DNA from: Trametes villosa
Taxonomy: Eukaryota > Basidiomycota > Agaricomycetes > Polyporales > Polyporaceae
NCBI GenBank assembly: GCA_002964805.2
Contig: PUDQ02000043.1
Coordinates: 1-64,000 of the forward strand
Direction of reading: 5' to 3'
DNA length: 64,000 bases
The notes under the pieces were generated by a model, which worked only from the letters and a program-made list of their open reading frames with translations, ran no database searches and was not told where the DNA came from. Numbering within the stretch: the stretch's first letter is position 1; the number at the start of each line of letters is the position of its first letter. Shown piece by piece: positions 1 through 64,000 of this stretch. Made by a program: the position numbers and the translations under genes.

Positions 1-2072
1 TGGGTAGAGGGCGTAAAAGTGAGGGTGCGTGACCGTCCCCGCGGCGACGGAGACGCGTAACTCGACGGGGCGCGCCAGAACGGGCAATCTACTTGGACGA
101 AGTTCGAAGGGCTCCCTGAACTCCGGATCCAGTATTCAAGACGTCTGCACACCGCGCTGCTATGCACAATGTCCGCTTGCCAAGTGTATCATCTTCGTAC
201 TTGCCTTGTTTGAGCGACGAACACAGTGCCCGCCCAATGAGTACTGGTGCCTGTGCCTGCTCCGTTGAGCCGCAGATCGATTTAACACCACATATAATTG
301 TCGTTTAGCCTGCCACCTGAGACCCTTGATTGCGGCTCCGGGCACGACACGCTGAACTTTGCCATCACCTCGACCCCGTTTTCGCCGCCTCACCCGCGCG
401 ACTACGCCTCCAGTGTGTACCGAGGGCAGCGACATGGTAGCGTCGAGCCGCACGTGGCCAAAAGCAACGATTTCACGTTCTGGGTCACCAAACAAAGTCT
501 CCGCGCCCTTCATCGGAAGCAGCACGGAGCTGGGGGGAACCGATCCTGACTGTGAAGTTCAGAAGTTGGGCGGCCGGAGCTGTAGGAGCGACTCAGTCCG
601 CCGGGGCGTGTCGTTGCCATATGACTCGCTCCGCGATCGATAGGAAATGTGCGCGGGTGCGGCGCCGTTGCCATCTGCCCGTGCGACTGTGGGCCACAAT
701 GACTTGTCAGAGGACATGTCGCCCTCGGCGCCGGCGATCCAAAGATGCGGTATACGAAGAGGAAGAGTCCGCGCTCGTGGTGTACGACCGCAGGTGGTGT
801 GCTGGAAGGGGAGTCTAGCCGAGCATGCACCTTATGTGGGTAGGCGGCAATGTGGTCGCAGACATTGTGTCTGTGGGTCAGTGCACGGTGTTTGTAGAAA
901 TATCAATCTGCGGAATCAGACCGCGAGAGCCCGGAGGGGGAACGCAACCTGACGATGCCAGCGTATGCACCGTAGCTGAGGATGATCCGGATCTGTACGC
1001 CCGGCATCTAATTGCGATAGTGAGAAGCCGGTGTCGGGCCATCCCGCTGCGCGAGCCCGCTGCCTGCCGGGCGGTCAGCGAGGTGAAAAAAGCAGTGCCT
1101 GTCAAGAGAGAAACATACGACGGAAGAGCGTCTGACAAAGGGAGCACGCGAGCAGCCGTGATGGGTAACAGAGACGGTGTTGCCTTGTGCTCGCGCCTGG
1201 ACGCAGAAGTGTCGAGGAAAAAGATAAGAAAGACGCAGAATGACCGGTGAATTCGGAGTATTGGCAAAGCGGGCGGAGAATGTGAAGATGAGCTGGAGCG
1301 ATGAAGCCGAGGCTGCGTGCTACTCAGCGTGCGGTCGGATCAGCCGTCGCACTTACGTCTTGCGTTTTGCAACGCCGCCGAAGAACGCCATACACCGAGG
1401 CATCAACTGAGTGCGCTGCTGAGCTGATTCCTTGAACATTAACTTAGCAATGCTTGGGCTTGAGGATGCTCCGATCTGCGCGCGCGCACACACACGCACG
1501 CACGCACGCACGCACGCACACACACGAGGTTCGGGATTTGTACGATCCCTCCCGCCTTCTGTTTATACAATCTCAGCCACAGAACCTTCGCACGGCTCAA
1601 GCAACACCTACGCCTGGAACCCGAGCTCAGCTATGGCTCCCGCTGTCGCACAACGTGTCCCGGCGCGACGAGGCACGCGAGTGGGCATAACAGAATCGCG
1701 TAAGCGTACAACAGCAACGACTCCGCGATCAACACTCCGGGCGGTGTGCTGCTCGGCGCGCCCTTGGACTTAACCCACGCTCGCCGGCCAAACAGCAGAC
1801 CTATCTCGCCCCGCGCGGGACGAGAGGCATCTTCTCGTTTGTGGTGGTGGCAGCCGAGGGATTGGCCACTGGATTGGGGGAGAGACCTCTGTGCGCCGCG
1901 ACCTCATCGTGAATTCTCAGTTCTCGTGCGATAAGCTCAGTAAAGCGCGGTAAACGCTCCGTATCTCCTGTAGCGTTCTCCGCACTACAATTTGCGCGAG
2001 AGCAGCGACGCGGCACGCCGCCTGATAGAAGCGGATACGGATGGAGAGTAGTCCAGGTACGGACTGTAGAGC
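1..2072. other. No supported gene; intergenic or decayed sequence
   Basis: Open frames here are short, overlap on both strands and show no motif I recognise. The longest plus-strand one (825-1250, 141 aa) has no clear splice structure or domain. Nothing else is called. Confidence 0.5.
1478..1526. repeat. Simple repeat, alternating CA/CG with CGCA units
   Basis: A purine-pyrimidine alternating tract of CGCG, CACA and repeated CGCA units. It is visible directly; alternating GC/CA tracts can adopt Z-DNA, but no function is implied. Confidence 0.9.
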
Positions 2073-4656
2073 AGGATGGGCACGCCGATCGCAGTTTCGC
2101 ATCGCACGTCGGCGCCGAATACATGATGCTGCGCTGGATCATTGCTAGACGCCAGAGATCGAGAACCGGCTGGCGAGTTCAGCACGGTGTTGCGGGGATG
2201 AGGGGCCCCATGATGGCGAAGCCTATGCTCGCGAAGAAAAGCGGCAGCAAGTGCTGATGGACAGGACCCAGGTGGTGCGCGAACGTCTCGTCCTACGGAA
2301 AGTCGCTCGCGCGGCGCTCGGAAATCTACTTTGCCTCGTGAGCGGCTTAGCGCGGCGCAAGCAGGGGGTGCGCGACGCAGGTAGGCATCAGCCCGATGAA
2401 ATGGGCGCCTGAGGCGGGAATCCGAGTGCTATTGAGGCCTGTGTCGAGTTAACATGTAAAGCGACACTCGCAGTGCAATGGCAGTGCGATTCAACCGCTA
2501 TACCACGTAGCACGGCAATCATGAGGAGCACCCTTGCAGCGTCCGCGTCCATCACGTTGCCCCCACCCCTCTCGCGGGGGGGGGTTTAAGCGCCGAAACG
2601 CTCATCTCAGGCCGCCAGCGCGTAGCGGCCATTCACGGCGGGATTCCCATAAGAACCCCAGGGGTTTAAGAAAATACTTTGCTGAAGCTATCCCCAAGCG
2701 TGCAGAAGTGTGAGGTTCAGACGACCATGTCTGGCATGAGATGAGGATGGAATGATCCAGACCATCTATTGTTTATTGCTCAATCGGTACCAAGGGAGTA
2801 GTCACCGATGCCTGACGAGCATACGTACTGATGCAGGAGGCGTTTCCGCGCCATAACACACTACATACAGTGATGTTACGGTGCGACACACCCGAAAAAT
2901 ATCACCAAGTGTTATGAACTGATGCTACCCCCCTTTCCCGGAAGATATGGGCACCGATCATGATCCGCCGCCGGGGAGTGTCGCAACGGCTCGATCGGGT
3001 CGCCGACTAGCCAGGAGGAAGAGACGAGGCTGGGGTGCAACACGATGCGACGCAAAGAGGGTGGCTGCTTACCTGGGCGCGCATGCACACGCCGCAGCTG
3101 GCCCCAGCGGCATGCGACAGAAACGAGTGACGCGGTTAACCAGGACTGGAGGTATCACCCGTGGTCCCCGCACTTCAGCGGTTTCTCCGCCAGCGCAGGA
3201 CGGACCGAGAGCAAAGCGACCCAAGCCTCCTCATCCGACGTGTGTGTCGTTGTGTTCCAGGAGGTCGCAGCGGGGCGGGCGGTCGCCTGAGGAAGACTCC
3301 GCCTCCCCGCAAGCGGTGATCGTGGGTTGCAGGGGGGCGGGGCGCGCCGGGAGGCGGTTCGACCGGTTACCAGCGGCGGCCGGCTGTCTGTCATCCAAGC
3401 AGTGAGATCCGAGGGAGCCTGCAGCGACGACTGGGGGTCAGCCATCGCTCGAGCGTTGCCCGCCGACGTCTCTAGGAGCTGGGTCGATCGGACAGGCCGT
3501 CACGGCGATGTGGACCGGCAGTCGCCGTCTGCAGAGAAGAGGGCGGGGGACGCGGGGAAGGACTATGTCGCTCACCTGGGTCCCCTCCCGGGGAGGATGG
3601 GAGGTGGCGGTGGGGCGGGCGCACGCAAGCATGCGGTTTGACCGCCTGGAAGCGGCAGTCGGAGGTGTCGGCGCGCCATCGCTGCCGCCGGGAGGCATGC
3701 TTGCACGCTTGCACGAGCATACGCCTCCGCCTGCCCGCGTGTGCGCGCCGGTGGAGGAGAGGGGGCGCTGCAAGGGCGTCAGCGCGGTCAGAAAAGAGCC
3801 ATGCGCGGGAGATGGAAACGCACCGAGTAAGGGTCAAAGGAGCATACACGGGAGGTACTAGCGTGCGCCCGTGCGCACGCCTGCCGGGTGATACAACACC
3901 AGACAAGCGGCGGAGGAGCTCGGATGGGGCCAGGGAGGCGGAGGGTGCGTGGAGGAGGTCTTGAGCGAGCCGGACAGGCCGTCCACGACGCGATGGCTGG
4001 TGATGAGCAGCTCCTGCGCACGCCTGCCGGGTGATACAACACCAGACAAGCGACGGAGGGGCTCGAATGGGGCCAGGGAGGCGGAGGGTGCGCGGAGGAG
4101 GGCTTCGCGCGCGTGCGCGGGGCTTGAGCGAGCCGGACAGGCCGTCCACGACGCGATGGCTGGTGATGAGCAGCTCCTGCGCACGCCTGCCGGGTGATAC
4201 AACACCAGACAAGCGACGGAGGGGCTCGAATGGGGCCAGGGAGGCGGAGGGTGCGCGGAGGAGGGCTTCGCGCGCGTGCGCGGGGCTTGAGCGAGCCGGA
4301 CAGGCCGTCCACGACGCGATGGCTGGCGATGAGCAGCTCCTGCGCACGCCTGCCGGGTGATACAACACCAGACAAGCGGCGGAGGAGCTCGGATGGGGCC
4401 AGGGAGGCGGAGGAGGTCTTCGCGCGCGGCCGCGCGGGGCTTGAGCGAGCCGGACAGGGCCGTCCACGACGCGATGGCTGGTGATGAGCAGCTCGAGAGG
4501 TGTGGCCGCGTGCGGAAGTCGCCAGCGCCGTCTTCAGAGGGAAAGCAAACAAGCAAGAGAGAGTACCTAGGGATGAGGAGGCCCAACCGCGGCGATAGCC
4601 ACGGAGGGGTGTGGACGAGGATGAGGACGAGGAGACGGCGGAGGACGAGAGAGAGA
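2073..4656 (+). repeat. Left arm of the palindrome
   Basis: Reverse-complement partner of 4742-7204 plus 10048-10139. The outer 1.3 kb is unique to this copy; the part from about 3386 inward is shared with the dispersed copies at 15487, 35956 and 58318. Long open frames on either strand mirror those of the other arm and reflect GC richness, not genes. Confidence 0.85.
3870..4496 (+). repeat. Tandem array of 163-bp units, left arm
   Basis: The marker CGCCTGCCGGGTGATACAAC starts at 3878, 4021, 4184 and 4347, so the steps are 143, 163 and 163 bp. The shorter first unit lacks a CG-rich block with the core CGCGCGTGCGCGGGGC. The units are nearly identical to one another, which points to recent amplification or ongoing homogenisation. 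Confidence 0.9.
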
Positions 4657-4741
4657 TGCGGACGAAAACGCGAAGTCCGGAGCGCCCGCGAGCACAGCCA
4701 CCACGTGGAGTTCGGCTCCGCGCGCGGCGTCGCCCGGGTCG

Positions 4742-7204
4742 CTCTCTCTCGTCCTCCACCGTCGCCTCATCCTCGTCCCCATCCCCACCCCTCCGTGGCT
4801 ATCGCCGCGGTTGGGCCTCTTCATCCCTTGATGCTCTCTCTTCCCTGTGTGCTCTCCTTCTGGAGACGGCGCCGGCGGCTTCCGCACACCAGCCATCGCG
4901 CCGTGGACGGCCCTGTCCGGCTCGCTCAAGCCCCGCGCGGCCGCGCGCGAAGACCTCCTCCGCCTCCCTGGCCCCATCCGAGCCCCTCCGTCGCTTGTCT
5001 GGTGTTGTATCACCCGGCAGGCGTGCGCAGGAGCTGCTCATCACCAGCCATCGCGTCGTGGACGGCCTGTCCGGCTCGCTCAAGCCCCGCGCACGCGCGC
5101 GAAGCCCTCCTCCGCGCACCCTCCGCCTCCCTGGCCCCATTCGAGCCCCTCCGTCGCTTGTCTGGTGTTGTATCACCCGGCAGGCGTGCGCAGGAGCTGC
5201 TCATCACCAGCCATCGCGTCGTGGACGGCCTGTCCGGCTCGCTCAAGCCCCGCGCACGCGCGCGAAGCCCTCCTCCGCGCACCCTCCGCCTCCCTGGCCC
5301 CATTCGAGCCCCTCCGTCGCTTGTCTGGTGTTGTATCACCCGGCAGGCGTGCGCAGGAGCTGCTCATCACCAGCCATCGCGTCGTGGACGGCCTGTCCGG
5401 CTCGCTCAAGACCTCCTCCACGCACCCTCCGCCTCCCTGGCCCCATCCGAGCTCCTCCGCCGCTTGTCTGGTGTTGTATCACCCGGCAGGCGTGCGCACG
5501 GGCGCACGCTAGTACCTCCCGTGTATGCTCCTTTGACCCTTACTCGGTGCGTTTCCATCTCCCGCGCATGGCTCTTTTCTGACCGCGCTGACGCCCTTGC
5601 AGCGCCCCCTCTCCTCCACCGGCGCGCACACGCGGGCAGGCGGAGGCGTATGCTCGTGCAAGCGTGCAAGCATGCCTCCCGGCGGCAGCGATGGCGCGCC
5701 GACACCTCCGACTGCCGCTTCCAGGCGGTCAAACCGCATGCTTGCGTGCGCCCGCCCCACCGCCACCTCCCATCCTCCCCGGGAGGGGACCCAGGTGAGC
5801 GACATAGTCCTTCCCCGCGTCCCCCGCCCTCTTCTCTGCAGACGGCGACTGCCGGTCCACATCGCCGTGACGGCCTGTCCGATCGACCCAGCTCCTAGAG
5901 ACGTCGGCGGGCAACGCTCGAGCGATGGCTGACCCCCAGTCGTCGCTGCAGGCTCCCTCGGCTCTCACTGCTTGGATGACAGACAGCCGGCCGCCGCTGG
6001 TAACCGGTCGAACCGCCTCCCGGCGCGCCCCGCCCCCCTGCAACCCACGATCACCGCTTGCGGGGAGGCGGAGTCTTCCTCAGGCGACCGCCCGCCCCGC
6101 TGCGACCTCCTGGAACACAACGACACACACGTCGGATGAGGAGGCTTGGGTCGCTTTGCTCTCGGTCCGTCCTGCGCTGGCGGAGAAACCGCTGAAGTGC
6201 GGGGACCACGGGTGATACCTCCAGTCCTGGTTAACCGCGTCACTCGTTTCTGTCGCATGCCGCTGGGGCCAGCTGCGGCGTGTGCATGCGCGCCCAGGTA
6301 AGCAGCCACCCTCTTTGCGTCGCATCGTGTTGCACCCCAGCCTCGTCTCTTCCTCCTGGCTAGTCGGCGACCCGATCGAGCCGTTGCGACACTCCCCGGC
6401 GGCGGATCATGATCGGTGCCCATATCTTCCGGGAAAGGGGGGTAGCATCAGTTCATAACACTTGGTGATATTTTTCGGGTGTGTCGCACCGTAACATCAC
6501 TGTATGTAGTGTGTTATGGCGCGGAAACGCCTCCTGCATCAGTACGTATGCTCGTCAGGCATCGGTGACTACTCCCTTGGTACCGATTGAGCAATAAACA
6601 ATAGATGGTCTGGATCATTCCATCCTCATCTCATGCCAGACATGGTCGTCTGAACCTCACACTTCTGCACGCTTGGGGATAGCTTCAGCAAAGTATTTTC
6701 TCAAACCCCTGGGGTTCTTATGGGAATCCCGCCGTGAATGGCCGCTACGCGCTGGCGGCCTGAGATGAGCGTTTCGGCGCTTAACACCCCTCCGCGAGAG
6801 GGGTGGGGGCAACGTGATGGACGCGGACGCTGCAAAGGTGCTCCTCATGATTGCCGTGCTACGTGGTATAGCGGTTGAATCGCGCTGCCATTGCACTGCG
6901 AGTGTCGCTTAACATGTTAACTCGACACAGGCCTCAATAGCACTCGGATTCCCGCCTCAGGCGCCCATTTCATCGGGCTGATGCCTACCTGCGTCGCGAA
7001 CCCCCTGCTTGCGCCGCGCTAAGCCGCTCACGAGGCAAAGTAGATTTCCGAGCGCCGCGCGAGCGACTTTCCGTAGGACGAGACGTTCGCGCACCACCTG
7101 GGTCCTGTCCATCAGCACTTGCTGCCGCTTTTCTTCGCGAGCATAGGCTTCGCCATCATGGGGCCCCTCATCCCCGCAACACCGTGCTGAACTCGCCAGC
7201 CGGT
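4742..7204 (-). repeat. Right arm of the palindrome, inner part
   Basis: Reverse complement of the left arm up to position 2165. It ends at 7204, where LINE sequence begins; the remaining outer 92 bp of the arm resume at 10048. Confidence 0.85.
4876..5503 (-). repeat. Tandem array of 163-bp units, right arm
   Basis: Mirror image of the left-arm array. The marker GTTGTATCACCCGGCAGGCG recurs at 163-bp steps, with the same shortened outermost unit. Confidence 0.9.
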
Positions 7205-9649
7205 CCCCAGAGCCGCTCCCCTCCCTCATCCTTTACGACGAGCCCCTGCGCTACGTGGACACGGCAACGTACGTGGGGATGTCGTTCCGCTCGACGACGC
7301 GCGATATCTTCCTCCCCCACTACGAAGCGAAGGTGGCGGCGGCGCGCAAAGTCGCCAATGGGTGCTTCGCACTCGAGTCCTACATCGGCCCCCTGCCCCC
7401 CGCACTCGCGCTGATTCTCTACCGGTCACACATCGACCCGCATCTCACCGGAGGCTGCGAGATTGCGCTCGATGTACGCCCGAACGCGCTCGACGGCCTC
7501 GAAGAGATCCAAATCACGTTCCTACGCCGTGCGCTAAACATCAGCAAACGCTCGCAGATTGCGCCACTCTTCAGCGAAACGGGGATCTGGCCGCTGCGCT
7601 TCCTCCTCTACATCCTCAAGGAGAAGCCAACTCTCCCCTACGCCGCACTGCGCGAGAGCTGGGCCATCGCCACGGGGCCGGACCCGAAGCCCACCTGGTG
7701 GAGCGACCTACAGCTAGCGGCAACCCTCCTGCCTGTACCACTCGACATCCCCTTGCGCGAGTGGCCGACGGTCGAGAAGGTCCAGCGGTACCTTGAAGCG
7801 CTGCCGGACCTGGTGGCGGAACACCTGCGGGGGGCCATCCACGCGTCCCAACGCCTGCCCGTCCTAAGGTATGCCTCGCACAGACTCGACTACCTCTAGC
7901 GCCCAAAAGTGTCACGCTTGGCGGGGAATCGGAGAACTCTCCATATTAGGAGGAATTGAAGCCCGAAATCAAAATTCTGCTTCCTGGAGATCCTTTTGAA
8001 TACCTTTTGGAACAATCTACAGGAAGCAGAATTTCGTATGGTGACGCTGTTGGTCATATTTATGACGCGCAGCACTCAAAAATGCGGGCGCCTCGGGACA
8101 TTTGGGGGCGGCGTGACAAGGATTTGGGTGAGGTTTGGGTCAGGGGGCAACCAGCCAGGGGAGCGCTGACTCCAACCCTACGTCGTCAACCCCCTTTCTG
8201 GTGCCCGGGGTCCTGAAAATGACTTTTCTGCCCGTTTTCGCCAGATCTTGTCTTGCTCATCCACACTGGCAATTATACGGCTGTAAGGGAAACATCAGTC
8301 TCCCTTAGGTGCTCCGCACATACTCTGATTCTTTCAGTGACCGCAAGAGCGCAGTAAGGGGTACAGTACTGCAACAAACCGCAGGACATGCAGGCGCCGG
8401 GGTACGGCGCTCAACTTGAACATTTGGCTATATCGGGTTATACAAGCTGGGTCTCCTCAGTACTCTCCTCCAGTGCGAGCACTTCGACAAGACGAGCCTT
8501 CCAATATGTCTCTCAATACCTGTACTAGCTGAAGTGAATGATCGGGCTTATGCGCACTTCTGTAGGGCTCTACAATCAGCGTACCATTCATAATAACTTC
8601 GAGATATGATCCGAGCTCAAGTGGTGTGCGACACGAACCTCATGGTGATGGGGAGCTGACGGTATAACATTGAAGATTCGCGCTCACTGGTCGTAGAAGG
8701 GCCAAGAATAATCCCGTGTGCGGCTCCTTAGGGGATATTAGACACGGTATCTGCCGAAAGCCCGACTGCGTTCAAGAGCATGTGCAAGACCACCATGCTA
8801 AGCTCTCCGCCACATTATCTCGGCAGGAACAGCAGTTATACGCGCTACAGAGACATATCTCAGCCCCTGACGGTCATGTATTCAACTTTCACGCTCGGGG
8901 AGGGAGTACTGAGGCTTATAAGGGCCCGGGGGTACTTACTCTACTACTATCTAGAGCATCGGAAGTGCTGCCCTCGCGCAATCTTATCTCGGCTAGGTAC
9001 GTCCCCTCCTACCTGGTGTCCGGAGTCCTGCTCCCGACTTTTCGAGGTTGGGGTCAGCGGTCCCCTGGCTGGTTGCCCCCTGGTTTGGGTGGTACACGTA
9101 ATCCGTAACGCCCTGTCACAGGTAGTCGAGTCTGTGCGAGGCATACTTACCTTACAGCGCCGCCTGCAATATGATTGCGACAAGAGCGGCTACACCCTCG
9201 CGAACGCCTGCGCAGTACGCGACTACCTGTACCTCCCGCACCCGGAACACAGAGCAGCGCTCACCCTCCTCTTCTTCTCGGAGCACCCGCTCGCGATCGA
9301 GCAGGGACGACGCGGCCCGAACCGACGGCCGCGTGAGGAATGCCTATGCCGATGGTGCCGTGAGAACTGGGCGATCGAGGACGAGACGCACGCCCTGCTA
9401 GAATGTGAAGCCGAGCCACTCGCCGCCCTCCGCGACGTCTTCCTCGCGAACGTCTTTGCAGCTGTCCCCGCGCTCCGCACACCGCACTTCAACCTGCCCA
9501 GTGCGAAGTTCCTGGACATGCTCCTGCGGGGCAAGACCACGATGCCACTACTTGCGGAGTACGCGGCGAGCCTGTTCGCGCTATGCAAAGAAACACCCCC
9601 TCTCCTCGATGTCACCGGTTCCGGAGAGGAACCGGCCGAGGCCGCCTGA
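7205..9649 (+). pseudogene. LINE reverse transcriptase, C-terminal fragment
   Basis: Encodes the thumb and C-terminal region of a non-LTR reverse transcriptase. Phrases such as TATYVGMSF and QITFLRRALNISKR are shared with the copy at 55.6-57.5 kb. The C-terminal zinc knuckle is CRWC followed by HALLEC (about 9347-9410). The catalytic palm lies upstream of the truncation and is missing. The frame is broken at 7866 by an inserted element and resumes at 9155; taking out 7867-9152 with one TA restores a continuous reading frame. Confidence 0.8.
7867..9152. mobile_element. 1.29-kb non-autonomous TIR element with TA target duplication
   Basis: The ends are inverted repeats: 7867-7895 pairs with 9120-9152, perfect over 26 bp (core TATGCCTCGCACAGACTCGA) and offset by a 4-nt insertion at the extreme right end. 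A second inverted pair lies further in (about 8131-8179 with 9045-9095). TA dinucleotides at 7865-7866 and 9153-9154 flank it, and removing the element with one TA restores the LINE reading frame exactly. No transposase frame is evident. TA duplications are typical of the Tc1/mariner group, so it may be mobilised in trans. Confidence 0.8.
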
Positions 9650-10149
9650 AGCAGGCCCCCCACGAATGCCCACGGGATGGGCGTCCTGTGCGAAGTACAC
9701 CGGCATCAGGTGTGTGATATTTGTTCAGACAAGGCGGAGGACCGCCGCAGATAGGCAGGGAGGGCTACCTTATGGAGGGGCCCCCCGCCGCGCACCCTTG
9801 TGACCCGCCACTCTCAGCAAGCGCTCCTTGACTGATCACTGCCCTAACAGGTACATAGTCCGGCGTGAAGTCCCAGCTCTGCTAGGACGAAGGAAGCGAG
9901 ACCCTCAGAGCCCAGGTGTACCGAGTGTAGGCGACTATCTAAGTTGGATTCGCGATCCGTTAGTATTACATAAGTAGCTGGCTAGGGGTCCGTCGTAACT
10001 ATTGTAGCACTGCGTAATGGATCAAAACCCTACTCTCTCTCTCTCTCTCTCGATCTCTGGCGTCTAGCAATGATCCAGCGCAGCATCATGTATTCGGCGC
10101 CGACGTGCGATGCGAAACTGCGATCGGCGTGCCCATCCTATAAGTTCTC

Positions 10150-12293
10150 ATGAGTCTCAACTGACGTCAAGTCGTTAACGTAACGCTTCAGAGATACTCT
10201 CCATCATCTCCAGCGGAGAAGCAAGGTTCGATGTCGGTACGTTATACAAGAGCTGGGACATGTCGCGGGGGAGCCCTGCCCGCGAGTCTTCTGTCGCCAC
10301 TTGTTCTCGACGGGATACTCCAAGCGGCTCGTCTTCGTCATCGCTGACCAGTACGCATGTCTCCTGTCAGTTTAGCACGCCTCTGACCACACGCAATGTT
10401 GACGGCGCACCCTCGACCTGATCTGGCGGTGGCAGCTGCCAACGTTGCTGCACGATCGGATCGTGTAGGTCCTTCACATTCATGATATACCCGGTGAGTG
10501 GGATCTCCATCTGCGCGGCCTCGCGGGAGTCGATGACCAGCTTTTGACCCCCGTTCGAAGTTGACCACAGGCGTACGGGGGAAGCTTTCGACAGCAACAC
10601 GCCTCCGCGACGGCACCATCGAACCGGCACCACCAGCCGTACGTGCCCAAGCGCGTCAGTATTGGCCATAGCGAGCTCGTTCACGAAAAAGTCCTTCCCC
10701 TCCGCCGTACGTGCCATTGGAGCAGCCAAGTCCGGGTTCACCTCATCGCGCCACTTCGTCGCCTCGCGGGGGTGCGATAGTCGTGCCCCTGAGTCTTCCG
10801 GGTACACCTCCACCTGCGCCCGCACTATGCGATTCGCGAAGTCCTACAACACACCACGGGTACGTCAAAACCGTTCCTCATCCGTGTGTACGTACGAGAC
10901 ACCTATATGTCTGATCAATGTGGGCATATCTGACGTTGCATACAGGTGCCCGCAGCGACCGCTGTGCATCTGGGGGGGCGCTTCCTGCGACCTTCAAGAC
11001 CTTCGCGCGCGCACTCTTCACCTGCCGTATCGAAGGGAGGTTGCGCGACCCGCTCTTCCCCGCAACCCAACGTGTCCCGCGCATCTCTGATTCCGAGAAC
11101 AGTGAGCGTGTAAATGCGCTGGTGACGTCGAGCAGGCACGTCTGCGAGCACGGCGTTAGTCTCCTGCGCATCGAGTCGGAGTATCGTCTTGCACTCACTG
11201 CTTGGTTCGGCCATGGCCACCACTGTTCGCCATCGTCCTCCCGCGACTCTAGCAGATCCGGTGCGTGCGCTTGTTCCGAGGTGTCAATTGTCTGACAAGA
11301 ATTGTGTACAGGAGCAGTAGGAGGACTCACCTCGTGATGCCGCCGCGTGCGACACGAACTGTTCGTTCTCCAGCGCCCCAGAGGGCCCCAACTCCCGGGC
11401 CATCTCGCCGAGGTCCTGTCCGCGAAGGCTCTCACCCGAACACGCGTCCTGTAGCGCGGCCTTTCTTGCCTCGGCTAGCTTCTCTTGGCCGCCCAGGTCC
11501 TCTACCTCCAAGCCCGCCTCCGGACGTAGCCTGCGCATCCACCGCGGCTCGTCCAACTCGTATTCCTCGCCCGAATCCCATTCTGTCTCCTCGCTCGACT
11601 GCATTCCTTCATCATCCTCCCACTCGAGACCTTCGCCCTGGCCAACCTCATCTTCCGGGAGCAACTCAGCAAGCTCACCTCCCCAGTTGTCGTAGAGCTG
11701 CTCAGGATCGTCCTCCGGGAGTGCTGGACCATGTATAGTGTAGGCATCGTAGGGGAGCGGAGGAAAAACCTCACGCGGCGAGTAGGAGAACATGCCCGAC
11801 AGGTCGTCGTCGTTATAGCTGGCAGGCCCGTGCCTCTCGTCGTGCCCTGTCCGCGATCGTAGTGCCGGGTCTACGGACATGGAAGGGATCTTGTCGCTTG
11901 TCTCATTCAGCCAGTCTTCATTGTAGACGTCTTGATGCCTTGAGGACTTAGGCTTGAGAACTGCCCCGGTCGGTCATGCTCGCGCACGCGGTGTGTGTGC
12001 CGGTAGGAGTCTTCGTGTGTGATAGCCCGTCCCAAAGACTCGTACAACGTCTGTTCAGGGCACAATGTGCACTTGTACTGTCCAGCTGCATTCTGTAGGA
12101 ATACTGTACCAGAAACATTAGCGTTTGCCCAGTGATGTACCACCACCAGGATTCGCATACATCTTGGGTGCTGCAGTCGAGGTCCTGACGTTGCCGCATC
12201 ACTATCACTGCGTTTTCTTCTGTGGCCTCGTGGGGTGCGAACGTCAGAGGCTTCCATACCGTTTGAGACGAGAATGTCGAGCAAGGGAGTCAC
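10150..12293 (-). pseudogene. Plavaka-type DNA transposon protein relic
   Basis: Read on the minus strand, the fragments run in the order expected for the N-terminal half of a Plavaka-type (CACTA-like, basidiomycete) protein. First comes a C2H2-like finger, CTLC then HEDSYRHTH, at about 12050-12100. Next is a long acidic region at 11320-11880, then WWPWPNQ and a LLDV...FSESEMRGTRW block at about 11050-11220. Last is the QVEVYPEDSG...KDFFVNE...VPVRW block at 10500-10820. Frameshifts and short blocks between fragments, and absence of the rest of the protein, mark it as decayed. It ends close to the right edge of the palindrome at 10139. The family call rests on memory of the conserved phrases. 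Confidence 0.6.
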
Positions 12294-12493
12294 CGTCAGT
12301 GAGGGGGCAAAGGGAAGGTTATAGTCTTATCGATCAGGCCGCACCCACTGGCGTGCTTCAGGCGAACTCGTGTTCACAGACCCGCATGACAACAGCAAAG
12401 CAATCGATTCCGGTAACACCAAAGCACATATTGTAGAAGAAGAATCAAACAAGACGAGAGCGCGGGTAACACAAAGCGAGACGATCGTGGTAT

Positions 12494-13161
12494 CTACTCC
12501 AGCTGGAGGGCGCGACGGTAGGCCTGATCGGGACGGCGCCAGCAATCGCACCCACGACGGAAGACATCGAGCTCTTTCTTTAGCCGGGAACGCTCCGCCT
12601 CCGTGGACTTGTAGAGGCTTCCGAACTCGATGACGAGGACGAAGACCGTGCGGAGGTCCGCCCAGAGCCTGTTCTCCTGGTAAGCAGCCTCGTCGTGCAT
12701 ACCCTGCACTTGAGCGTTGATCACGGCGAGAAGGCCTGTCCTCGAAAGCACGTAGCTGTTAGTGTTACCGATGTGCATAGATAAACCAATGGTGCATACC
12801 TATGACCCAAGCCCGCGCCTCCCTGCAGCCCCGGTCCTCGAAGGTGAGTACGGGCTCGATGGACTCCTCCCCTCCAGCGAGCAAGACCTTGCGAGTGGTG
12901 AGAATGAGCTGGTGGTAGCTGTGAGCATACATAAGAGTTAGCGTAATCATCAGTCGGGTACAATGTTACAATGTTTTGTACGTACTGCCCACAGGGGAAC
13001 ATGAGGTCGACAACGGGGACGGTAGACATCTTCAGGATCGATGCCGTCGATGGGCGAGAAGCGGTGGGGCAGGCGATAGCGGGAATCGGCGAAATAGAGT
13101 AGACAGCGAGATCAACGAAGACCAAGGAGGATCGGGGCCGCAGACTGGTCGTTTGTGCCAA
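12494..13161 (-). CDS. Hypothetical protein, 178 aa, three exons
   Basis: Exons 13161-12986, 12918-12800 and 12735-12494 join in frame to 537 nt (178 aa plus stop). Both introns (67 and 64 bp) have GT donors (GTACGT, GTATGC) and AG acceptors. The middle exon reads YHQLILTTRKVLLAGGEE and the third contains INAQVQGMHDEAAYQENR followed by a charged, probably helical stretch. No signal peptide, membrane segment or known domain is visible. The frame-consistent model is the main evidence that it is real. The start is the first in-frame ATG; an internal Met around residue 45 is possible. Confidence 0.55.
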
Positions 13162-13997
13162 GTGTCGACTCGTCGTGGTCTTTTTTTGGATCTGATATAT
13201 TCAAGTAGTGCTTAACAGCCGTCTACTAAGGTATACAAGGGGCCAGTATCGACTACAGCGGCGGGACCGCACATAGCGCGTTGATTAGGTATCGTAAGAG
13301 AGTTCTAGATGAGCGAGTGAGACTCGTCGTGGTCAACGTCGGCTGCCAAGTGGTCGCACGGCGCCAACGCGGCGTTCGTACACGCCCTAACCTGGGATTC
13401 CAACTGGCTGCATCGCGGCTGGATTCTAGATGGCATTTACTTGGTTTCTAAACGCGCAGTAACCTGACTTTCAATCTGCCCTCCACCGACTAGGATTCAA
13501 GGGGCGCCGGGTCCAGCGGTGTAGCGCTAGGTCCTACAAGAACGTTTGTGCGCAAGACCGTACCGCAAACGTGACATCGGCCGATGTGAGATAATCGCGC
13601 GCACTCATTTCGTAGGACCGAAGATGGAGCAGTTGATATCATAAGTTTGGCCTTCCGTCGCGCAATCCAGGATGACCCCATCGCGACGAGGGGGCGTGTA
13701 CGCTGCTTAGCTCCATCGTCCATTTCTAGCGTAAGAACAGAACAAGGAAATTCGCTGATGACGAGGTTAGCCGTGTTAAGGAGGACAGTGCGAAGGCATA
13801 TCGAAGCAAGGAGTTGTGTAACAGTGGTTGTCGACGAACGATTTCCTGTGGTACTCATCTGTTCAATTCGTTCTCTGCGTGAGCAACGATCAGGACACTC
13901 TATCAGGAGCGCTTACATGCATACTAGTCCCACCTCGTCGCCCGGATTTCTGCGAGTACTACGAAGTCGTCCAAGCGTCCTGGCGCTGCATCCGCTT
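13162..13997. other. No supported gene
   Basis: A minus-strand open frame at 13490-13858 (122 aa) could be a distal exon of the gene that starts at 15060, but I cannot connect it by splice sites. Otherwise nothing recognisable. Confidence 0.4.
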
Positions 13998-15060
13998 CTA
14001 TAAAAAGATACCTGTACTATCAGAGACCTGGCCATGACGACCCGCATACAAAACAACTCGGCCCCTCACATGACAATGGTCCAAGTACATTGAAGCCAAA
14101 TACATATAGAATTGGAGGGGGGATAGAAATCGCGCCGATGCCGTCGACATGTTGTCTGCCGCTGTGGATGTCCCTTCTTCTGTTACCGTCGGTAACGGGG
14201 CTATCGATCGGATGGAGGCTTCGTACATGTGGTACGGGCCGTCGATTTCGAGGACCAGGGAACCGAGAGTGTGGTGGATGAAGAAAACCAGGTTATCATC
14301 AGCCAGTATACAACTATCGAGGCGGTATGTCGACAGTTGCGAGATCACCTGTCACAATATCAGATGTATAATGGAGGAATTATGTGGGAATCAACATCTG
14401 ACGATACCTGACAAATGACTTTTTGGCCTATGTTCAAAGTCGCCCCGGCCCGGACTTTCCGAGGTATACCGGTATTCCCACTCCGGAGCATAACGCGGAA
14501 ATCCTCAATGGCTACGCTGAGTACGGACGCCCGCTTTAGCTCGACAAATGCGTAGACCGTTTTATGAGACTGTCTATAGCGTGTGCTTCAGTAGAGGTAT
14601 GTGCAAGTAAGTATTCGCTTACTGGCCAACCGCAATGGTGATGTCGGGTTTCGCGCCCGGTGATTGCTCAAACCCGATGTTGTGATCGTTGGGGTCGTAG
14701 ACTATCCCGGGGACCGTGGGGACGATGTGACGGAAGTCACTCATGGAGGCCTTCAATGTACCGTACATCTCCTTTTCGATAGTATAGATAGCATTATAGT
14801 CGGAAAAGTATCCGTTTCTCGGCGGCAGATTGGCGGTGCGCGTGCGCGGGGCTTCTCGAAGCCACCGTTCGACAAGACCGGCCTGACGCTTTAAGACCTG
14901 TGGGGCACCGATCCGGATGTGGGTGGGCATGGGGGTAACGGCTGCGGTCTTGGAAACTGGGGTGGTTTCCACCGGGAGCGGAGGGTTGGCCTCCTTGGAT
15001 CTGGGGAACCAGCTGAGAGCGGCCAACTCGGTCCCCACAGTGACAGAAGGTTCGGTCATG
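13998..15060 (-). CDS. Hypothetical protein with PD..ELK-like motif, probably spliced
   Basis: The first exon runs from 15060 (MTEPSVTVG) to about 14623 and ends KPDITIAVG at a GTAAGC donor. Using a tag acceptor near 14578, the next exon continues QQSHKTVYAFVELKRAS. The combination PD...(F/Y)xxELK after a 'yfSDYNAIYTIEKEMYGTL' helix resembles the N-terminal nuclease-like region found in some basidiomycete FunK1-type and related hypothetical proteins. A further piece (14348-13998) reads QLSTYRLDSCILADDNLVFF, also consistent with that region. A C-terminal kinase domain is not visible. Exon limits after the first are uncertain and it may be truncated. Confidence 0.4.
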
Positions 15061-15486
15061 GCTGATACACGCGTGTTTACCGGAAGTCGTTGAAGGGCGC
15101 AGTGCGACACACTGGACCGTAGTGTGGGTGGCGGTGGAGGATAAGATGGGGGATGCCACGCACGTCGCAGGAATGCGTATATGAGGGCCGAAGGAGGATC
15201 GTGTGACACGAATACGAAGCTCGACTGGCACATTCTTATTACGTGCGAACGGCAGGCCTGGGCCGCCATCGCAAGTACAACGACATGATTCGAACTTCCA
15301 CGCTCATGGGGATTACCACGCGCACTCATTTCGCAAAACCGAAAGGTGTGCGGGTCATCCCTCACCAACACAGCACTCCGGAGGGTGGGCTGGGATTGTA
15401 GACGACATGTGCACTTCTACTACGCTGGCCTGCAGCTGTAGCATCGATGCGTGCACAGCAGGCGGCACCGCATACATAGGGCGGCC

Positions 15487-16892
15487 GAATGTCTGTCATC
15501 CAAGCAGTGAGAGCCGAGGGAGCCTGCAGCGACGACTGGGGGTCAGCCATCGCTCGAGCGTTGCCCGCCGACGTCTCTAGGAGCTGGGTCGATCGGACAG
15601 GCCGTCACGGCGATGTGGACCGGTAGTCGCCGTCTGCAGAGAAGAGGGCGGGGGACGCGGGGAAGGACTATGTCGCTCACCTGGGTTCCCTCCCGGGGAG
15701 GATGGGAGGTGGCGGTGGGGCGGGCGCACGCAGGCATGCGGTTTGACCGCCTGGAAGCGGCAGTCGGAGGTGTCGGCGCGCCATCGCTGCCGCCGGGAGG
15801 CATGCTCGCACGCTAGCACGCTTGCACAAGCATACGCCTCCGCCTGCCCGCGTGTGCGCGCCGGTGGAGGAGAGGGGGCGCTGCAAGGGCGTCAGCGCGG
15901 TCAGAAAAGAGGCATGTGCGGGAGATGAAAACGCACCGAGTAAGGGTCAAAGGAGCATACACGGGAGGTACTGGCGTGCGCCCGTGTGCACGCCTGCCGG
16001 GTGACACAACACCAGACAAGCGGCGGAGGAGCTCGGATGGGGCCAGGGAGGCGGAGGCCGCGCGGAGGAGGGCTTCGCGCGCGTGCGCGGGGCTTGAGCG
16101 AGCCGGACAGGCCGTCCACGGCGCGATGGCTGGTGATGAGCAGCTCCCGCGCACGCCTGCCGGGTGACACAACACCAGACAAGCGACGGAGGAGCTCGAA
16201 TGGGGCCAGGGAGGCGGAGGGTGCGCGGAGGAGGTCTTCGCGCGCGGCCGCGCGGGGCTTGAGCGAGCCGGACAGGCCGTCCACGACGCGATGGCTGGTG
16301 ATGAGCAGCTCCTGCGCACGCCTGCCGGGTGATACAACACCAGACAAGCGGCGGGGGAGCTCGGATGGGGCCAGGGAGGCGGAGGCCGCGCGGAGGAGGG
16401 CTTGAGCGAGTCGGACAGGCCGTCCACGGCGCGATGGCTGGTGATGAGCAGCTCCCGCGCACGCCTGCCGGGTGACACAACACCAGACAAGCGACGGAGG
16501 GGCTCGGATGGGTCCAGGGAGGCGGAGGAGGTCTTCGCGCGCGGCCGCGCGGGGCTTGAGCGAGCCGGACAGGCTGTCCACGACGCGATGGCTGGTGATG
16601 AGCAGCTCGAGAGGTGTAGCTGCGTGCGGAAGCCGCCGGCGCCGTCTCCAGAAAGAGAGAACACAAGGAAGAGAGAGCATCGAGGGATGAAGAGGCCCAA
16701 CCGCGGCGATAGCCACGGAGGGGTGTGGACGAGGACGAGGAGAAGGTGGGAGGACGAGAGAGAGCGACGCGGGCAAAAATGCCAAGTCCAGAGCGCCCGC
16801 GTGCACAGCCACCACGTGGCGGCAGGCTCCGCGCGCGGCGTCGTCCTTGTCGCTCTCTCTATAGCAGTCCTCCGTCGTCTCCTCGTCCTTGG
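15487..16892 (+). mobile_element. Foldback-family copy: one arm, loop and start of the other arm
   Basis: Matches the palindrome's left arm from about 3386 to the loop, then continues a little way into the opposite arm (16845-16892). It lacks the outer 1.3 kb of the arm. The internal tandem array at about 15990-16610 has variable unit lengths, with CGCCTGCCGGGTGA markers near 15992, 16155, 16320 and 16460. Divergence from the palindrome is visible but modest. Confidence 0.8.
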
Positions 16893-18489
16893 CGCTACTG
16901 AAGAGGCCCTTGCGGCAGAGGGGGTAGACTTGCTTCCTGGCCTGCGGGAGTACCGTCAAGGTGACCGGGTGGTGGGGTTAGGGATAGAACGCGCTGTCGT
17001 TGCGGGTGATGAGGGGCAGGTAGTTGGGTATGCTCAGGCTGACTTCTCATCAGAGGAGGAGGAGTTGGGAACGGGGGACCCTGGGCTCCTGTAACACTGT
17101 AGTACACCGCACACTGCATCCCAATGGATATCTTGTATCAACCAATCCAACATGTATGCAAGGAACAGTCAAGGCTTGAGGACACCCATCTGGACTTTGC
17201 AGGTGCGCGCGCCACTCAGGCGCTCATCATATGAGCGTCGCCTTGCAGTAGTACAGCACCTACACATGTACTGGTGAATACACATCCTATTCCTTCCGGG
17301 CCTCCAGAAGCTCACATCGATTTGAACTGGGCTGGCACCGCTAAAGCGCGGAACTCGCGAGCCGTTTGCTGCAGGCAGCCAAAGTGGATGCTTCCCCCGA
17401 GGACGTGTGCCGCTCGCGACTCGTCTGAGATCCTGCATCCACCGTCCCTGGTCTGCTGATGTCGCATGTGAGGGACGCTCGCGGGGCCGTCATCTGTGCA
17501 TTCTCAGAGACGATATACTTCACGGCCTACCTTGACGGTCTTGAGACCTCGCATGCGGACATCCGCCGGTTTTGAGTGCAAGTGCGAGGATCACCCTGTA
17601 GTGAGGTCTGCCCGGCACAGGGTCGTGCTGCACGAGCGGCGCAGGTGTAGCCTGAGGGAGTCGGAGGCGATCATGACTCTCTAGGACGTCGGGGTCTTAC
17701 TAGCGTCGACCGTGATCGTCCACGCTCGCGCGGGGTGCGCTCGCTTGCGGCGGGTGCCAGATGGCGTTAGCACGTATTATCTGCCCGCGCCGCGAGAGCT
17801 TTACGTGCTGTAGATAAGTTTCAGGGACGTGTCGAGAACGTCGTCGACGTCGTCGCGGAGAGAGACTGGAGGAGAACATTACAGACCCGCATGGTTGGCG
17901 CACTAGTCACCGCCGCGACGGCAGCACGCGACGGCGACGCTGCGATGCAGTGTGCGACCCCACATGCGCGGCAGTGACACATTGCCTAGTGGGCGCGATG
18001 AGGTTTGTCGCAAGGGGCGGCACCGAACAGCTCATGCGGAGGTGGTGCCGTGCCCCGGAGATACGTCCAGATTGCACACGGGTAAGCTCTCGCCCAACAG
18101 GATTGCGCCAGAGCTTGTAACTTGAAGGCGTCCTGTGCGCTGTGCGCCATGTGCTGTGCTGTGTGCTCTAGCTCTCAATAGTGAGCGCCCTGCACTCATT
18201 GTATATTGCTTAGGTATGCGCGGACGTGGATGCAACAGCGCTGCGGTGTGTAAAGCCCTCGACGTCGTGGGGTGCGACTCGACCAGCGTGCTGCCCGGCT
18301 CCCGTTACTTCAGTGCGGATGGTTGCAGTTGAGATTCAAGCGTGCGGCACCGTGCGCATGGATAGTTCTCTCCCTCTGCTCAAGTTCAAACTGCTAGCGC
18401 GAGACGCGCCCCGGCTCAGCCGCTAGGGGTTCTGCCCTCACTGGCCTTCCCGCTTTTCCGGTGCAAACCTGTTACGCTGCTTTAGTATA
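16893..18489. other. No supported gene
   Basis: Short frames on both strands, including a Pro/Gln-rich minus-strand frame at 16895-17119 next to the foldback copy and Arg-rich frames at 17500-17900. None shows a domain or a convincing splice pattern. Confidence 0.4.
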
Positions 18490-19449
18490 CTAGTAAAAGC
18501 ATGACAGCCCAGCATACACACCTTCCGCTTCCTCCCTGGCTGCTCGCGCTCCTCCCAGCCCTGCCTGTGCGTGTGCGGTCTCATGGATCCAGTCCGGCCT
18601 GTGGTTGTGCGACCACAACATCGGCCACATCTGTGGCATATTGTATTAGTCGCTCAAGTAGCTGAAACAAAGCAAAAGACCTTGGATCCTGGCTCTAAGT
18701 CGCCCTCCTCCCATGGGACACCTCTACTCATCATGTGCAGTCGGAGCAGGCGGTTGTGGTCTACAAAAGCAAAGGTGTAATCCTCACCGACGACAGCAGC
18801 AAGAATGGCCATCGTTTGGTAAGGTCGAGATAGCTCGCGCGCGCCTGCCACACGCAACCGGTCAGGGACCTTGAAGAGCCGCATTCGCGCTGCCTTGGCG
18901 GCGTTCGGGTGGTTTCCCGGGCAATCCTCCGCGATGATTTCCTTGTAGTCCGGAGTTCGGAGAACTACCATCTTGCCTTCCGGCCCGAAGTGCAGGCGGA
19001 TCGCGTGCTGTCACTCCCGGTGAGTATTTGCCTGAGAACGTGCATGAACACTCACATAGCCTGCCGCAAATACTATCTCTTTACCGCTGGCCTTGACATA
19101 GAATTCGCCGTCATGGAGTGGCTTCATGTACCGATGAACGTCCTTTGCCGCATTGGCCACGTCGTGTTTGTTGGCCTGGTAGTCGGGTGGGCAAGGCTCC
19201 AAGGCCTCGACATAGTTGAACCGCGAGTCCACGGTGCACGGCTTGCATTTCTTCGTCACGGCCCCAATGGCAAAGACCCGGGGAAACAGCTCTATGTGAG
19301 CTGAGTGCGATGGGGTATATCAGGCTCAATAAGTAAATATATGAACATCAGAGCTCACCTTTCATGGGCCCCGTGTGATTCTGCGCCCACTTGGCCTTCA
19401 CCTGGGAAGCCAGATACTCGGGCCCATGCAAATCGTCCAGCTCAGACAT
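18490..19449 (-). CDS. Hypothetical protein, shortened paralogue of the gene at 27650-29903
   Basis: Exons 19449-19359, 19300-19056, 19007-18681 and 18630-18490 join in frame. The first three total 663 nt and keep phase. The protein starts MSELDDLHGPEYLASQVKAK and contains LFPRVFAIGAV, GKEIVFAAG, LHFGPEGKMVVLRTPDY, AAVVGEDYTFAFVDHNRLLR and MWPMLWSHNHRPDWIHETAH. Exons 1 and 3 have exactly the same lengths (91 and 327 nt) as the plus-strand paralogue. The frame stops soon after the LWS...DWIHET segment, so the C-terminal half present in the paralogue is missing. I do not recognise the family; order and spacing of GKE and HFGxEG faintly recall Fpg-type glycosylases, too weakly to assign. Confidence 0.6.
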
Positions 19450-20691
19450 TACGGATGTAATGGGACTTGCAGAAAGCTGTGTGTAAGATGTCCGTGGGGC
19501 AAGCGAGAGAAGCAAAACGTCGTCGGGCTCGTAGAGGAGGAGTGAACAACGGCCCACACTTCGTTGTGCGCGTTCGACAAGCATACCCTTTGGCGCCCGA
19601 TCGCGCTCGGTCACGCACAAGCGCCCACGAAAGGGCTTGACTGCGTGTCACGCTATTAATCCAGTGCGTCTCATGGCATGTTACGGCTGGGATTTCACTG
19701 ATTCTTCCTTATTTTATCCCCACACTGTCCCCAAAATAGCTATAGACCACTCAAATCAGGAAACTATTGCTGCATGAAGGTGTCCTTTTACTCGTGACTG
19801 TCACGCCCCGGCCTCTATCACGCTTCCAGGCGCGGGCGTCTCCGGGCCTTCGTACGCATGTCCTCTTGCATCCTGCCGCCTCCTTGCCCTCCCCCTTGCT
19901 CTAGCCGGTACAACTCGCCACGGGTGCCCACCTTACACCTGCTGCGCACATTTACTTTGCGATGGAGACTGCCAGCTGACCCTCATGCCCCCTGCACTAG
20001 GCAGGTAATTTGACGAGTAAGCACGCTCTACATCACGCCCGCCCGCACATCGAGCTTTTGCACAAGGATACGGGCAAGCTCATGCTGTTCAAGGAACTCA
20101 GCCGGCACAAGCGCAACGACGTCCGTGTGCCTTCTGCCCATCCTGGAGACCAGGGCCGCCGCTGACATCATAAGCAACAGCGTGGAGATTTGGTGCGAGA
20201 CATGCGGCTCGGGCGTTGGCTGAAGGGAACCCCTGGTACGTCTGTGTTTCCTTGCCTGCAGCCACAGGCTCACGCCATCTCTCCTCGCCCGCAGTGGGTC
20301 TCTTCGAGCCTCGAGATAGGAGCCGCCGCTTGCCTCCGTGAGAGCCACAGGCGGTGCACCTCCGCCCCCACCGTCTGCCGTCACTTCCTTGATGCCGCCA
20401 AGAGCCCGAGCACCCATCGGCCGCCCCATCAACTGCCCGCGACGTCCGGTGCATCCACAGTGAGCTGCACATCTCATCGCACAGACACAAAAGCTCACCT
20501 TGCAGTCTCTGCCTTTGCAAGATGGATCTTCAGATCATCGCAAATCCGCTCCGACTGGAAGGGAGTACCCGGGGCAACATGTCTTTGATGGCGCTACTGA
20601 GGTGTCCTCAAGCGGCACTACGGCAATCCCGTCCAGTACGTGCCGACATGCGGAGCAGAGGGCGATGGTGAGCGGGGGAGCGGGGAAGCGG
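19450..20691. other. No supported gene
   Basis: Contains a pyrimidine-rich stretch (19800-19990) and open frames on both strands around 20030-20590. A plus-strand segment near 20037-20140 reads HIELLHKDTGKLMLFKELSR, which could be a decayed exon, but it has no continuation. No assignment is made. Confidence 0.35.
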
Positions 20692-23600
20692 GTGAGCGTC
20701 ATCGCAAGTCGGTTGACGAGGCACATGTACTGACCTCCACATTTGTTGTAGCACGTTGGTGTCGCCCGCGCACAGTGTCGGAGGAGACACACCAGAGGAG
20801 ACCCTCCGGGGCGACTGATCGAAGGCTTCGCGACTGCGCCCGACACACCATGCTGCCCGATGGCCCGCCGCCCGCTCTCCGGAAGCATGCGGAAGAGTCG
20901 GGAGACACGGTGAGCAGCCTGCGGAAGAGTCGGGAGACACGGTGAGCAGCCTCGGCAGTCTGTACACGAGATGGATACACTGACCTTTGGGGAGCTCAGA
21001 TCAGCCTCCTCCGCGCTATGCGCCAGTGCCAGTGCATTCCGGTCCTGTGGGGCGGGGGGATGGGATGATTGGCTCGTGACGGCGCGACCCCGCCGAGCAG
21101 CGTCGCGGTTCGAGCTCGGTGTGTAGTGTGCCGTGGCGCTCGTCCGTGCGCAGAGCGTCGGTTCTGGACGGCACGGTGAGCGTCTTCGCCGGGCGGTTGG
21201 CGGCAAGATCGTACTGACCTTCTCCGTTCCAGAGTGCTAAGTACATGCCCGGCGTCGTTCTGTTCGTGGCGCGAGTGTCTCGACGTCCTCGAGGGGCTGG
21301 CGGGGCGTCTGTGGGAGCGGGCGATCATACGGTGTGTATTGTAAGTGTCTGTGTGCGCCTCAACTAGGAGAATGACAAAGCATTTGCGGAATCGGTATCT
21401 TAGTGACCGGGCGCGGCATGTGCGCGTCAGCCGCTGCCCGTCGCCGTGGCGAGGACGAATCGGCGGCGTAGGGAGGCCGAGCGAGCGAGCGGGACGAATG
21501 GGCGGCACGGGAAGAGGCGAAGCGGAGAGGCGGCGACAGGAGACCAGGGAGAGCGCGGTCAGGAAGGGAGCTCGTTGACGCTCCGTGCGGATGTGGTGCA
21601 TGGCGTCCTCGCGTCCGCCCTCCTCCGCGAGCCACGCATCGGACACCTCCCGACCGCTCTTCGCGCCGCCCCGCACGTCCCGCTGCCCCCACGCGTACCC
21701 CTGGTGTCCGCCTGCATGCGTTCGGACGGCCGTGACACACACCCGCCGCTGCAAGACCGCCCTGCACTGTGCACGGGTCGATGCCCACGCCGCACCATGC
21801 GCGCTCCATCGCTGGGACGCACATACGAAGTAGCACACTATGTACTCGTAGACGAGAGCGCGTCGACCCCCAGTGTCGCGTTCGCGTGCGGCTGTCTCAA
21901 GCGCGCCGCGGTGTTGTACCGAGTATCTACTCAACGACGCCGGCACGCGCTGACGTTGCGCCCTCGCCGCTCGTCTGTCGTCTCTACGACGTGCCCACGG
22001 ACGTCCACCGTCGCGCCGCAGACGCCGCCGCGCCCCGACGTGCTTGGGACGTCCCTGGCGACGCCCCGTAGGCCTCATACATGCCGCCCGACGGCCTCGA
22101 GCGAGTGCCTCGCCTGCAGCGCTCGTGGCGCCACATTCACGCTGTCCGGCCGCCCGCCGCGGATGTGTTCCGCTGCGAGCCCGACGCCCTCCACTTGCAG
22201 ACATCCGCACGAGCACCCCTGCGCCCTTCTTGTCCACTGACCGGGTGAGCTCCAGTCGGTCTCGACTCCTCACTGGATGTACTGACGACGCCCGCCTCAC
22301 CACAGCGCTACGAGGCCGCCGCCGCCGGGCCTCGCTGCCGCATCTCAACCTGCGAAGCCGGCGGACCCGTGAGGACCGTCGAGGTCGCAGGAAAGACGAG
22401 GCGGGGCGGTGCAAAGGGACGGCGCGCCGCGGCTGGACGCCTGCAGACGACGGTCGGTGCTCGCCGTTCCGAGCCGCTCCCCACTGACTGCTCTCATCTC
22501 AGCGCGCCAGAGAGTCGAGACATCCCCGCTCGTGCGGAGACGCGTCCAGGGCGTCTGCACCGCTCGCCTCACGGCCCCGAGCTGCGACGCCTCCGTCCGA
22601 TGGAAGACGACACCAGCACGTCGCGGCTCGTGTACGCCGAGGACGTACACGAGGTGCCTTGCTCGCACGATGCGAAGCCGCCGCCCTGCGCGCGCGATCG
22701 GCGGCGTGCTTAATGGACGCCCCCGACCTCACATACGGCGTCGGCAGATCAGGGACGACGGACGCTCGTGTCGTCCGCTGTGCCACCTTCCTCCGCCACC
22801 CTTCGACTCCCGCCTGCGTCCTCGTCCTCGGGGGCGGTTCTGATGCGCGCCGCCGCGCCCTCGAGCTCCCCGAAGCCGGTGAGTCCCCGGACGGCGCGGT
22901 GCGCCCACAAACGCCCGGCCCCTGCTCTTCGGCCCCGACACTCGCCGGTGGCCTCCACCCGGTGCCCGCACACTGGCCGAGCAAGCACTCGCCCTTCTCC
23001 CCCTTCCCATCGCTGCCCACTTCCCCTCCCTCCCTCCTCCCGACGATGCCCCGCCCCACCTGCGTCTCCCCCTTCTCTGCTAGCATCGGCGCGGCCGTTG
23101 GAGGGTGGCAGGAGTGTCCGACCCCCACTCGCACCCCGTGCGCAACGATCTGTAAGTCCACCCGTCAGTTTTCTTGACCACCGTCGCACCGGGGTACTTA
23201 CCACCCACACCGCATCATCCTCGCGGCTGCGACGCGGCACGCCGGCGCACAAGCCTGCGCGACGGCGCGAGACGCGTCGTATCGCGTTGTTTCGACGTGT
23301 CGGGACGCAGGGACGTCGCGTGCGGACGTCGCGTGCGGACGCCCTGCGTTCGACTACAGCAATGTGAGTTCTCCGCCCTATCCGCCATCGAGACAAGAAG
23401 ACTTACCGTACAATAACCCTCACAGGCCTCCATGTGAGTCTAAAACGCGTCCGACGCGTCACCGGCGCACCGAGGAAGAGCAGCTACGCCGCAGACGACG
23501 AACAGTCGCGCCCTGGGTATCGTGTCAGTTATGTACGCCCGACAGTGTTCAAGATGCGGGGTGGGTACGCAGGAGAAGCGCGGCGCGCTGCACGGGAGAT

Positions 23601-26548
23601 TCAGAATGCGAGGCGAGGCGGCTAGGATGCAGTGGTGAGTACGCCGGCCAGAGTTGCACGAGAGGCGTCTGGCTTACTTCATGGCCCGATTGCCCGTGTG
23701 TCAATGGGTGCACGAGGGCAGGAGGGCGAGTTGGTGCGCCCACGTGCACTTCCGGCACAGCAGGCTTTGCGCGGTCATTTTGGGCCTCGCTATCCACGTC
23801 TGTGGTCGCACGCGCACGCAGAAGGCTACTCGGAGGGTTCTATGAGAAGGTGAGATACATTCCTTGAGGTCCTGTCCTTGCACTAATCTGAACTCACCGG
23901 CGCGTGCCCCGCAGCTAAGACGAACTCGTCTCGCGTGGCGTGCGGCAAGCTTGATTCGCGCCGTGCAGCTGCACTCAGTGGGCTGCCGCCCTGTTTGGGT
24001 CGAGATGGCAGCGGGGAGAGCCTGTCGAGCAAGGTGAGTACGCGCACGTAGCACTGTTTGCGCTCCGCTTCCCCCGCAGGTGTAGAGCGCCACCAGCGAC
24101 GGCCCGAAGTCTTGACGGGACGCTGCGCGGAATTCCGGGCGCGCGGGCTTGCGACGACTCGAATATCGCTGTAAGCGCAAAGGTGCACACCAGGTGCTTC
24201 CCCGAACGGAGTTTCTGCGCGACTGGCTGCTCCGGCTGTCTGTACTCGAGTTAGGTTGTCAGCGGTAAGTCACGGCAGTTGTGCATGGTACTACTAACTT
24301 GCTCTCCCCGCGCGATGCGCTTCCCAGCTTCGTCTCCGGGTGTATCTACTTGCAAGTCGGTGAGCGTTCCTTTCCTGAATATTGCACGGCCTGTATTGAC
24401 TGACCTCCTCCCGGCGGACGCCAGCGCTGCGCTGCCTCGCAACGAACCTGCAAGCGTTAGGGGCGCAAGCAGCCCATCCCAAGCCACGATGACCGGTCTG
24501 ACCACGCTTAAGGGCGCCCTAGGACTTGAAGTACGTCGTCCGTGCCCGGCGCGCGGCAACCCCTACGAGCTTCGGCGGTGGCCGTCTCTTGCATTTTACT
24601 CGCAACGAGGTAAGCGTTCAGTTCCTGCGTCATTTGCGGTGTCCGTTTACTTACCTGGGCGCAGCGCACGACGCACACACGGCGGCGCATCCTCCCATGT
24701 CGCCTGACAGGAGGGAGCCCGCAGCCCGGTTTCCGCGGCCGAACCGGGGTGCTCATTCTCGCAAGCGCGCCCGGACTCCCTAACGGTGTGGTCTACGCGG
24801 CGTCTTCCGGCGCTAGTTCGAGCGGTGTCGGTGGCTCAGCGCTCAGCGCTCAAGTCCTGCTCACAACGAAGTAAGCATCCGATTCCGGCGACGTCAGTCT
24901 ACTTACCATCCCACAGCGCTCGCGGCAGCGCATTCTTCCGCTGTGGTAGTGCGGCGTTGCTGACGCGTATAGACGATCGCGAGCCAAGGAGGTTCAACGC
25001 CCCCGAGGCGACAAGGCTCAAGCGCCCGCGCAATCGCGATCACGAGCGTTCGCGAAGCGCGTCAAACGCGCGACGCGTCAACCCGAAACACGCGACGCGT
25101 CAAGCTTCCGAAGGTGGCGCATGGGGCGCGACGTGGAACGTGCTACGATACGCTCAGTCTCTTTCCTCCATCTCTGATTCCCTCTCTCAAGCTCTCGGAC
25201 TGGACTGTTGCATCCGACCCGCTCGCTCTCGGTTTTCATCATACTTCCCCTCCCTACAGCATACCGGCGGTCGACAGGAGCAACGCGCCGAGGTCTGGAG
25301 GACGGTAGGCCGCAGACGTCGACGACACGATCTCCCGCTGTCGAAGCGGGGCGACAAGCGCACGTAAATCGGAGACGTGTCGTCCGGGTCGACGTCGCGC
25401 CGAGAAATACCTTCGAGATCGACGCGCCGCGCGAGTGCCGGCATTCCGGGTACGTTTCACTTTCGTCAGGACTACTTTCGGCTTCGAATCGAACATACGA
25501 ACACGCATGTAACTTATCGAGAAGCGCATTGAGGCCCAGACCAAGAGCACGGTCGTGGAGCCGCGCGTCCTGTACTTATAGGCGAGGTCCCCCCGTCGAA
25601 TGCGACCCTAGGTTCTTTCCCCTCCCGTTGACCCACACTCGCGTGCGTCCCGGTCGTCTTCGTCTCGCTTCTCCGCCTCTCCGCCTCCGCTCGCGAGGTC
25701 GAATCGAATCGACGCGTACTCGTGAGTTCCGAATATCCGTCTATTCGCTAACTACCCTATTACACGCATACATTCGTCTACGGACGAGGCGACCTCTCAG
25801 AACCCCCGAAGCCCGATAAAACCGCCCATACCGCACTCTCCTCCACACCGCGTAGAGGGCGTACTGATGAGGCCTGTGGCCGCTTGACCGGAACTGGAAG
25901 CTGTTCGCGGCTGCGGGCGTGCTCGAGCTCGCCGCACATCGCCTGCACGGCGCAGGGACTTCCGGCATGCTGTGGTGGCGCCGGCGCCAGTCCTGCTCGT
26001 GACGAGGTGAGCATTAATTTCCGGCGGTGCTCGGTGCTCGTCGACTAACTTTGGAGCAGCGGATGGTGTAGGCGCGGAAACGCCCACGGACCTGCCAAGC
26101 TCGGGAGCGACGCCGTCAGTGCGAGCGGCGGCGTCTTGGGCTGCTGGAGGTCGGGCCACGCTCGCGGCTTCGTTTCGGGAGCTGTACTCACGGGGAGGTG
26201 AGAACTCAATCCCGCGGTCTCCGGCGCGTTCGTTGGCTTACCTTCGCGCAGCGCACGCTGTGGACGCATGCGTGCGCTCAGCCGTCTCAAAGCTGCACCC
26301 CAAACGGCCGGCTCGCCTTCGAGAGCGTCGAGGGAGCAGCATTCCGGCGGCGTCCTGGACTGCTGGTGGCCGGCGTGTCGTCTGCAGTTGGGTGCAGTGG
26401 AGTGCAGCGGCATCGGGAGCGCGCAGGGTGGCGGAATCGTGGTGAGTCGATGCTGCAGCCTGTCAGTATTCGGCCGGCTCACTTCCGCAGCGAGGTGAGT
26501 ACTCCATCCCGCGGCTTCCGGCGCGTTCATTAGCTTACCTTGGCGCAG
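20692..26548 (+). other. Run of at least fifteen plus-strand intron-like segments
   Basis: Repeated segments of about 45-65 nt each begin GTGAG or GTAAG, contain a CTGAC, CTTAC or CTAAC branch-like motif, and end in CAG or TAG. Examples: 20692-20751, 21176-21232, 22245-22305, 23364-23425, 23850-23914, 24034-24079, 24265-24327, 24360-24424, 24610-24664, 24871-24916, 26007-26059, 26198-26251, 26443-26490 and 26495-26548. Intervening exon-like stretches are mostly 30-300 nt with some longer gaps, GC-rich, and open in several frames on both strands. Several modules resemble each other (compare 26190-26290 with 26487-26580). This could be a fast-evolving multi-exon gene, a spliced non-coding RNA or an array of duplicated exon-intron modules. 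No protein family is recognisable. Confidence 0.45.
20904..20955 (+). repeat. Short tandem duplication including a splice-donor-like motif
   Basis: The phrase GAGTCGGGAGACACGGTGAG, followed by a short GC-rich link, occurs twice in direct succession, duplicating the putative donor. Confidence 0.75.
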
Positions 26549-26860
26549 CGCACGCTGTGAACGCATGCAAGCCCAACTCGCTGTAGAAGTACAGGGTGAG
26601 CCTGCCGTTCCTGTACGCAACCGTCTGCGATTTGACTGAGTTAGTAGATGCAGATAGCTCCCCAGTAATACATCTCTCAACTTGTGGACGTGTCCTTGCT
26701 GTTTTTCCCCTCTTGATGTGGCTCGCGAAGCTGAGGCATGGTGGGAGGAAGGAAGAGGCAGTAGATAGAAGCCGGGAGACAGGCGGCTAGTATGCTCTAG
26801 AGCGCTTGAGCGCTAAGGACGTTACAGAGAGTCACTGTAACGGGTACCCATGACGCCCCC

Positions 26861-27363
26861 CCTCAGGTAGGACCCAGGAAAGTACACCAAGAGCTCACAT
26901 CCGATTTTGGTCCATTTTGGGCCGTTTTCGGGGGTCCCAGATGGACCGGTTTTCGGGGATTTTCACGTATCCTGCGGCCTGCGGCGCCGGTTTCGGGGCT
27001 TCAGGGCATGTAACATCGCGTTAGGCGCCCATTAAACGCGCAAAAAATCGCCTGCTTGAGAGCTCGATTCGGCCCCAAAAACCGTTTTCGCGACTACGCC
27101 GGCCGATAACAGCTATTATCGGCGTGAGCGGCGCTCACCCGCCGGTTCCATCGCATAGGCCCCTCCCGACGGGCCGAGCCAGGCGTACTTTCGGGGGTCC
27201 GGCACATATCTCTCCGAGCTGACCCCGGTTTTCGGGATGCCAGAAGGGCCCCTCCGGGGCCCATTTTCGGGGGTTTGCATGTAACTTTTCGCCATTTTCG
27301 GGCCCGTTTTCGGGGATTCCGGGATGTGGGCTCTTGGTGGGTTTTCCTGGGTCCTCCTCAGGT
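26861..27363. mobile_element. MITE with 8-bp target-site duplication
   Basis: Element 26869-27355 (487 bp) is flanked by the direct repeat CCTCAGGT at 26861-26868 and 27356-27363. The two ends form inverted repeats: both begin AGGACCCAGGAAA and continue with ACCAAGAGC(T/C)CACATCC after a short mismatch. The interior is rich in TTTTCGGGG-type motifs in both orientations. There is no coding capacity. An 8-bp duplication fits the hAT superfamily, though other groups (P, KDZ-type) also make 8-bp duplications, so the superfamily is inferred. Confidence 0.85.
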
Positions 27364-27649
27364 AGACTATGGTCTTAGTGGCAGGTTCTGTGGCTGTTGA
27401 CCTATTTTAAACACCTTTGATCACTACTGGGCCCGCTATAAGCCAGAATTCCAGGAGTTCTACTCGGCCGGACGCACTGGATAAATCAGCGTGACATGCC
27501 GTCGTTGACTTTCAGTGGGCGCTCCCCACCATCACACTTGTTACTCTGTGACCGAACGCGTCGAACGCGTCGAACGCGATGGTTGCAGTTTGTGCCGCGC
27601 GTGCATCTACATCTCCTGCTCCTCTTCCTGCTCCCTCACATCATGCATC

Positions 27650-29903
27650 ATGCCTGAACTAGATATACTATAGGGCTTCGAGTATCTCACAAAGCAGATG
27701 CAGCGCGAATGGAGTAAATACCACGGGGAGCCTATGCAGGGTGCGATCTACTACTGGCCCCATGCTTATTCAAACGTGTTTGCACTGTCTAATAGCACAT
27801 ATTCTTTCCAGCTACCATTGTCTTGTACCCTCGCGCGTTTGCTGTGGGCACTGCCAAGAAAGATTACATCACCTGCACTGTGGACGATCGCCCGGAGTTC
27901 GACTACATCGACGCGCTTGAGCCTTCCCCCTCCGACTACACGCCGGACCAGTTCGATTTGGAGCGGTCTAGGGGGCAGGCGTACGAACACTACCTCAAGC
28001 CCCTGGATCCGGGCGAGCTTTTTGTCAAGGCTCGCGGCAAGGAGATAGTCTTCGCTGCTGGCAAGGTAGCTAGTTTCTAGCATGTTCTAACAGTAAGCAT
28101 TGTTAACACTCTTGCCAGCACGTCATACGGGTGCATTTTGGGCTGGAAGGGACGATGATCATCCTCCGCACCTCCGACTATCGGAGGATCGTGGCGCAGG
28201 ACTGCCCTGGCAACAACACCGACAAGCGCAAGGCTGCTCAGATGCGCAGCTTCATGGTTCCCCCAGACCTCACTGTCCCCGGTGCGCGCAAACTCAGCAA
28301 GAAAGGGCAGAGCTTGGCCATGTTTGCAGCCGTTGTTGGTGAAGAGCAAACCCTTGTCATGGTCGATCACAACCGTCTCCTGCGCATCCACGTCATGAGC
28401 CTATCAAGGTCATGGACACAGGAGGACGTAGAGCCCGACTCTCCGGTGCGTATCTCCTTGGTCTTCTGTTGAAGCTTACTCAACACCTACATGTGTAGCT
28501 GTGGCCTAAGTTATGGTCCGCGAATCACGGGCCTGACTGGATCTATGAGACGCCTAAAGCGCAGGCTGCTCTGGACGAATGGCGGGCCTCCGTGCTTGCT
28601 GCGCGTGACGAGGCCCGAGACGCGGCTGTCGTAGAGGCAAATACTCCAGTGGAGAGAGGAAAGAAGGCCGGCAAGAAGGGGAAGAAGGGTAAGAAGGGTA
28701 AGAAGCGACAACTCGTTGAGGCATCCCTCCTCGACGTCATGTGCAACCGACAAGAGAACTTCAACGGCTTGGGCCAACACACGATCCAAGACCTCTCCCA
28801 TCTCCTCATGCTCTGGCCTGCGATACCGCCCTCCGCCATCTGTGAGGATGATGACCTGTTCTCGCACTTCCGGGCTGGTCTTCCCTCGTACGCCTTGCAG
28901 TATATCTCGCCGTCTTATCGCACACGTTGCCTCTCCACCCCCAACGCAGAAGCACCTCTAGCGTACCACTACCAAAGCGACAGGAACTATCTGAATCAGT
29001 ATCTCAAGGTATACCGCAAGAGCAGTGTCCGGATGATACGGGATGAGTATAACGAGTTCGCTCGGCGCGGCTTGTTCGATCCCATGCATACGATTGGCAT
29101 GTCCCCGTCTCTTAACCTGGCGTCATCATACACCTGACCTGTGGCCAAACAGGAGCTTCTTACGTCGTCGCCAAGTCCCAACTTATCGAGGTAGACTACA
29201 AGGACGTTCAGGTGTGGCAGTACACTGAAGGAAAGGACCCCATATACACGGTCATTCTGGCCAAGCGGCCATCGCACTGGCGTTACAGCAGTGCGTTACC
29301 GGTGCGTCCCAACGTGCACTCCTGCGACACAAGCACAAGTTGAGCTTATCTAATTATGCAGGTACTAGCCAAGGACGCTCGTCACGCCGGCTTCTCAACA
29401 ACCATCGGACCTGCTTCATTCCATGCTTTCAAGCAGAACCAGCACGACTGGCGCGCACCAGGCAAGCCCGGGCGCAAGGCCATTGTGAGTGACTCTTCAC
29501 ATTCTCCCGCTACGATATTTCAGACCTTCCTTAGATTCGTACCGGCAAACGCGGCCGCCCCGCCAAGGCTTCGCCGAAGATAGGTGACTTGCGGCAGCGT
29601 GCTTCAAGCGGCTTAGCGTTGTATGAGAAAAACAAGGCCCGTGCTACGTTGGACGATGAGCAGCCAGCCAAGCGCATTCGGACCAACCGCTCCAGTGGTC
29701 TCACTGTGAGCGACCGGGTGACTCGATCGGGCGGTACGTTCTTCAAGCGTACACGCAGGCCAGGAATATACTCATGTTGTTCGGCAGCCTCAGTTTCGTT
29801 GCCTGCAGCTCCTCCAGCCTCGGTGCTGTTGCCTGCTGCCCCTCCGAACGACTTGCTTTCAGATCCCAACCTCATAGTGATGAAGTGCGAAGAGGACTCT
29901 TAG
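27650..29903 (+). CDS. Hypothetical multi-exon protein, paralogue of 18490-19449, with a stop at codon 8
   Basis: By comparison with its paralogue, exon 1 is 27650-27740 (91 nt), exon 2 27812-28065, exon 3 28119-28445 (327 nt) and exon 4 starts 28499; phases agree. It contains LYPRAFAVGTAKKDY, GKEIVFAAG, VHFGLEGTMIILRTSDY, AAVVGEEQTLVMVDHNRLLR and LWSANHGPDWIYETPKAQ, then a Lys/Gly-rich stretch (KKAGKKGKKGKKGKK) at 28660-28710. Later exons read SYVVAKSQLIEVDYKDVQVW (29157 on) and VLAKDARHAGFSTTIGPASF (29360-29483). The last exon has an AT-hook-like GKRGRPAK and ends at 29903. Codon 8 of the ancestral frame is TAG (27671-27673); translation from the next in-frame ATG at 27698 would avoid it. 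The exon 4/5 junction is unresolved, so this may be a young pseudogene. Confidence 0.55.
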
Positions 29904-30959
29904 TGAACTCTCGAATATTGAATCTATTGTCTCAATACGGCCTACACAGAACACCGAGAGCAACGCACATTGATAGGTACTACAGGGACTACTAGGACCC
30001 GTATTCGAAGTACTCAGTGACCGTGTTCTCGCTGTCTCGTGTGCTCATCGCTCATTAGCACCGTCGTAAGATAATAACACGATAACCCGCACAGTCCATG
30101 GCACACCGCTAAATTGCATGCTGTTCCCGCGCATGAGCGGGTGCGAAGGAATGTGACGCGGCCGTGAGCCTGGGGCCGCGCGCACTGAGATATCTATAGC
30201 GTCTATCGCAGAGGAGGTCCGTCCCGCGGACGTCTTCCTGGAGGAGGTGTGCGTTTGTCGCTCCCCGCACCCTGTGGGGGGTGACGAAGCTGATCGGTGA
30301 AGAGGGCAAGGGGCACGCGGCGTTTGCGGTGTACATAGAAGCACGTAGTTTGCGCAACGGACTCTTTCGAGGGCGGGCTAGGAGACATCGTTGGGGCGCC
30401 CACCGGGTGCGCCGCATTCCAAGTCGACGTACGAGGCTTGTTCGCGCGCGCTCATATGTGGTGGTGCGCACATTCTCCATGGGTTGTGTGCGCGTGGAGA
30501 GTCCGCTGCCATGGTCCACGGAAGGAGCGACGATAACGAGGTCATGGTGACGAACGAGCGAGCGCACGGCGACGCTACTTCTCCGCCCGCCCGCGGTTAC
30601 CGCAGCCGCCGCGGCCGTGTGCATCGCCTCTCCCCCTCTCCCCCTCGTCCAGGAAGCCCGCAACCGCTCCGCGTCCGAGAACGCTGCCTGGTCCTCGGGC
30701 CTCCACCCCTGCCACGTCTGCTCGCCCTCGTGCTTGACCGGGAGCGGCTTGATGTTCGCCTCCCTTTCCTCCTCAAGCGTCCCTGCCCCCGCCCTACGCT
30801 CCAGCCATAGGAGTCCCGTTGGGGAGCATGGGCAGCACCAGCGACGACAGGTGCAGCGGGTGCACCAGCGCCGCCAGCGCCCAGGGCGAGCATGGCATCG
30901 AGGAACGCAAGCTGCTCGAGATGAGGCCATTGGAACCGTACAAGAACACGTCGCTCGCG
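29904..30959. other. No supported gene
   Basis: GC-rich, with overlapping Arg-rich frames on both strands (30109-30930). Some of this could be the decayed 3' part of the adjoining minus-strand WD40 pseudogene, but no motif identifies it. Confidence 0.35.
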
Positions 30960-32700
30960 TTGCACTGGCCGCGAACGCGGGCGCCTAGGCCGGCCCGGGT
31001 GGCGGTCCTCGATCTTGTGCAAAGGCACGTCGAGGCGGCCGCTGCTGACGAGCGCGTGGTAGCCCTCGCCGGAGAGATGGAGGGCGAACTGGTGAGAGAG
31101 ATTATAGACGACGCGCGGGAGGATGCGCGATGGCTTGGAGAATGTACAGAGCTCTACACGCCCAAGCCTCCTGATGCCATATGATATCAGCACAATCGCG
31201 AGTCAAGATCTAGGAAAGAAGAACACGCACTCTCTCCCCGCCCGCCCTTGCCGCTTTCAGGCCCTGCCGCACCTCCGGCCACCGCCGCCCCCAAGGCTCC
31301 ACATCTCCATCACCACGCTCTGCCTCACTACGACCTCCTTCGAATGCTCCATCATCCGCGTTAAGCCCGACAGCGTCCTTGGCGAGGACGCCGCCATGTT
31401 TCTGCTCGGCGTGCTCACGCCCAGCAGGGAGATGCTCATCTCGCCCGCGTTGGGGATGCTCACGCCGAACTGGCTGTGCTCCACCGACGGCCACTTGACA
31501 ACGATCTGCTGGAGCATGAGCGTACTGTTGGCGCGATTAAACACCAGCAGGTCATGGGAGTGTGTCGGGCGCTGCGGGCGCTGCGCGGGCGAAACGAGCG
31601 ACACGCGCGGGCTGGACTGGACGCTGGATGGGGACGAGGACAGGGAGAAGTACACGGGCGGGAAGAGCGACGCGGGCAGTGCGGTGTTCGCCGGGCGCAT
31701 GAACGTGAATGCCGCGGAGGCGCAGTCGAGTAGCACCACGCGGAGGCGCACGCGCACGAGCGGGCCCAGTTCGGTGCTCGTCGAGACCTACTACGGATCC
31801 CCTCCATCAATATCACAACGGAATCGAAACACAGATAACGACTTACCAACTCCTGTGCATTAATGAGCCTCTGTAGCAGATGAGTACTCCCATCCGGCCG
31901 CCCTGCTCCAGGATGCACCGCGAACACGTGCACTGCGCTCTTCCTCGTACCCATCGCAAAGCACAACTTATTGTGCGCTCATGCCATGCCCTCCACGACT
32001 GCGCCCCTGCGCCCGAGGCGCCGCGGACGCCTTCAAGTGCGCCGGCGCCTCCACCTCCGCGCTCGAGCTTGAAGATGCATTGAAACGGGGTTTTGGGCGA
32101 GTGTGCGGGACGGCAGACGCGTGGAGCGGGACGGCGCTGCAAGACGCGCACGGCATGTCCGTCCTTTCCACACACTGCGAGGCTTGTGTGGAAAGGCCGA
32201 GATCCGCAACTCACTCAGCGCGCCCAGCTTCTTGAGCCGCAAACCTGGCTGCGACCTCCGGGTTTCGCAGGTGACTGCTCTAGAAGCGGCAGCAGTTATC
32301 GGGTCAGGGCGCCGGGCGGTCGGGAGAGAGGCGCGGTGTATGCAAGGAGGCGGTTAGATAGTGCGTATATGGGGCGTGAGCGGGCGGGCGTTGGTGTCTC
32401 CATGTCTGGGTTAGATTTTACATTGATGGGCTTCGCTGTGATTGGTGATGATGCGGCAGGGTATGCGAACGAACTAGCGGGGCGAGTGGGATAGTGTACA
32501 GGTCGCGACTGTATATGCTGAGGGGATATGAATCGTGGGTGGGTTGGATGTTTCTGCGGCCATGATCCTAGCGGGGACTTACAAGGGTAACAAACCATTC
32601 CGGTAGGACGCCCGCAGATTGACCGCCGCGCTGCACTGCAGGCCGGTCAGGTTCAGGAGCTCCACGACTGAGCCCAGGTTTGCCCAGTCCCAGGGCTGCA
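30960..32700 (-). pseudogene. BCAS3-like WD40 protein, degenerate
   Basis: Minus-strand pieces occur in the order expected for fungal BCAS3-family proteins, which are WD40 beta-propeller proteins linked to autophagy (role by family knowledge). The pieces are DWANLGSVVELLNLTG (about 32690), PIYALSNRLLAYTAP (about 32350), AMGTRKSAVHVFAV with GRPDGSTHLLQRL (about 31870-31965), HDLLVFNRANSTLMLQQIVV (about 31550), GLTRMMEHSKEVV (about 31370) and LCTFSKPSRILPRVVYNLSHQF (about 31130) with GEGYHALVSSGRLDVP. A TGA at 31979-31981 falls where VVEGMA should continue into a Trp and AHNKLCFAMG, a likely Trp-to-stop change, and other blocks are out of frame. No intact model could be built. Confidence 0.6.
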
Positions 32701-33356
32701 TCCCCGTCCTAGCATAAGTACTTTGGACCTATACAATGCGTCAGCCTTACACATATCACAGTGCCGCGCTTAGTACGCACCTCGGCTTTGCATGCTCGAC
32801 GCCGGGATATCGCGCTCGTCACCTCGAATGCGCCGTCCTCCTCCAATCTTCGCCGGTAGACAACACCCCGCGCACCCTGCGCCCTGCCTAGTGCTCGCAC
32901 CTAATTAGCGCGGCATGAGCCTCCCACGAACGAGTTAGCGTGCGACATTTTAGAAGACATCTGGCTACTCATCCTCATCGAGCGCTCGCGCCGCCGCCGC
33001 CTTGAGCTCGAGAACCAACCACCAAGAGGAGCGGAAGAGCGTGATGGAGGAGCACGGCGGGCGCGCATCGCGACGTCGCTTGTCGTGTTCTTCCAGGAGA
33101 GTGAGCGTGCCATCTGGATTCCGCAATCGCGCGTAAGACGATTGCTCCCTGGTTGCTTTCTTCGGTACTGCATAGTTCTGTTATGTATAACGGCCTCGGA
33201 TCGAGCTGTGCTTTTGCGAAGTGTGCGGGATGCGAGGGCGTGTAAGTAGGAGAGGAGGAAATGGATCTCGCCTAGGCAGCCATGGCTACCTGTCAGCGCT
33301 GTCAGCGATGTCGATCCGACCGATGACAGTCCGATGACCCGACCCCGGGCGCTTCA

Positions 33357-33628
33357 TACTGTACCATTTCGATCAATTCGGCAGGGCTTGTGACCCGTGA
33401 CACCACCAAACGGCCCGACGGATTCGTCGGCATCGACTCGAGGTTGTGACTGCCGGCCGGATTTCGTCGAATGTGGGCGCGCGTCAGCGCGCCGGAGCTC
33501 TAGCGCCCATAAGCGCCTGGAGGTCACTTCCGGCATCCGGCCAAGTGACCTGTGACGCGGCCCAAAAATTCGGTCGGCGCGGGTCCCTGTGACCCGTGAC
33601 GTGCCGAATTGATCGAAATGGTACAGTA
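33357..33628. mobile_element. Short TA-flanked MITE
   Basis: Element 33359-33626 (268 bp) has inverted ends starting CTGTACCATTTCGATCAATT, perfect over about 25 bp. It is flanked by TA at 33357-33358 and 33627-33628. The motif TGACCCGTGAC occurs near both ends. No coding capacity. A TA target and short inverted repeats fit the Tc1/mariner group. Confidence 0.8.
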
Positions 33629-34806
33629 TATCACTGCTTGCTATCCTCGCAGGACGAGCTGTGCTGCTCTGCAGTACGATGTTTTTGCGGAATTCAGTAC
33701 TCTGGCATAGAAAGATTCGTGCTGGGTAGCTCTCTGCACTTAGTAATTTATGCCTCGGAAGTTCGGAGCGGGCGCCAGATTGACCGGGAAGCGCCAAACG
33801 AAAGCCTCTGAGGGTACATTGATGATTGCCTTGCCCTGAAAATATCAGCCTACGCTGAGAGCTTGACGGTATTAGTGAATATCATGCAGATCTGCATCGG
33901 CGGTGGCAGAAGACCGATCAGGAAACTCGCGTGGTGCGGTGGCTGGTACGGGCGCTTTGAAGCTGATGCGAAACGGATGCCATACAAATGAAGTACTTAC
34001 AGTGAGAACACTTCCCTGGCGGATACAGCTGTGACTGCGGGAAATGGAAATGGAAGGAAGTCGTTGGGCGGGGCATCCTTGGCAGCGAGGGCGCGCGTTT
34101 CCGGATCTGGAAGTAGCGGGCTCACTGAGCCCGGTTCACAAGGTCCATGTATTTCCTCGGTGAGCGTGCAGCGCGACAAGGGCTGACAGTACAAGGGAAC
34201 TCTATGTTTGTATCTCCCGGGTGAAACCTGTCTCTTTTGTCATCAGGGTTATAGTGAGCACCGTCGCCTCAGTCGATACATTCGAGAGGAGCGCAATGAA
34301 AGCAAGTACAGCGAGTTGCAAGTCAACACGGTATCTGTTATATACAATTCGCAATATCCGGGCGACTACTAGCAGACTGAGTTCTACATGGAGCTTGAAG
34401 CTCAACCTTCGCATTGCATCCACGTCTACTGCACAGCTACTGCTCCTCGAGGCTCACCCGCCGTTCGATGCGCGATGGCTGTTCGCTCCACCTCTTCCTT
34501 CTGCTTGAGGTCTTCCCTTGGTGACGGGCAAATTCTTCCATCACACGCGTGAGGACAGCGCTCGAATCTGAGAATGCGTTATGAGTACGATGTCATGGAA
34601 TCCGGCGGCTGCGGCCTTACCATCGACGTCGATGGACGAGCTGTTCTGAGTGAGAGGAGTGCGACCGGCTCGACGGGTACAAAGCGGTCGCCGGCGGCGG
34701 CGTGCGCATCCTGCCGCGGTAGCTGGACTCGCTCACGGGGGACCCGTCCGTGTTCAAATCCAGGTAGCGTCTCCCTTGCATGTTGGGCGAGCGTGCTGCG
34801 GCAAGA
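33629..34806. other. No supported gene
   Basis: Short frames only. An intron-like GTGAGC...CAG signal near 34250 and minus-strand frames (34202-34423, and 34617-34973 overlapping the next gene) are not enough to call a gene. Confidence 0.35.
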
Positions 34807-35781
34807 TTAACATTCTGTACAAGCCTTCCATTCTGTCCAAACCTGGTGTGGATTTGACTCACAGCGTTCGCGGTTGGAGGTCCGCGTCGGCTCTCTTCGC
34901 AGGTCAGAGGATGAACGCCGCTGGAGATCATGTTCCACGCCCCTCTCGGCCCCTCTTGTACTGCGCCGGCCATGGTCCTCCCAAGTGTTCACCTGAGGGC
35001 CGGCCTCCCGATTGAATCCGATGTCGTTGCCGGATCCACGGCGCCCATGGTTGTGACCATAGTTGTCGTTTTGGTGAGTGCCGCGACCCAGATCGCTGCG
35101 TATGTAGAAGTTCTGATGCAAGCCATTGTTACGTCGCTGGGCCGATCCGGCAGAATTCCCCGGTGCGTGTTCACTGCCACGTGGGGGCGTACCACCGCCG
35201 ATGCCGTTGTAAGGAGGCTGGTGATGTGTTAGCTACGGTTCGAAGTTACTAAGTAACCGCGACGTGATACAGGGATGACCTACAGATGACAACTGCCGGA
35301 GCTGAGCCTGAACCTCCCTTTTCACGATCTCGCTCAGGCTCTCTTGGGACTGAGGGACTGAGATAGTTTGAAGGCGCTCGTGAAGTCTGTTGACATCGGC
35401 CTGCGTGGAGCGGATGGCTGAGGTCAGGCGGCGGCTCTCTTCACGCTCTTCTCGAAGTTTCCCCTGCATTTTCGCTAGTTCCTCCTCGGCGAGGCGCTGC
35501 TGCGCATTGTTTTCGTACAGCTGCTGCTCGAGCCGCACCTGCTGCTCTTGATATCGGTCGAGCCAATCGGTCGGCTGCTGCTGCTTCGCCAGTTCCTCGC
35601 CGTGAAGAGTCAACTTCCGCTCGTGCTCATCGAGCGCCCGGCGCAGAGTAGCAACCTCCACTTCTAGCCCTTGATCTAGCCCCAGCTTGACAGTACTGAT
35701 GTGGTTTAAGACGACAGGAATGCACAAGCTGAGTTCAGCGATCGCTTGGTCCAGAGGGGTTGCTCCTTCTACGGAGGGCAT
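34807..35781 (-). CDS. Hypothetical coiled-coil protein, about 307 aa
   Basis: Exon 1 (35781-35284, 166 codons) starts MPSVEGATPLDQAIAELS and is dominated by a long helical, Glu/Gln/Arg/Leu-rich region. Examples are EELAKQQQPTDWLDRYQEQQ and AEEELAKMQGKLREEREES, the heptad-like pattern of a coiled coil. An intron with GTAGGT donor and tag acceptor (35283-35233) joins it in frame to exon 2 (35232-34807), rich in Gly, Asn, Arg and His (IRSDLGRGTHQNDNYGHNHG). The frame after this may extend through a further intron toward 34617. The family is not recognised; the tail resembles low-complexity RNA- or DNA-binding regions. The foldback fragment at 35956 sits about 175 bp upstream, in the promoter region. 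Confidence 0.5.
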
Positions 35782-35955
35782 TGTTTCGATAGTGGGAGTG
35801 CGGCACGGGAAGGGATGGCGGTAGTAGGGGTAGGAGCGGGGGGTAGAAGGGGGTCGAGCGGCGACCAGGCGATGTCGCGGAGAACGCGGCTGAATAGGGA
35901 GGCAACCTATGGCCAAAGTCTAAACAGAACCAAGGGAAGTGTGAAAAGTAGTTGA

Positions 35956-36548
35956 GGATGAAGAGGCCCAACCGCGGCGATAGCCACGGAGGGGTGTGGA
36001 TGGGGACGAGGATGAGGCGACGGTGAGAGAGAGACGCGGACGAAAACGCGAAGTCCAGAGCGCCCGCGAGCACAGCCACCACGTGGAGTTCGGCTCCGCG
36101 CGCGGCGTCGCCCGCGTCGCTCTCTCTCGTCCTCCGCCGTCGCCTCATCCTCATCCTCGTCCCCACCCCTCCGTGGCTATCGCCGCGGTTGGGTCTCCTC
36201 ATCCCTGCGCACTCTCTCTTCCCTGTGTGCTCTCTTCCTGGAGACGGCGCCGGCGGCTTCCGCACGCAGCTACACCTCTCGAGCTGCTCATCACCAGCCA
36301 TCGCGTCGTGGACGGCCCTGTCCGGCTCGCTCAAGCCCCGCGCGGCCGCGCGCGAAGACCTCCTCCGCGCGGCCTCCGCCTCCCTGGCCCCATCCGAGCT
36401 CCCCCGCCGCTTGTCTGGTGTTGTATCACCCGGCAGGCGTGCGCAGGAGCTGCTCATCACCAGCCATCGCGTCGTGGACGGCCTGTCCGGCTCGCTCAAG
36501 ACCTCCTCCACGCACCCTCCGCCTCCCTGGACCCATCCGAGCTCATAG
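35956..36548 (-). mobile_element. Foldback-family fragment: loop plus inner part of one arm
   Basis: Begins at the inner arm motif GATGAAGAGGCCCAACCGCG, crosses the loop and continues in right-arm orientation into about one and a half 163-bp units. It ends abruptly at GAGCTCATAGG (36548). All outer arm sequence is missing. Confidence 0.8.
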
Positions 36549-38781
36549 GTGCTTAGGATATAACTATACTTGCACTGACAACTTTGCAACCGAGGTGCAC
36601 GGACTTCCGAGTGCCATATACAAGAAACATATCTCAATTCACGACATGACGGTCTCCTCGTTGTCTTATGCCTACCCGGACTAGGGAAATGCCGCCTCTT
36701 CCGGCGGCCGTAACCTTGTGTGCGGGGTTTGCTTAGATCTCGCAAGCTGCACTGTGACGGCCGGGAACGAACAGTATCCTTGGTGAGCGCAAAATGCGAC
36801 TTAGCGCCGCCAATAGCGGAGTCACTACCCGACAAGAGGCGGTGTTGGCATGATTGTTGTCTTACCAGTAATTGCCCCTGTCCTCCGAGAATGCCAGCCT
36901 GGTCCTCGCGCCGGTGCTCGTCACTGCGCTCGATCTTAAAGCGCGTGTTCGCGGCGTTCTGGCCGACCTAGCTCACGGTGTGGTTGATTGACCCATACGC
37001 GCGCTGTGCGCCTCAAGGTGCACTGTGGAAAGGGGCGGCGTATCAGCCGCAGACACGGAACCATGACCAGGACAGAGCAATTCAGGATGCGGTAGTAGAG
37101 CTAAAATGTTCAGTATTTTCAGTATTTACAGCGAGGGTCGCCCCCGTGGAGCAGTGCATAGTGCGCATACAGAAATTGTGGGTCAATGACTTTGGACATT
37201 GCCCCGGAGCCAGGGCCATCGCTCCCCGCATACAGGTCTCTGACGCACGCGGGGGTAGAGACACCCTCTAAGGAATCATTGCGTCTGCGGGATGCTGTAA
37301 TTTCGTGTGCAAGAGCTGTTCAGATCTCCACATGCAGATTTGATACGAGCTCTCAATAGAGGAAAGGAGAGAGATCTACGCTCCGGACGACCCGGACGGC
37401 AAGCTTGAGGTGCAGAGGACAGCCGGTGATAGGTGTTCGCACATCCTGACCCCATGGAAACTGCCTGAATGCGACCGAACATGTTGAGCTTGAATCGCCG
37501 CAAGACTCGCAGAGAGCGTGTGCCGTGATGTGCCCTTGCTTTTGCAAAGTGTTATGGGAAGGGGTCGGACGTGCAAGTGGACGTCTGTCTGGGGTGGGCC
37601 TGTGGCGAACTCGGAGCGCGAAGCAACGCAGCGCGGTTGCGTGGCGCGCGTTTGCACGCGCAGACGCCGCCGCACGCCCGCTCTGCACTAATCGGAAGCC
37701 GCTCCAGAGTATCCGGGAGCCTCAGGGACGTGCGTGTTGTTGACCCCCCCTATGGCGTGAACAGCACACCACGAAGAGGGCAACATCCCAAAGTTGTCGC
37801 AGGCGTTCACAACCAGCAGCGCCCGAGAGCTACAGAACATACAAGTGTTTTCGCCGAGAGGCGCGGCGCGCGTTTCTGTCGCGTCAGGCTCAAATCTGCT
37901 ATGAAACTGCGCAAAACTGTTAGGTACTTCTCTGAGCAGATCGATGTGTGGCTCACGGGGTACTTTCGTCTCGGTTTGTGTGTCTCTGAAGTGCCGTTCA
38001 CGCAGCTTTAAAGCTGGCCGCGGGCCGCGGGCGCATTGCTAAGCCGGCAGCGCAGGGTGAGTGCATGGCCCATCGGCGTATGTGCGTGCGTTCCGTATAC
38101 ACCCTAATCGTTTGTAGGGCATAGGGTGGCCAGCAGCCGATGCATAGCGAGAGCGACAGGATTGAAGACGTCGTCGGCGCCCACCGTCAGTAGCGTCCCT
38201 TAGAGCGCGTGCGCGTCAAACGCTGTGTAACGACTCGCTCTCCCCTTTCGCTCCCCCTTTCACTTTCCTTACTATGCTTTACTTATCCGACTTGTTCCCG
38301 CTTACTAGTCGCTCCTTATCCCCTCGCCTTTCTCCCTCTCTTTAGCAAGCCTTTCCCACCACGCTCCTTACTAAGATTTCCGACAGTCTCGTGACCAGTG
38401 TACGAGTATATAAGGACCCCCGCCTGTAGGGCGAAGGCCCCAGTGTTCTAGCAATCGACAGAGCCCGAGGGGCAATCATTGCGGGTGCCGCAAACTCCAA
38501 CTACCCGTGGAGGGTCCCCTCCTTGGTTCTCGGGGTCTGCCTTATGTAATTCGCCATATATAGCAAAACATCCCCCAAGTATGGTGCGCACACGCGCGAG
38601 TGATATCATTCGCAGTCTCGAGTCGCAACGAACTACTAGTAATCCATTCCAGCCTGAAGACCCGCTTTGACCTCCCTATGTTGCTGTCGTGAGGCTTGTA
38701 GCTATCAGGTTGCCTGCTAAGAATGCGCCTCAATCAGCATTTCCGGGCCTGTCTTCGTGTGTGAATAATTTTGAGACTTAC
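36549..38781. other. No supported gene
   Basis: Short frames on both strands. A TATA-like GTATATAAGG sits at 38406-38415 upstream of a small frame starting MVRTRASDIIRSLESQR (38581-38670). An intron-like GTGAGTG...TTTGTAG lies at 38056-38118. None can be tied to a gene. Confidence 0.35.
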
Positions 38782-39000
38782 TGAATCCGATGTAGTAGTA
38801 GCCTGCTCCAGGCGTCCAAAGGCCTCGCGGAGGGCGACCTTAGCCTCCTTGCGAACCTTTCGCTTGTATAGTTTTTCGCAACCCTTGGAAAGGAGGTGGG
38901 TCTGGAGGTTTCTTGGGTGCCCAAAGCGACTGAGTTTTACGACTCTGTCGCAGCGCGGACAAGTGGCAACAAGTTTGCCCTCCTCGTTGAAGTCCGCCAT
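38782..39000 (-). CDS. Zinc-finger-like exon, partial gene
   Basis: Reads MADFNEEGKLVATCPRCDRV and then FGHPRNLQTHLLSKGCEKL: a CxxC pair followed by spaced His/Cys ligands, as in small BED- or C2H2-like fingers. A Lys/Arg-rich helix follows, ending TTTSDS at a GTAAGT donor (38781-38776). An upstream in-frame ATG at 39081 would add 27 residues. No downstream exon is recognised, so this is the 5' exon of a gene or a relic of a mobile element. It lies beside the hairpin at 39178. Confidence 0.45.
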
Positions 39001-39177
39001 CACCGTGGCCGAGTCGTGACTGCCGATGGTTACATAGATGCTGTGTGCTTGAGGCTGAATGCGAAGAGGCTTGGTGGGCATGGCTCGACTTGCAGTACTG
39101 GCCTCAGATTAAGAGCTATATAATGTTTTTGACATGAGGAATCCTCGTGGACTCTGATGTATTCGCGTAGACTCGAA

Positions 39178-39259
39178 ACCAGTCGATCGGGACGCACGTG
39201 GAAGCCGCCTTTCGGGGGGAGCGGAGTGTGAAAGGCAGCTTGCGTCCCTAACGACTGGT
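39178..39259. repeat. Imperfect hairpin abutting the transposon's left end
   Basis: ACCAGTCG..GGGACGCA at 39178-39195 is the reverse complement of TGCGTCCC..CGACTGGT at 39241-39259 apart from two central mismatches. Inside, GCCGCCTTTC pairs with GAAAGGCAGC, leaving a short G-rich loop. The right foot overlaps the first three bases of the transposon's terminal repeat. Confidence 0.75.
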
Positions 39260-39322
39260 CAAACTGGGCCTCGGTTTGGGGGGGTGTCCGGATTTGGTAC
39301 CCCGTGTGAAAACGTCCTTAGC
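39257..39322 (+). repeat. Left terminal inverted repeat, copy 1
   Basis: Pairs with 47326-47391. The conserved inner block starts GGTACCCCGTG and ends CGTCCTTAGC; the middle holds a run of seven G followed by TGTCC in both ends. Confidence 0.9.
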
Positions 39323-39412
39323 GTATGCGCGCGTTTCTCACTGTGGAAAGAATCGACCGCCGCTCGAGTGCCCTCGCACGCGTATACACCAGTCAGGGAG
39401 CAGAGAATATAT

Positions 39413-42400
39413 TTATATATAGTCATCAATATCCAGAGAGGGATTCTCCTCCTCTGCGAACACGTCGCGCGGCTCATACTCGTCGTCGTCGAACCACTGC
39501 CAGAGCTCCTCTTCGTCATCCTCACATACCGGGTTGTCTACTTCGAGCGGAGCCGCTTGCGGGACAGCACTGACCTAAGGCAAGACTTCAGAGAACGTCA
39601 GCATAGATCAATGTAAAGGCACATACCTGACTGGCACCAGACGTGACCGGGACTGTCGAAGTACTGGGACCGTCAACAGGTGACACCGCCGGTGACGTCG
39701 TTGTGGGAAGGTCTACAAGCGGGGTCATCCGGCGTCGCTGCTGAAGCTGCTTGAACGCCCGGTTGTAGTCGCTCAAGGGACCCTGGAGCTGATTGTGCCC
39801 TGTGTTGACGACATTTGGGATTACACCGGCGTTGAGGTCGTTTGGATCAACGACACGGCCCTTCTCGACTGCGAAGACGCCATTCGTGCGAAGCGAGTCG
39901 CAGACCATAGCGAGATCCTTGTCGAGATCCGGGGAACGATGCTTGGACCCCAGCCTCGCGCCTAGCGTACTGTTGACCTGGAGGGCAAGCTGTCGGAGTA
40001 GCGATATGCACGGCGATATCATGGTGAGCCAGTCCCATGACGCGTTGCTCCCGTTGGCCTTATAGATCACCTGTAGACTGGTCAGTCATTGGTAAGCCCA
40101 GGGAATGGAAACAAACCTTGATCCAGAAGTTCATGTGTTCTTGCAGTAGGTCAACGGGTACCCAAGCGTTCGCCTTCCCAGTGGGATTGACAAGCCAGTT
40201 CTTGATCATGATATTGCTAAAATAACCACACCACTCAATTCAGCTACACCAGACATGAACAGAGTGACATACCGTAGAGGCTTGGGCCACACGTGAGTGA
40301 GGTTGTGTACGAGATGCAGGAGTTCGTGAGCATACTTCGTGCGACCGCTGCCTCTATACATGAGCGCGAGGAGCTTGAGGACACGGATGATGCGCCCGGA
40401 GTAGCCACCCTTGATCGCGTCGGTAAACTCGCGAAGAACGAGCGCGTCTCGTATGAACAGACAGGCGTTCTCAAAAACCATGTCACCGTGCTTGAGCTTG
40501 ATGCGCGTTGCGTCCGTTGCGTCCGACGTTGCGTCCGTTGCGTCCTTCGTGGTCGTCGCGGCCATCGCGTCCGTCGCGGTCGTCGTGGCCGTCGCTTGCG
40601 TTGCTATCCTCGCGGCCGTCGCATTCGTCGCGCTCGTTGCGTGCGTCGCGCTCGTTGCGTGCGTCGCGCTCGTTGCGGCCATGGCGCTCGTCGCGGCCTT
40701 CGCGTGCGTCGCGGCCTTCGCGTGCGTCGTGGCCGTCGCGTGCGTCGTGGCCGTCGCGTGCGTCGTGGCTGTCGCAGCCGTCGCGTGCGTTGCTATCCTC
40801 GCGGCCGTCGCATTCGTCGCGGTCGGCGCGGTCGGCGCGGTCGGCGCATTCGTCGCGGCGGTCGCGGGCGGCGCATCCGCCGCGGAACCCGCTCCAGAGC
40901 GCGATGCAGCCGAACCCACGCCACTATCGCCCGGCATGTTCGCAATCTCCTCATCGCGAGCCTTACGCAGGGCTGAGACCTCAGCTGGGTTGACAAACTT
41001 GAGCATGACCTGGTGCACATGCTGGCGGAAGTCTTGAAATGTGGCTTCTTCTGCATACTTGGCGAGAGGCTGGCCACAGACGAGCTCGAGACATTGGAGG
41101 AGACAGCCGGAGAGGCTAGTGAAGATGAGATCTCGACATGTACGATAGGGGGGTAGAGACGTCAGGACGATAGGCTTGCGGTCGAGGACGGTGTTCAGGT
41201 TGTGGAGAGAGGCGGTTCGCGGACTGGTAGTACCCCAGTGAGTCTCGATAATACCATGCGTGAGTGCCATCTGGTGATGAAAGAACCCAGGCCCAAAGAC
41301 CGCGAATGCATAGGAGCGAGCGAGGCTCTCGTGTCCTGAGCGGTTGGCGATTAAGGTGCGAAGACGGGAGATGGAGAGCTGGTCACCGAAGATAGGGCGT
41401 ACGATACCCGCGAACTTGGTGGTACCGATGTCGAAGCCGAGTCCCTTGAAGATCGTGTCGACGACCTCGGCGTTCCCAGTGATACTCGATTCGTCTATGT
41501 TCATGGCGGGTAGGGGATAGACGTCCGTCCGGTGCAGGGGAATCTGCTCGTCAGTTCCGGGGAGGCAGGCAGCAACGTCCGACCGGAAGCGGGCGAACAG
41601 TTCAGTCCGAAGAACCAGATCCCGGAGGACGGTGTGCTCAAGAGATGCCTGGAAGAGCTGAGCTTCAGACGAAGATTGCCGGATGTCTTTAGCACTAAGC
41701 GGCGGGGCACGATCGAAGGCGGCCAGGAGATCTGCGGTCTGCATGTCCTCGGCGCGGGCACCGTGCAGGGGAAAGATGGTCGCGCAGGTGCCGTTCTCTT
41801 GGGAGTCCTTCCGCCCGAGAATCTGTTCAGCGATTCGAAACATCATGTTGATGTTATCGTATACATGCCCGCACACGGATCCCTGAGCACACGTGCGAGC
41901 AGCTGAGCAGCAGGAGATAGAAATGCGTCTGAGCAAGCCGGCGCCGCGATGGAGGAGGCAAGAGAGCACGTTGGGCGCTTGAGATGCGTCTGCTTCCCCC
42001 GCGTCGCCGATTGCGTCTCGATCGCGTCTGGCACCAGCTCCTCGTACCCCGTTCGCCTGAGCACCAACCGGCTCGCTGTCGCTCCTGTCTTCTTCATCCA
42101 AAGAGTCAACGGACTCAGTCTCCGTGTCCGTGTCCGACTCCGACTCGTCTCCATCAGGCTGCCAGTCGGGGTCCGAGTCTTCATCATCACTCTCATCATC
42201 GCTCATCTGCTCGGGCTCCGGCTGTTCTTCCCCTCCTTCCGTATGCTTTGCATCGTCTTGCGGCGTGTCTGCTTGAGCCTGGGAGCTGCTTCTTGCGATA
42301 CTGGGATAGCTACTGCACAGTCCAAGGCTTGAGAGGACCGAGAGTACTTGTCGCTGGGCCCCGGTGGCGTATAGGTACAGTCCAACAATATGCTTCACAT

Positions 42401-43431
42401 AGCTATTGTTCTGACTACGCTCGCCTAGGAGGTCGACGAGGGCAGTACCCACCCGCTAGATAGTGAATATGTGAGCCCTCAGCATAGTAGTATAGCATAC
42501 ATTATGTACTTACCCTATCCTTCTTCTCGGCACGCCTTAGTGCAGCCCTCTCCTCCTGCTCCGTCTTTCCAGGCTTGTTTGCTACTCCCCTCTGACGCCG
42601 GGTGGTGCAGAACTTGTTCATGAGGGTGGCCATGGATGGACAGAGGATGTGCAGGCGTTCGTGGATCTTGCGCAGGTCGAAATCCAGTACGAAGGACTCC
42701 GAGATTGGCATGCGTCGCGTGAGTAGCACCCCGCTTGATGTCGCCGCACCTGCTTCTCTACTGACCACCTTGCCCATATACTCCAGCACCCAGTCGTGCA
42801 CCTTCCGTCGGCCTCGCCGAGAATTGCTCGTCGTCCACATGTCGAGGACCCTCTCCACCTGCCCTGCCCTATCGAACATCCCGTAGTGACGGACGTCAGC
42901 ACGACCTGAGCGTGGCCGGCACACCCATTCCACGAAGTCCCCCCAGCTCGCTCCGATTGCCTTCAGCTCCTGTAGGACGCGCACGAAGCACGCTTCTCGA
43001 GCTTCGGCGGCCCGGTGTTCGGCTTGGGCATGTGCGACGGCGTTAGCCTCAGCGTTGGCACGAAGGCGTGCGCTCTGGATGGCCTCGCGCTCCGCCTGTT
43101 GCTCGGCAAGGGTTTGTAACCGTTTCTTCTGCGCCTTGCGCTGAATGACCTGAGCTAACGTTTCATGTTCATTAGCAACGCGAGGCGAAGTTGGAGCCGG
43201 TCCGGAGTCGCTGGATGAATGACCGTCTAGAGCAGGACCGGCCGTGGAATCGGGGCTGCCCTCGGCTTCGGCTTCTACGCACGTACCACCGTCCGCTGGA
43301 GGCGCGTCTTCTTGCGGAATCGGTGAAAGCGACATGGGGGACAGAGCTTGAGGCGAAAATTGAGGGGAGGATGGCGGGAGATTGCTCGAAGGCGAGAAGG
43401 TAAAGAGTTCGTCCAGATTAGAATCTGACAT
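39413..43431 (-). CDS. DUF6589-domain protein, candidate transposase, copy 1
   Basis: Five exons (43431-42514, 42455-40273, 40216-40117, 40070-39627, 39574-39413) total 3,807 nt, in frame, encoding 1,268 aa. All introns are GT-AG, 46-58 bp except the fourth junction of similar size. The N-terminal 300 residues are Ser/Pro-rich, then charged with an Ala/Glu/Arg helix. An acidic Asp/Glu/Ser block follows around residues 390-440. The DUF6589 region carries YDNINMMFRIAEQILGRKDS (about 506-525), GDQLS (about 663-667), FHHQM (698-702) and HGIIETHWG (706-714). It closes with NFWIKVIYKANGSNASWDWL and an acidic C-terminus. An Ala/Thr-rich tract lies at 40520-40860. DUF6589 is a basidiomycete-rich family of unknown function. 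A transposase role is inferred from location between inverted repeats. An upstream ATG (43572) would add 47 residues. Confidence 0.8.
40515..40870 (-). repeat. Ala/Thr-coding minisatellite inside the DUF6589 gene
   Basis: Degenerate tandem units built on GCGTGCGTCGCGGCC-like blocks encode runs of ATHAT, ATTHA and AATSA. Frames stay open on the opposite strand too (Ala/Val- and Arg-rich), which is a by-product of the repeat. The tract is identical in copy 2 (48718-49073). Confidence 0.8.
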
Positions 43432-43634
43432 AGAGGCTGACTCTCGTGAGGTATAGCAGCTTTTGGATAGGACTCGGATTGCACGTCGGCGGGTTGTGAG
43501 CAGTACAGGGTTCTCGTCGAGTGCTGAGCCAGGTCGCCGCGCTGAAGGGCGCCTGTGCGACCTCGGCGCCACAATCTACACTTCTTGCTCTCCTCTCTCA
43601 CTCGCAGTCTTGGATACCACCTCCCGACCCACCT
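43432..43634. promoter_or_regulatory. Shared divergent promoter region, copy 1
   Basis: About 203 bp separate the chosen start codons of the DUF6589 gene (minus) and the helicase gene (plus), so the two are probably co-expressed from one bidirectional region. A pyrimidine-rich CTCTCCTCTCTCACTCGCAG lies just before the helicase start. No TATA box is obvious. Confidence 0.5.
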
Positions 43635-46600
43635 ATGGCTCGTCGTCTCAAGAAGGCCAAGTCTACTGGCCTGTGGTCTTCTTCGAAAGCAACTGCAGGG
43701 CCTCAAGCACGTCCTCGACTCAGCCCCGACGACATCCAGCTGCTGGCGGCGAAAATGCGGGAAGCATTCCATTGGGATGCAGAACCTAAAGACTTCCAGA
43801 TCGCGGCGGTCCAGGCTCAAATCGAGGGGGTGGATATGATGGTACAGGCTCCGACAGGTGCAGGGAAGACCGCGCTGGCAGCAGGCCCTCATGTATGGCC
43901 CGGCAACGAGAAGAAGTTCACCATCATGGTGTGCCCGCTGCTGTCATTAGAAGAAGAAATGGTACGGTACCATTCCGCTGAGCTCGTCTGGTTCTCGTCG
44001 CTCATAGTGTCACAGGTTCAGTCGTTTGATACGGACTACGGCCTCAAAGCAGTTGCGCTGAACAGCAGCAACGGTGCCTGTTCCCCGCTCGTCATCAAGG
44101 CACGTTGCCTGACCCTACGCTACTCGCGCAGACACGCTAATTCATGCTACTCACATAGGACATCCTCAGTTTGAAATATCAAATCATCCTCGTGTCTCCG
44201 GAGATGCTCCAGTCGCGCTCGTTCATGGACCGCGTTCTCCGAAACTCTTCGTTCATGCGGCATATGATCTCTATGTTTGTTGATGAGGCGCATTGTATCG
44301 CACACTGGGGAGCTGACTTCCGAAAGAAGTACGGCTCTTTGGGGAAAATCCGGTCATTCCTTCCTCGGGGAACACCCGTCATCGCGGTGACCGCGACGCT
44401 CACCGCAAAGGTCCGCAGGACCATACATCACGTTCTCCTTTTCGGGCAATCCGAAAAACCATCTCGCTTCATCAACAAAGGGAACGACCGCCCCAACGTC
44501 TCCATTGTCGTCCGAGCGTGCGAGCATCCGCTCAACTCCTACGCTGACACTGCTTTCATCATCCCTCCCATCGTTCGGAAGATCACCGACATTCCCAAAA
44601 CCTACGTTTACGTCGACAATATCGCTGTAGGTAGCGAGATCATCGATTACCTGAACGAACAACTCGAAGCTCGTCGTCGAACCTCCGTCGCAGCCGCCAG
44701 CTCAACCTCGGGACCATCCTCGCCCTCTCCCCATCCTCAAGCCGTCACCCACGAGCTTCCTTGTGGCATCATCCGACCGTTCAATGCTACGCTCTCTCAG
44801 GAGTACCGCACTTTGGCGATGGAGCACTTTCGTCGCGGAAACATACGCATACTGGTCTGCCCAGATGCCGCGGGAATGGTTCGTACTAGTACTACTACGC
44901 CACGTTGCGGCACGCCCGCATACTACGTTACTGACGATCTGAACTTGCGCCTAGGGCTGCAATATACCCGACATCGATCGCGTCGTTCAGTGGAAGCTCC
45001 CAGCCACCTTCTCAAACCTCGTCCAGCGGGCGGGCCGCGCTGCGAGAGGCCGTGGACGTCAGGGTCTAGCGGTATTGCTCGTCGAAAGGTCAGCTTACAA
45101 CACAGACCTCGTCAGCGAGGGCAGTTCCACAACAAGTACCAAACGAGGGAAGGGGGTCAAGAGAGGAGGGAAGGGCTCGGAGACGTCAGGCGTAGACCCG
45201 GAGGGCGGCAAGCGCGATGCCAAGGAGACCCGTGAGTACGCCAAAGCTCATGGCGTAAACTGCGGGGGGTCGACGAGGGCCGATGAAGTGCCCAGTGGCT
45301 CTCCGCCACGACTTGACGCGGAGAACTCTCCCGACGAGGGCTTGCTTGCCTTCGTACAAAGCACAGCTTGCCGACGTCAGCTTTGGGCACAGGCGTTTGA
45401 GAACCCGACCAACACAGGTACGTAGCTGATACTAAATCCCGATACGCCGGCTCATGTTGCTCGCGGCTCGTAGACCCGACGGTGCCATGCTGCGACATAT
45501 GCCATCCCAAACTACTGGACCGAACACGACCGGGACCTGCTCCTTCTTCACGCAAGGCCAAGAATGCCAAACGAGGCCTGCCTGACCTCGACGCGCAGCG
45601 GAAGCTCCGCTCGTGGCACGAGTCCATCTTCGCGCGTAATCATCCATGGGCGCAGTTTGACGAAACCGCTATCCTGGACGACGAACTCATCACGCAGTTG
45701 ACGACCCTCGGGCCCTTGTCTAAGGCCCAGATCTCCGCCGCTTTGCAGGATAAGTGGGCATTCTGGGACGAGTACCAGGACGAACTCACCGTGTATGTGC
45801 AATCCCTCAACGTCAAGTTCACCCCCCTCCCATCGAAGCCTCGCGCCGGGCCCACTATTTCGAAGCCGCCGCCGCCGCCGCCGAGCATCTCACATGCCCA
45901 GCCTGCCTCCCACTCCTCCACACCCGCTGCTACTAGTAGTACCGTGGCACAGGCTCCTCAGCCCGCCGCGCTCGCCGCGCCTTCAGCTACTACCGCCCTC
46001 TACGCCCCTCTAACCGCCGCTAGTACCCCGACCGCCCGTTGGCACCCCTATCCCCTCCCGCACGCTTCCCCTCTGACTCCTACCCCTGCGGTGAACGTCG
46101 GCGCGCCCTACGTGTCGGCGCAGACATCGCGGACACATCCGAACACCAAGCGACCGCGTCCTGACCACGACGGTGTCGAGCCGCCCACCGCGTGCGCTGG
46201 CAACTACGTAGTGCCGCAAGGTCGCAGCCTTGCAGGTGAGATCGACATGCCTGCATCTAAGCGGACACGAATACCACCCGAACGCACGACGGGAGATCCC
46301 TATGCGCAAACTACGGTGCACCCCTCGCAATATCTCTTTGACAACGAGCTCGCCGGCTTGTACCTCGCCGCAAGTGCGCAAGCAGTGGGTGACACACCGC
46401 TGTCAGCAGCCAGAAGGCCTACGACGGTCCCTCGTCCGGCCCCTGAAACGCCTACAAACCTGCATGGCCGACACCCCGTACACACCCCATCACGCTCACT
46501 ACAAGCATCCTTCCATGCGTCTTCCCCCCTCGCTCTATCGCACGCCGTCGCCCCCATGAACAGGACACCACACTCGGTGCACCCATACTCCGCAGACCTC

Positions 46601-47221
46601 CCGGTGCAGCACACAGCCTCAGCTTACGACAGCGACTACGGCGCGCCGCCCGCGCAACGTGCGCCTTCCATGTTCGCGCCGCCGCATGCGCCGCCGGCTC
46701 CCCTCCATCATAACTACCACCAACCCGCTACCAGCCAGCCATGGACCCCTCTCACCGAAATGGCGCACACCGACGCGTACCCGTCGACCGCGAATCCCGC
46801 TTACGAGGAACCTGTTCAGTGGCCTTCCGCGCACAGATATGCCCCAAACCAATCCTCCCCCATCTCGGCTTGCTCGTATCAATCTCGTCCGCATCCTACC
46901 AGGGCTTGGACAGACTCGCACCATCCCGCTCCTGGGCCAAGCCGCGTCTTCGCGCCGCCTCTGAGCACGTCGCAGTTCCCTCATAGTACTGTACCCCCGC
47001 ATAGCGTTCCTGCGACACCATCTTCCGACGCCGCGGGGAGCTTGCAGTACGGTGACTATCCTCAACAAGCCTCTTTCTCTCCGGCACCCCCGCTCGGCGC
47101 CACCTACCCTCCGGACTCCGTCCACATGCCAGCTGATCCACAGTCATACTATCCCGAGCACGCTCAACGCATTCCCCAGGCCCCTTCTTCTTATGATAGT
47201 ACTTACTACACATTCAATTAG
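43635..47221 (+). CDS. RecQ-like DNA helicase, copy 1
   Basis: Exons 43635-43961, 44016-44099, 44159-44878, 44955-45417 and 45474-47221 total 3,342 nt, in frame, encoding 1,113 aa. Motif I is APTGAGKT (residues 72-79). Motif II is DEAH (179-182) within VDEAHCIAHWGADFRKKYG, and motif III is AVTATLT. Motif IV lies near TYVYVDNIAVGSE, motif V is ILVCPDAAGMGCNIPDIDRV and motif VI is QRAGRAARGRGRQG (about 401-414). A Cys-rich stretch with PCCDICHPKLLDRTRP follows, like the RecQ zinc region. The last 450 residues are Pro/Ala/Ser/Thr-rich and apparently disordered. The second intron begins GC instead of GT. RecQ enzymes are 3'-5' ATP-dependent helicases. Here it may process transposition intermediates (inference). 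Confidence 0.85.
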
Positions 47222-47325
47222 GTGTGGATTCAGTCTTCGTCACTGTCAAATATGTTGTATATGTTGTGCCCTTGCAACGCGCCAGGAGTGGATCGGTATT
47301 TCTCTAGAGAGGAAATCGTCGCTCA

Positions 47326-47391
47326 GCTAAGGACGTTTTCACACGGGGTACCTAATTGGGACACCCCCCCTCAACCGCACCCAGTTTGACC
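47326..47391 (-). repeat. Right terminal inverted repeat, copy 1
   Basis: Reverse complement of 39257-39322 except for a handful of central positions; ends CCCAGTTTGACC. Confidence 0.9.
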
Positions 47392-47459
47392 AGCCGTTCG
47401 GACATCCTCGAGTGTGGCGCGCCGGAGTCCGAATTACCGAACTGCTGGGAACGAGCCTA
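47392..47459 (+). repeat. 68-bp spacer made of LINE coding sequence
   Basis: Identical to 55595-55662, which is the start of the downstream LINE fragment. One frame contains PNYRTAG, the NYR motif near the start of LINE reverse transcriptases. Its presence between the two transposon copies shows that the duplicated unit is transposon plus 68 bp of LINE (period 8,203 bp). Confidence 0.85.
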
Positions 47460-47525
47460 GGTCAAACTGGGCCTCGGTTTGGGGGGGTGTCCGGATTTGG
47501 TACCCCGTGTGAAAACGTCCTTAGC
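47460..47525 (+). repeat. Left terminal inverted repeat, copy 2
   Basis: Identical to 39257-39322. It lacks the hairpin found immediately outside copy 1, so that hairpin is not part of the element. Confidence 0.9.
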
Positions 47526-47615
47526 GTATGCGCGCGTTTCTCACTGTGGAAAGAATCGACCGCCGCTCGAGTGCCCTCGCACGCGTATACACCAGTCAGG
47601 GAGCAGAGAATATAT

Positions 47616-50600
47616 TTATATATAGTCATCAATATCCAGAGAGGGATTCTCCTCCTCTGCGAACACGTCGCGCGGCTCATACTCGTCGTCGTCGAACCAC
47701 TGCCAGAGCTCCTCTTCGTCATCCTCACATACCGGGTTGTCTACTTCGAGCGGAGCCGCTTGCGGGACAGCACTGACCTAAGGCAAGACTTCAGAGAACG
47801 TCAGCATAGATCAATGTAAAGGCACATACCTGACTGGCACCAGACGTGACCGGGACTGTCGAAGTACTGGGACCGTCAACAGGTGACACCGCCGGTGACG
47901 TCGTTGTGGGAAGGTCTACAAGCGGGGTCATCCGGCGTCGCTGCTGAAGCTGCTTGAACGCCCGGTTGTAGTCGCTCAAGGGACCCTGGAGCTGATTGTG
48001 CCCTGTGTTGACGACATTTGGGATTACACCGGCGTTGAGGTCGTTTGGATCAACGACACGGCCCTTCTCGACTGCGAAGACGCCATTCGTGCGAAGCGAG
48101 TCGCAGACCATAGCGAGATCCTTGTCGAGATCCGGGGAACGATGCTTGGACCCCAGCCTCGCGCCTAGCGTACTGTTGACCTGGAGGGCAAGCTGTCGGA
48201 GTAGCGATATGCACGGCGATATCATGGTGAGCCAGTCCCATGACGCGTTGCTCCCGTTGGCCTTATAGATCACCTGTAGACTGGTCAGTCATTGGTAAGC
48301 CCAGGGAATGGAAACAAACCTTGATCCAGAAGTTCATGTGTTCTTGCAGTAGGTCAACGGGTACCCAAGCGTTCGCCTTCCCAGTGGGATTGACAAGCCA
48401 GTTCTTGATCATGATATTGCTAAAATAACCACACCACTCAATTCAGCTACACCAGACATGAACAGAGTGACATACCGTAGAGGCTTGGGCCACACGTGAG
48501 TGAGGTTGTGTACGAGATGCAGGAGTTCGTGAGCATACTTCGTGCGACCGCTGCCTCTATACATGAGCGCGAGGAGCTTGAGGACACGGATGATGCGCCC
48601 GGAGTAGCCACCCTTGATCGCGTCGGTAAACTCGCGAAGAACGAGCGCGTCTCGTATGAACAGACAGGCGTTCTCAAAAACCATGTCACCGTGCTTGAGC
48701 TTGATGCGCGTTGCGTCCGTTGCGTCCGACGTTGCGTCCGTTGCGTCCTTCGTGGTCGTCGCGGCCATCGCGTCCGTCGCGGTCGTCGTGGCCGTCGCTT
48801 GCGTTGCTATCCTCGCGGCCGTCGCATTCGTCGCGCTCGTTGCGTGCGTCGCGCTCGTTGCGTGCGTCGCGCTCGTTGCGGCCATGGCGCTCGTCGCGGC
48901 CTTCGCGTGCGTCGCGGCCTTCGCGTGCGTCGTGGCCGTCGCGTGCGTCGTGGCCGTCGCGTGCGTCGTGGCTGTCGCAGCCGTCGCGTGCGTTGCTATC
49001 CTCGCGGCCGTCGCATTCGTCGCGGTCGGCGCGGTCGGCGCGGTCGGCGCATTCGTCGCGGCGGTCGCGGGCGGCGCATCCGCCGCGGAACCCGCTCCAG
49101 AGCGCGATGCAGCCGAACCCACGCCACTATCGCCCGGCATGTTCGCAATCTCCTCATCGCGAGCCTTACGCAGGGCTGAGACCTCAGCTGGGTTGACAAA
49201 CTTGAGCATGACCTGGTGCACATGCTGGCGGAAGTCTTGAAATGTGGCTTCTTCTGCATACTTGGCGAGAGGCTGGCCACAGACGAGCTCGAGACATTGG
49301 AGGAGACAGCCGGAGAGGCTAGTGAAGATGAGATCTCGACATGTACGATAGGGGGGTAGAGACGTCAGGACGATAGGCTTGCGGTCGAGGACGGTGTTCA
49401 GGTTGTGGAGAGAGGCGGTTCGCGGACTGGTAGTACCCCAGTGAGTCTCGATAATACCATGCGTGAGTGCCATCTGGTGATGAAAGAACCCAGGCCCAAA
49501 GACCGCGAATGCATAGGAGCGAGCGAGGCTCTCGTGTCCTGAGCGGTTGGCGATTAAGGTGCGAAGACGGGAGATGGAGAGCTGGTCACCGAAGATAGGG
49601 CGTACGATACCCGCGAACTTGGTGGTACCGATGTCGAAGCCGAGTCCCTTGAAGATCGTGTCGACGACCTCGGCGTTCCCAGTGATACTCGATTCGTCTA
49701 TGTTCATGGCGGGTAGGGGATAGACGTCCGTCCGGTGCAGGGGAATCTGCTCGTCAGTTCCGGGGAGGCAGGCAGCAACGTCCGACCGGAAGCGGGCGAA
49801 CAGTTCAGTCCGAAGAACCAGATCCCGGAGGACGGTGTGCTCAAGAGATGCCTGGAAGAGCTGAGCTTCAGACGAAGATTGCCGGATGTCTTTAGCACTA
49901 AGCGGCGGGGCACGATCGAAGGCGGCCAGGAGATCTGCGGTCTGCATGTCCTCGGCGCGGGCACCGTGCAGGGGAAAGATGGTCGCGCAGGTGCCGTTCT
50001 CTTGGGAGTCCTTCCGCCCGAGAATCTGTTCAGCGATTCGAAACATCATGTTGATGTTATCGTATACATGCCCGCACACGGATCCCTGAGCACACGTGCG
50101 AGCAGCTGAGCAGCAGGAGATAGAAATGCGTCTGAGCAAGCCGGCGCCGCGATGGAGGAGGCAAGAGAGCACGTTGGGCGCTTGAGATGCGTCTGCTTCC
50201 CCCGCGTCGCCGATTGCGTCTCGATCGCGTCTGGCACCAGCTCCTCGTACCCCGTTCGCCTGAGCACCAACCGGCTCGCTGTCGCTCCTGTCTTCTTCAT
50301 CCAAAGAGTCAACGGACTCAGTCTCCGTGTCCGTGTCCGACTCCGACTCGTCTCCATCAGGCTGCCAGTCGGGGTCCGAGTCTTCATCATCACTCTCATC
50401 ATCGCTCATCTGCTCGGGCTCCGGCTGTTCTTCCCCTCCTTCCGTATGCTTTGCATCGTCTTGCGGCGTGTCTGCTTGAGCCTGGGAGCTGCTTCTTGCG
50501 ATACTGGGATAGCTACTGCACAGTCCAAGGCTTGAGAGGACCGAGAGTACTTGTCGCTGGGCCCCGGTGGCGTATAGGTACAGTCCAACAATATGCTTCA

Positions 50601-51634
50601 CATAGCTATTGTTCTGACTACGCTCGCCTAGGAGGTCGACGAGGGCAGTACCCACCCGCTAGATAGTGAATATGTGAGCCCTCAGCATAGTAGTATAGCA
50701 TACATTATGTACTTACCCTATCCTTCTTCTCGGCACGCCTTAGTGCAGCCCTCTCCTCCTGCTCCGTCTTTCCAGGCTTGTTTGCTACTCCCCTCTGACG
50801 CCGGGTGGTGCAGAACTTGTTCATGAGGGTGGCCATGGATGGACAGAGGATGTGCAGGCGTTCGTGGATCTTGCGCAGGTCGAAATCCAGTACGAAGGAC
50901 TCCGAGATTGGCATGCGTCGCGTGAGTAGCACCCCGCTTGATGTCGCCGCACCTGCTTCTCTACTGACCACCTTGCCCATATACTCCAGCACCCAGTCGT
51001 GCACCTTCCGTCGGCCTCGCCGAGAATTGCTCGTCGTCCACATGTCGAGGACCCTCTCCACCTGCCCTGCCCTATCGAACATCCCGTAGTGACGGACGTC
51101 AGCACGACCTGAGCGTGGCCGGCACACCCATTCCACGAAGTCCCCCCAGCTCGCTCCGATTGCCTTCAGCTCCTGTAGGACGCGCACGAAGCACGCTTCT
51201 CGAGCTTCGGCGGCCCGGTGTTCGGCTTGGGCATGTGCGACGGCGTTAGCCTCAGCGTTGGCACGAAGGCGTGCGCTCTGGATGGCCTCGCGCTCCGCCT
51301 GTTGCTCGGCAAGGGTTTGTAACCGTTTCTTCTGCGCCTTGCGCTGAATGACCTGAGCTAACGTTTCATGTTCATTAGCAACGCGAGGCGAAGTTGGAGC
51401 CGGTCCGGAGTCGCTGGATGAATGACCGTCTAGAGCAGGACCGGCCGTGGAATCGGGGCTGCCCTCGGCTTCGGCTTCTACGCACGTACCACCGTCCGCT
51501 GGAGGCGCGTCTTCTTGCGGAATCGGTGAAAGCGACATGGGGGACAGAGCTTGAGGCGAAAATTGAGGGGAGGATGGCGGGAGATTGCTCGAAGGCGAGA
51601 AGGTAAAGAGTTCGTCCAGATTAGAATCTGACAT
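47616..51634 (-). CDS. DUF6589-domain protein, candidate transposase, copy 2
   Basis: Same five-exon structure as copy 1, shifted by 8,203 bp (exons 51634-50717, 50658-48476, 48419-48320, 48273-47830, 47777-47616). The predicted protein is identical, 1,268 aa, with GDQLS, FHHQM and HGIIETHWG intact, so both copies could supply function. Confidence 0.8.
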
Positions 51635-51837
51635 AGAGGCTGACTCTCGTGAGGTATAGCAGCTTTTGGATAGGACTCGGATTGCACGTCGGCGGGTTGT
51701 GAGCAGTACAGGGTTCTCGTCGAGTGCTGAGCCAGGTCGCCGCGCTGAAGGGCGCCTGTGCGACCTCGGCGCCACAATCTACACTTCTTGCTCTCCTCTC
51801 TCACTCGCAGTCTTGGATACCACCTCCCGACCCACCT
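51635..51837. promoter_or_regulatory. Shared divergent promoter region, copy 2
   Basis: Identical to 43432-43634; separates the divergent start codons. Confidence 0.5.
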
Positions 51838-54800
51838 ATGGCTCGTCGTCTCAAGAAGGCCAAGTCTACTGGCCTGTGGTCTTCTTCGAAAGCAACTGCA
51901 GGGCCTCAAGCACGTCCTCGACTCAGCCCCGACGACATCCAGCTGCTGGCGGCGAAAATGCGGGAAGCATTCCATTGGGATGCAGAACCTAAAGACTTCC
52001 AGATCGCGGCGGTCCAGGCTCAAATCGAGGGGGTGGATATGATGGTACAGGCTCCGACAGGTGCAGGGAAGACCGCGCTGGCAGCAGGCCCTCATGTATG
52101 GCCCGGCAACGAGAAGAAGTTCACCATCATGGTGTGCCCGCTGCTGTCATTAGAAGAAGAAATGGTACGGTACCATTCCGCTGAGCTCGTCTGGTTCTCG
52201 TCGCTCATAGTGTCACAGGTTCAGTCGTTTGATACGGACTACGGCCTCAAAGCAGTTGCGCTGAACAGCAGCAACGGTGCCTGTTCCCCGCTCGTCATCA
52301 AGGCACGTTGCCTGACCCTACGCTACTCGCGCAGACACGCTAATTCATGCTACTCACATAGGACATCCTCAGTTTGAAATATCAAATCATCCTCGTGTCT
52401 CCGGAGATGCTCCAGTCGCGCTCGTTCATGGACCGCGTTCTCCGAAACTCTTCGTTCATGCGGCATATGATCTCTATGTTTGTTGATGAGGCGCATTGTA
52501 TCGCACACTGGGGAGCTGACTTCCGAAAGAAGTACGGCTCTTTGGGGAAAATCCGGTCATTCCTTCCTCGGGGAACACCCGTCATCGCGGTGACCGCGAC
52601 GCTCACCGCAAAGGTCCGCAGGACCATACATCACGTTCTCCTTTTCGGGCAATCCGAAAAACCATCTCGCTTCATCAACAAAGGGAACGACCGCCCCAAC
52701 GTCTCCATTGTCGTCCGAGCGTGCGAGCATCCGCTCAACTCCTACGCTGACACTGCTTTCATCATCCCTCCCATCGTTCGGAAGATCACCGACATTCCCA
52801 AAACCTACGTTTACGTCGACAATATCGCTGTAGGTAGCGAGATCATCGATTACCTGAACGAACAACTCGAAGCTCGTCGTCGAACCTCCGTCGCAGCCGC
52901 CAGCTCAACCTCGGGACCATCCTCGCCCTCTCCCCATCCTCAAGCCGTCACCCACGAGCTTCCTTGTGGCATCATCCGACCGTTCAATGCTACGCTCTCT
53001 CAGGAGTACCGCACTTTGGCGATGGAGCACTTTCGTCGCGGAAACATACGCATACTGGTCTGCCCAGATGCCGCGGGAATGGTTCGTACTAGTACTACTA
53101 CGCCACGTTGCGGCACGCCCGCATACTACGTTACTGACGATCTGAACTTGCGCCTAGGGCTGCAATATACCCGACATCGATCGCGTCGTTCAGTGGAAGC
53201 TCCCAGCCACCTTCTCAAACCTCGTCCAGCGGGCGGGCCGCGCTGCGAGAGGCCGTGGACGTCAGGGTCTAGCGGTATTGCTCGTCGAAAGGTCAGCTTA
53301 CAACACAGACCTCGTCAGCGAGGGCAGTTCCACAACAAGTACCAAACGAGGGAAGGGGGTCAAGAGAGGAGGGAAGGGCTCGGAGACGTCAGGCGTAGAC
53401 CCGGAGGGCGGCAAGCGCGATGCCAAGGAGACCCGTGAGTACGCCAAAGCTCATGGCGTAAACTGCGGGGGGTCGACGAGGGCCGATGAAGTGCCCAGTG
53501 GCTCTCCGCCACGACTTGACGCGGAGAACTCTCCCGACGAGGGCTTGCTTGCCTTCGTACAAAGCACAGCTTGCCGACGTCAGCTTTGGGCACAGGCGTT
53601 TGAGAACCCGACCAACACAGGTACGTAGCTGATACTAAATCCCGATACGCCGGCTCATGTTGCTCGCGGCTCGTAGACCCGACGGTGCCATGCTGCGACA
53701 TATGCCATCCCAAACTACTGGACCGAACACGACCGGGACCTGCTCCTTCTTCACGCAAGGCCAAGAATGCCAAACGAGGCCTGCCTGACCTCGACGCGCA
53801 GCGGAAGCTCCGCTCGTGGCACGAGTCCATCTTCGCGCGTAATCATCCATGGGCGCAGTTTGACGAAACCGCTATCCTGGACGACGAACTCATCACGCAG
53901 TTGACGACCCTCGGGCCCTTGTCTAAGGCCCAGATCTCCGCCGCTTTGCAGGATAAGTGGGCGTTCTGGGACGAGTACCAGGACGAACTCACCGTGTATG
54001 TGCAATCCCTCAACGTCAAGTTCACCCCCCTCCCATCGAAGCCTCGCGCCGGGCCCACTATTTCGAAGCCGCCGCCGCCGCCGCCGAGCATCTCACATGC
54101 CCAGCCTGCCTCCCACTCCTCCACACCCGCTGCTACTAGTAGTACCGTGGCACAGGCTCCTCAGCCCGCCGCGCTCGCCGCGCCTTCAGCTACTACCGCC
54201 CTCTACGCCCCTCTAACCGCCGCTAGTACCCCGACCGCCCGTTGGCACCCCTATCCCCTCCCGCACGCTTCCCCTCTGACTCCTACCCCTGCGGTGAACG
54301 TCGGCGCGCCCTACGTGTCGGCGCAGACATCGCGGACACATCCGAACACCAAGCGACCGCGTCCTGACCACGACGGTGTCGAGCCGCCCACCGCGTGCGC
54401 TGGCAACTACGTAGTGCCGCAAGGTCGCAGCCTTGCAGGTGAGATCGACATGCCTGCATCTAAGCGGACACGAATACCACCCGAACGCACGACGGGAGAT
54501 CCCTATGCGCAAACTACGGTGCACCCCTCGCAATATCTCTTTGACAACGAGCTCGCCGGCTTGTACCTCGCCGCAAGTGCGCAAGCAGTGGGTGACACAC
54601 CGCTGTCAGCAGCCAGAAGGCCTACGACGGTCCCTCGTCCGGCCCCTGAAACGCCTACAAACCTGCATGGCCGACACCCCGTACACACCCCATCACGCTC
54701 ACTACAAGCATCCTTCCATGCGTCTTCCCCCCTCGCTCTATCGCACGCCGTCGCCCCCATGAACAGGACACCACACTCGGTGCACCCATACTCCGCAGAC

Positions 54801-55424
54801 CTCCCGGTGCAGCACACAGCCTCAGCTTACGACAGCGACTACGGCGCGCCGCCCGCGCAACGTGCGCCTTCCATGTTCGCGCCGCCGCATGCGCCGCCGG
54901 CTCCCCTCCATCATAACTACCACCAACCCGCTACCAGCCAGCCATGGACCCCTCTCACCGAAATGGCGCACACCGACGCGTACCCGTCGACCGCGAATCC
55001 CGCTTACGAGGAACCTGTTCAGTGGCCTTCCGCGCACAGATATGCCCCAAACCAATCCTCCCCCATCTCGGCTTGCTCGTATCAATCTCGTCCGCATCCT
55101 ACCAGGGCTTGGACAGACTCGCACCATCCCGCTCCTGGGCCAAGCCGCGTCTTCGCGCCGCCTCTGAGCACGTCGCAGTTCCCTCATAGTACTGTACCCC
55201 CGCATAGCGTTCCTGCGACACCATCTTCCGACGCCGCGGGGAGCTTGCAGTACGGTGACTATCCTCAACAAGCCTCTTTCTCTCCGGCACCCCCGCTCGG
55301 CGCCACCTACCCTCCGGACTCCGTCCACATGCCAGCTGATCCACAGTCATACTATCCCGAGCACGCTCAACGCATTCCCCAGGCCCCTTCTTCTTATGAT
55401 AGTACTTACTACACATTCAATTAG
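51838..55424 (+). CDS. RecQ-like DNA helicase, copy 2
   Basis: Same five-exon gene as copy 1 (exons 51838-52164, 52219-52302, 52362-53081, 53158-53620, 53677-55424), 1,113 aa. The only change seen, at 53963, is synonymous in an Ala codon of the DKWAFW segment. All helicase motifs and the GC-AG second intron are retained. Confidence 0.85.
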
Positions 55425-55528
55425 GTGTGGATTCAGTCTTCGTCACTGTCAAATATGTTGTATATGTTGTGCCCTTGCAACGCGCCAGGAGTGGATCGGT
55501 ATTTCTCTAGAGAGGAAATCGTCGCTCA

Positions 55529-55594
55529 GCTAAGGACGTTTTCACACGGGGTACCTAATTGGGACACCCCCCCTCAACCGCACCCAGTTTGACC
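55529..55594 (-). repeat. Right terminal inverted repeat, copy 2
   Basis: Identical to 47326-47391. An open frame runs from it into the LINE, so the first 12 residues of that frame are transposon, not LINE. Confidence 0.9.
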
Positions 55595-57499
55595 AGCCGT
55601 TCGGACATCCTCGAGTGTGGCGCGCCGGAGTCCGAATTACCGAACTGCTGGGAACGAGCCTACCGGGTCCCCTGCCCCGGCAGGTCCCGGCAGCGTCCGA
55701 CCGTGCCCCGGGCGTCTATTTACCTGCGCCACATCTGGAGATGGATCTCGTCTTCACCGCGTCCTTCACCAAGCGGATTCCGAAGCGGCCACCGTACGTT
55801 CAACAATGCCTTCATCCTCCGGGCAGCCATCGAGAAGGCTCGGGCGCTGGGGAAATCCCTGTATATCGTGTTCCTCGACCTCGCGAACGCTTTCCCCTCC
55901 GTGGATCAGCCCACTCTCTGGGCAAAGCTAGCGCGCTGGGGAGTGGCGGGCCCGCTAGTCGACTGGCTGCGCATGCTGTATGCACGCCTCCAGTACATGG
56001 TGCGCTTCGGCGGCGAGACGTCCGAATGCTACCGCGCGCTCATGGGAATCTTGATTGGGGACCCGGCCTCGCCGATCCTGTGGATCCTGTTCCTCTCCGA
56101 CTTCGACCTCCGCCCCCACGCTGACGATGTGATCCTCGACGGCGACTATCGAGTGTCCCACCTGGAGATTGCGGACGACATGGCTCTAGCCAGCATGTCG
56201 TCCCATGGAATGCAGGATAAGGTCGACCAGAGCAAGGACTATGGGGCGACCTCTTGCCTCCTAGTCAACGTCTCCAAAACGCTGGCGCACATCCAAGGCC
56301 CGCTCCCAGACCCGCTGCCCCACCTCGTGCTGTACGACGAGCCGCTGCGTTATGTGGACGTCGCAACGTACGTCGGCATGTCCTTCTCCTCCACCGCACG
56401 CGACATCTTCCTCCCCCACTACGAAGCGAAAGAAGCCGCAGCGCGCAAAGTGGCAAACGCGTGCTTCGCGCTCGAATCCTACATCGGACCTTTGCCCCCG
56501 GCGATTGCACTGCAGCTCTACCGCTCGCACATCGACCCGCACCTCACGGGTGGGTGTGAGATCGCGCTCGATGTCCGCCCCGGCGCGCTAGACGGTCTGG
56601 AGGATGTCCAAATCACGTTCCTACGCCGCGCACTGAACATCAGCAAGAGGTCACAGATCGCGCCCCTCTTCAGCGAAACGGGCATCTGGCCCCTGCGGTA
56701 CCGCCGCTTCGCGCTCGCTCTGCGCTACCTCCTGTATGTGATCACGGCGAAGCCGACACTACCCTTCGCAGCCCTGCGCGAGAGCTGGTCGATTGCGACC
56801 GGCGCAGACCCTCGCCCAACATGGTGGAGCGACCTCCAACTCGCAGCGTCGCTACTACCGGTCCCGCTGGAGATCCCCCTGCGCGAGTGGCCCACACCCG
56901 AAACGGTCCAACGCTACCTCGCTACGCTGCCAGAGCTCGTCGCCAGACACATACACGACTCTATCTTCGCGTCGAAGCGCCTGCCAGTGCTGCAGAACCG
57001 GCTCCGCTACGACACGTCGAAGACGGCCGGCACGCTACCGAACGTCTGCACTATGCGGGACTACCTGTTACTGCCTCGCCCGCAACACCGCGCGGCACTC
57101 GCGCTCCTCCTCTTCTCCGAACATCCCCTAGCCATTGAGCGGGGGCGCAGAGAGCCCAACAGAAGACCGCGCGAGGAGCGCCGGTGCCGGTGGTGCCGTG
57201 AGGACTGGGCGGTCGAGGACGAGACGCACGCGCTATTGGAGTGCGAGGGCGACGCCGTCGCGAAGCTCCGTGGCGAATTCCTGGCCTCTGTCTTCGCCGC
57301 CGTCCCCTCCCTGCGCACCGCCCACTTCAGGTTGCAGAGCAGCCAGTTCCTCGACATGCTCCTGCGCGGGAAGACGACGATGCCCCTGCTCGCGGCGCAC
57401 ACTGCGCGTGTATTAGAACTCTGCGGTGAAACTCCCCAATACCTCGGCGAAACAGGCTCCACTGCGGAGCCGGCCGACGCGGCCTCAAGTAGGCCTTGA
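55595..57499 (+). pseudogene. Non-LTR reverse transcriptase, N-terminally truncated
   Basis: The long frame contains the fingers/palm region FRSGHRTFNNAFILRAAIEK, LYIVFLDLANAFPSVDQ (first catalytic Asp), the GDPASPILWILFLSDF block and IADDMALAS, the ADD motif with Ile where Tyr or Phe is usual. The thumb follows, then a C-terminal CRWC...HALLEC zinc knuckle and a stop at 57499. The stretch before FRSG appears frameshifted: the NYRTAG motif is in another frame. Endonuclease and 5' sequences are absent, so it is not autonomous. The body is otherwise open, suggesting fairly recent death. Confidence 0.8.
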
Positions 57500-57892
57500 C
57501 GAATGCCTTCAGGATGGTCGTCCTAGGCGATGTACGTTGGCGCAAGGTGTGTGGTCTCCACGAGTTGTCTTTGAGACATGTCGGAGGACCGCTGTGGATG
57601 GGTGGCGTGGGCTGCCTTATGAGGGGCCCCCTACCGCATGCCCTTGTGACCTGCCGCTGCGAAGATGTGAACCGATGCTAATAGAACCGCATTTAGGGGC
57701 TATGTATCGCGATGTCGTCTTCGAGCTGCCCCGCAAACGAGAGCGGGGTACAATGGCCTCGGCGTACTGAGCCTTTGATGCTGTCTAAGTTGGATTCGTG
57801 ATCCGTTAGTATTATGTAAGTAACTGGCTATGGGGTCCGGTGTAATTACTGTAGTACTCGTAATGGATCGAAGCCCTTACTCTCTCTCTCTC
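55595..57892 (+). mobile_element. LINE retrotransposon copy B, 5' part missing
   Basis: Starts directly at the right end of transposon copy 2 and runs through reverse transcriptase, zinc knuckle, a 3' segment shared with copy A (CTAAGTTGGATTC...GATCCGTTAGTATTA, from 57783) and a CT-rich tail (57880-57892). No LINE sequence is visible to the left of transposon copy 1, so the 5' end was lost or the LINE was truncated there. Confidence 0.8.
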
Positions 57893-58015
57893 CGCCAGAC
57901 GCACTCACTCTGAGGCGGGTCGTTGTAAATGAACATACCCTTCCTCCTATCATCGTCCAGACTGCACGCGTGCCACCCCGCCCTCTCCCCTCTGCTATAC
58001 AGCATCCTCTAAGCC
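57893..58015. promoter_or_regulatory. Possible promoter of the Cys-rich gene
   Basis: Short AT/pyrimidine-mixed segment between the LINE tail and the next start codon. No defined element is visible. Confidence 0.25.
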
Positions 58016-58317
58016 ATGCAATCGCTCACTCCAGAAGCTACTACTGCCCATGAGCGCTGTGCCAGTACTAACTGCCTCAGATCCGCTCGCGCTGCCAAGT
58101 GTAGCCGGCGAATGTGCGCCAAATGCTGCCGGTTGTACGGCCTTGCCTGTGGGCATAAGGACCACGACAGGACCAGGCACCAGGAGGAACAGGCCCACTA
58201 TCTCGCCACAGTGGCACGGCAGGCTCCCGCTCCAGGTGACCCGTTCCAACTCGCGCCTCCCAAACCAGCGATCCCACCCTCTGCCTCGCCGCTTCTCGTG
58301 GTCAATATCCCCTCGAC
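58016..58317 (+). pseudogene. Cys-rich zinc-binding protein, 5' fragment
   Basis: Starts MQSLTPEATTAHERCASTNC and continues CSRRMCAKCCRLYGLACGHK. The spacing C-x4-C ... C-x4-C-x2-CC ... C-x-H matches the small Cys-rich modules common in basidiomycete hypothetical proteins. A Pro-rich linker follows, then the frame runs into foldback-family sequence at about 58318, so the gene has lost its natural 3' part. The residues added beyond that point come from the repeat. Confidence 0.5.
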
Positions 58318-59125
58318 CTCGACGTGGCTGTGCACGCGGACGCTCCGGACTTCGCGTTTTCGTCCGCGTCTCTCTCTCGTCCTCCGCCGTCTCCTCATCC
58401 TCATCCTCGTCCCCACCCCTCCGTGGCTATCGCCGCGGTTGGGCCTCTTCATCCCTTGATGCTCTCTCTTCCCTGTGTGCTCTCCTTCTGGAGACGGCGC
58501 CGGCGGCTTCCGCACACCAGCCATCGCGCCGTGGACGGCCTGTCCGACTCGCTCAAGCCCCGCGCGGCCGCGCGCGAAGCCCTCCTCCACGCACCCTCCG
58601 CCTCCCTGGCCCCATCCGAGCTCCTCCGCCGCTTGTCTGGTGTTGTATCACCCGGCAGGCGTGCGCAGGAGCTGCTCATCGCCAGCCATCGCGTCGTGGA
58701 CGGCCTGTCCGGCTCGCTCAAGACCTCCTCCGCGCGGCCTCCGCCTCCCTGGACCCATCCGAGCTCTTCCGCCGCTTGTCTGGTGTTGTATCAGCCGGCA
58801 GGCGTGCGCACGGGCGCACGCTAGTACCTCCCGTGTATGCTCCTTTGACCCTTACTCGGTGCGTTTCCATCTCCCGCACATGCCTCTTTTCTGACCGCGC
58901 TGACGCCCTTGCAGCGCGCCCTCTTCTCCACCGGCGCGCACACGCGGGCAGGCGGGCAGGCGGAGGCGTATGCTCGTGCAAGCGTGCTAGCGTGCGAGCA
59001 TGCCTCCCGGCGGCAGCGATGGCGCGCCGACACCTCCGACTGCCGCTTCCAGGCGGTCAAACTGCATGCCTGCGTGCGCCCGCCCCACCGCCACCTCCCA
59101 TCCTCCCCGGGAGGGAACCCAGGTG
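58318..59125 (-). mobile_element. Foldback-family copy interrupting the Cys-rich gene
   Basis: Right-arm orientation: part of the loop (58318-58375), the inner arm, about two 163-bp units (58510-58815), then the GC-rich outer segment ending at GAACCCAGGTGA (59125), where the palindrome arm continues but this copy does not. Confidence 0.8.
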
Positions 59126-60284
59126 AACTGCCTTCGGTCGGGGTGCCAAGCGCCGCGGGTGACCACTCGCACGAGGGAACGTCGTCCTGCAGAGGGAACA
59201 GTTTGAACACAACGATGTAGTAAGTGAACCGAGGTTCAATAAATGCGAGGTAAAGGGATAAATTCCATGGCCCTCTGTGTAGCACTGAGTCTCTAAGACC
59301 ACGAGGGTGAACTACACGGTGATGGGGCGGCGTTGGAGGTATTGGTTTTGAGTGGTGTAGGTTTAGCGAGGCCGGACTTGCTGGGCAGCTCAGAACCCGA
59401 GTACTGCAGAGACGGCCGGCGCTGTAGGCGGCCCTGCAGAGGCAGGTGTGGCGGAAAGGGTACTCTTAACCCTGGAGAAGAGAGAAGATTCAGGGACGTA
59501 GGATGACTGGTAGTCGCCCTCCTCCCTGGAAGGGGTTGAAGGAGGTCAGGGTGGTAACATCGTCGACAACCTTGGTGCTGCTGCGCGCGGAGGGCGGGCT
59601 GCGAGAGGAAGACGTTGTCTTAATAGTCAAGCCATAAAGTAGTGGGGGCGTTCAGGTCGTGGCGGTAATGAAAGCGGGATGGGGATGGGTGGCGGAGTGG
59701 AGGAGCGCGCGCAACCGAGCAAGCACTTTGCCCCCCATATACCACCCGACGCGCATCCTCGGATCTTGTGCCATTCTCCCTCCCTCTAGTTCCCCTGCCA
59801 CACCCTGGCGCGCATACGCCTTCACCGTCGTAACCCCCTTCTCATCTTCTACGCCATACACACTACCGCGATTCCCCACGCATGACGATGATGCCGATTA
59901 CGATCAAGGAAGCGACGAGGAGGTCTGCACGTCGTGTACCGCTTCGGCATCTCACTCATCGGCAGCTACCTGCGTAGGATTACGGTCTTGCATGCCTTGA
60001 TGACGAGGAATCCGACGATGCAGGAAGCGCAGATGTAGAAAGCATGTACTATACCGCGAAAGGTGCGCGCTGCTTCCCACCGGCATTGTGGCCCGCGCCG
60101 ATCCGACCGCAGACGAGAATAACCCTGGGCAAGCTCAGAAGGAGTTCCGCGCGATCGTAGAGCAAGAAGAGTAAAAGGGAGAGTGGTACATCGTGCTAGC
60201 TATATCTGATCCAGATGAATCGAGGTTCACTAAGTGTATGGCGACGAGATGAATTTTACGCCCCCCTACTGCGAAACATGGACG
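59126..60284. other. No supported gene
   Basis: Short frames only. The frame at 59659-60000 (plus strand, Ser/Thr/Pro-rich, ending in an acidic DDDADYDQGSDEE segment) could be an exon, without further support. Confidence 0.35.
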
Positions 60285-62227
60285 TCAAGATAATTCCTCC
60301 ACAGGGGCATCTTCGTCGTCCGATATCGCGTCCAGGGTCTTTCGCATTTTCCGGAAACGGTTCTTGGTGCGGGTCGGGTCGCCGCACTTGTCGTAGTAGT
60401 CCTTCACTTCTTCCACGAGGAACCGAAACTCCTCCGCGATGTCCTGTACAAGCTGATCGACCGCGATTGGACCGTTGGTTACGATCGGATCCTCTGGAGG
60501 GCTGCGAGAAGGGTGCTCGTCAAAGGTAACAACACGAACCGGGCGCCGACAAACCTTGTTCGCTGCCTCAGGCTCTCAAGTGCCGCCGCCGGTTCTTCCT
60601 CGTCGCATCTCCCTTTGGCCCAAGCGGGACTAGGCCCGCTGCCCTGCAGGATCTGCCACTCGACCTCGTCTTCCTCCATCTCGTCCTCCCACGCGCGCTG
60701 GCGGGCGAACTCTGCAGTCATCGGTCCGGGAGCAAGAACCGATATGTGTTGGGACACGGGCTCCGGGGCTTGGTACACGATTGCATCGACGGCGTCGGTA
60801 GGCACACCGGCCTGACCTATGTCGCCCGTCATGGTGGACAAGGGCACCCGCATGGAGTGCATCTCCCACGAATGCACGTCAGACAATCCCGGGATGGGTG
60901 TGGGGGCATATAGCACGGCGGTGTCGTCGACGCTTGTGCCCCGGAGGATGCTCTCACTCACGTTCGCGCATGCGCCGAATTCGTGCTTGATTTTGGTGTC
61001 TCGAGGTTGCTCATCGGGCGTGCGCATGTATCCATCTTCTGCCTTTCCGCCAAGCGTAAGCGTCTGCTCCTCGACAATCTCTTCGATTTTGGTGTCAAGG
61101 CGTGTGGCGTTTTTTTTGTAACGCTCCCGCCATGATTGCCAGGTGTGTCGCATGACCCAGGCGTATTCAGGCTCGGTAGACTGGGCGGGAGTGAACACGA
61201 GTGTACTGAAAGCGAGCACATGCATACCATGTCGCACAGCCGTTGATACAGCCTCTGACCAGTTCGGCCTCCGGTGTCTTTGTACGGAATCTGTGCAGCG
61301 ATCCATATGCAGAGGTTTTGCTCATCTTCGTCGGTGAACTGCGTACGTCTGTAGGCATACGTGCTTGAGCTTCGTGGCGTTCTATCAACAGTATGCCTGC
61401 TCACTCTCTGCCTGGACGCCGGCCGCCGGGTTTGTTGTATGGCAACGGGGTGTGAATGACCTCGCCCTTCTCGACGCAATTTTTGACCCAGAGGGAGGAC
61501 TCGATGTACTTGTCGGGCTCGCCTCGATACTTCTGCACGAGTTGATTGAAGATGTCTGTGTTCGGATGTGCGAGAATGATCCGTGCAGATTGTGCGGAAG
61601 CTGTTGGATCGCCACCAGAGTGCTGCAATATTCTCGATGAGCGCGGGTCCACAACACCACCGCGACCCTCGAATGCTCCAGCGCCCTCGTCTCGCCCAGC
61701 ACGAACGGCGGGTCCATCACCCCATACCGACATCTCCAGTCGCAGGACGTGCGAGGGGCCACTCACCATGATGCGCGCGCTCAGCGCCGTCCGGGCATTG
61801 ACGTCCACGATGCTCGAGTCGACGTGCATGCGGATGGGCTGGTTGTTGCGGACGAAAATCTGCTTGAGGAGCCTGCCCGAGATCCTGCATGCCTCTACAT
61901 ACGTATACGGCACGAAGTAGCGTTCCGACTGCTCGTGGCATGTTGACCAGCGGAGGCGCAGGCGTTCCTCCTCCGCAGTGCCGGGCTGGACGAGCACGAA
62001 GCCCCAGCGCGGCACCTCGGTGACGACGCGTCCGCCCCGTGACTGAGGGGGGTGTTGGGTAGATGTAAGGAGATCAGTGTGGGAGCAGACACACCTCGAT
62101 GGTCTCGCAGGCCTCTGCCTGGATTTTTGCGGGGATGTCTCTCTGGATGAAAAACTTGACAGGTATTCCATACGCATCTTGGAAGATACGCTTCTGCGCT
62201 GGAAGCGTTAGCTTCGTTCCTCTCTAT
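60285..62227 (-). CDS. rap1: RAP1-like telomere protein, 5' end unresolved
   Basis: Exons in order: about 62227-62095 (RIFQDAYGIPVKFFIQRDIP), 62042-61767 (GRVVTEVPRWGFVLVQPG...IFVRNNQPIRMHVDSSIVDV), then 61622 onward (RIILAHPNTDIFNQLVQKY...YIESSLWVKNCVEKGEV). These form two BRCT-like regions. The next exons give FTDEDEQNLCIWIAAQIP, GGRTGQRLYQRL and WVMRHTWQSWRERYKKN, a RAP1-type Myb domain with its closing Trp-x2-Trp-RERYKK helix. After an acidic linker, the last exon (to 60285) reads VDQLVQDIAEEFRFLVEEVK and CGDPTRTKNRFRKMRKTL, like the RAP1 C-terminal domain. RAP1 binds telomere proteins in shelterin-like complexes (family knowledge). Phases agree at each called intron. The first exon upstream of the cag acceptor at 62228 was not found. 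Confidence 0.7.
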
Positions 62228-63200
62228 CTGGGGGCGCAACGAGAGGGAACACACCATGTTGTAGCGAGGAGCAGCACGAAGGCAGGAGATAAGCTAGTAG
62301 TGTGGGGGTTGGAGATGGGTTGGATTGCAGTTCCACCCAGAATCGTCGGGCCATCAGCATGACGGCTGCAGCTACTGCAGCTATGCACGTAATAATACCA
62401 TGCATGTGGCACACTTCCATTGGCTCCATCCTGATGCATGACGGCCTGGGGCTTGTGCTGACGTGGATCATGATGGCCCGGCACAAAGTCACTGCCTTTC
62501 GCGCACCCTGGGAGGCCCGCTTCACGCTTCGAGCGAAGTTCGCCAACAACGTGCAATCAAAGCGGTCCATTGATAAGTATTCCGCTATACGTTATCATCG
62601 AGCTCGAGCTCATTCTTGGAGGCTTCTGGAGGGAGGGCGACGCATGCGCAGCCGCACGCGCGTACCGACCGGAAGCACGTCAGGCGATGTTGTGCGCATC
62701 ATCAACACGGCGGAGCATGCCCAGCACGTTGCACGCACATGTACCTCTCAGAGACTCGGATGGCTGGCAGAAGTTCGCAGTTCATACTGTACGTGCCCCA
62801 ATCTCTTTCGAATTCACGTTAACGCTCTCCTCAACCAGGCCAGCCACCAGAAGTGTTTCAAGCCCGGGCATCCCGACTATCAAAGGTAAGGCAGCTGAGT
62901 TAAAAACTTGCCGCGAAGTGAGGTAGCCGTGACCCCCGGTCCACGGTCAGGGGTACGTCCGGCGGTTCCCCACCGGCCATCAGAACTCCCTCGCTTCTGG
63001 AGCGGGATGAGGACCCGCAGTGCATGGCGCCGTAGCGCACGTTTGAGAGTGAGAAAGATGCGTAAGGTTGTGAGAAAGCAAATAAATATCGGAAAACGGA
63101 ACGAAGCCAGAGAGAGATGAGGCGACAGCACCGAGAGAACATACATCCAGCCGCCGCCCTCGAATCGCTACTGGAGCGCAATAGATCTGGGCGGGAGGAA
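62228..63200. other. No supported gene
   Basis: Should contain the first exon or promoter of the RAP1-like gene. A plus-strand frame ends CTCPNLFRIHVNALLNQASH (62790-62889), not recognised. Purine-rich 63050-63120. Confidence 0.35.
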
Positions 63201-63660
63201 TCAACGCGAGCGTACACGCTTGTCACCAGCAGCGTCCGCCTTCGAGGCGGTCAGTGCTTCAAACGTCGAGGGGAAGCGGCGAGTAGCGCTGAGAAACTTG
63301 GAGAGGGGGTTGAGCGCTGCCTTCGTGTTGAGGAAGTACTCCACTCTGCGCCCGTTCCGCCCAAGCCACCCTAGGTGCGCTGCCCGAGCCGCCGCATACT
63401 GTGGACATCGAACGAGAAGGTGGAGGGCCGTCTCCGGCGCATTGTCGCAGGTTGGGCATGACGGGCACGGGAGTTGTTGGCTGCGCAGGCGTAGTGAGCT
63501 TCGTCCAGAACGATTATGCCAGCCTTTCCTCCCCATGTGGGAGCCGTTTTCTATCACACAAGACACATATGTCAATCCCAGTTCGCTCAGAGGCGGGAGA
63601 TAGGCCCACCGTGGGCTCATCCTCCGCAAACACCGCATGGCGGGCGCATTCCCTCATCGG
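63201..63660 (-). pseudogene. LINE C-terminal remnant, different family
   Basis: Reads CPTCDNAPETALHLLVRCPQ followed by LGWLGRNGRRVEYFLNTKAA and FLSATRRF. The CxxC...HLLxxC zinc knuckle plus a short helical tail is typical of the C-terminus of LINE polyproteins with RNase H. Upstream sequence is scrambled across frames, so this is a decayed fragment, distinct in sequence from LINE copies A and B. Confidence 0.55.
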
Positions 63661-64000
63661 GGAAAACAGGGTGTTGCCGACAATAATCGCAGGGCAGTTC
63701 CGCTTAGCCATGAGGCGGAAACCTTGGTGAGCGGCTAGGTCCAGGTCCGACTTCATAGCCTACAGAGGCTGTTAATGCCGCTGAAACCCACCATAGGACG
63801 CAAACGGAACCACTGTTCTGATTCTGAGAATGATGGCGGGCTTGGGGACCGTCCATTACAGCTCGGAAATTTCGAAGAGGGTCGTCGCCGTGAGCGGGAC
63901 GTTGGCCATCGCGTGCTTGGCCTCAGGACGTCGGGCGGTGTTCGTGGAAGACAAATCCCCTAACTCACCGCAGCGTGGAGGGTACTGCCCATGGTATCTG
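63661..64000. other. No supported gene
   Basis: Short frames on both strands; a plus-strand start at 63775 (MPLKPTIGRKRNHCSDSEND) is open to 63963 without recognisable features. Confidence 0.35.

What the first reader, a model, noticed from the sequence alone, without database searches (positions are those of the whole stretch)
39257..47391. Candidate new transposon type: terminal inverted repeats around a DUF6589 gene and a RecQ-like helicase
Seen: about 66-bp inverted repeats enclose exactly two divergent, intact, multi-exon genes, and the unit is present twice. Established: DUF6589 has no assigned function and is abundant in basidiomycetes, and RecQ-like genes are often amplified in these genomes. 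Inference: DUF6589 is the transposase of a large two-gene DNA transposon that brings its own helicase. I do not know of a described superfamily with this gene pair.
Basis: partly seen in the sequence, partly recalled or inferred. Interest (0 to 1): 0.92.

Follow-up and report, generated by a model that had tools for sequence, protein, structure and literature searches.

The report
Helicase-carrying fungal transposon, probably AcademH
The two genes are parts of a real mobile DNA element in a fungus, a transposase and a RecQ-like helicase; it very probably belongs to a kind already described (AcademH), and its main use is that it gives a likely function to a widely annotated fungal gene family of unknown function.

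Summary
The 66-bp inverted repeats are internal; related copies put the true ends at TAGACTCG (39168) and CGAGCCTA (47459, 55662). The window holds one element plus a head-to-tail second copy (8203-bp period, one synonymous difference) that lacks the left 89 bp. Both genes have open five-exon models: DUF6589 (1268 aa) and RecQ-like (1113 aa).

Mobility is shown at other loci. Elements with the same ends at C3:3748015-3756080 and C25:44136-51407 have perfect 9-bp target duplications; C25 has a precise empty paralogue. A second lineage (convergent genes, 8-bp duplications) has empty copies too. In this genome 12 of 16 DUF6589 loci have a RecQ match within 6 kb. The predicted DUF6589 fold best matches Hermes, P-element and RAG/Transib proteins.

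Helicase-bearing Academ elements (AcademH: 9-10-bp duplications; Basidiomycota included) are in print, so a new superfamily is unlikely. Homology of DUF6589 to the Academ transposase could not be tested: no reference sequence was at hand. The window array shows no matching target duplication of its own; how it arose is unresolved.

The parts
39168..55662 (.). whole array: one element with both ends (39168-47459) followed head to tail by a second copy without the left 89 bp (47460-55662)
39168..39175 (+). left terminus TAGACTCG; the flank to its left is a repeat whose copy at C10:647206 matches up to 39167 (plus a two-base chance match) and then diverges
39178..39259 (+). left-end palindrome between terminus and inner repeat
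   Evidence: fold z -3.6
39413..43431 (-). DUF6589 gene, putative DDE transposase, copy 1; exons 43431-42514, 42455-40273, 40216-40117, 40070-39627, 39574-39413; 1268 aa
43635..47221 (+). RecQ-like helicase gene, copy 1; exons 43635-43961, 44016-44099, 44159-44878, 44955-45417, 45474-47221; 1113 aa
47326..47391 (-). inner inverted repeat, right, copy 1
47390..47448 (-). right-end palindrome, copy 1 (not better than shuffles in this element, z 0.2; better in three related right-type ends)
47452..47459 (+). right terminus CGAGCCTA of copy 1, joined directly to the inner repeat of copy 2 at 47460
47460..47525 (+). inner inverted repeat, left, copy 2 (no terminus or palindrome outside it)
47616..51634 (-). 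DUF6589 gene, copy 2
   Evidence: copy of 39413-43431 at +8203
51838..55424 (+). RecQ-like gene, copy 2 (one synonymous difference)
55529..55594 (-). inner inverted repeat, right, copy 2
55655..55662 (+). right terminus CGAGCCTA of copy 2 and of the array

Best explanation
An autonomous DNA transposon of the AcademH type in a basidiomycete related to Trametes and other polypores, with a later tandem copy. SHOWN: related elements share its ends (TAGRCTCG, an end-specific palindrome, an inner inverted repeat), insert with 9-bp target duplications, and one has a precise empty paralogue; DUF6589 and RecQ-like genes travel together. INFERRED: DUF6589 is a DDE transposase with an RNase-H core and a helical insertion domain (putative triad D279, D437, E688 in homologue P0001); it binds the inner repeats, pairs the ends, cuts at TAGRCTCG and joins the element to cuts staggered by 9 bp. 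The RecQ-like helicase is a partner that most plausibly unwinds the end palindromes or processes strands during excision, joining or gap repair. The window's tandem junction lies exactly at the right terminus of copy 1, which hints at one-ended joining onto a sister copy (speculative).
Against: No direct comparison with an Academ transposase was possible. The window array has no matching duplication (left GTATTCGCG, right CCGGGTCCC). Foldseek gives no PDB match at E <= 0.001 (best Hermes, 0.017), sequence search none at E <= 1, and triad geometry was not measured. The helicase scores below the curated recQ_fam cut-off (144 against 219.8 bits). The palindrome at the window's right end folds no better than shuffles. 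The second lineage's 8-bp duplications lie outside the reported 9-10 bp. 4 of 16 DUF6589 loci have no RecQ match nearby.
Confidence: 0.8

Rival explanations
1. A superfamily separate from Academ that paired a DDE transposase (DUF6589) with a RecQ-like helicase on its own.
For: DUF6589 homology to Academ is untested; one lineage makes 8-bp duplications; no held paper names DUF6589.
Against: A helicase-bearing Academ lineage with 9-10-bp duplications in Basidiomycota is in print and fits gene content, duplication length and host.
Confidence: 0.12
2. KolobokH, or a MuDR-type element, with a helicase.
For: KolobokH encodes a RecQ helicase and is fungal (PMC9587614); MuDR elements make duplications of about 9 bp (recalled).
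Against: Duplications are 8-9 bp, none TTAA; no conserved C/DxxH between D437 and E688 in 59 homologues; the helicase is a separate divergent gene; only DUF6589 passes its cut-off in the Pfam scans of the transposase exons and four homologues.
Confidence: 0.03
3. The head-to-tail second copy in the window is an assembly artefact, or a product of plain recombination rather than of transposition (concerns the tandem only, not the element).
For: Nearly identical 8.2-kb repeats on a 65,286-base contig, and outer flanks that come from two different repeats.
Against: The inner junction falls exactly at the right terminus of copy 1, and the copies differ at one base.
Confidence: 0.3
4. Two host genes that happen to be neighbours, enclosed by chance repeats.
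For: DUF6589 and helicase genes are annotated as ordinary genes in other fungi.
Against: Shared ends, target duplications and empty sites at other loci; pairing at 12 of 16 loci.
Confidence: 0.01

Closest known systems
AcademH, Academ superfamily (Kojima 2020, Mob DNA 11:15; paper not held, known here through passages of other papers)
   Same: Helicase-encoding DNA transposon of fungi including Basidiomycota; RecQ helicase reported in Academ; 9- or 10-bp duplications
   Different: Transposase homology, terminal sequence and gene order could not be compared; a second DUF6589 lineage in this genome makes 8-bp duplications
KolobokH
   Same: RecQ helicase, fungi (PMC9587614)
   [quoted passage not shown] none of these is seen here
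hAT (Hermes) and P-element transposases
   Different: No C/DxxH signature; 7-11% sequence identity; no helicase in those elements (recalled)
Helitron
   Same: A transposon that brings a helicase
   Different: Here there are target duplications, inverted termini and a RecQ-like helicase; that Helitrons lack duplications and use a Pif1-type helicase is recalled

Membership tests
AcademH | encodes a (RecQ) helicase beside the transposase | tested here: met
   RecQ-like gene at 43635-47221; paired with DUF6589 at 12 of 16 loci; below the curated recQ_fam cut-off
AcademH | 9- or 10-bp target duplications, lineage of the window element | tested here: met
   three related insertions with perfect 9-bp duplications; the window array itself has none that can be assigned
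AcademH | 9- or 10-bp target duplications, second DUF6589 lineage (C10:1626479, C49:113923) | tested here: not met
   8 bp in 2 of 2; this lineage is not filed as AcademH
AcademH | transposase homologous to Academ DDE transposases | not testable with these tools
   no Academ reference sequence or profile; Kojima 2020 not held; the DOI tried for Muszewska 2017 was not held
AcademH | found in fungi including Basidiomycota | tested here: met
   named DUF6589 and RecQ homologues are from basidiomycetes such as Trametes and Ganoderma (assignment of these genera recalled)
KolobokH | TTAA 4-bp duplication | tested here: not met
   five assigned duplications of 8 or 9 bp, none TTAA
KolobokH | C/DxxH between second D and last E | tested here: not met
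   no such conserved columns between D437 and E688; rests on the putative triad
[quoted passage not shown]
   separate, divergent gene in the window
MuDR / hAT / P | C/DxxH between second D and last E | tested here: not met
   signature as given in PMC9587614
DDE transposases in general | RNase-H-like fold with helical insertion | tested here: met
   16 of the 16 best VIA-align rows are DDE recombinases; Foldseek weak, E 0.017
DDE transposases in general | catalytic acidic triad | tested here: inconclusive
   D279, D437, E688 conserved and placed as expected in the secondary structure; distances not measured

The most novel reading that the evidence does not exclude
DUF6589/RecQ elements are a superfamily of their own, separate from Academ, with two gene orders (divergent, convergent) and two duplication lengths (9 and 8 bp), in which end-specific palindromes between an 8-bp terminus and the inner inverted repeat are the substrate of the element's own RecQ-like helicase.
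Probability: 0.12. Interest if true: 0.7.

Novelty: new member of a known kind. Interest (0 to 1): 0.4.

Why it matters
DUF6589 proteins are annotated as hypothetical host proteins in many basidiomycete genomes, often on the same contig as a gene annotated as a helicase. If both are parts of a transposon, apparent expansions of DUF6589 and RecQ genes in these fungi should largely be counted as mobile DNA. Open gene models with exact ends give a defined substrate for asking why some cut-and-paste transposons carry a helicase.

Tried and rejected
Empty site for C3:3748015: only its own two halves and one partial 77% repeat match. Joined window flanks: the left flank matches a repeat at C10:647206, the start of the right flank a different repeat at C83:458740, and no listed match joins the two, so no duplication could be assigned to the window. 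Telomere-linked element: no TTAGGGTTAGGG in the window. DUF6589 against solved-structure sequences: no match at E <= 1. DUF6589 in proteins longer than about 1310 aa (fusions with other domains): none of 688 candidates, inconclusive because shared exact words are needed. Ends for C1:3.26M, C10:3.15M, C3:2.93M and the second C25 pair: nothing that stands out from chance in the scan, which also gives chance pairs at good loci. Papers: RecQ + terminal inverted repeats + Basidiomycota gave one paper on Helitrons, seen as a listing only; DUF6589 and the InterPro number that I recalled for it gave none.

Full report
WHAT WAS CHECKED. GGTCAAACTGGG lies at 39257(+), 47380(-), 47460(+) and 55583(-), against 0.28 expected. 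Inverted arms 39247-39349 and 47299-47401 are 76% complementary over 103 nt; the 66-bp core is 88% identical. The window compared with itself at an offset of 8203 shows one difference between 39257 and 47459; it is synonymous in the RecQ-like gene.

TRUE ENDS. Related ends were found on C14, C3 and C45. A short derivative at C3:4.08 Mb, split by an insertion with identical 307-bp direct repeats (an LTR retroelement by its form), shares the outer sequence as far as TAGACTCG on one side and CGAGCCTA on the other and has a perfect 9-bp duplication, ACATCGAGG. The complete element C3:3748015-3756080 (8066 bp) has the same termini and AAAGGGAGC on both sides; C25:44136-51407 (7272 bp) has GGTCTTAGG. 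The copy on C14 lacks the outermost left part, and C45 is a disrupted relic; no duplication was assigned to either. The window's left end is at 39168: its flank matches a repeat at C10:647206 up to 39167 plus a two-base chance match. Between the 8-bp terminus and the inner repeat each end has a palindrome. It folds better than shuffles in the A-type end of four of four lineage-I elements (z -2.5 to -3.6) and in three of four G-type ends (z -1.9 to -3.1), but not in the window's G-type end (z 0.2).

MOBILITY. Joined flanks of four insertions were searched in the genome, which scores only the best candidates. For C25, one paralogous stretch, C10:3175807-3176148, aligns without a gap at the junction, with one mismatch in the duplicated 9 bp. 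For the lineage-II element C49:113923-120968, 23 copies of its target repeat at 96-98% run through the junction. Two of the 23 were aligned base by base; both hold the 8-bp target once, one of them with a mismatch in it. The flanks of C10:1626479 and of the C3 derivative found only themselves; those of C3:3748015 found themselves and a partial repeat match.

GENE PAIR. The 32 DUF6589 matches merge into 16 loci and the 39 RecQ-family matches into 29. Of the 16, 12 have a RecQ match within 6 kb: 5 divergent and 7 convergent, the window counting twice; 4 have none. Many of the RecQ matches are weak, and both lists are lower bounds. In other species the best 120 DUF6589 rows (of 144 hits) and the best 120 RecQ rows (of 391 hits) were seen. 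I used the 75 DUF6589 rows with an organism name and a contig and dropped 45. Of these 75, 48 share a contig length with a RecQ row, in 22 species, and 27 do not; among contigs of 100 kb or less, 11 of 30 do. Adjacent locus tags do, in three genomes: GSI_01525/01526, EVJ58_g10195/g10196, NM688_g6203/g6204.

WHAT IT IS. A RecQ helicase in Academ is stated in PMC3627910 (passage). AcademH with 9- or 10-bp duplications is stated in PMC10045372 (passages). PMC10799480 (passages) reports low-copy AcademH in Basidiomycota, Ascomycota and Mucoromycota. PMC6416283 (passages) reports fungal Academ copies with DEAD-helicase and recQ_fam domains, frequently annotated as host genes. Kojima 2020, the defining paper, is not held and was not read. 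The features tested fit AcademH; transposase homology is the missing test. KolobokH (PMC9587614, passages) is not met on duplication, signature and gene layout.

WHAT STAYS OPEN. The window array shows no matching target duplication: both outer junctions are sharp but lie in different repeats. The inner junction joins the exact right terminus of copy 1 to a point 89 bp inside the left end of copy 2. One-ended joining to a sister copy, recombination between two insertions, and misassembly are possible; none is shown. The genome also holds several DUF6589 lineages about 23-27% identical to one another, with two gene orders and two duplication lengths.

Noticed in passing
window 55663-57499: The right flank is an open frame with reverse-transcriptase-like sequence (LINE-like by eye) that abuts the right terminus of the array exactly; it seems to lack its N-terminal part.
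   Followed up: partly
window 38460-39167: A repeat with a small open frame with CxxC and His residues (38734-39108, minus strand), 96% identical to a copy at C10:647206; no Pfam match.
   Followed up: partly
window 40506-40874 and 48709-49077: A 9-bp-based low-complexity expansion inside the DUF6589 main exon of both copies; absent at this place from the homologues that I printed.
   Followed up: no
window 3960-4494, 4887-5410, 15988-16608: GC-rich tandem repeats with units of about 143-165 bp, two of them alike in opposite orientation; related sequence recurs at about 36.1-36.5 kb and 58.3-58.8 kb.
   Followed up: no
L023/L024 (G000:C3:4071000-4090999): An insertion of about 9.5 kb with identical 307-bp direct repeats sits inside the short derivative of this element, so it is probably young.
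   Followed up: partly
G000:C24:191476-191597 and C58:44366-44471: Two inverted copies of lineage-II ends lie about 100-120 bp apart at each place: possible very short non-autonomous elements.
   Followed up: no
G000:C107:22195-23843 and C33:1777140-1778788: Two very similar high-scoring RecQ genes without DUF6589 nearby; probably host genes and possibly haplotype duplicates in the assembly.
   Followed up: no
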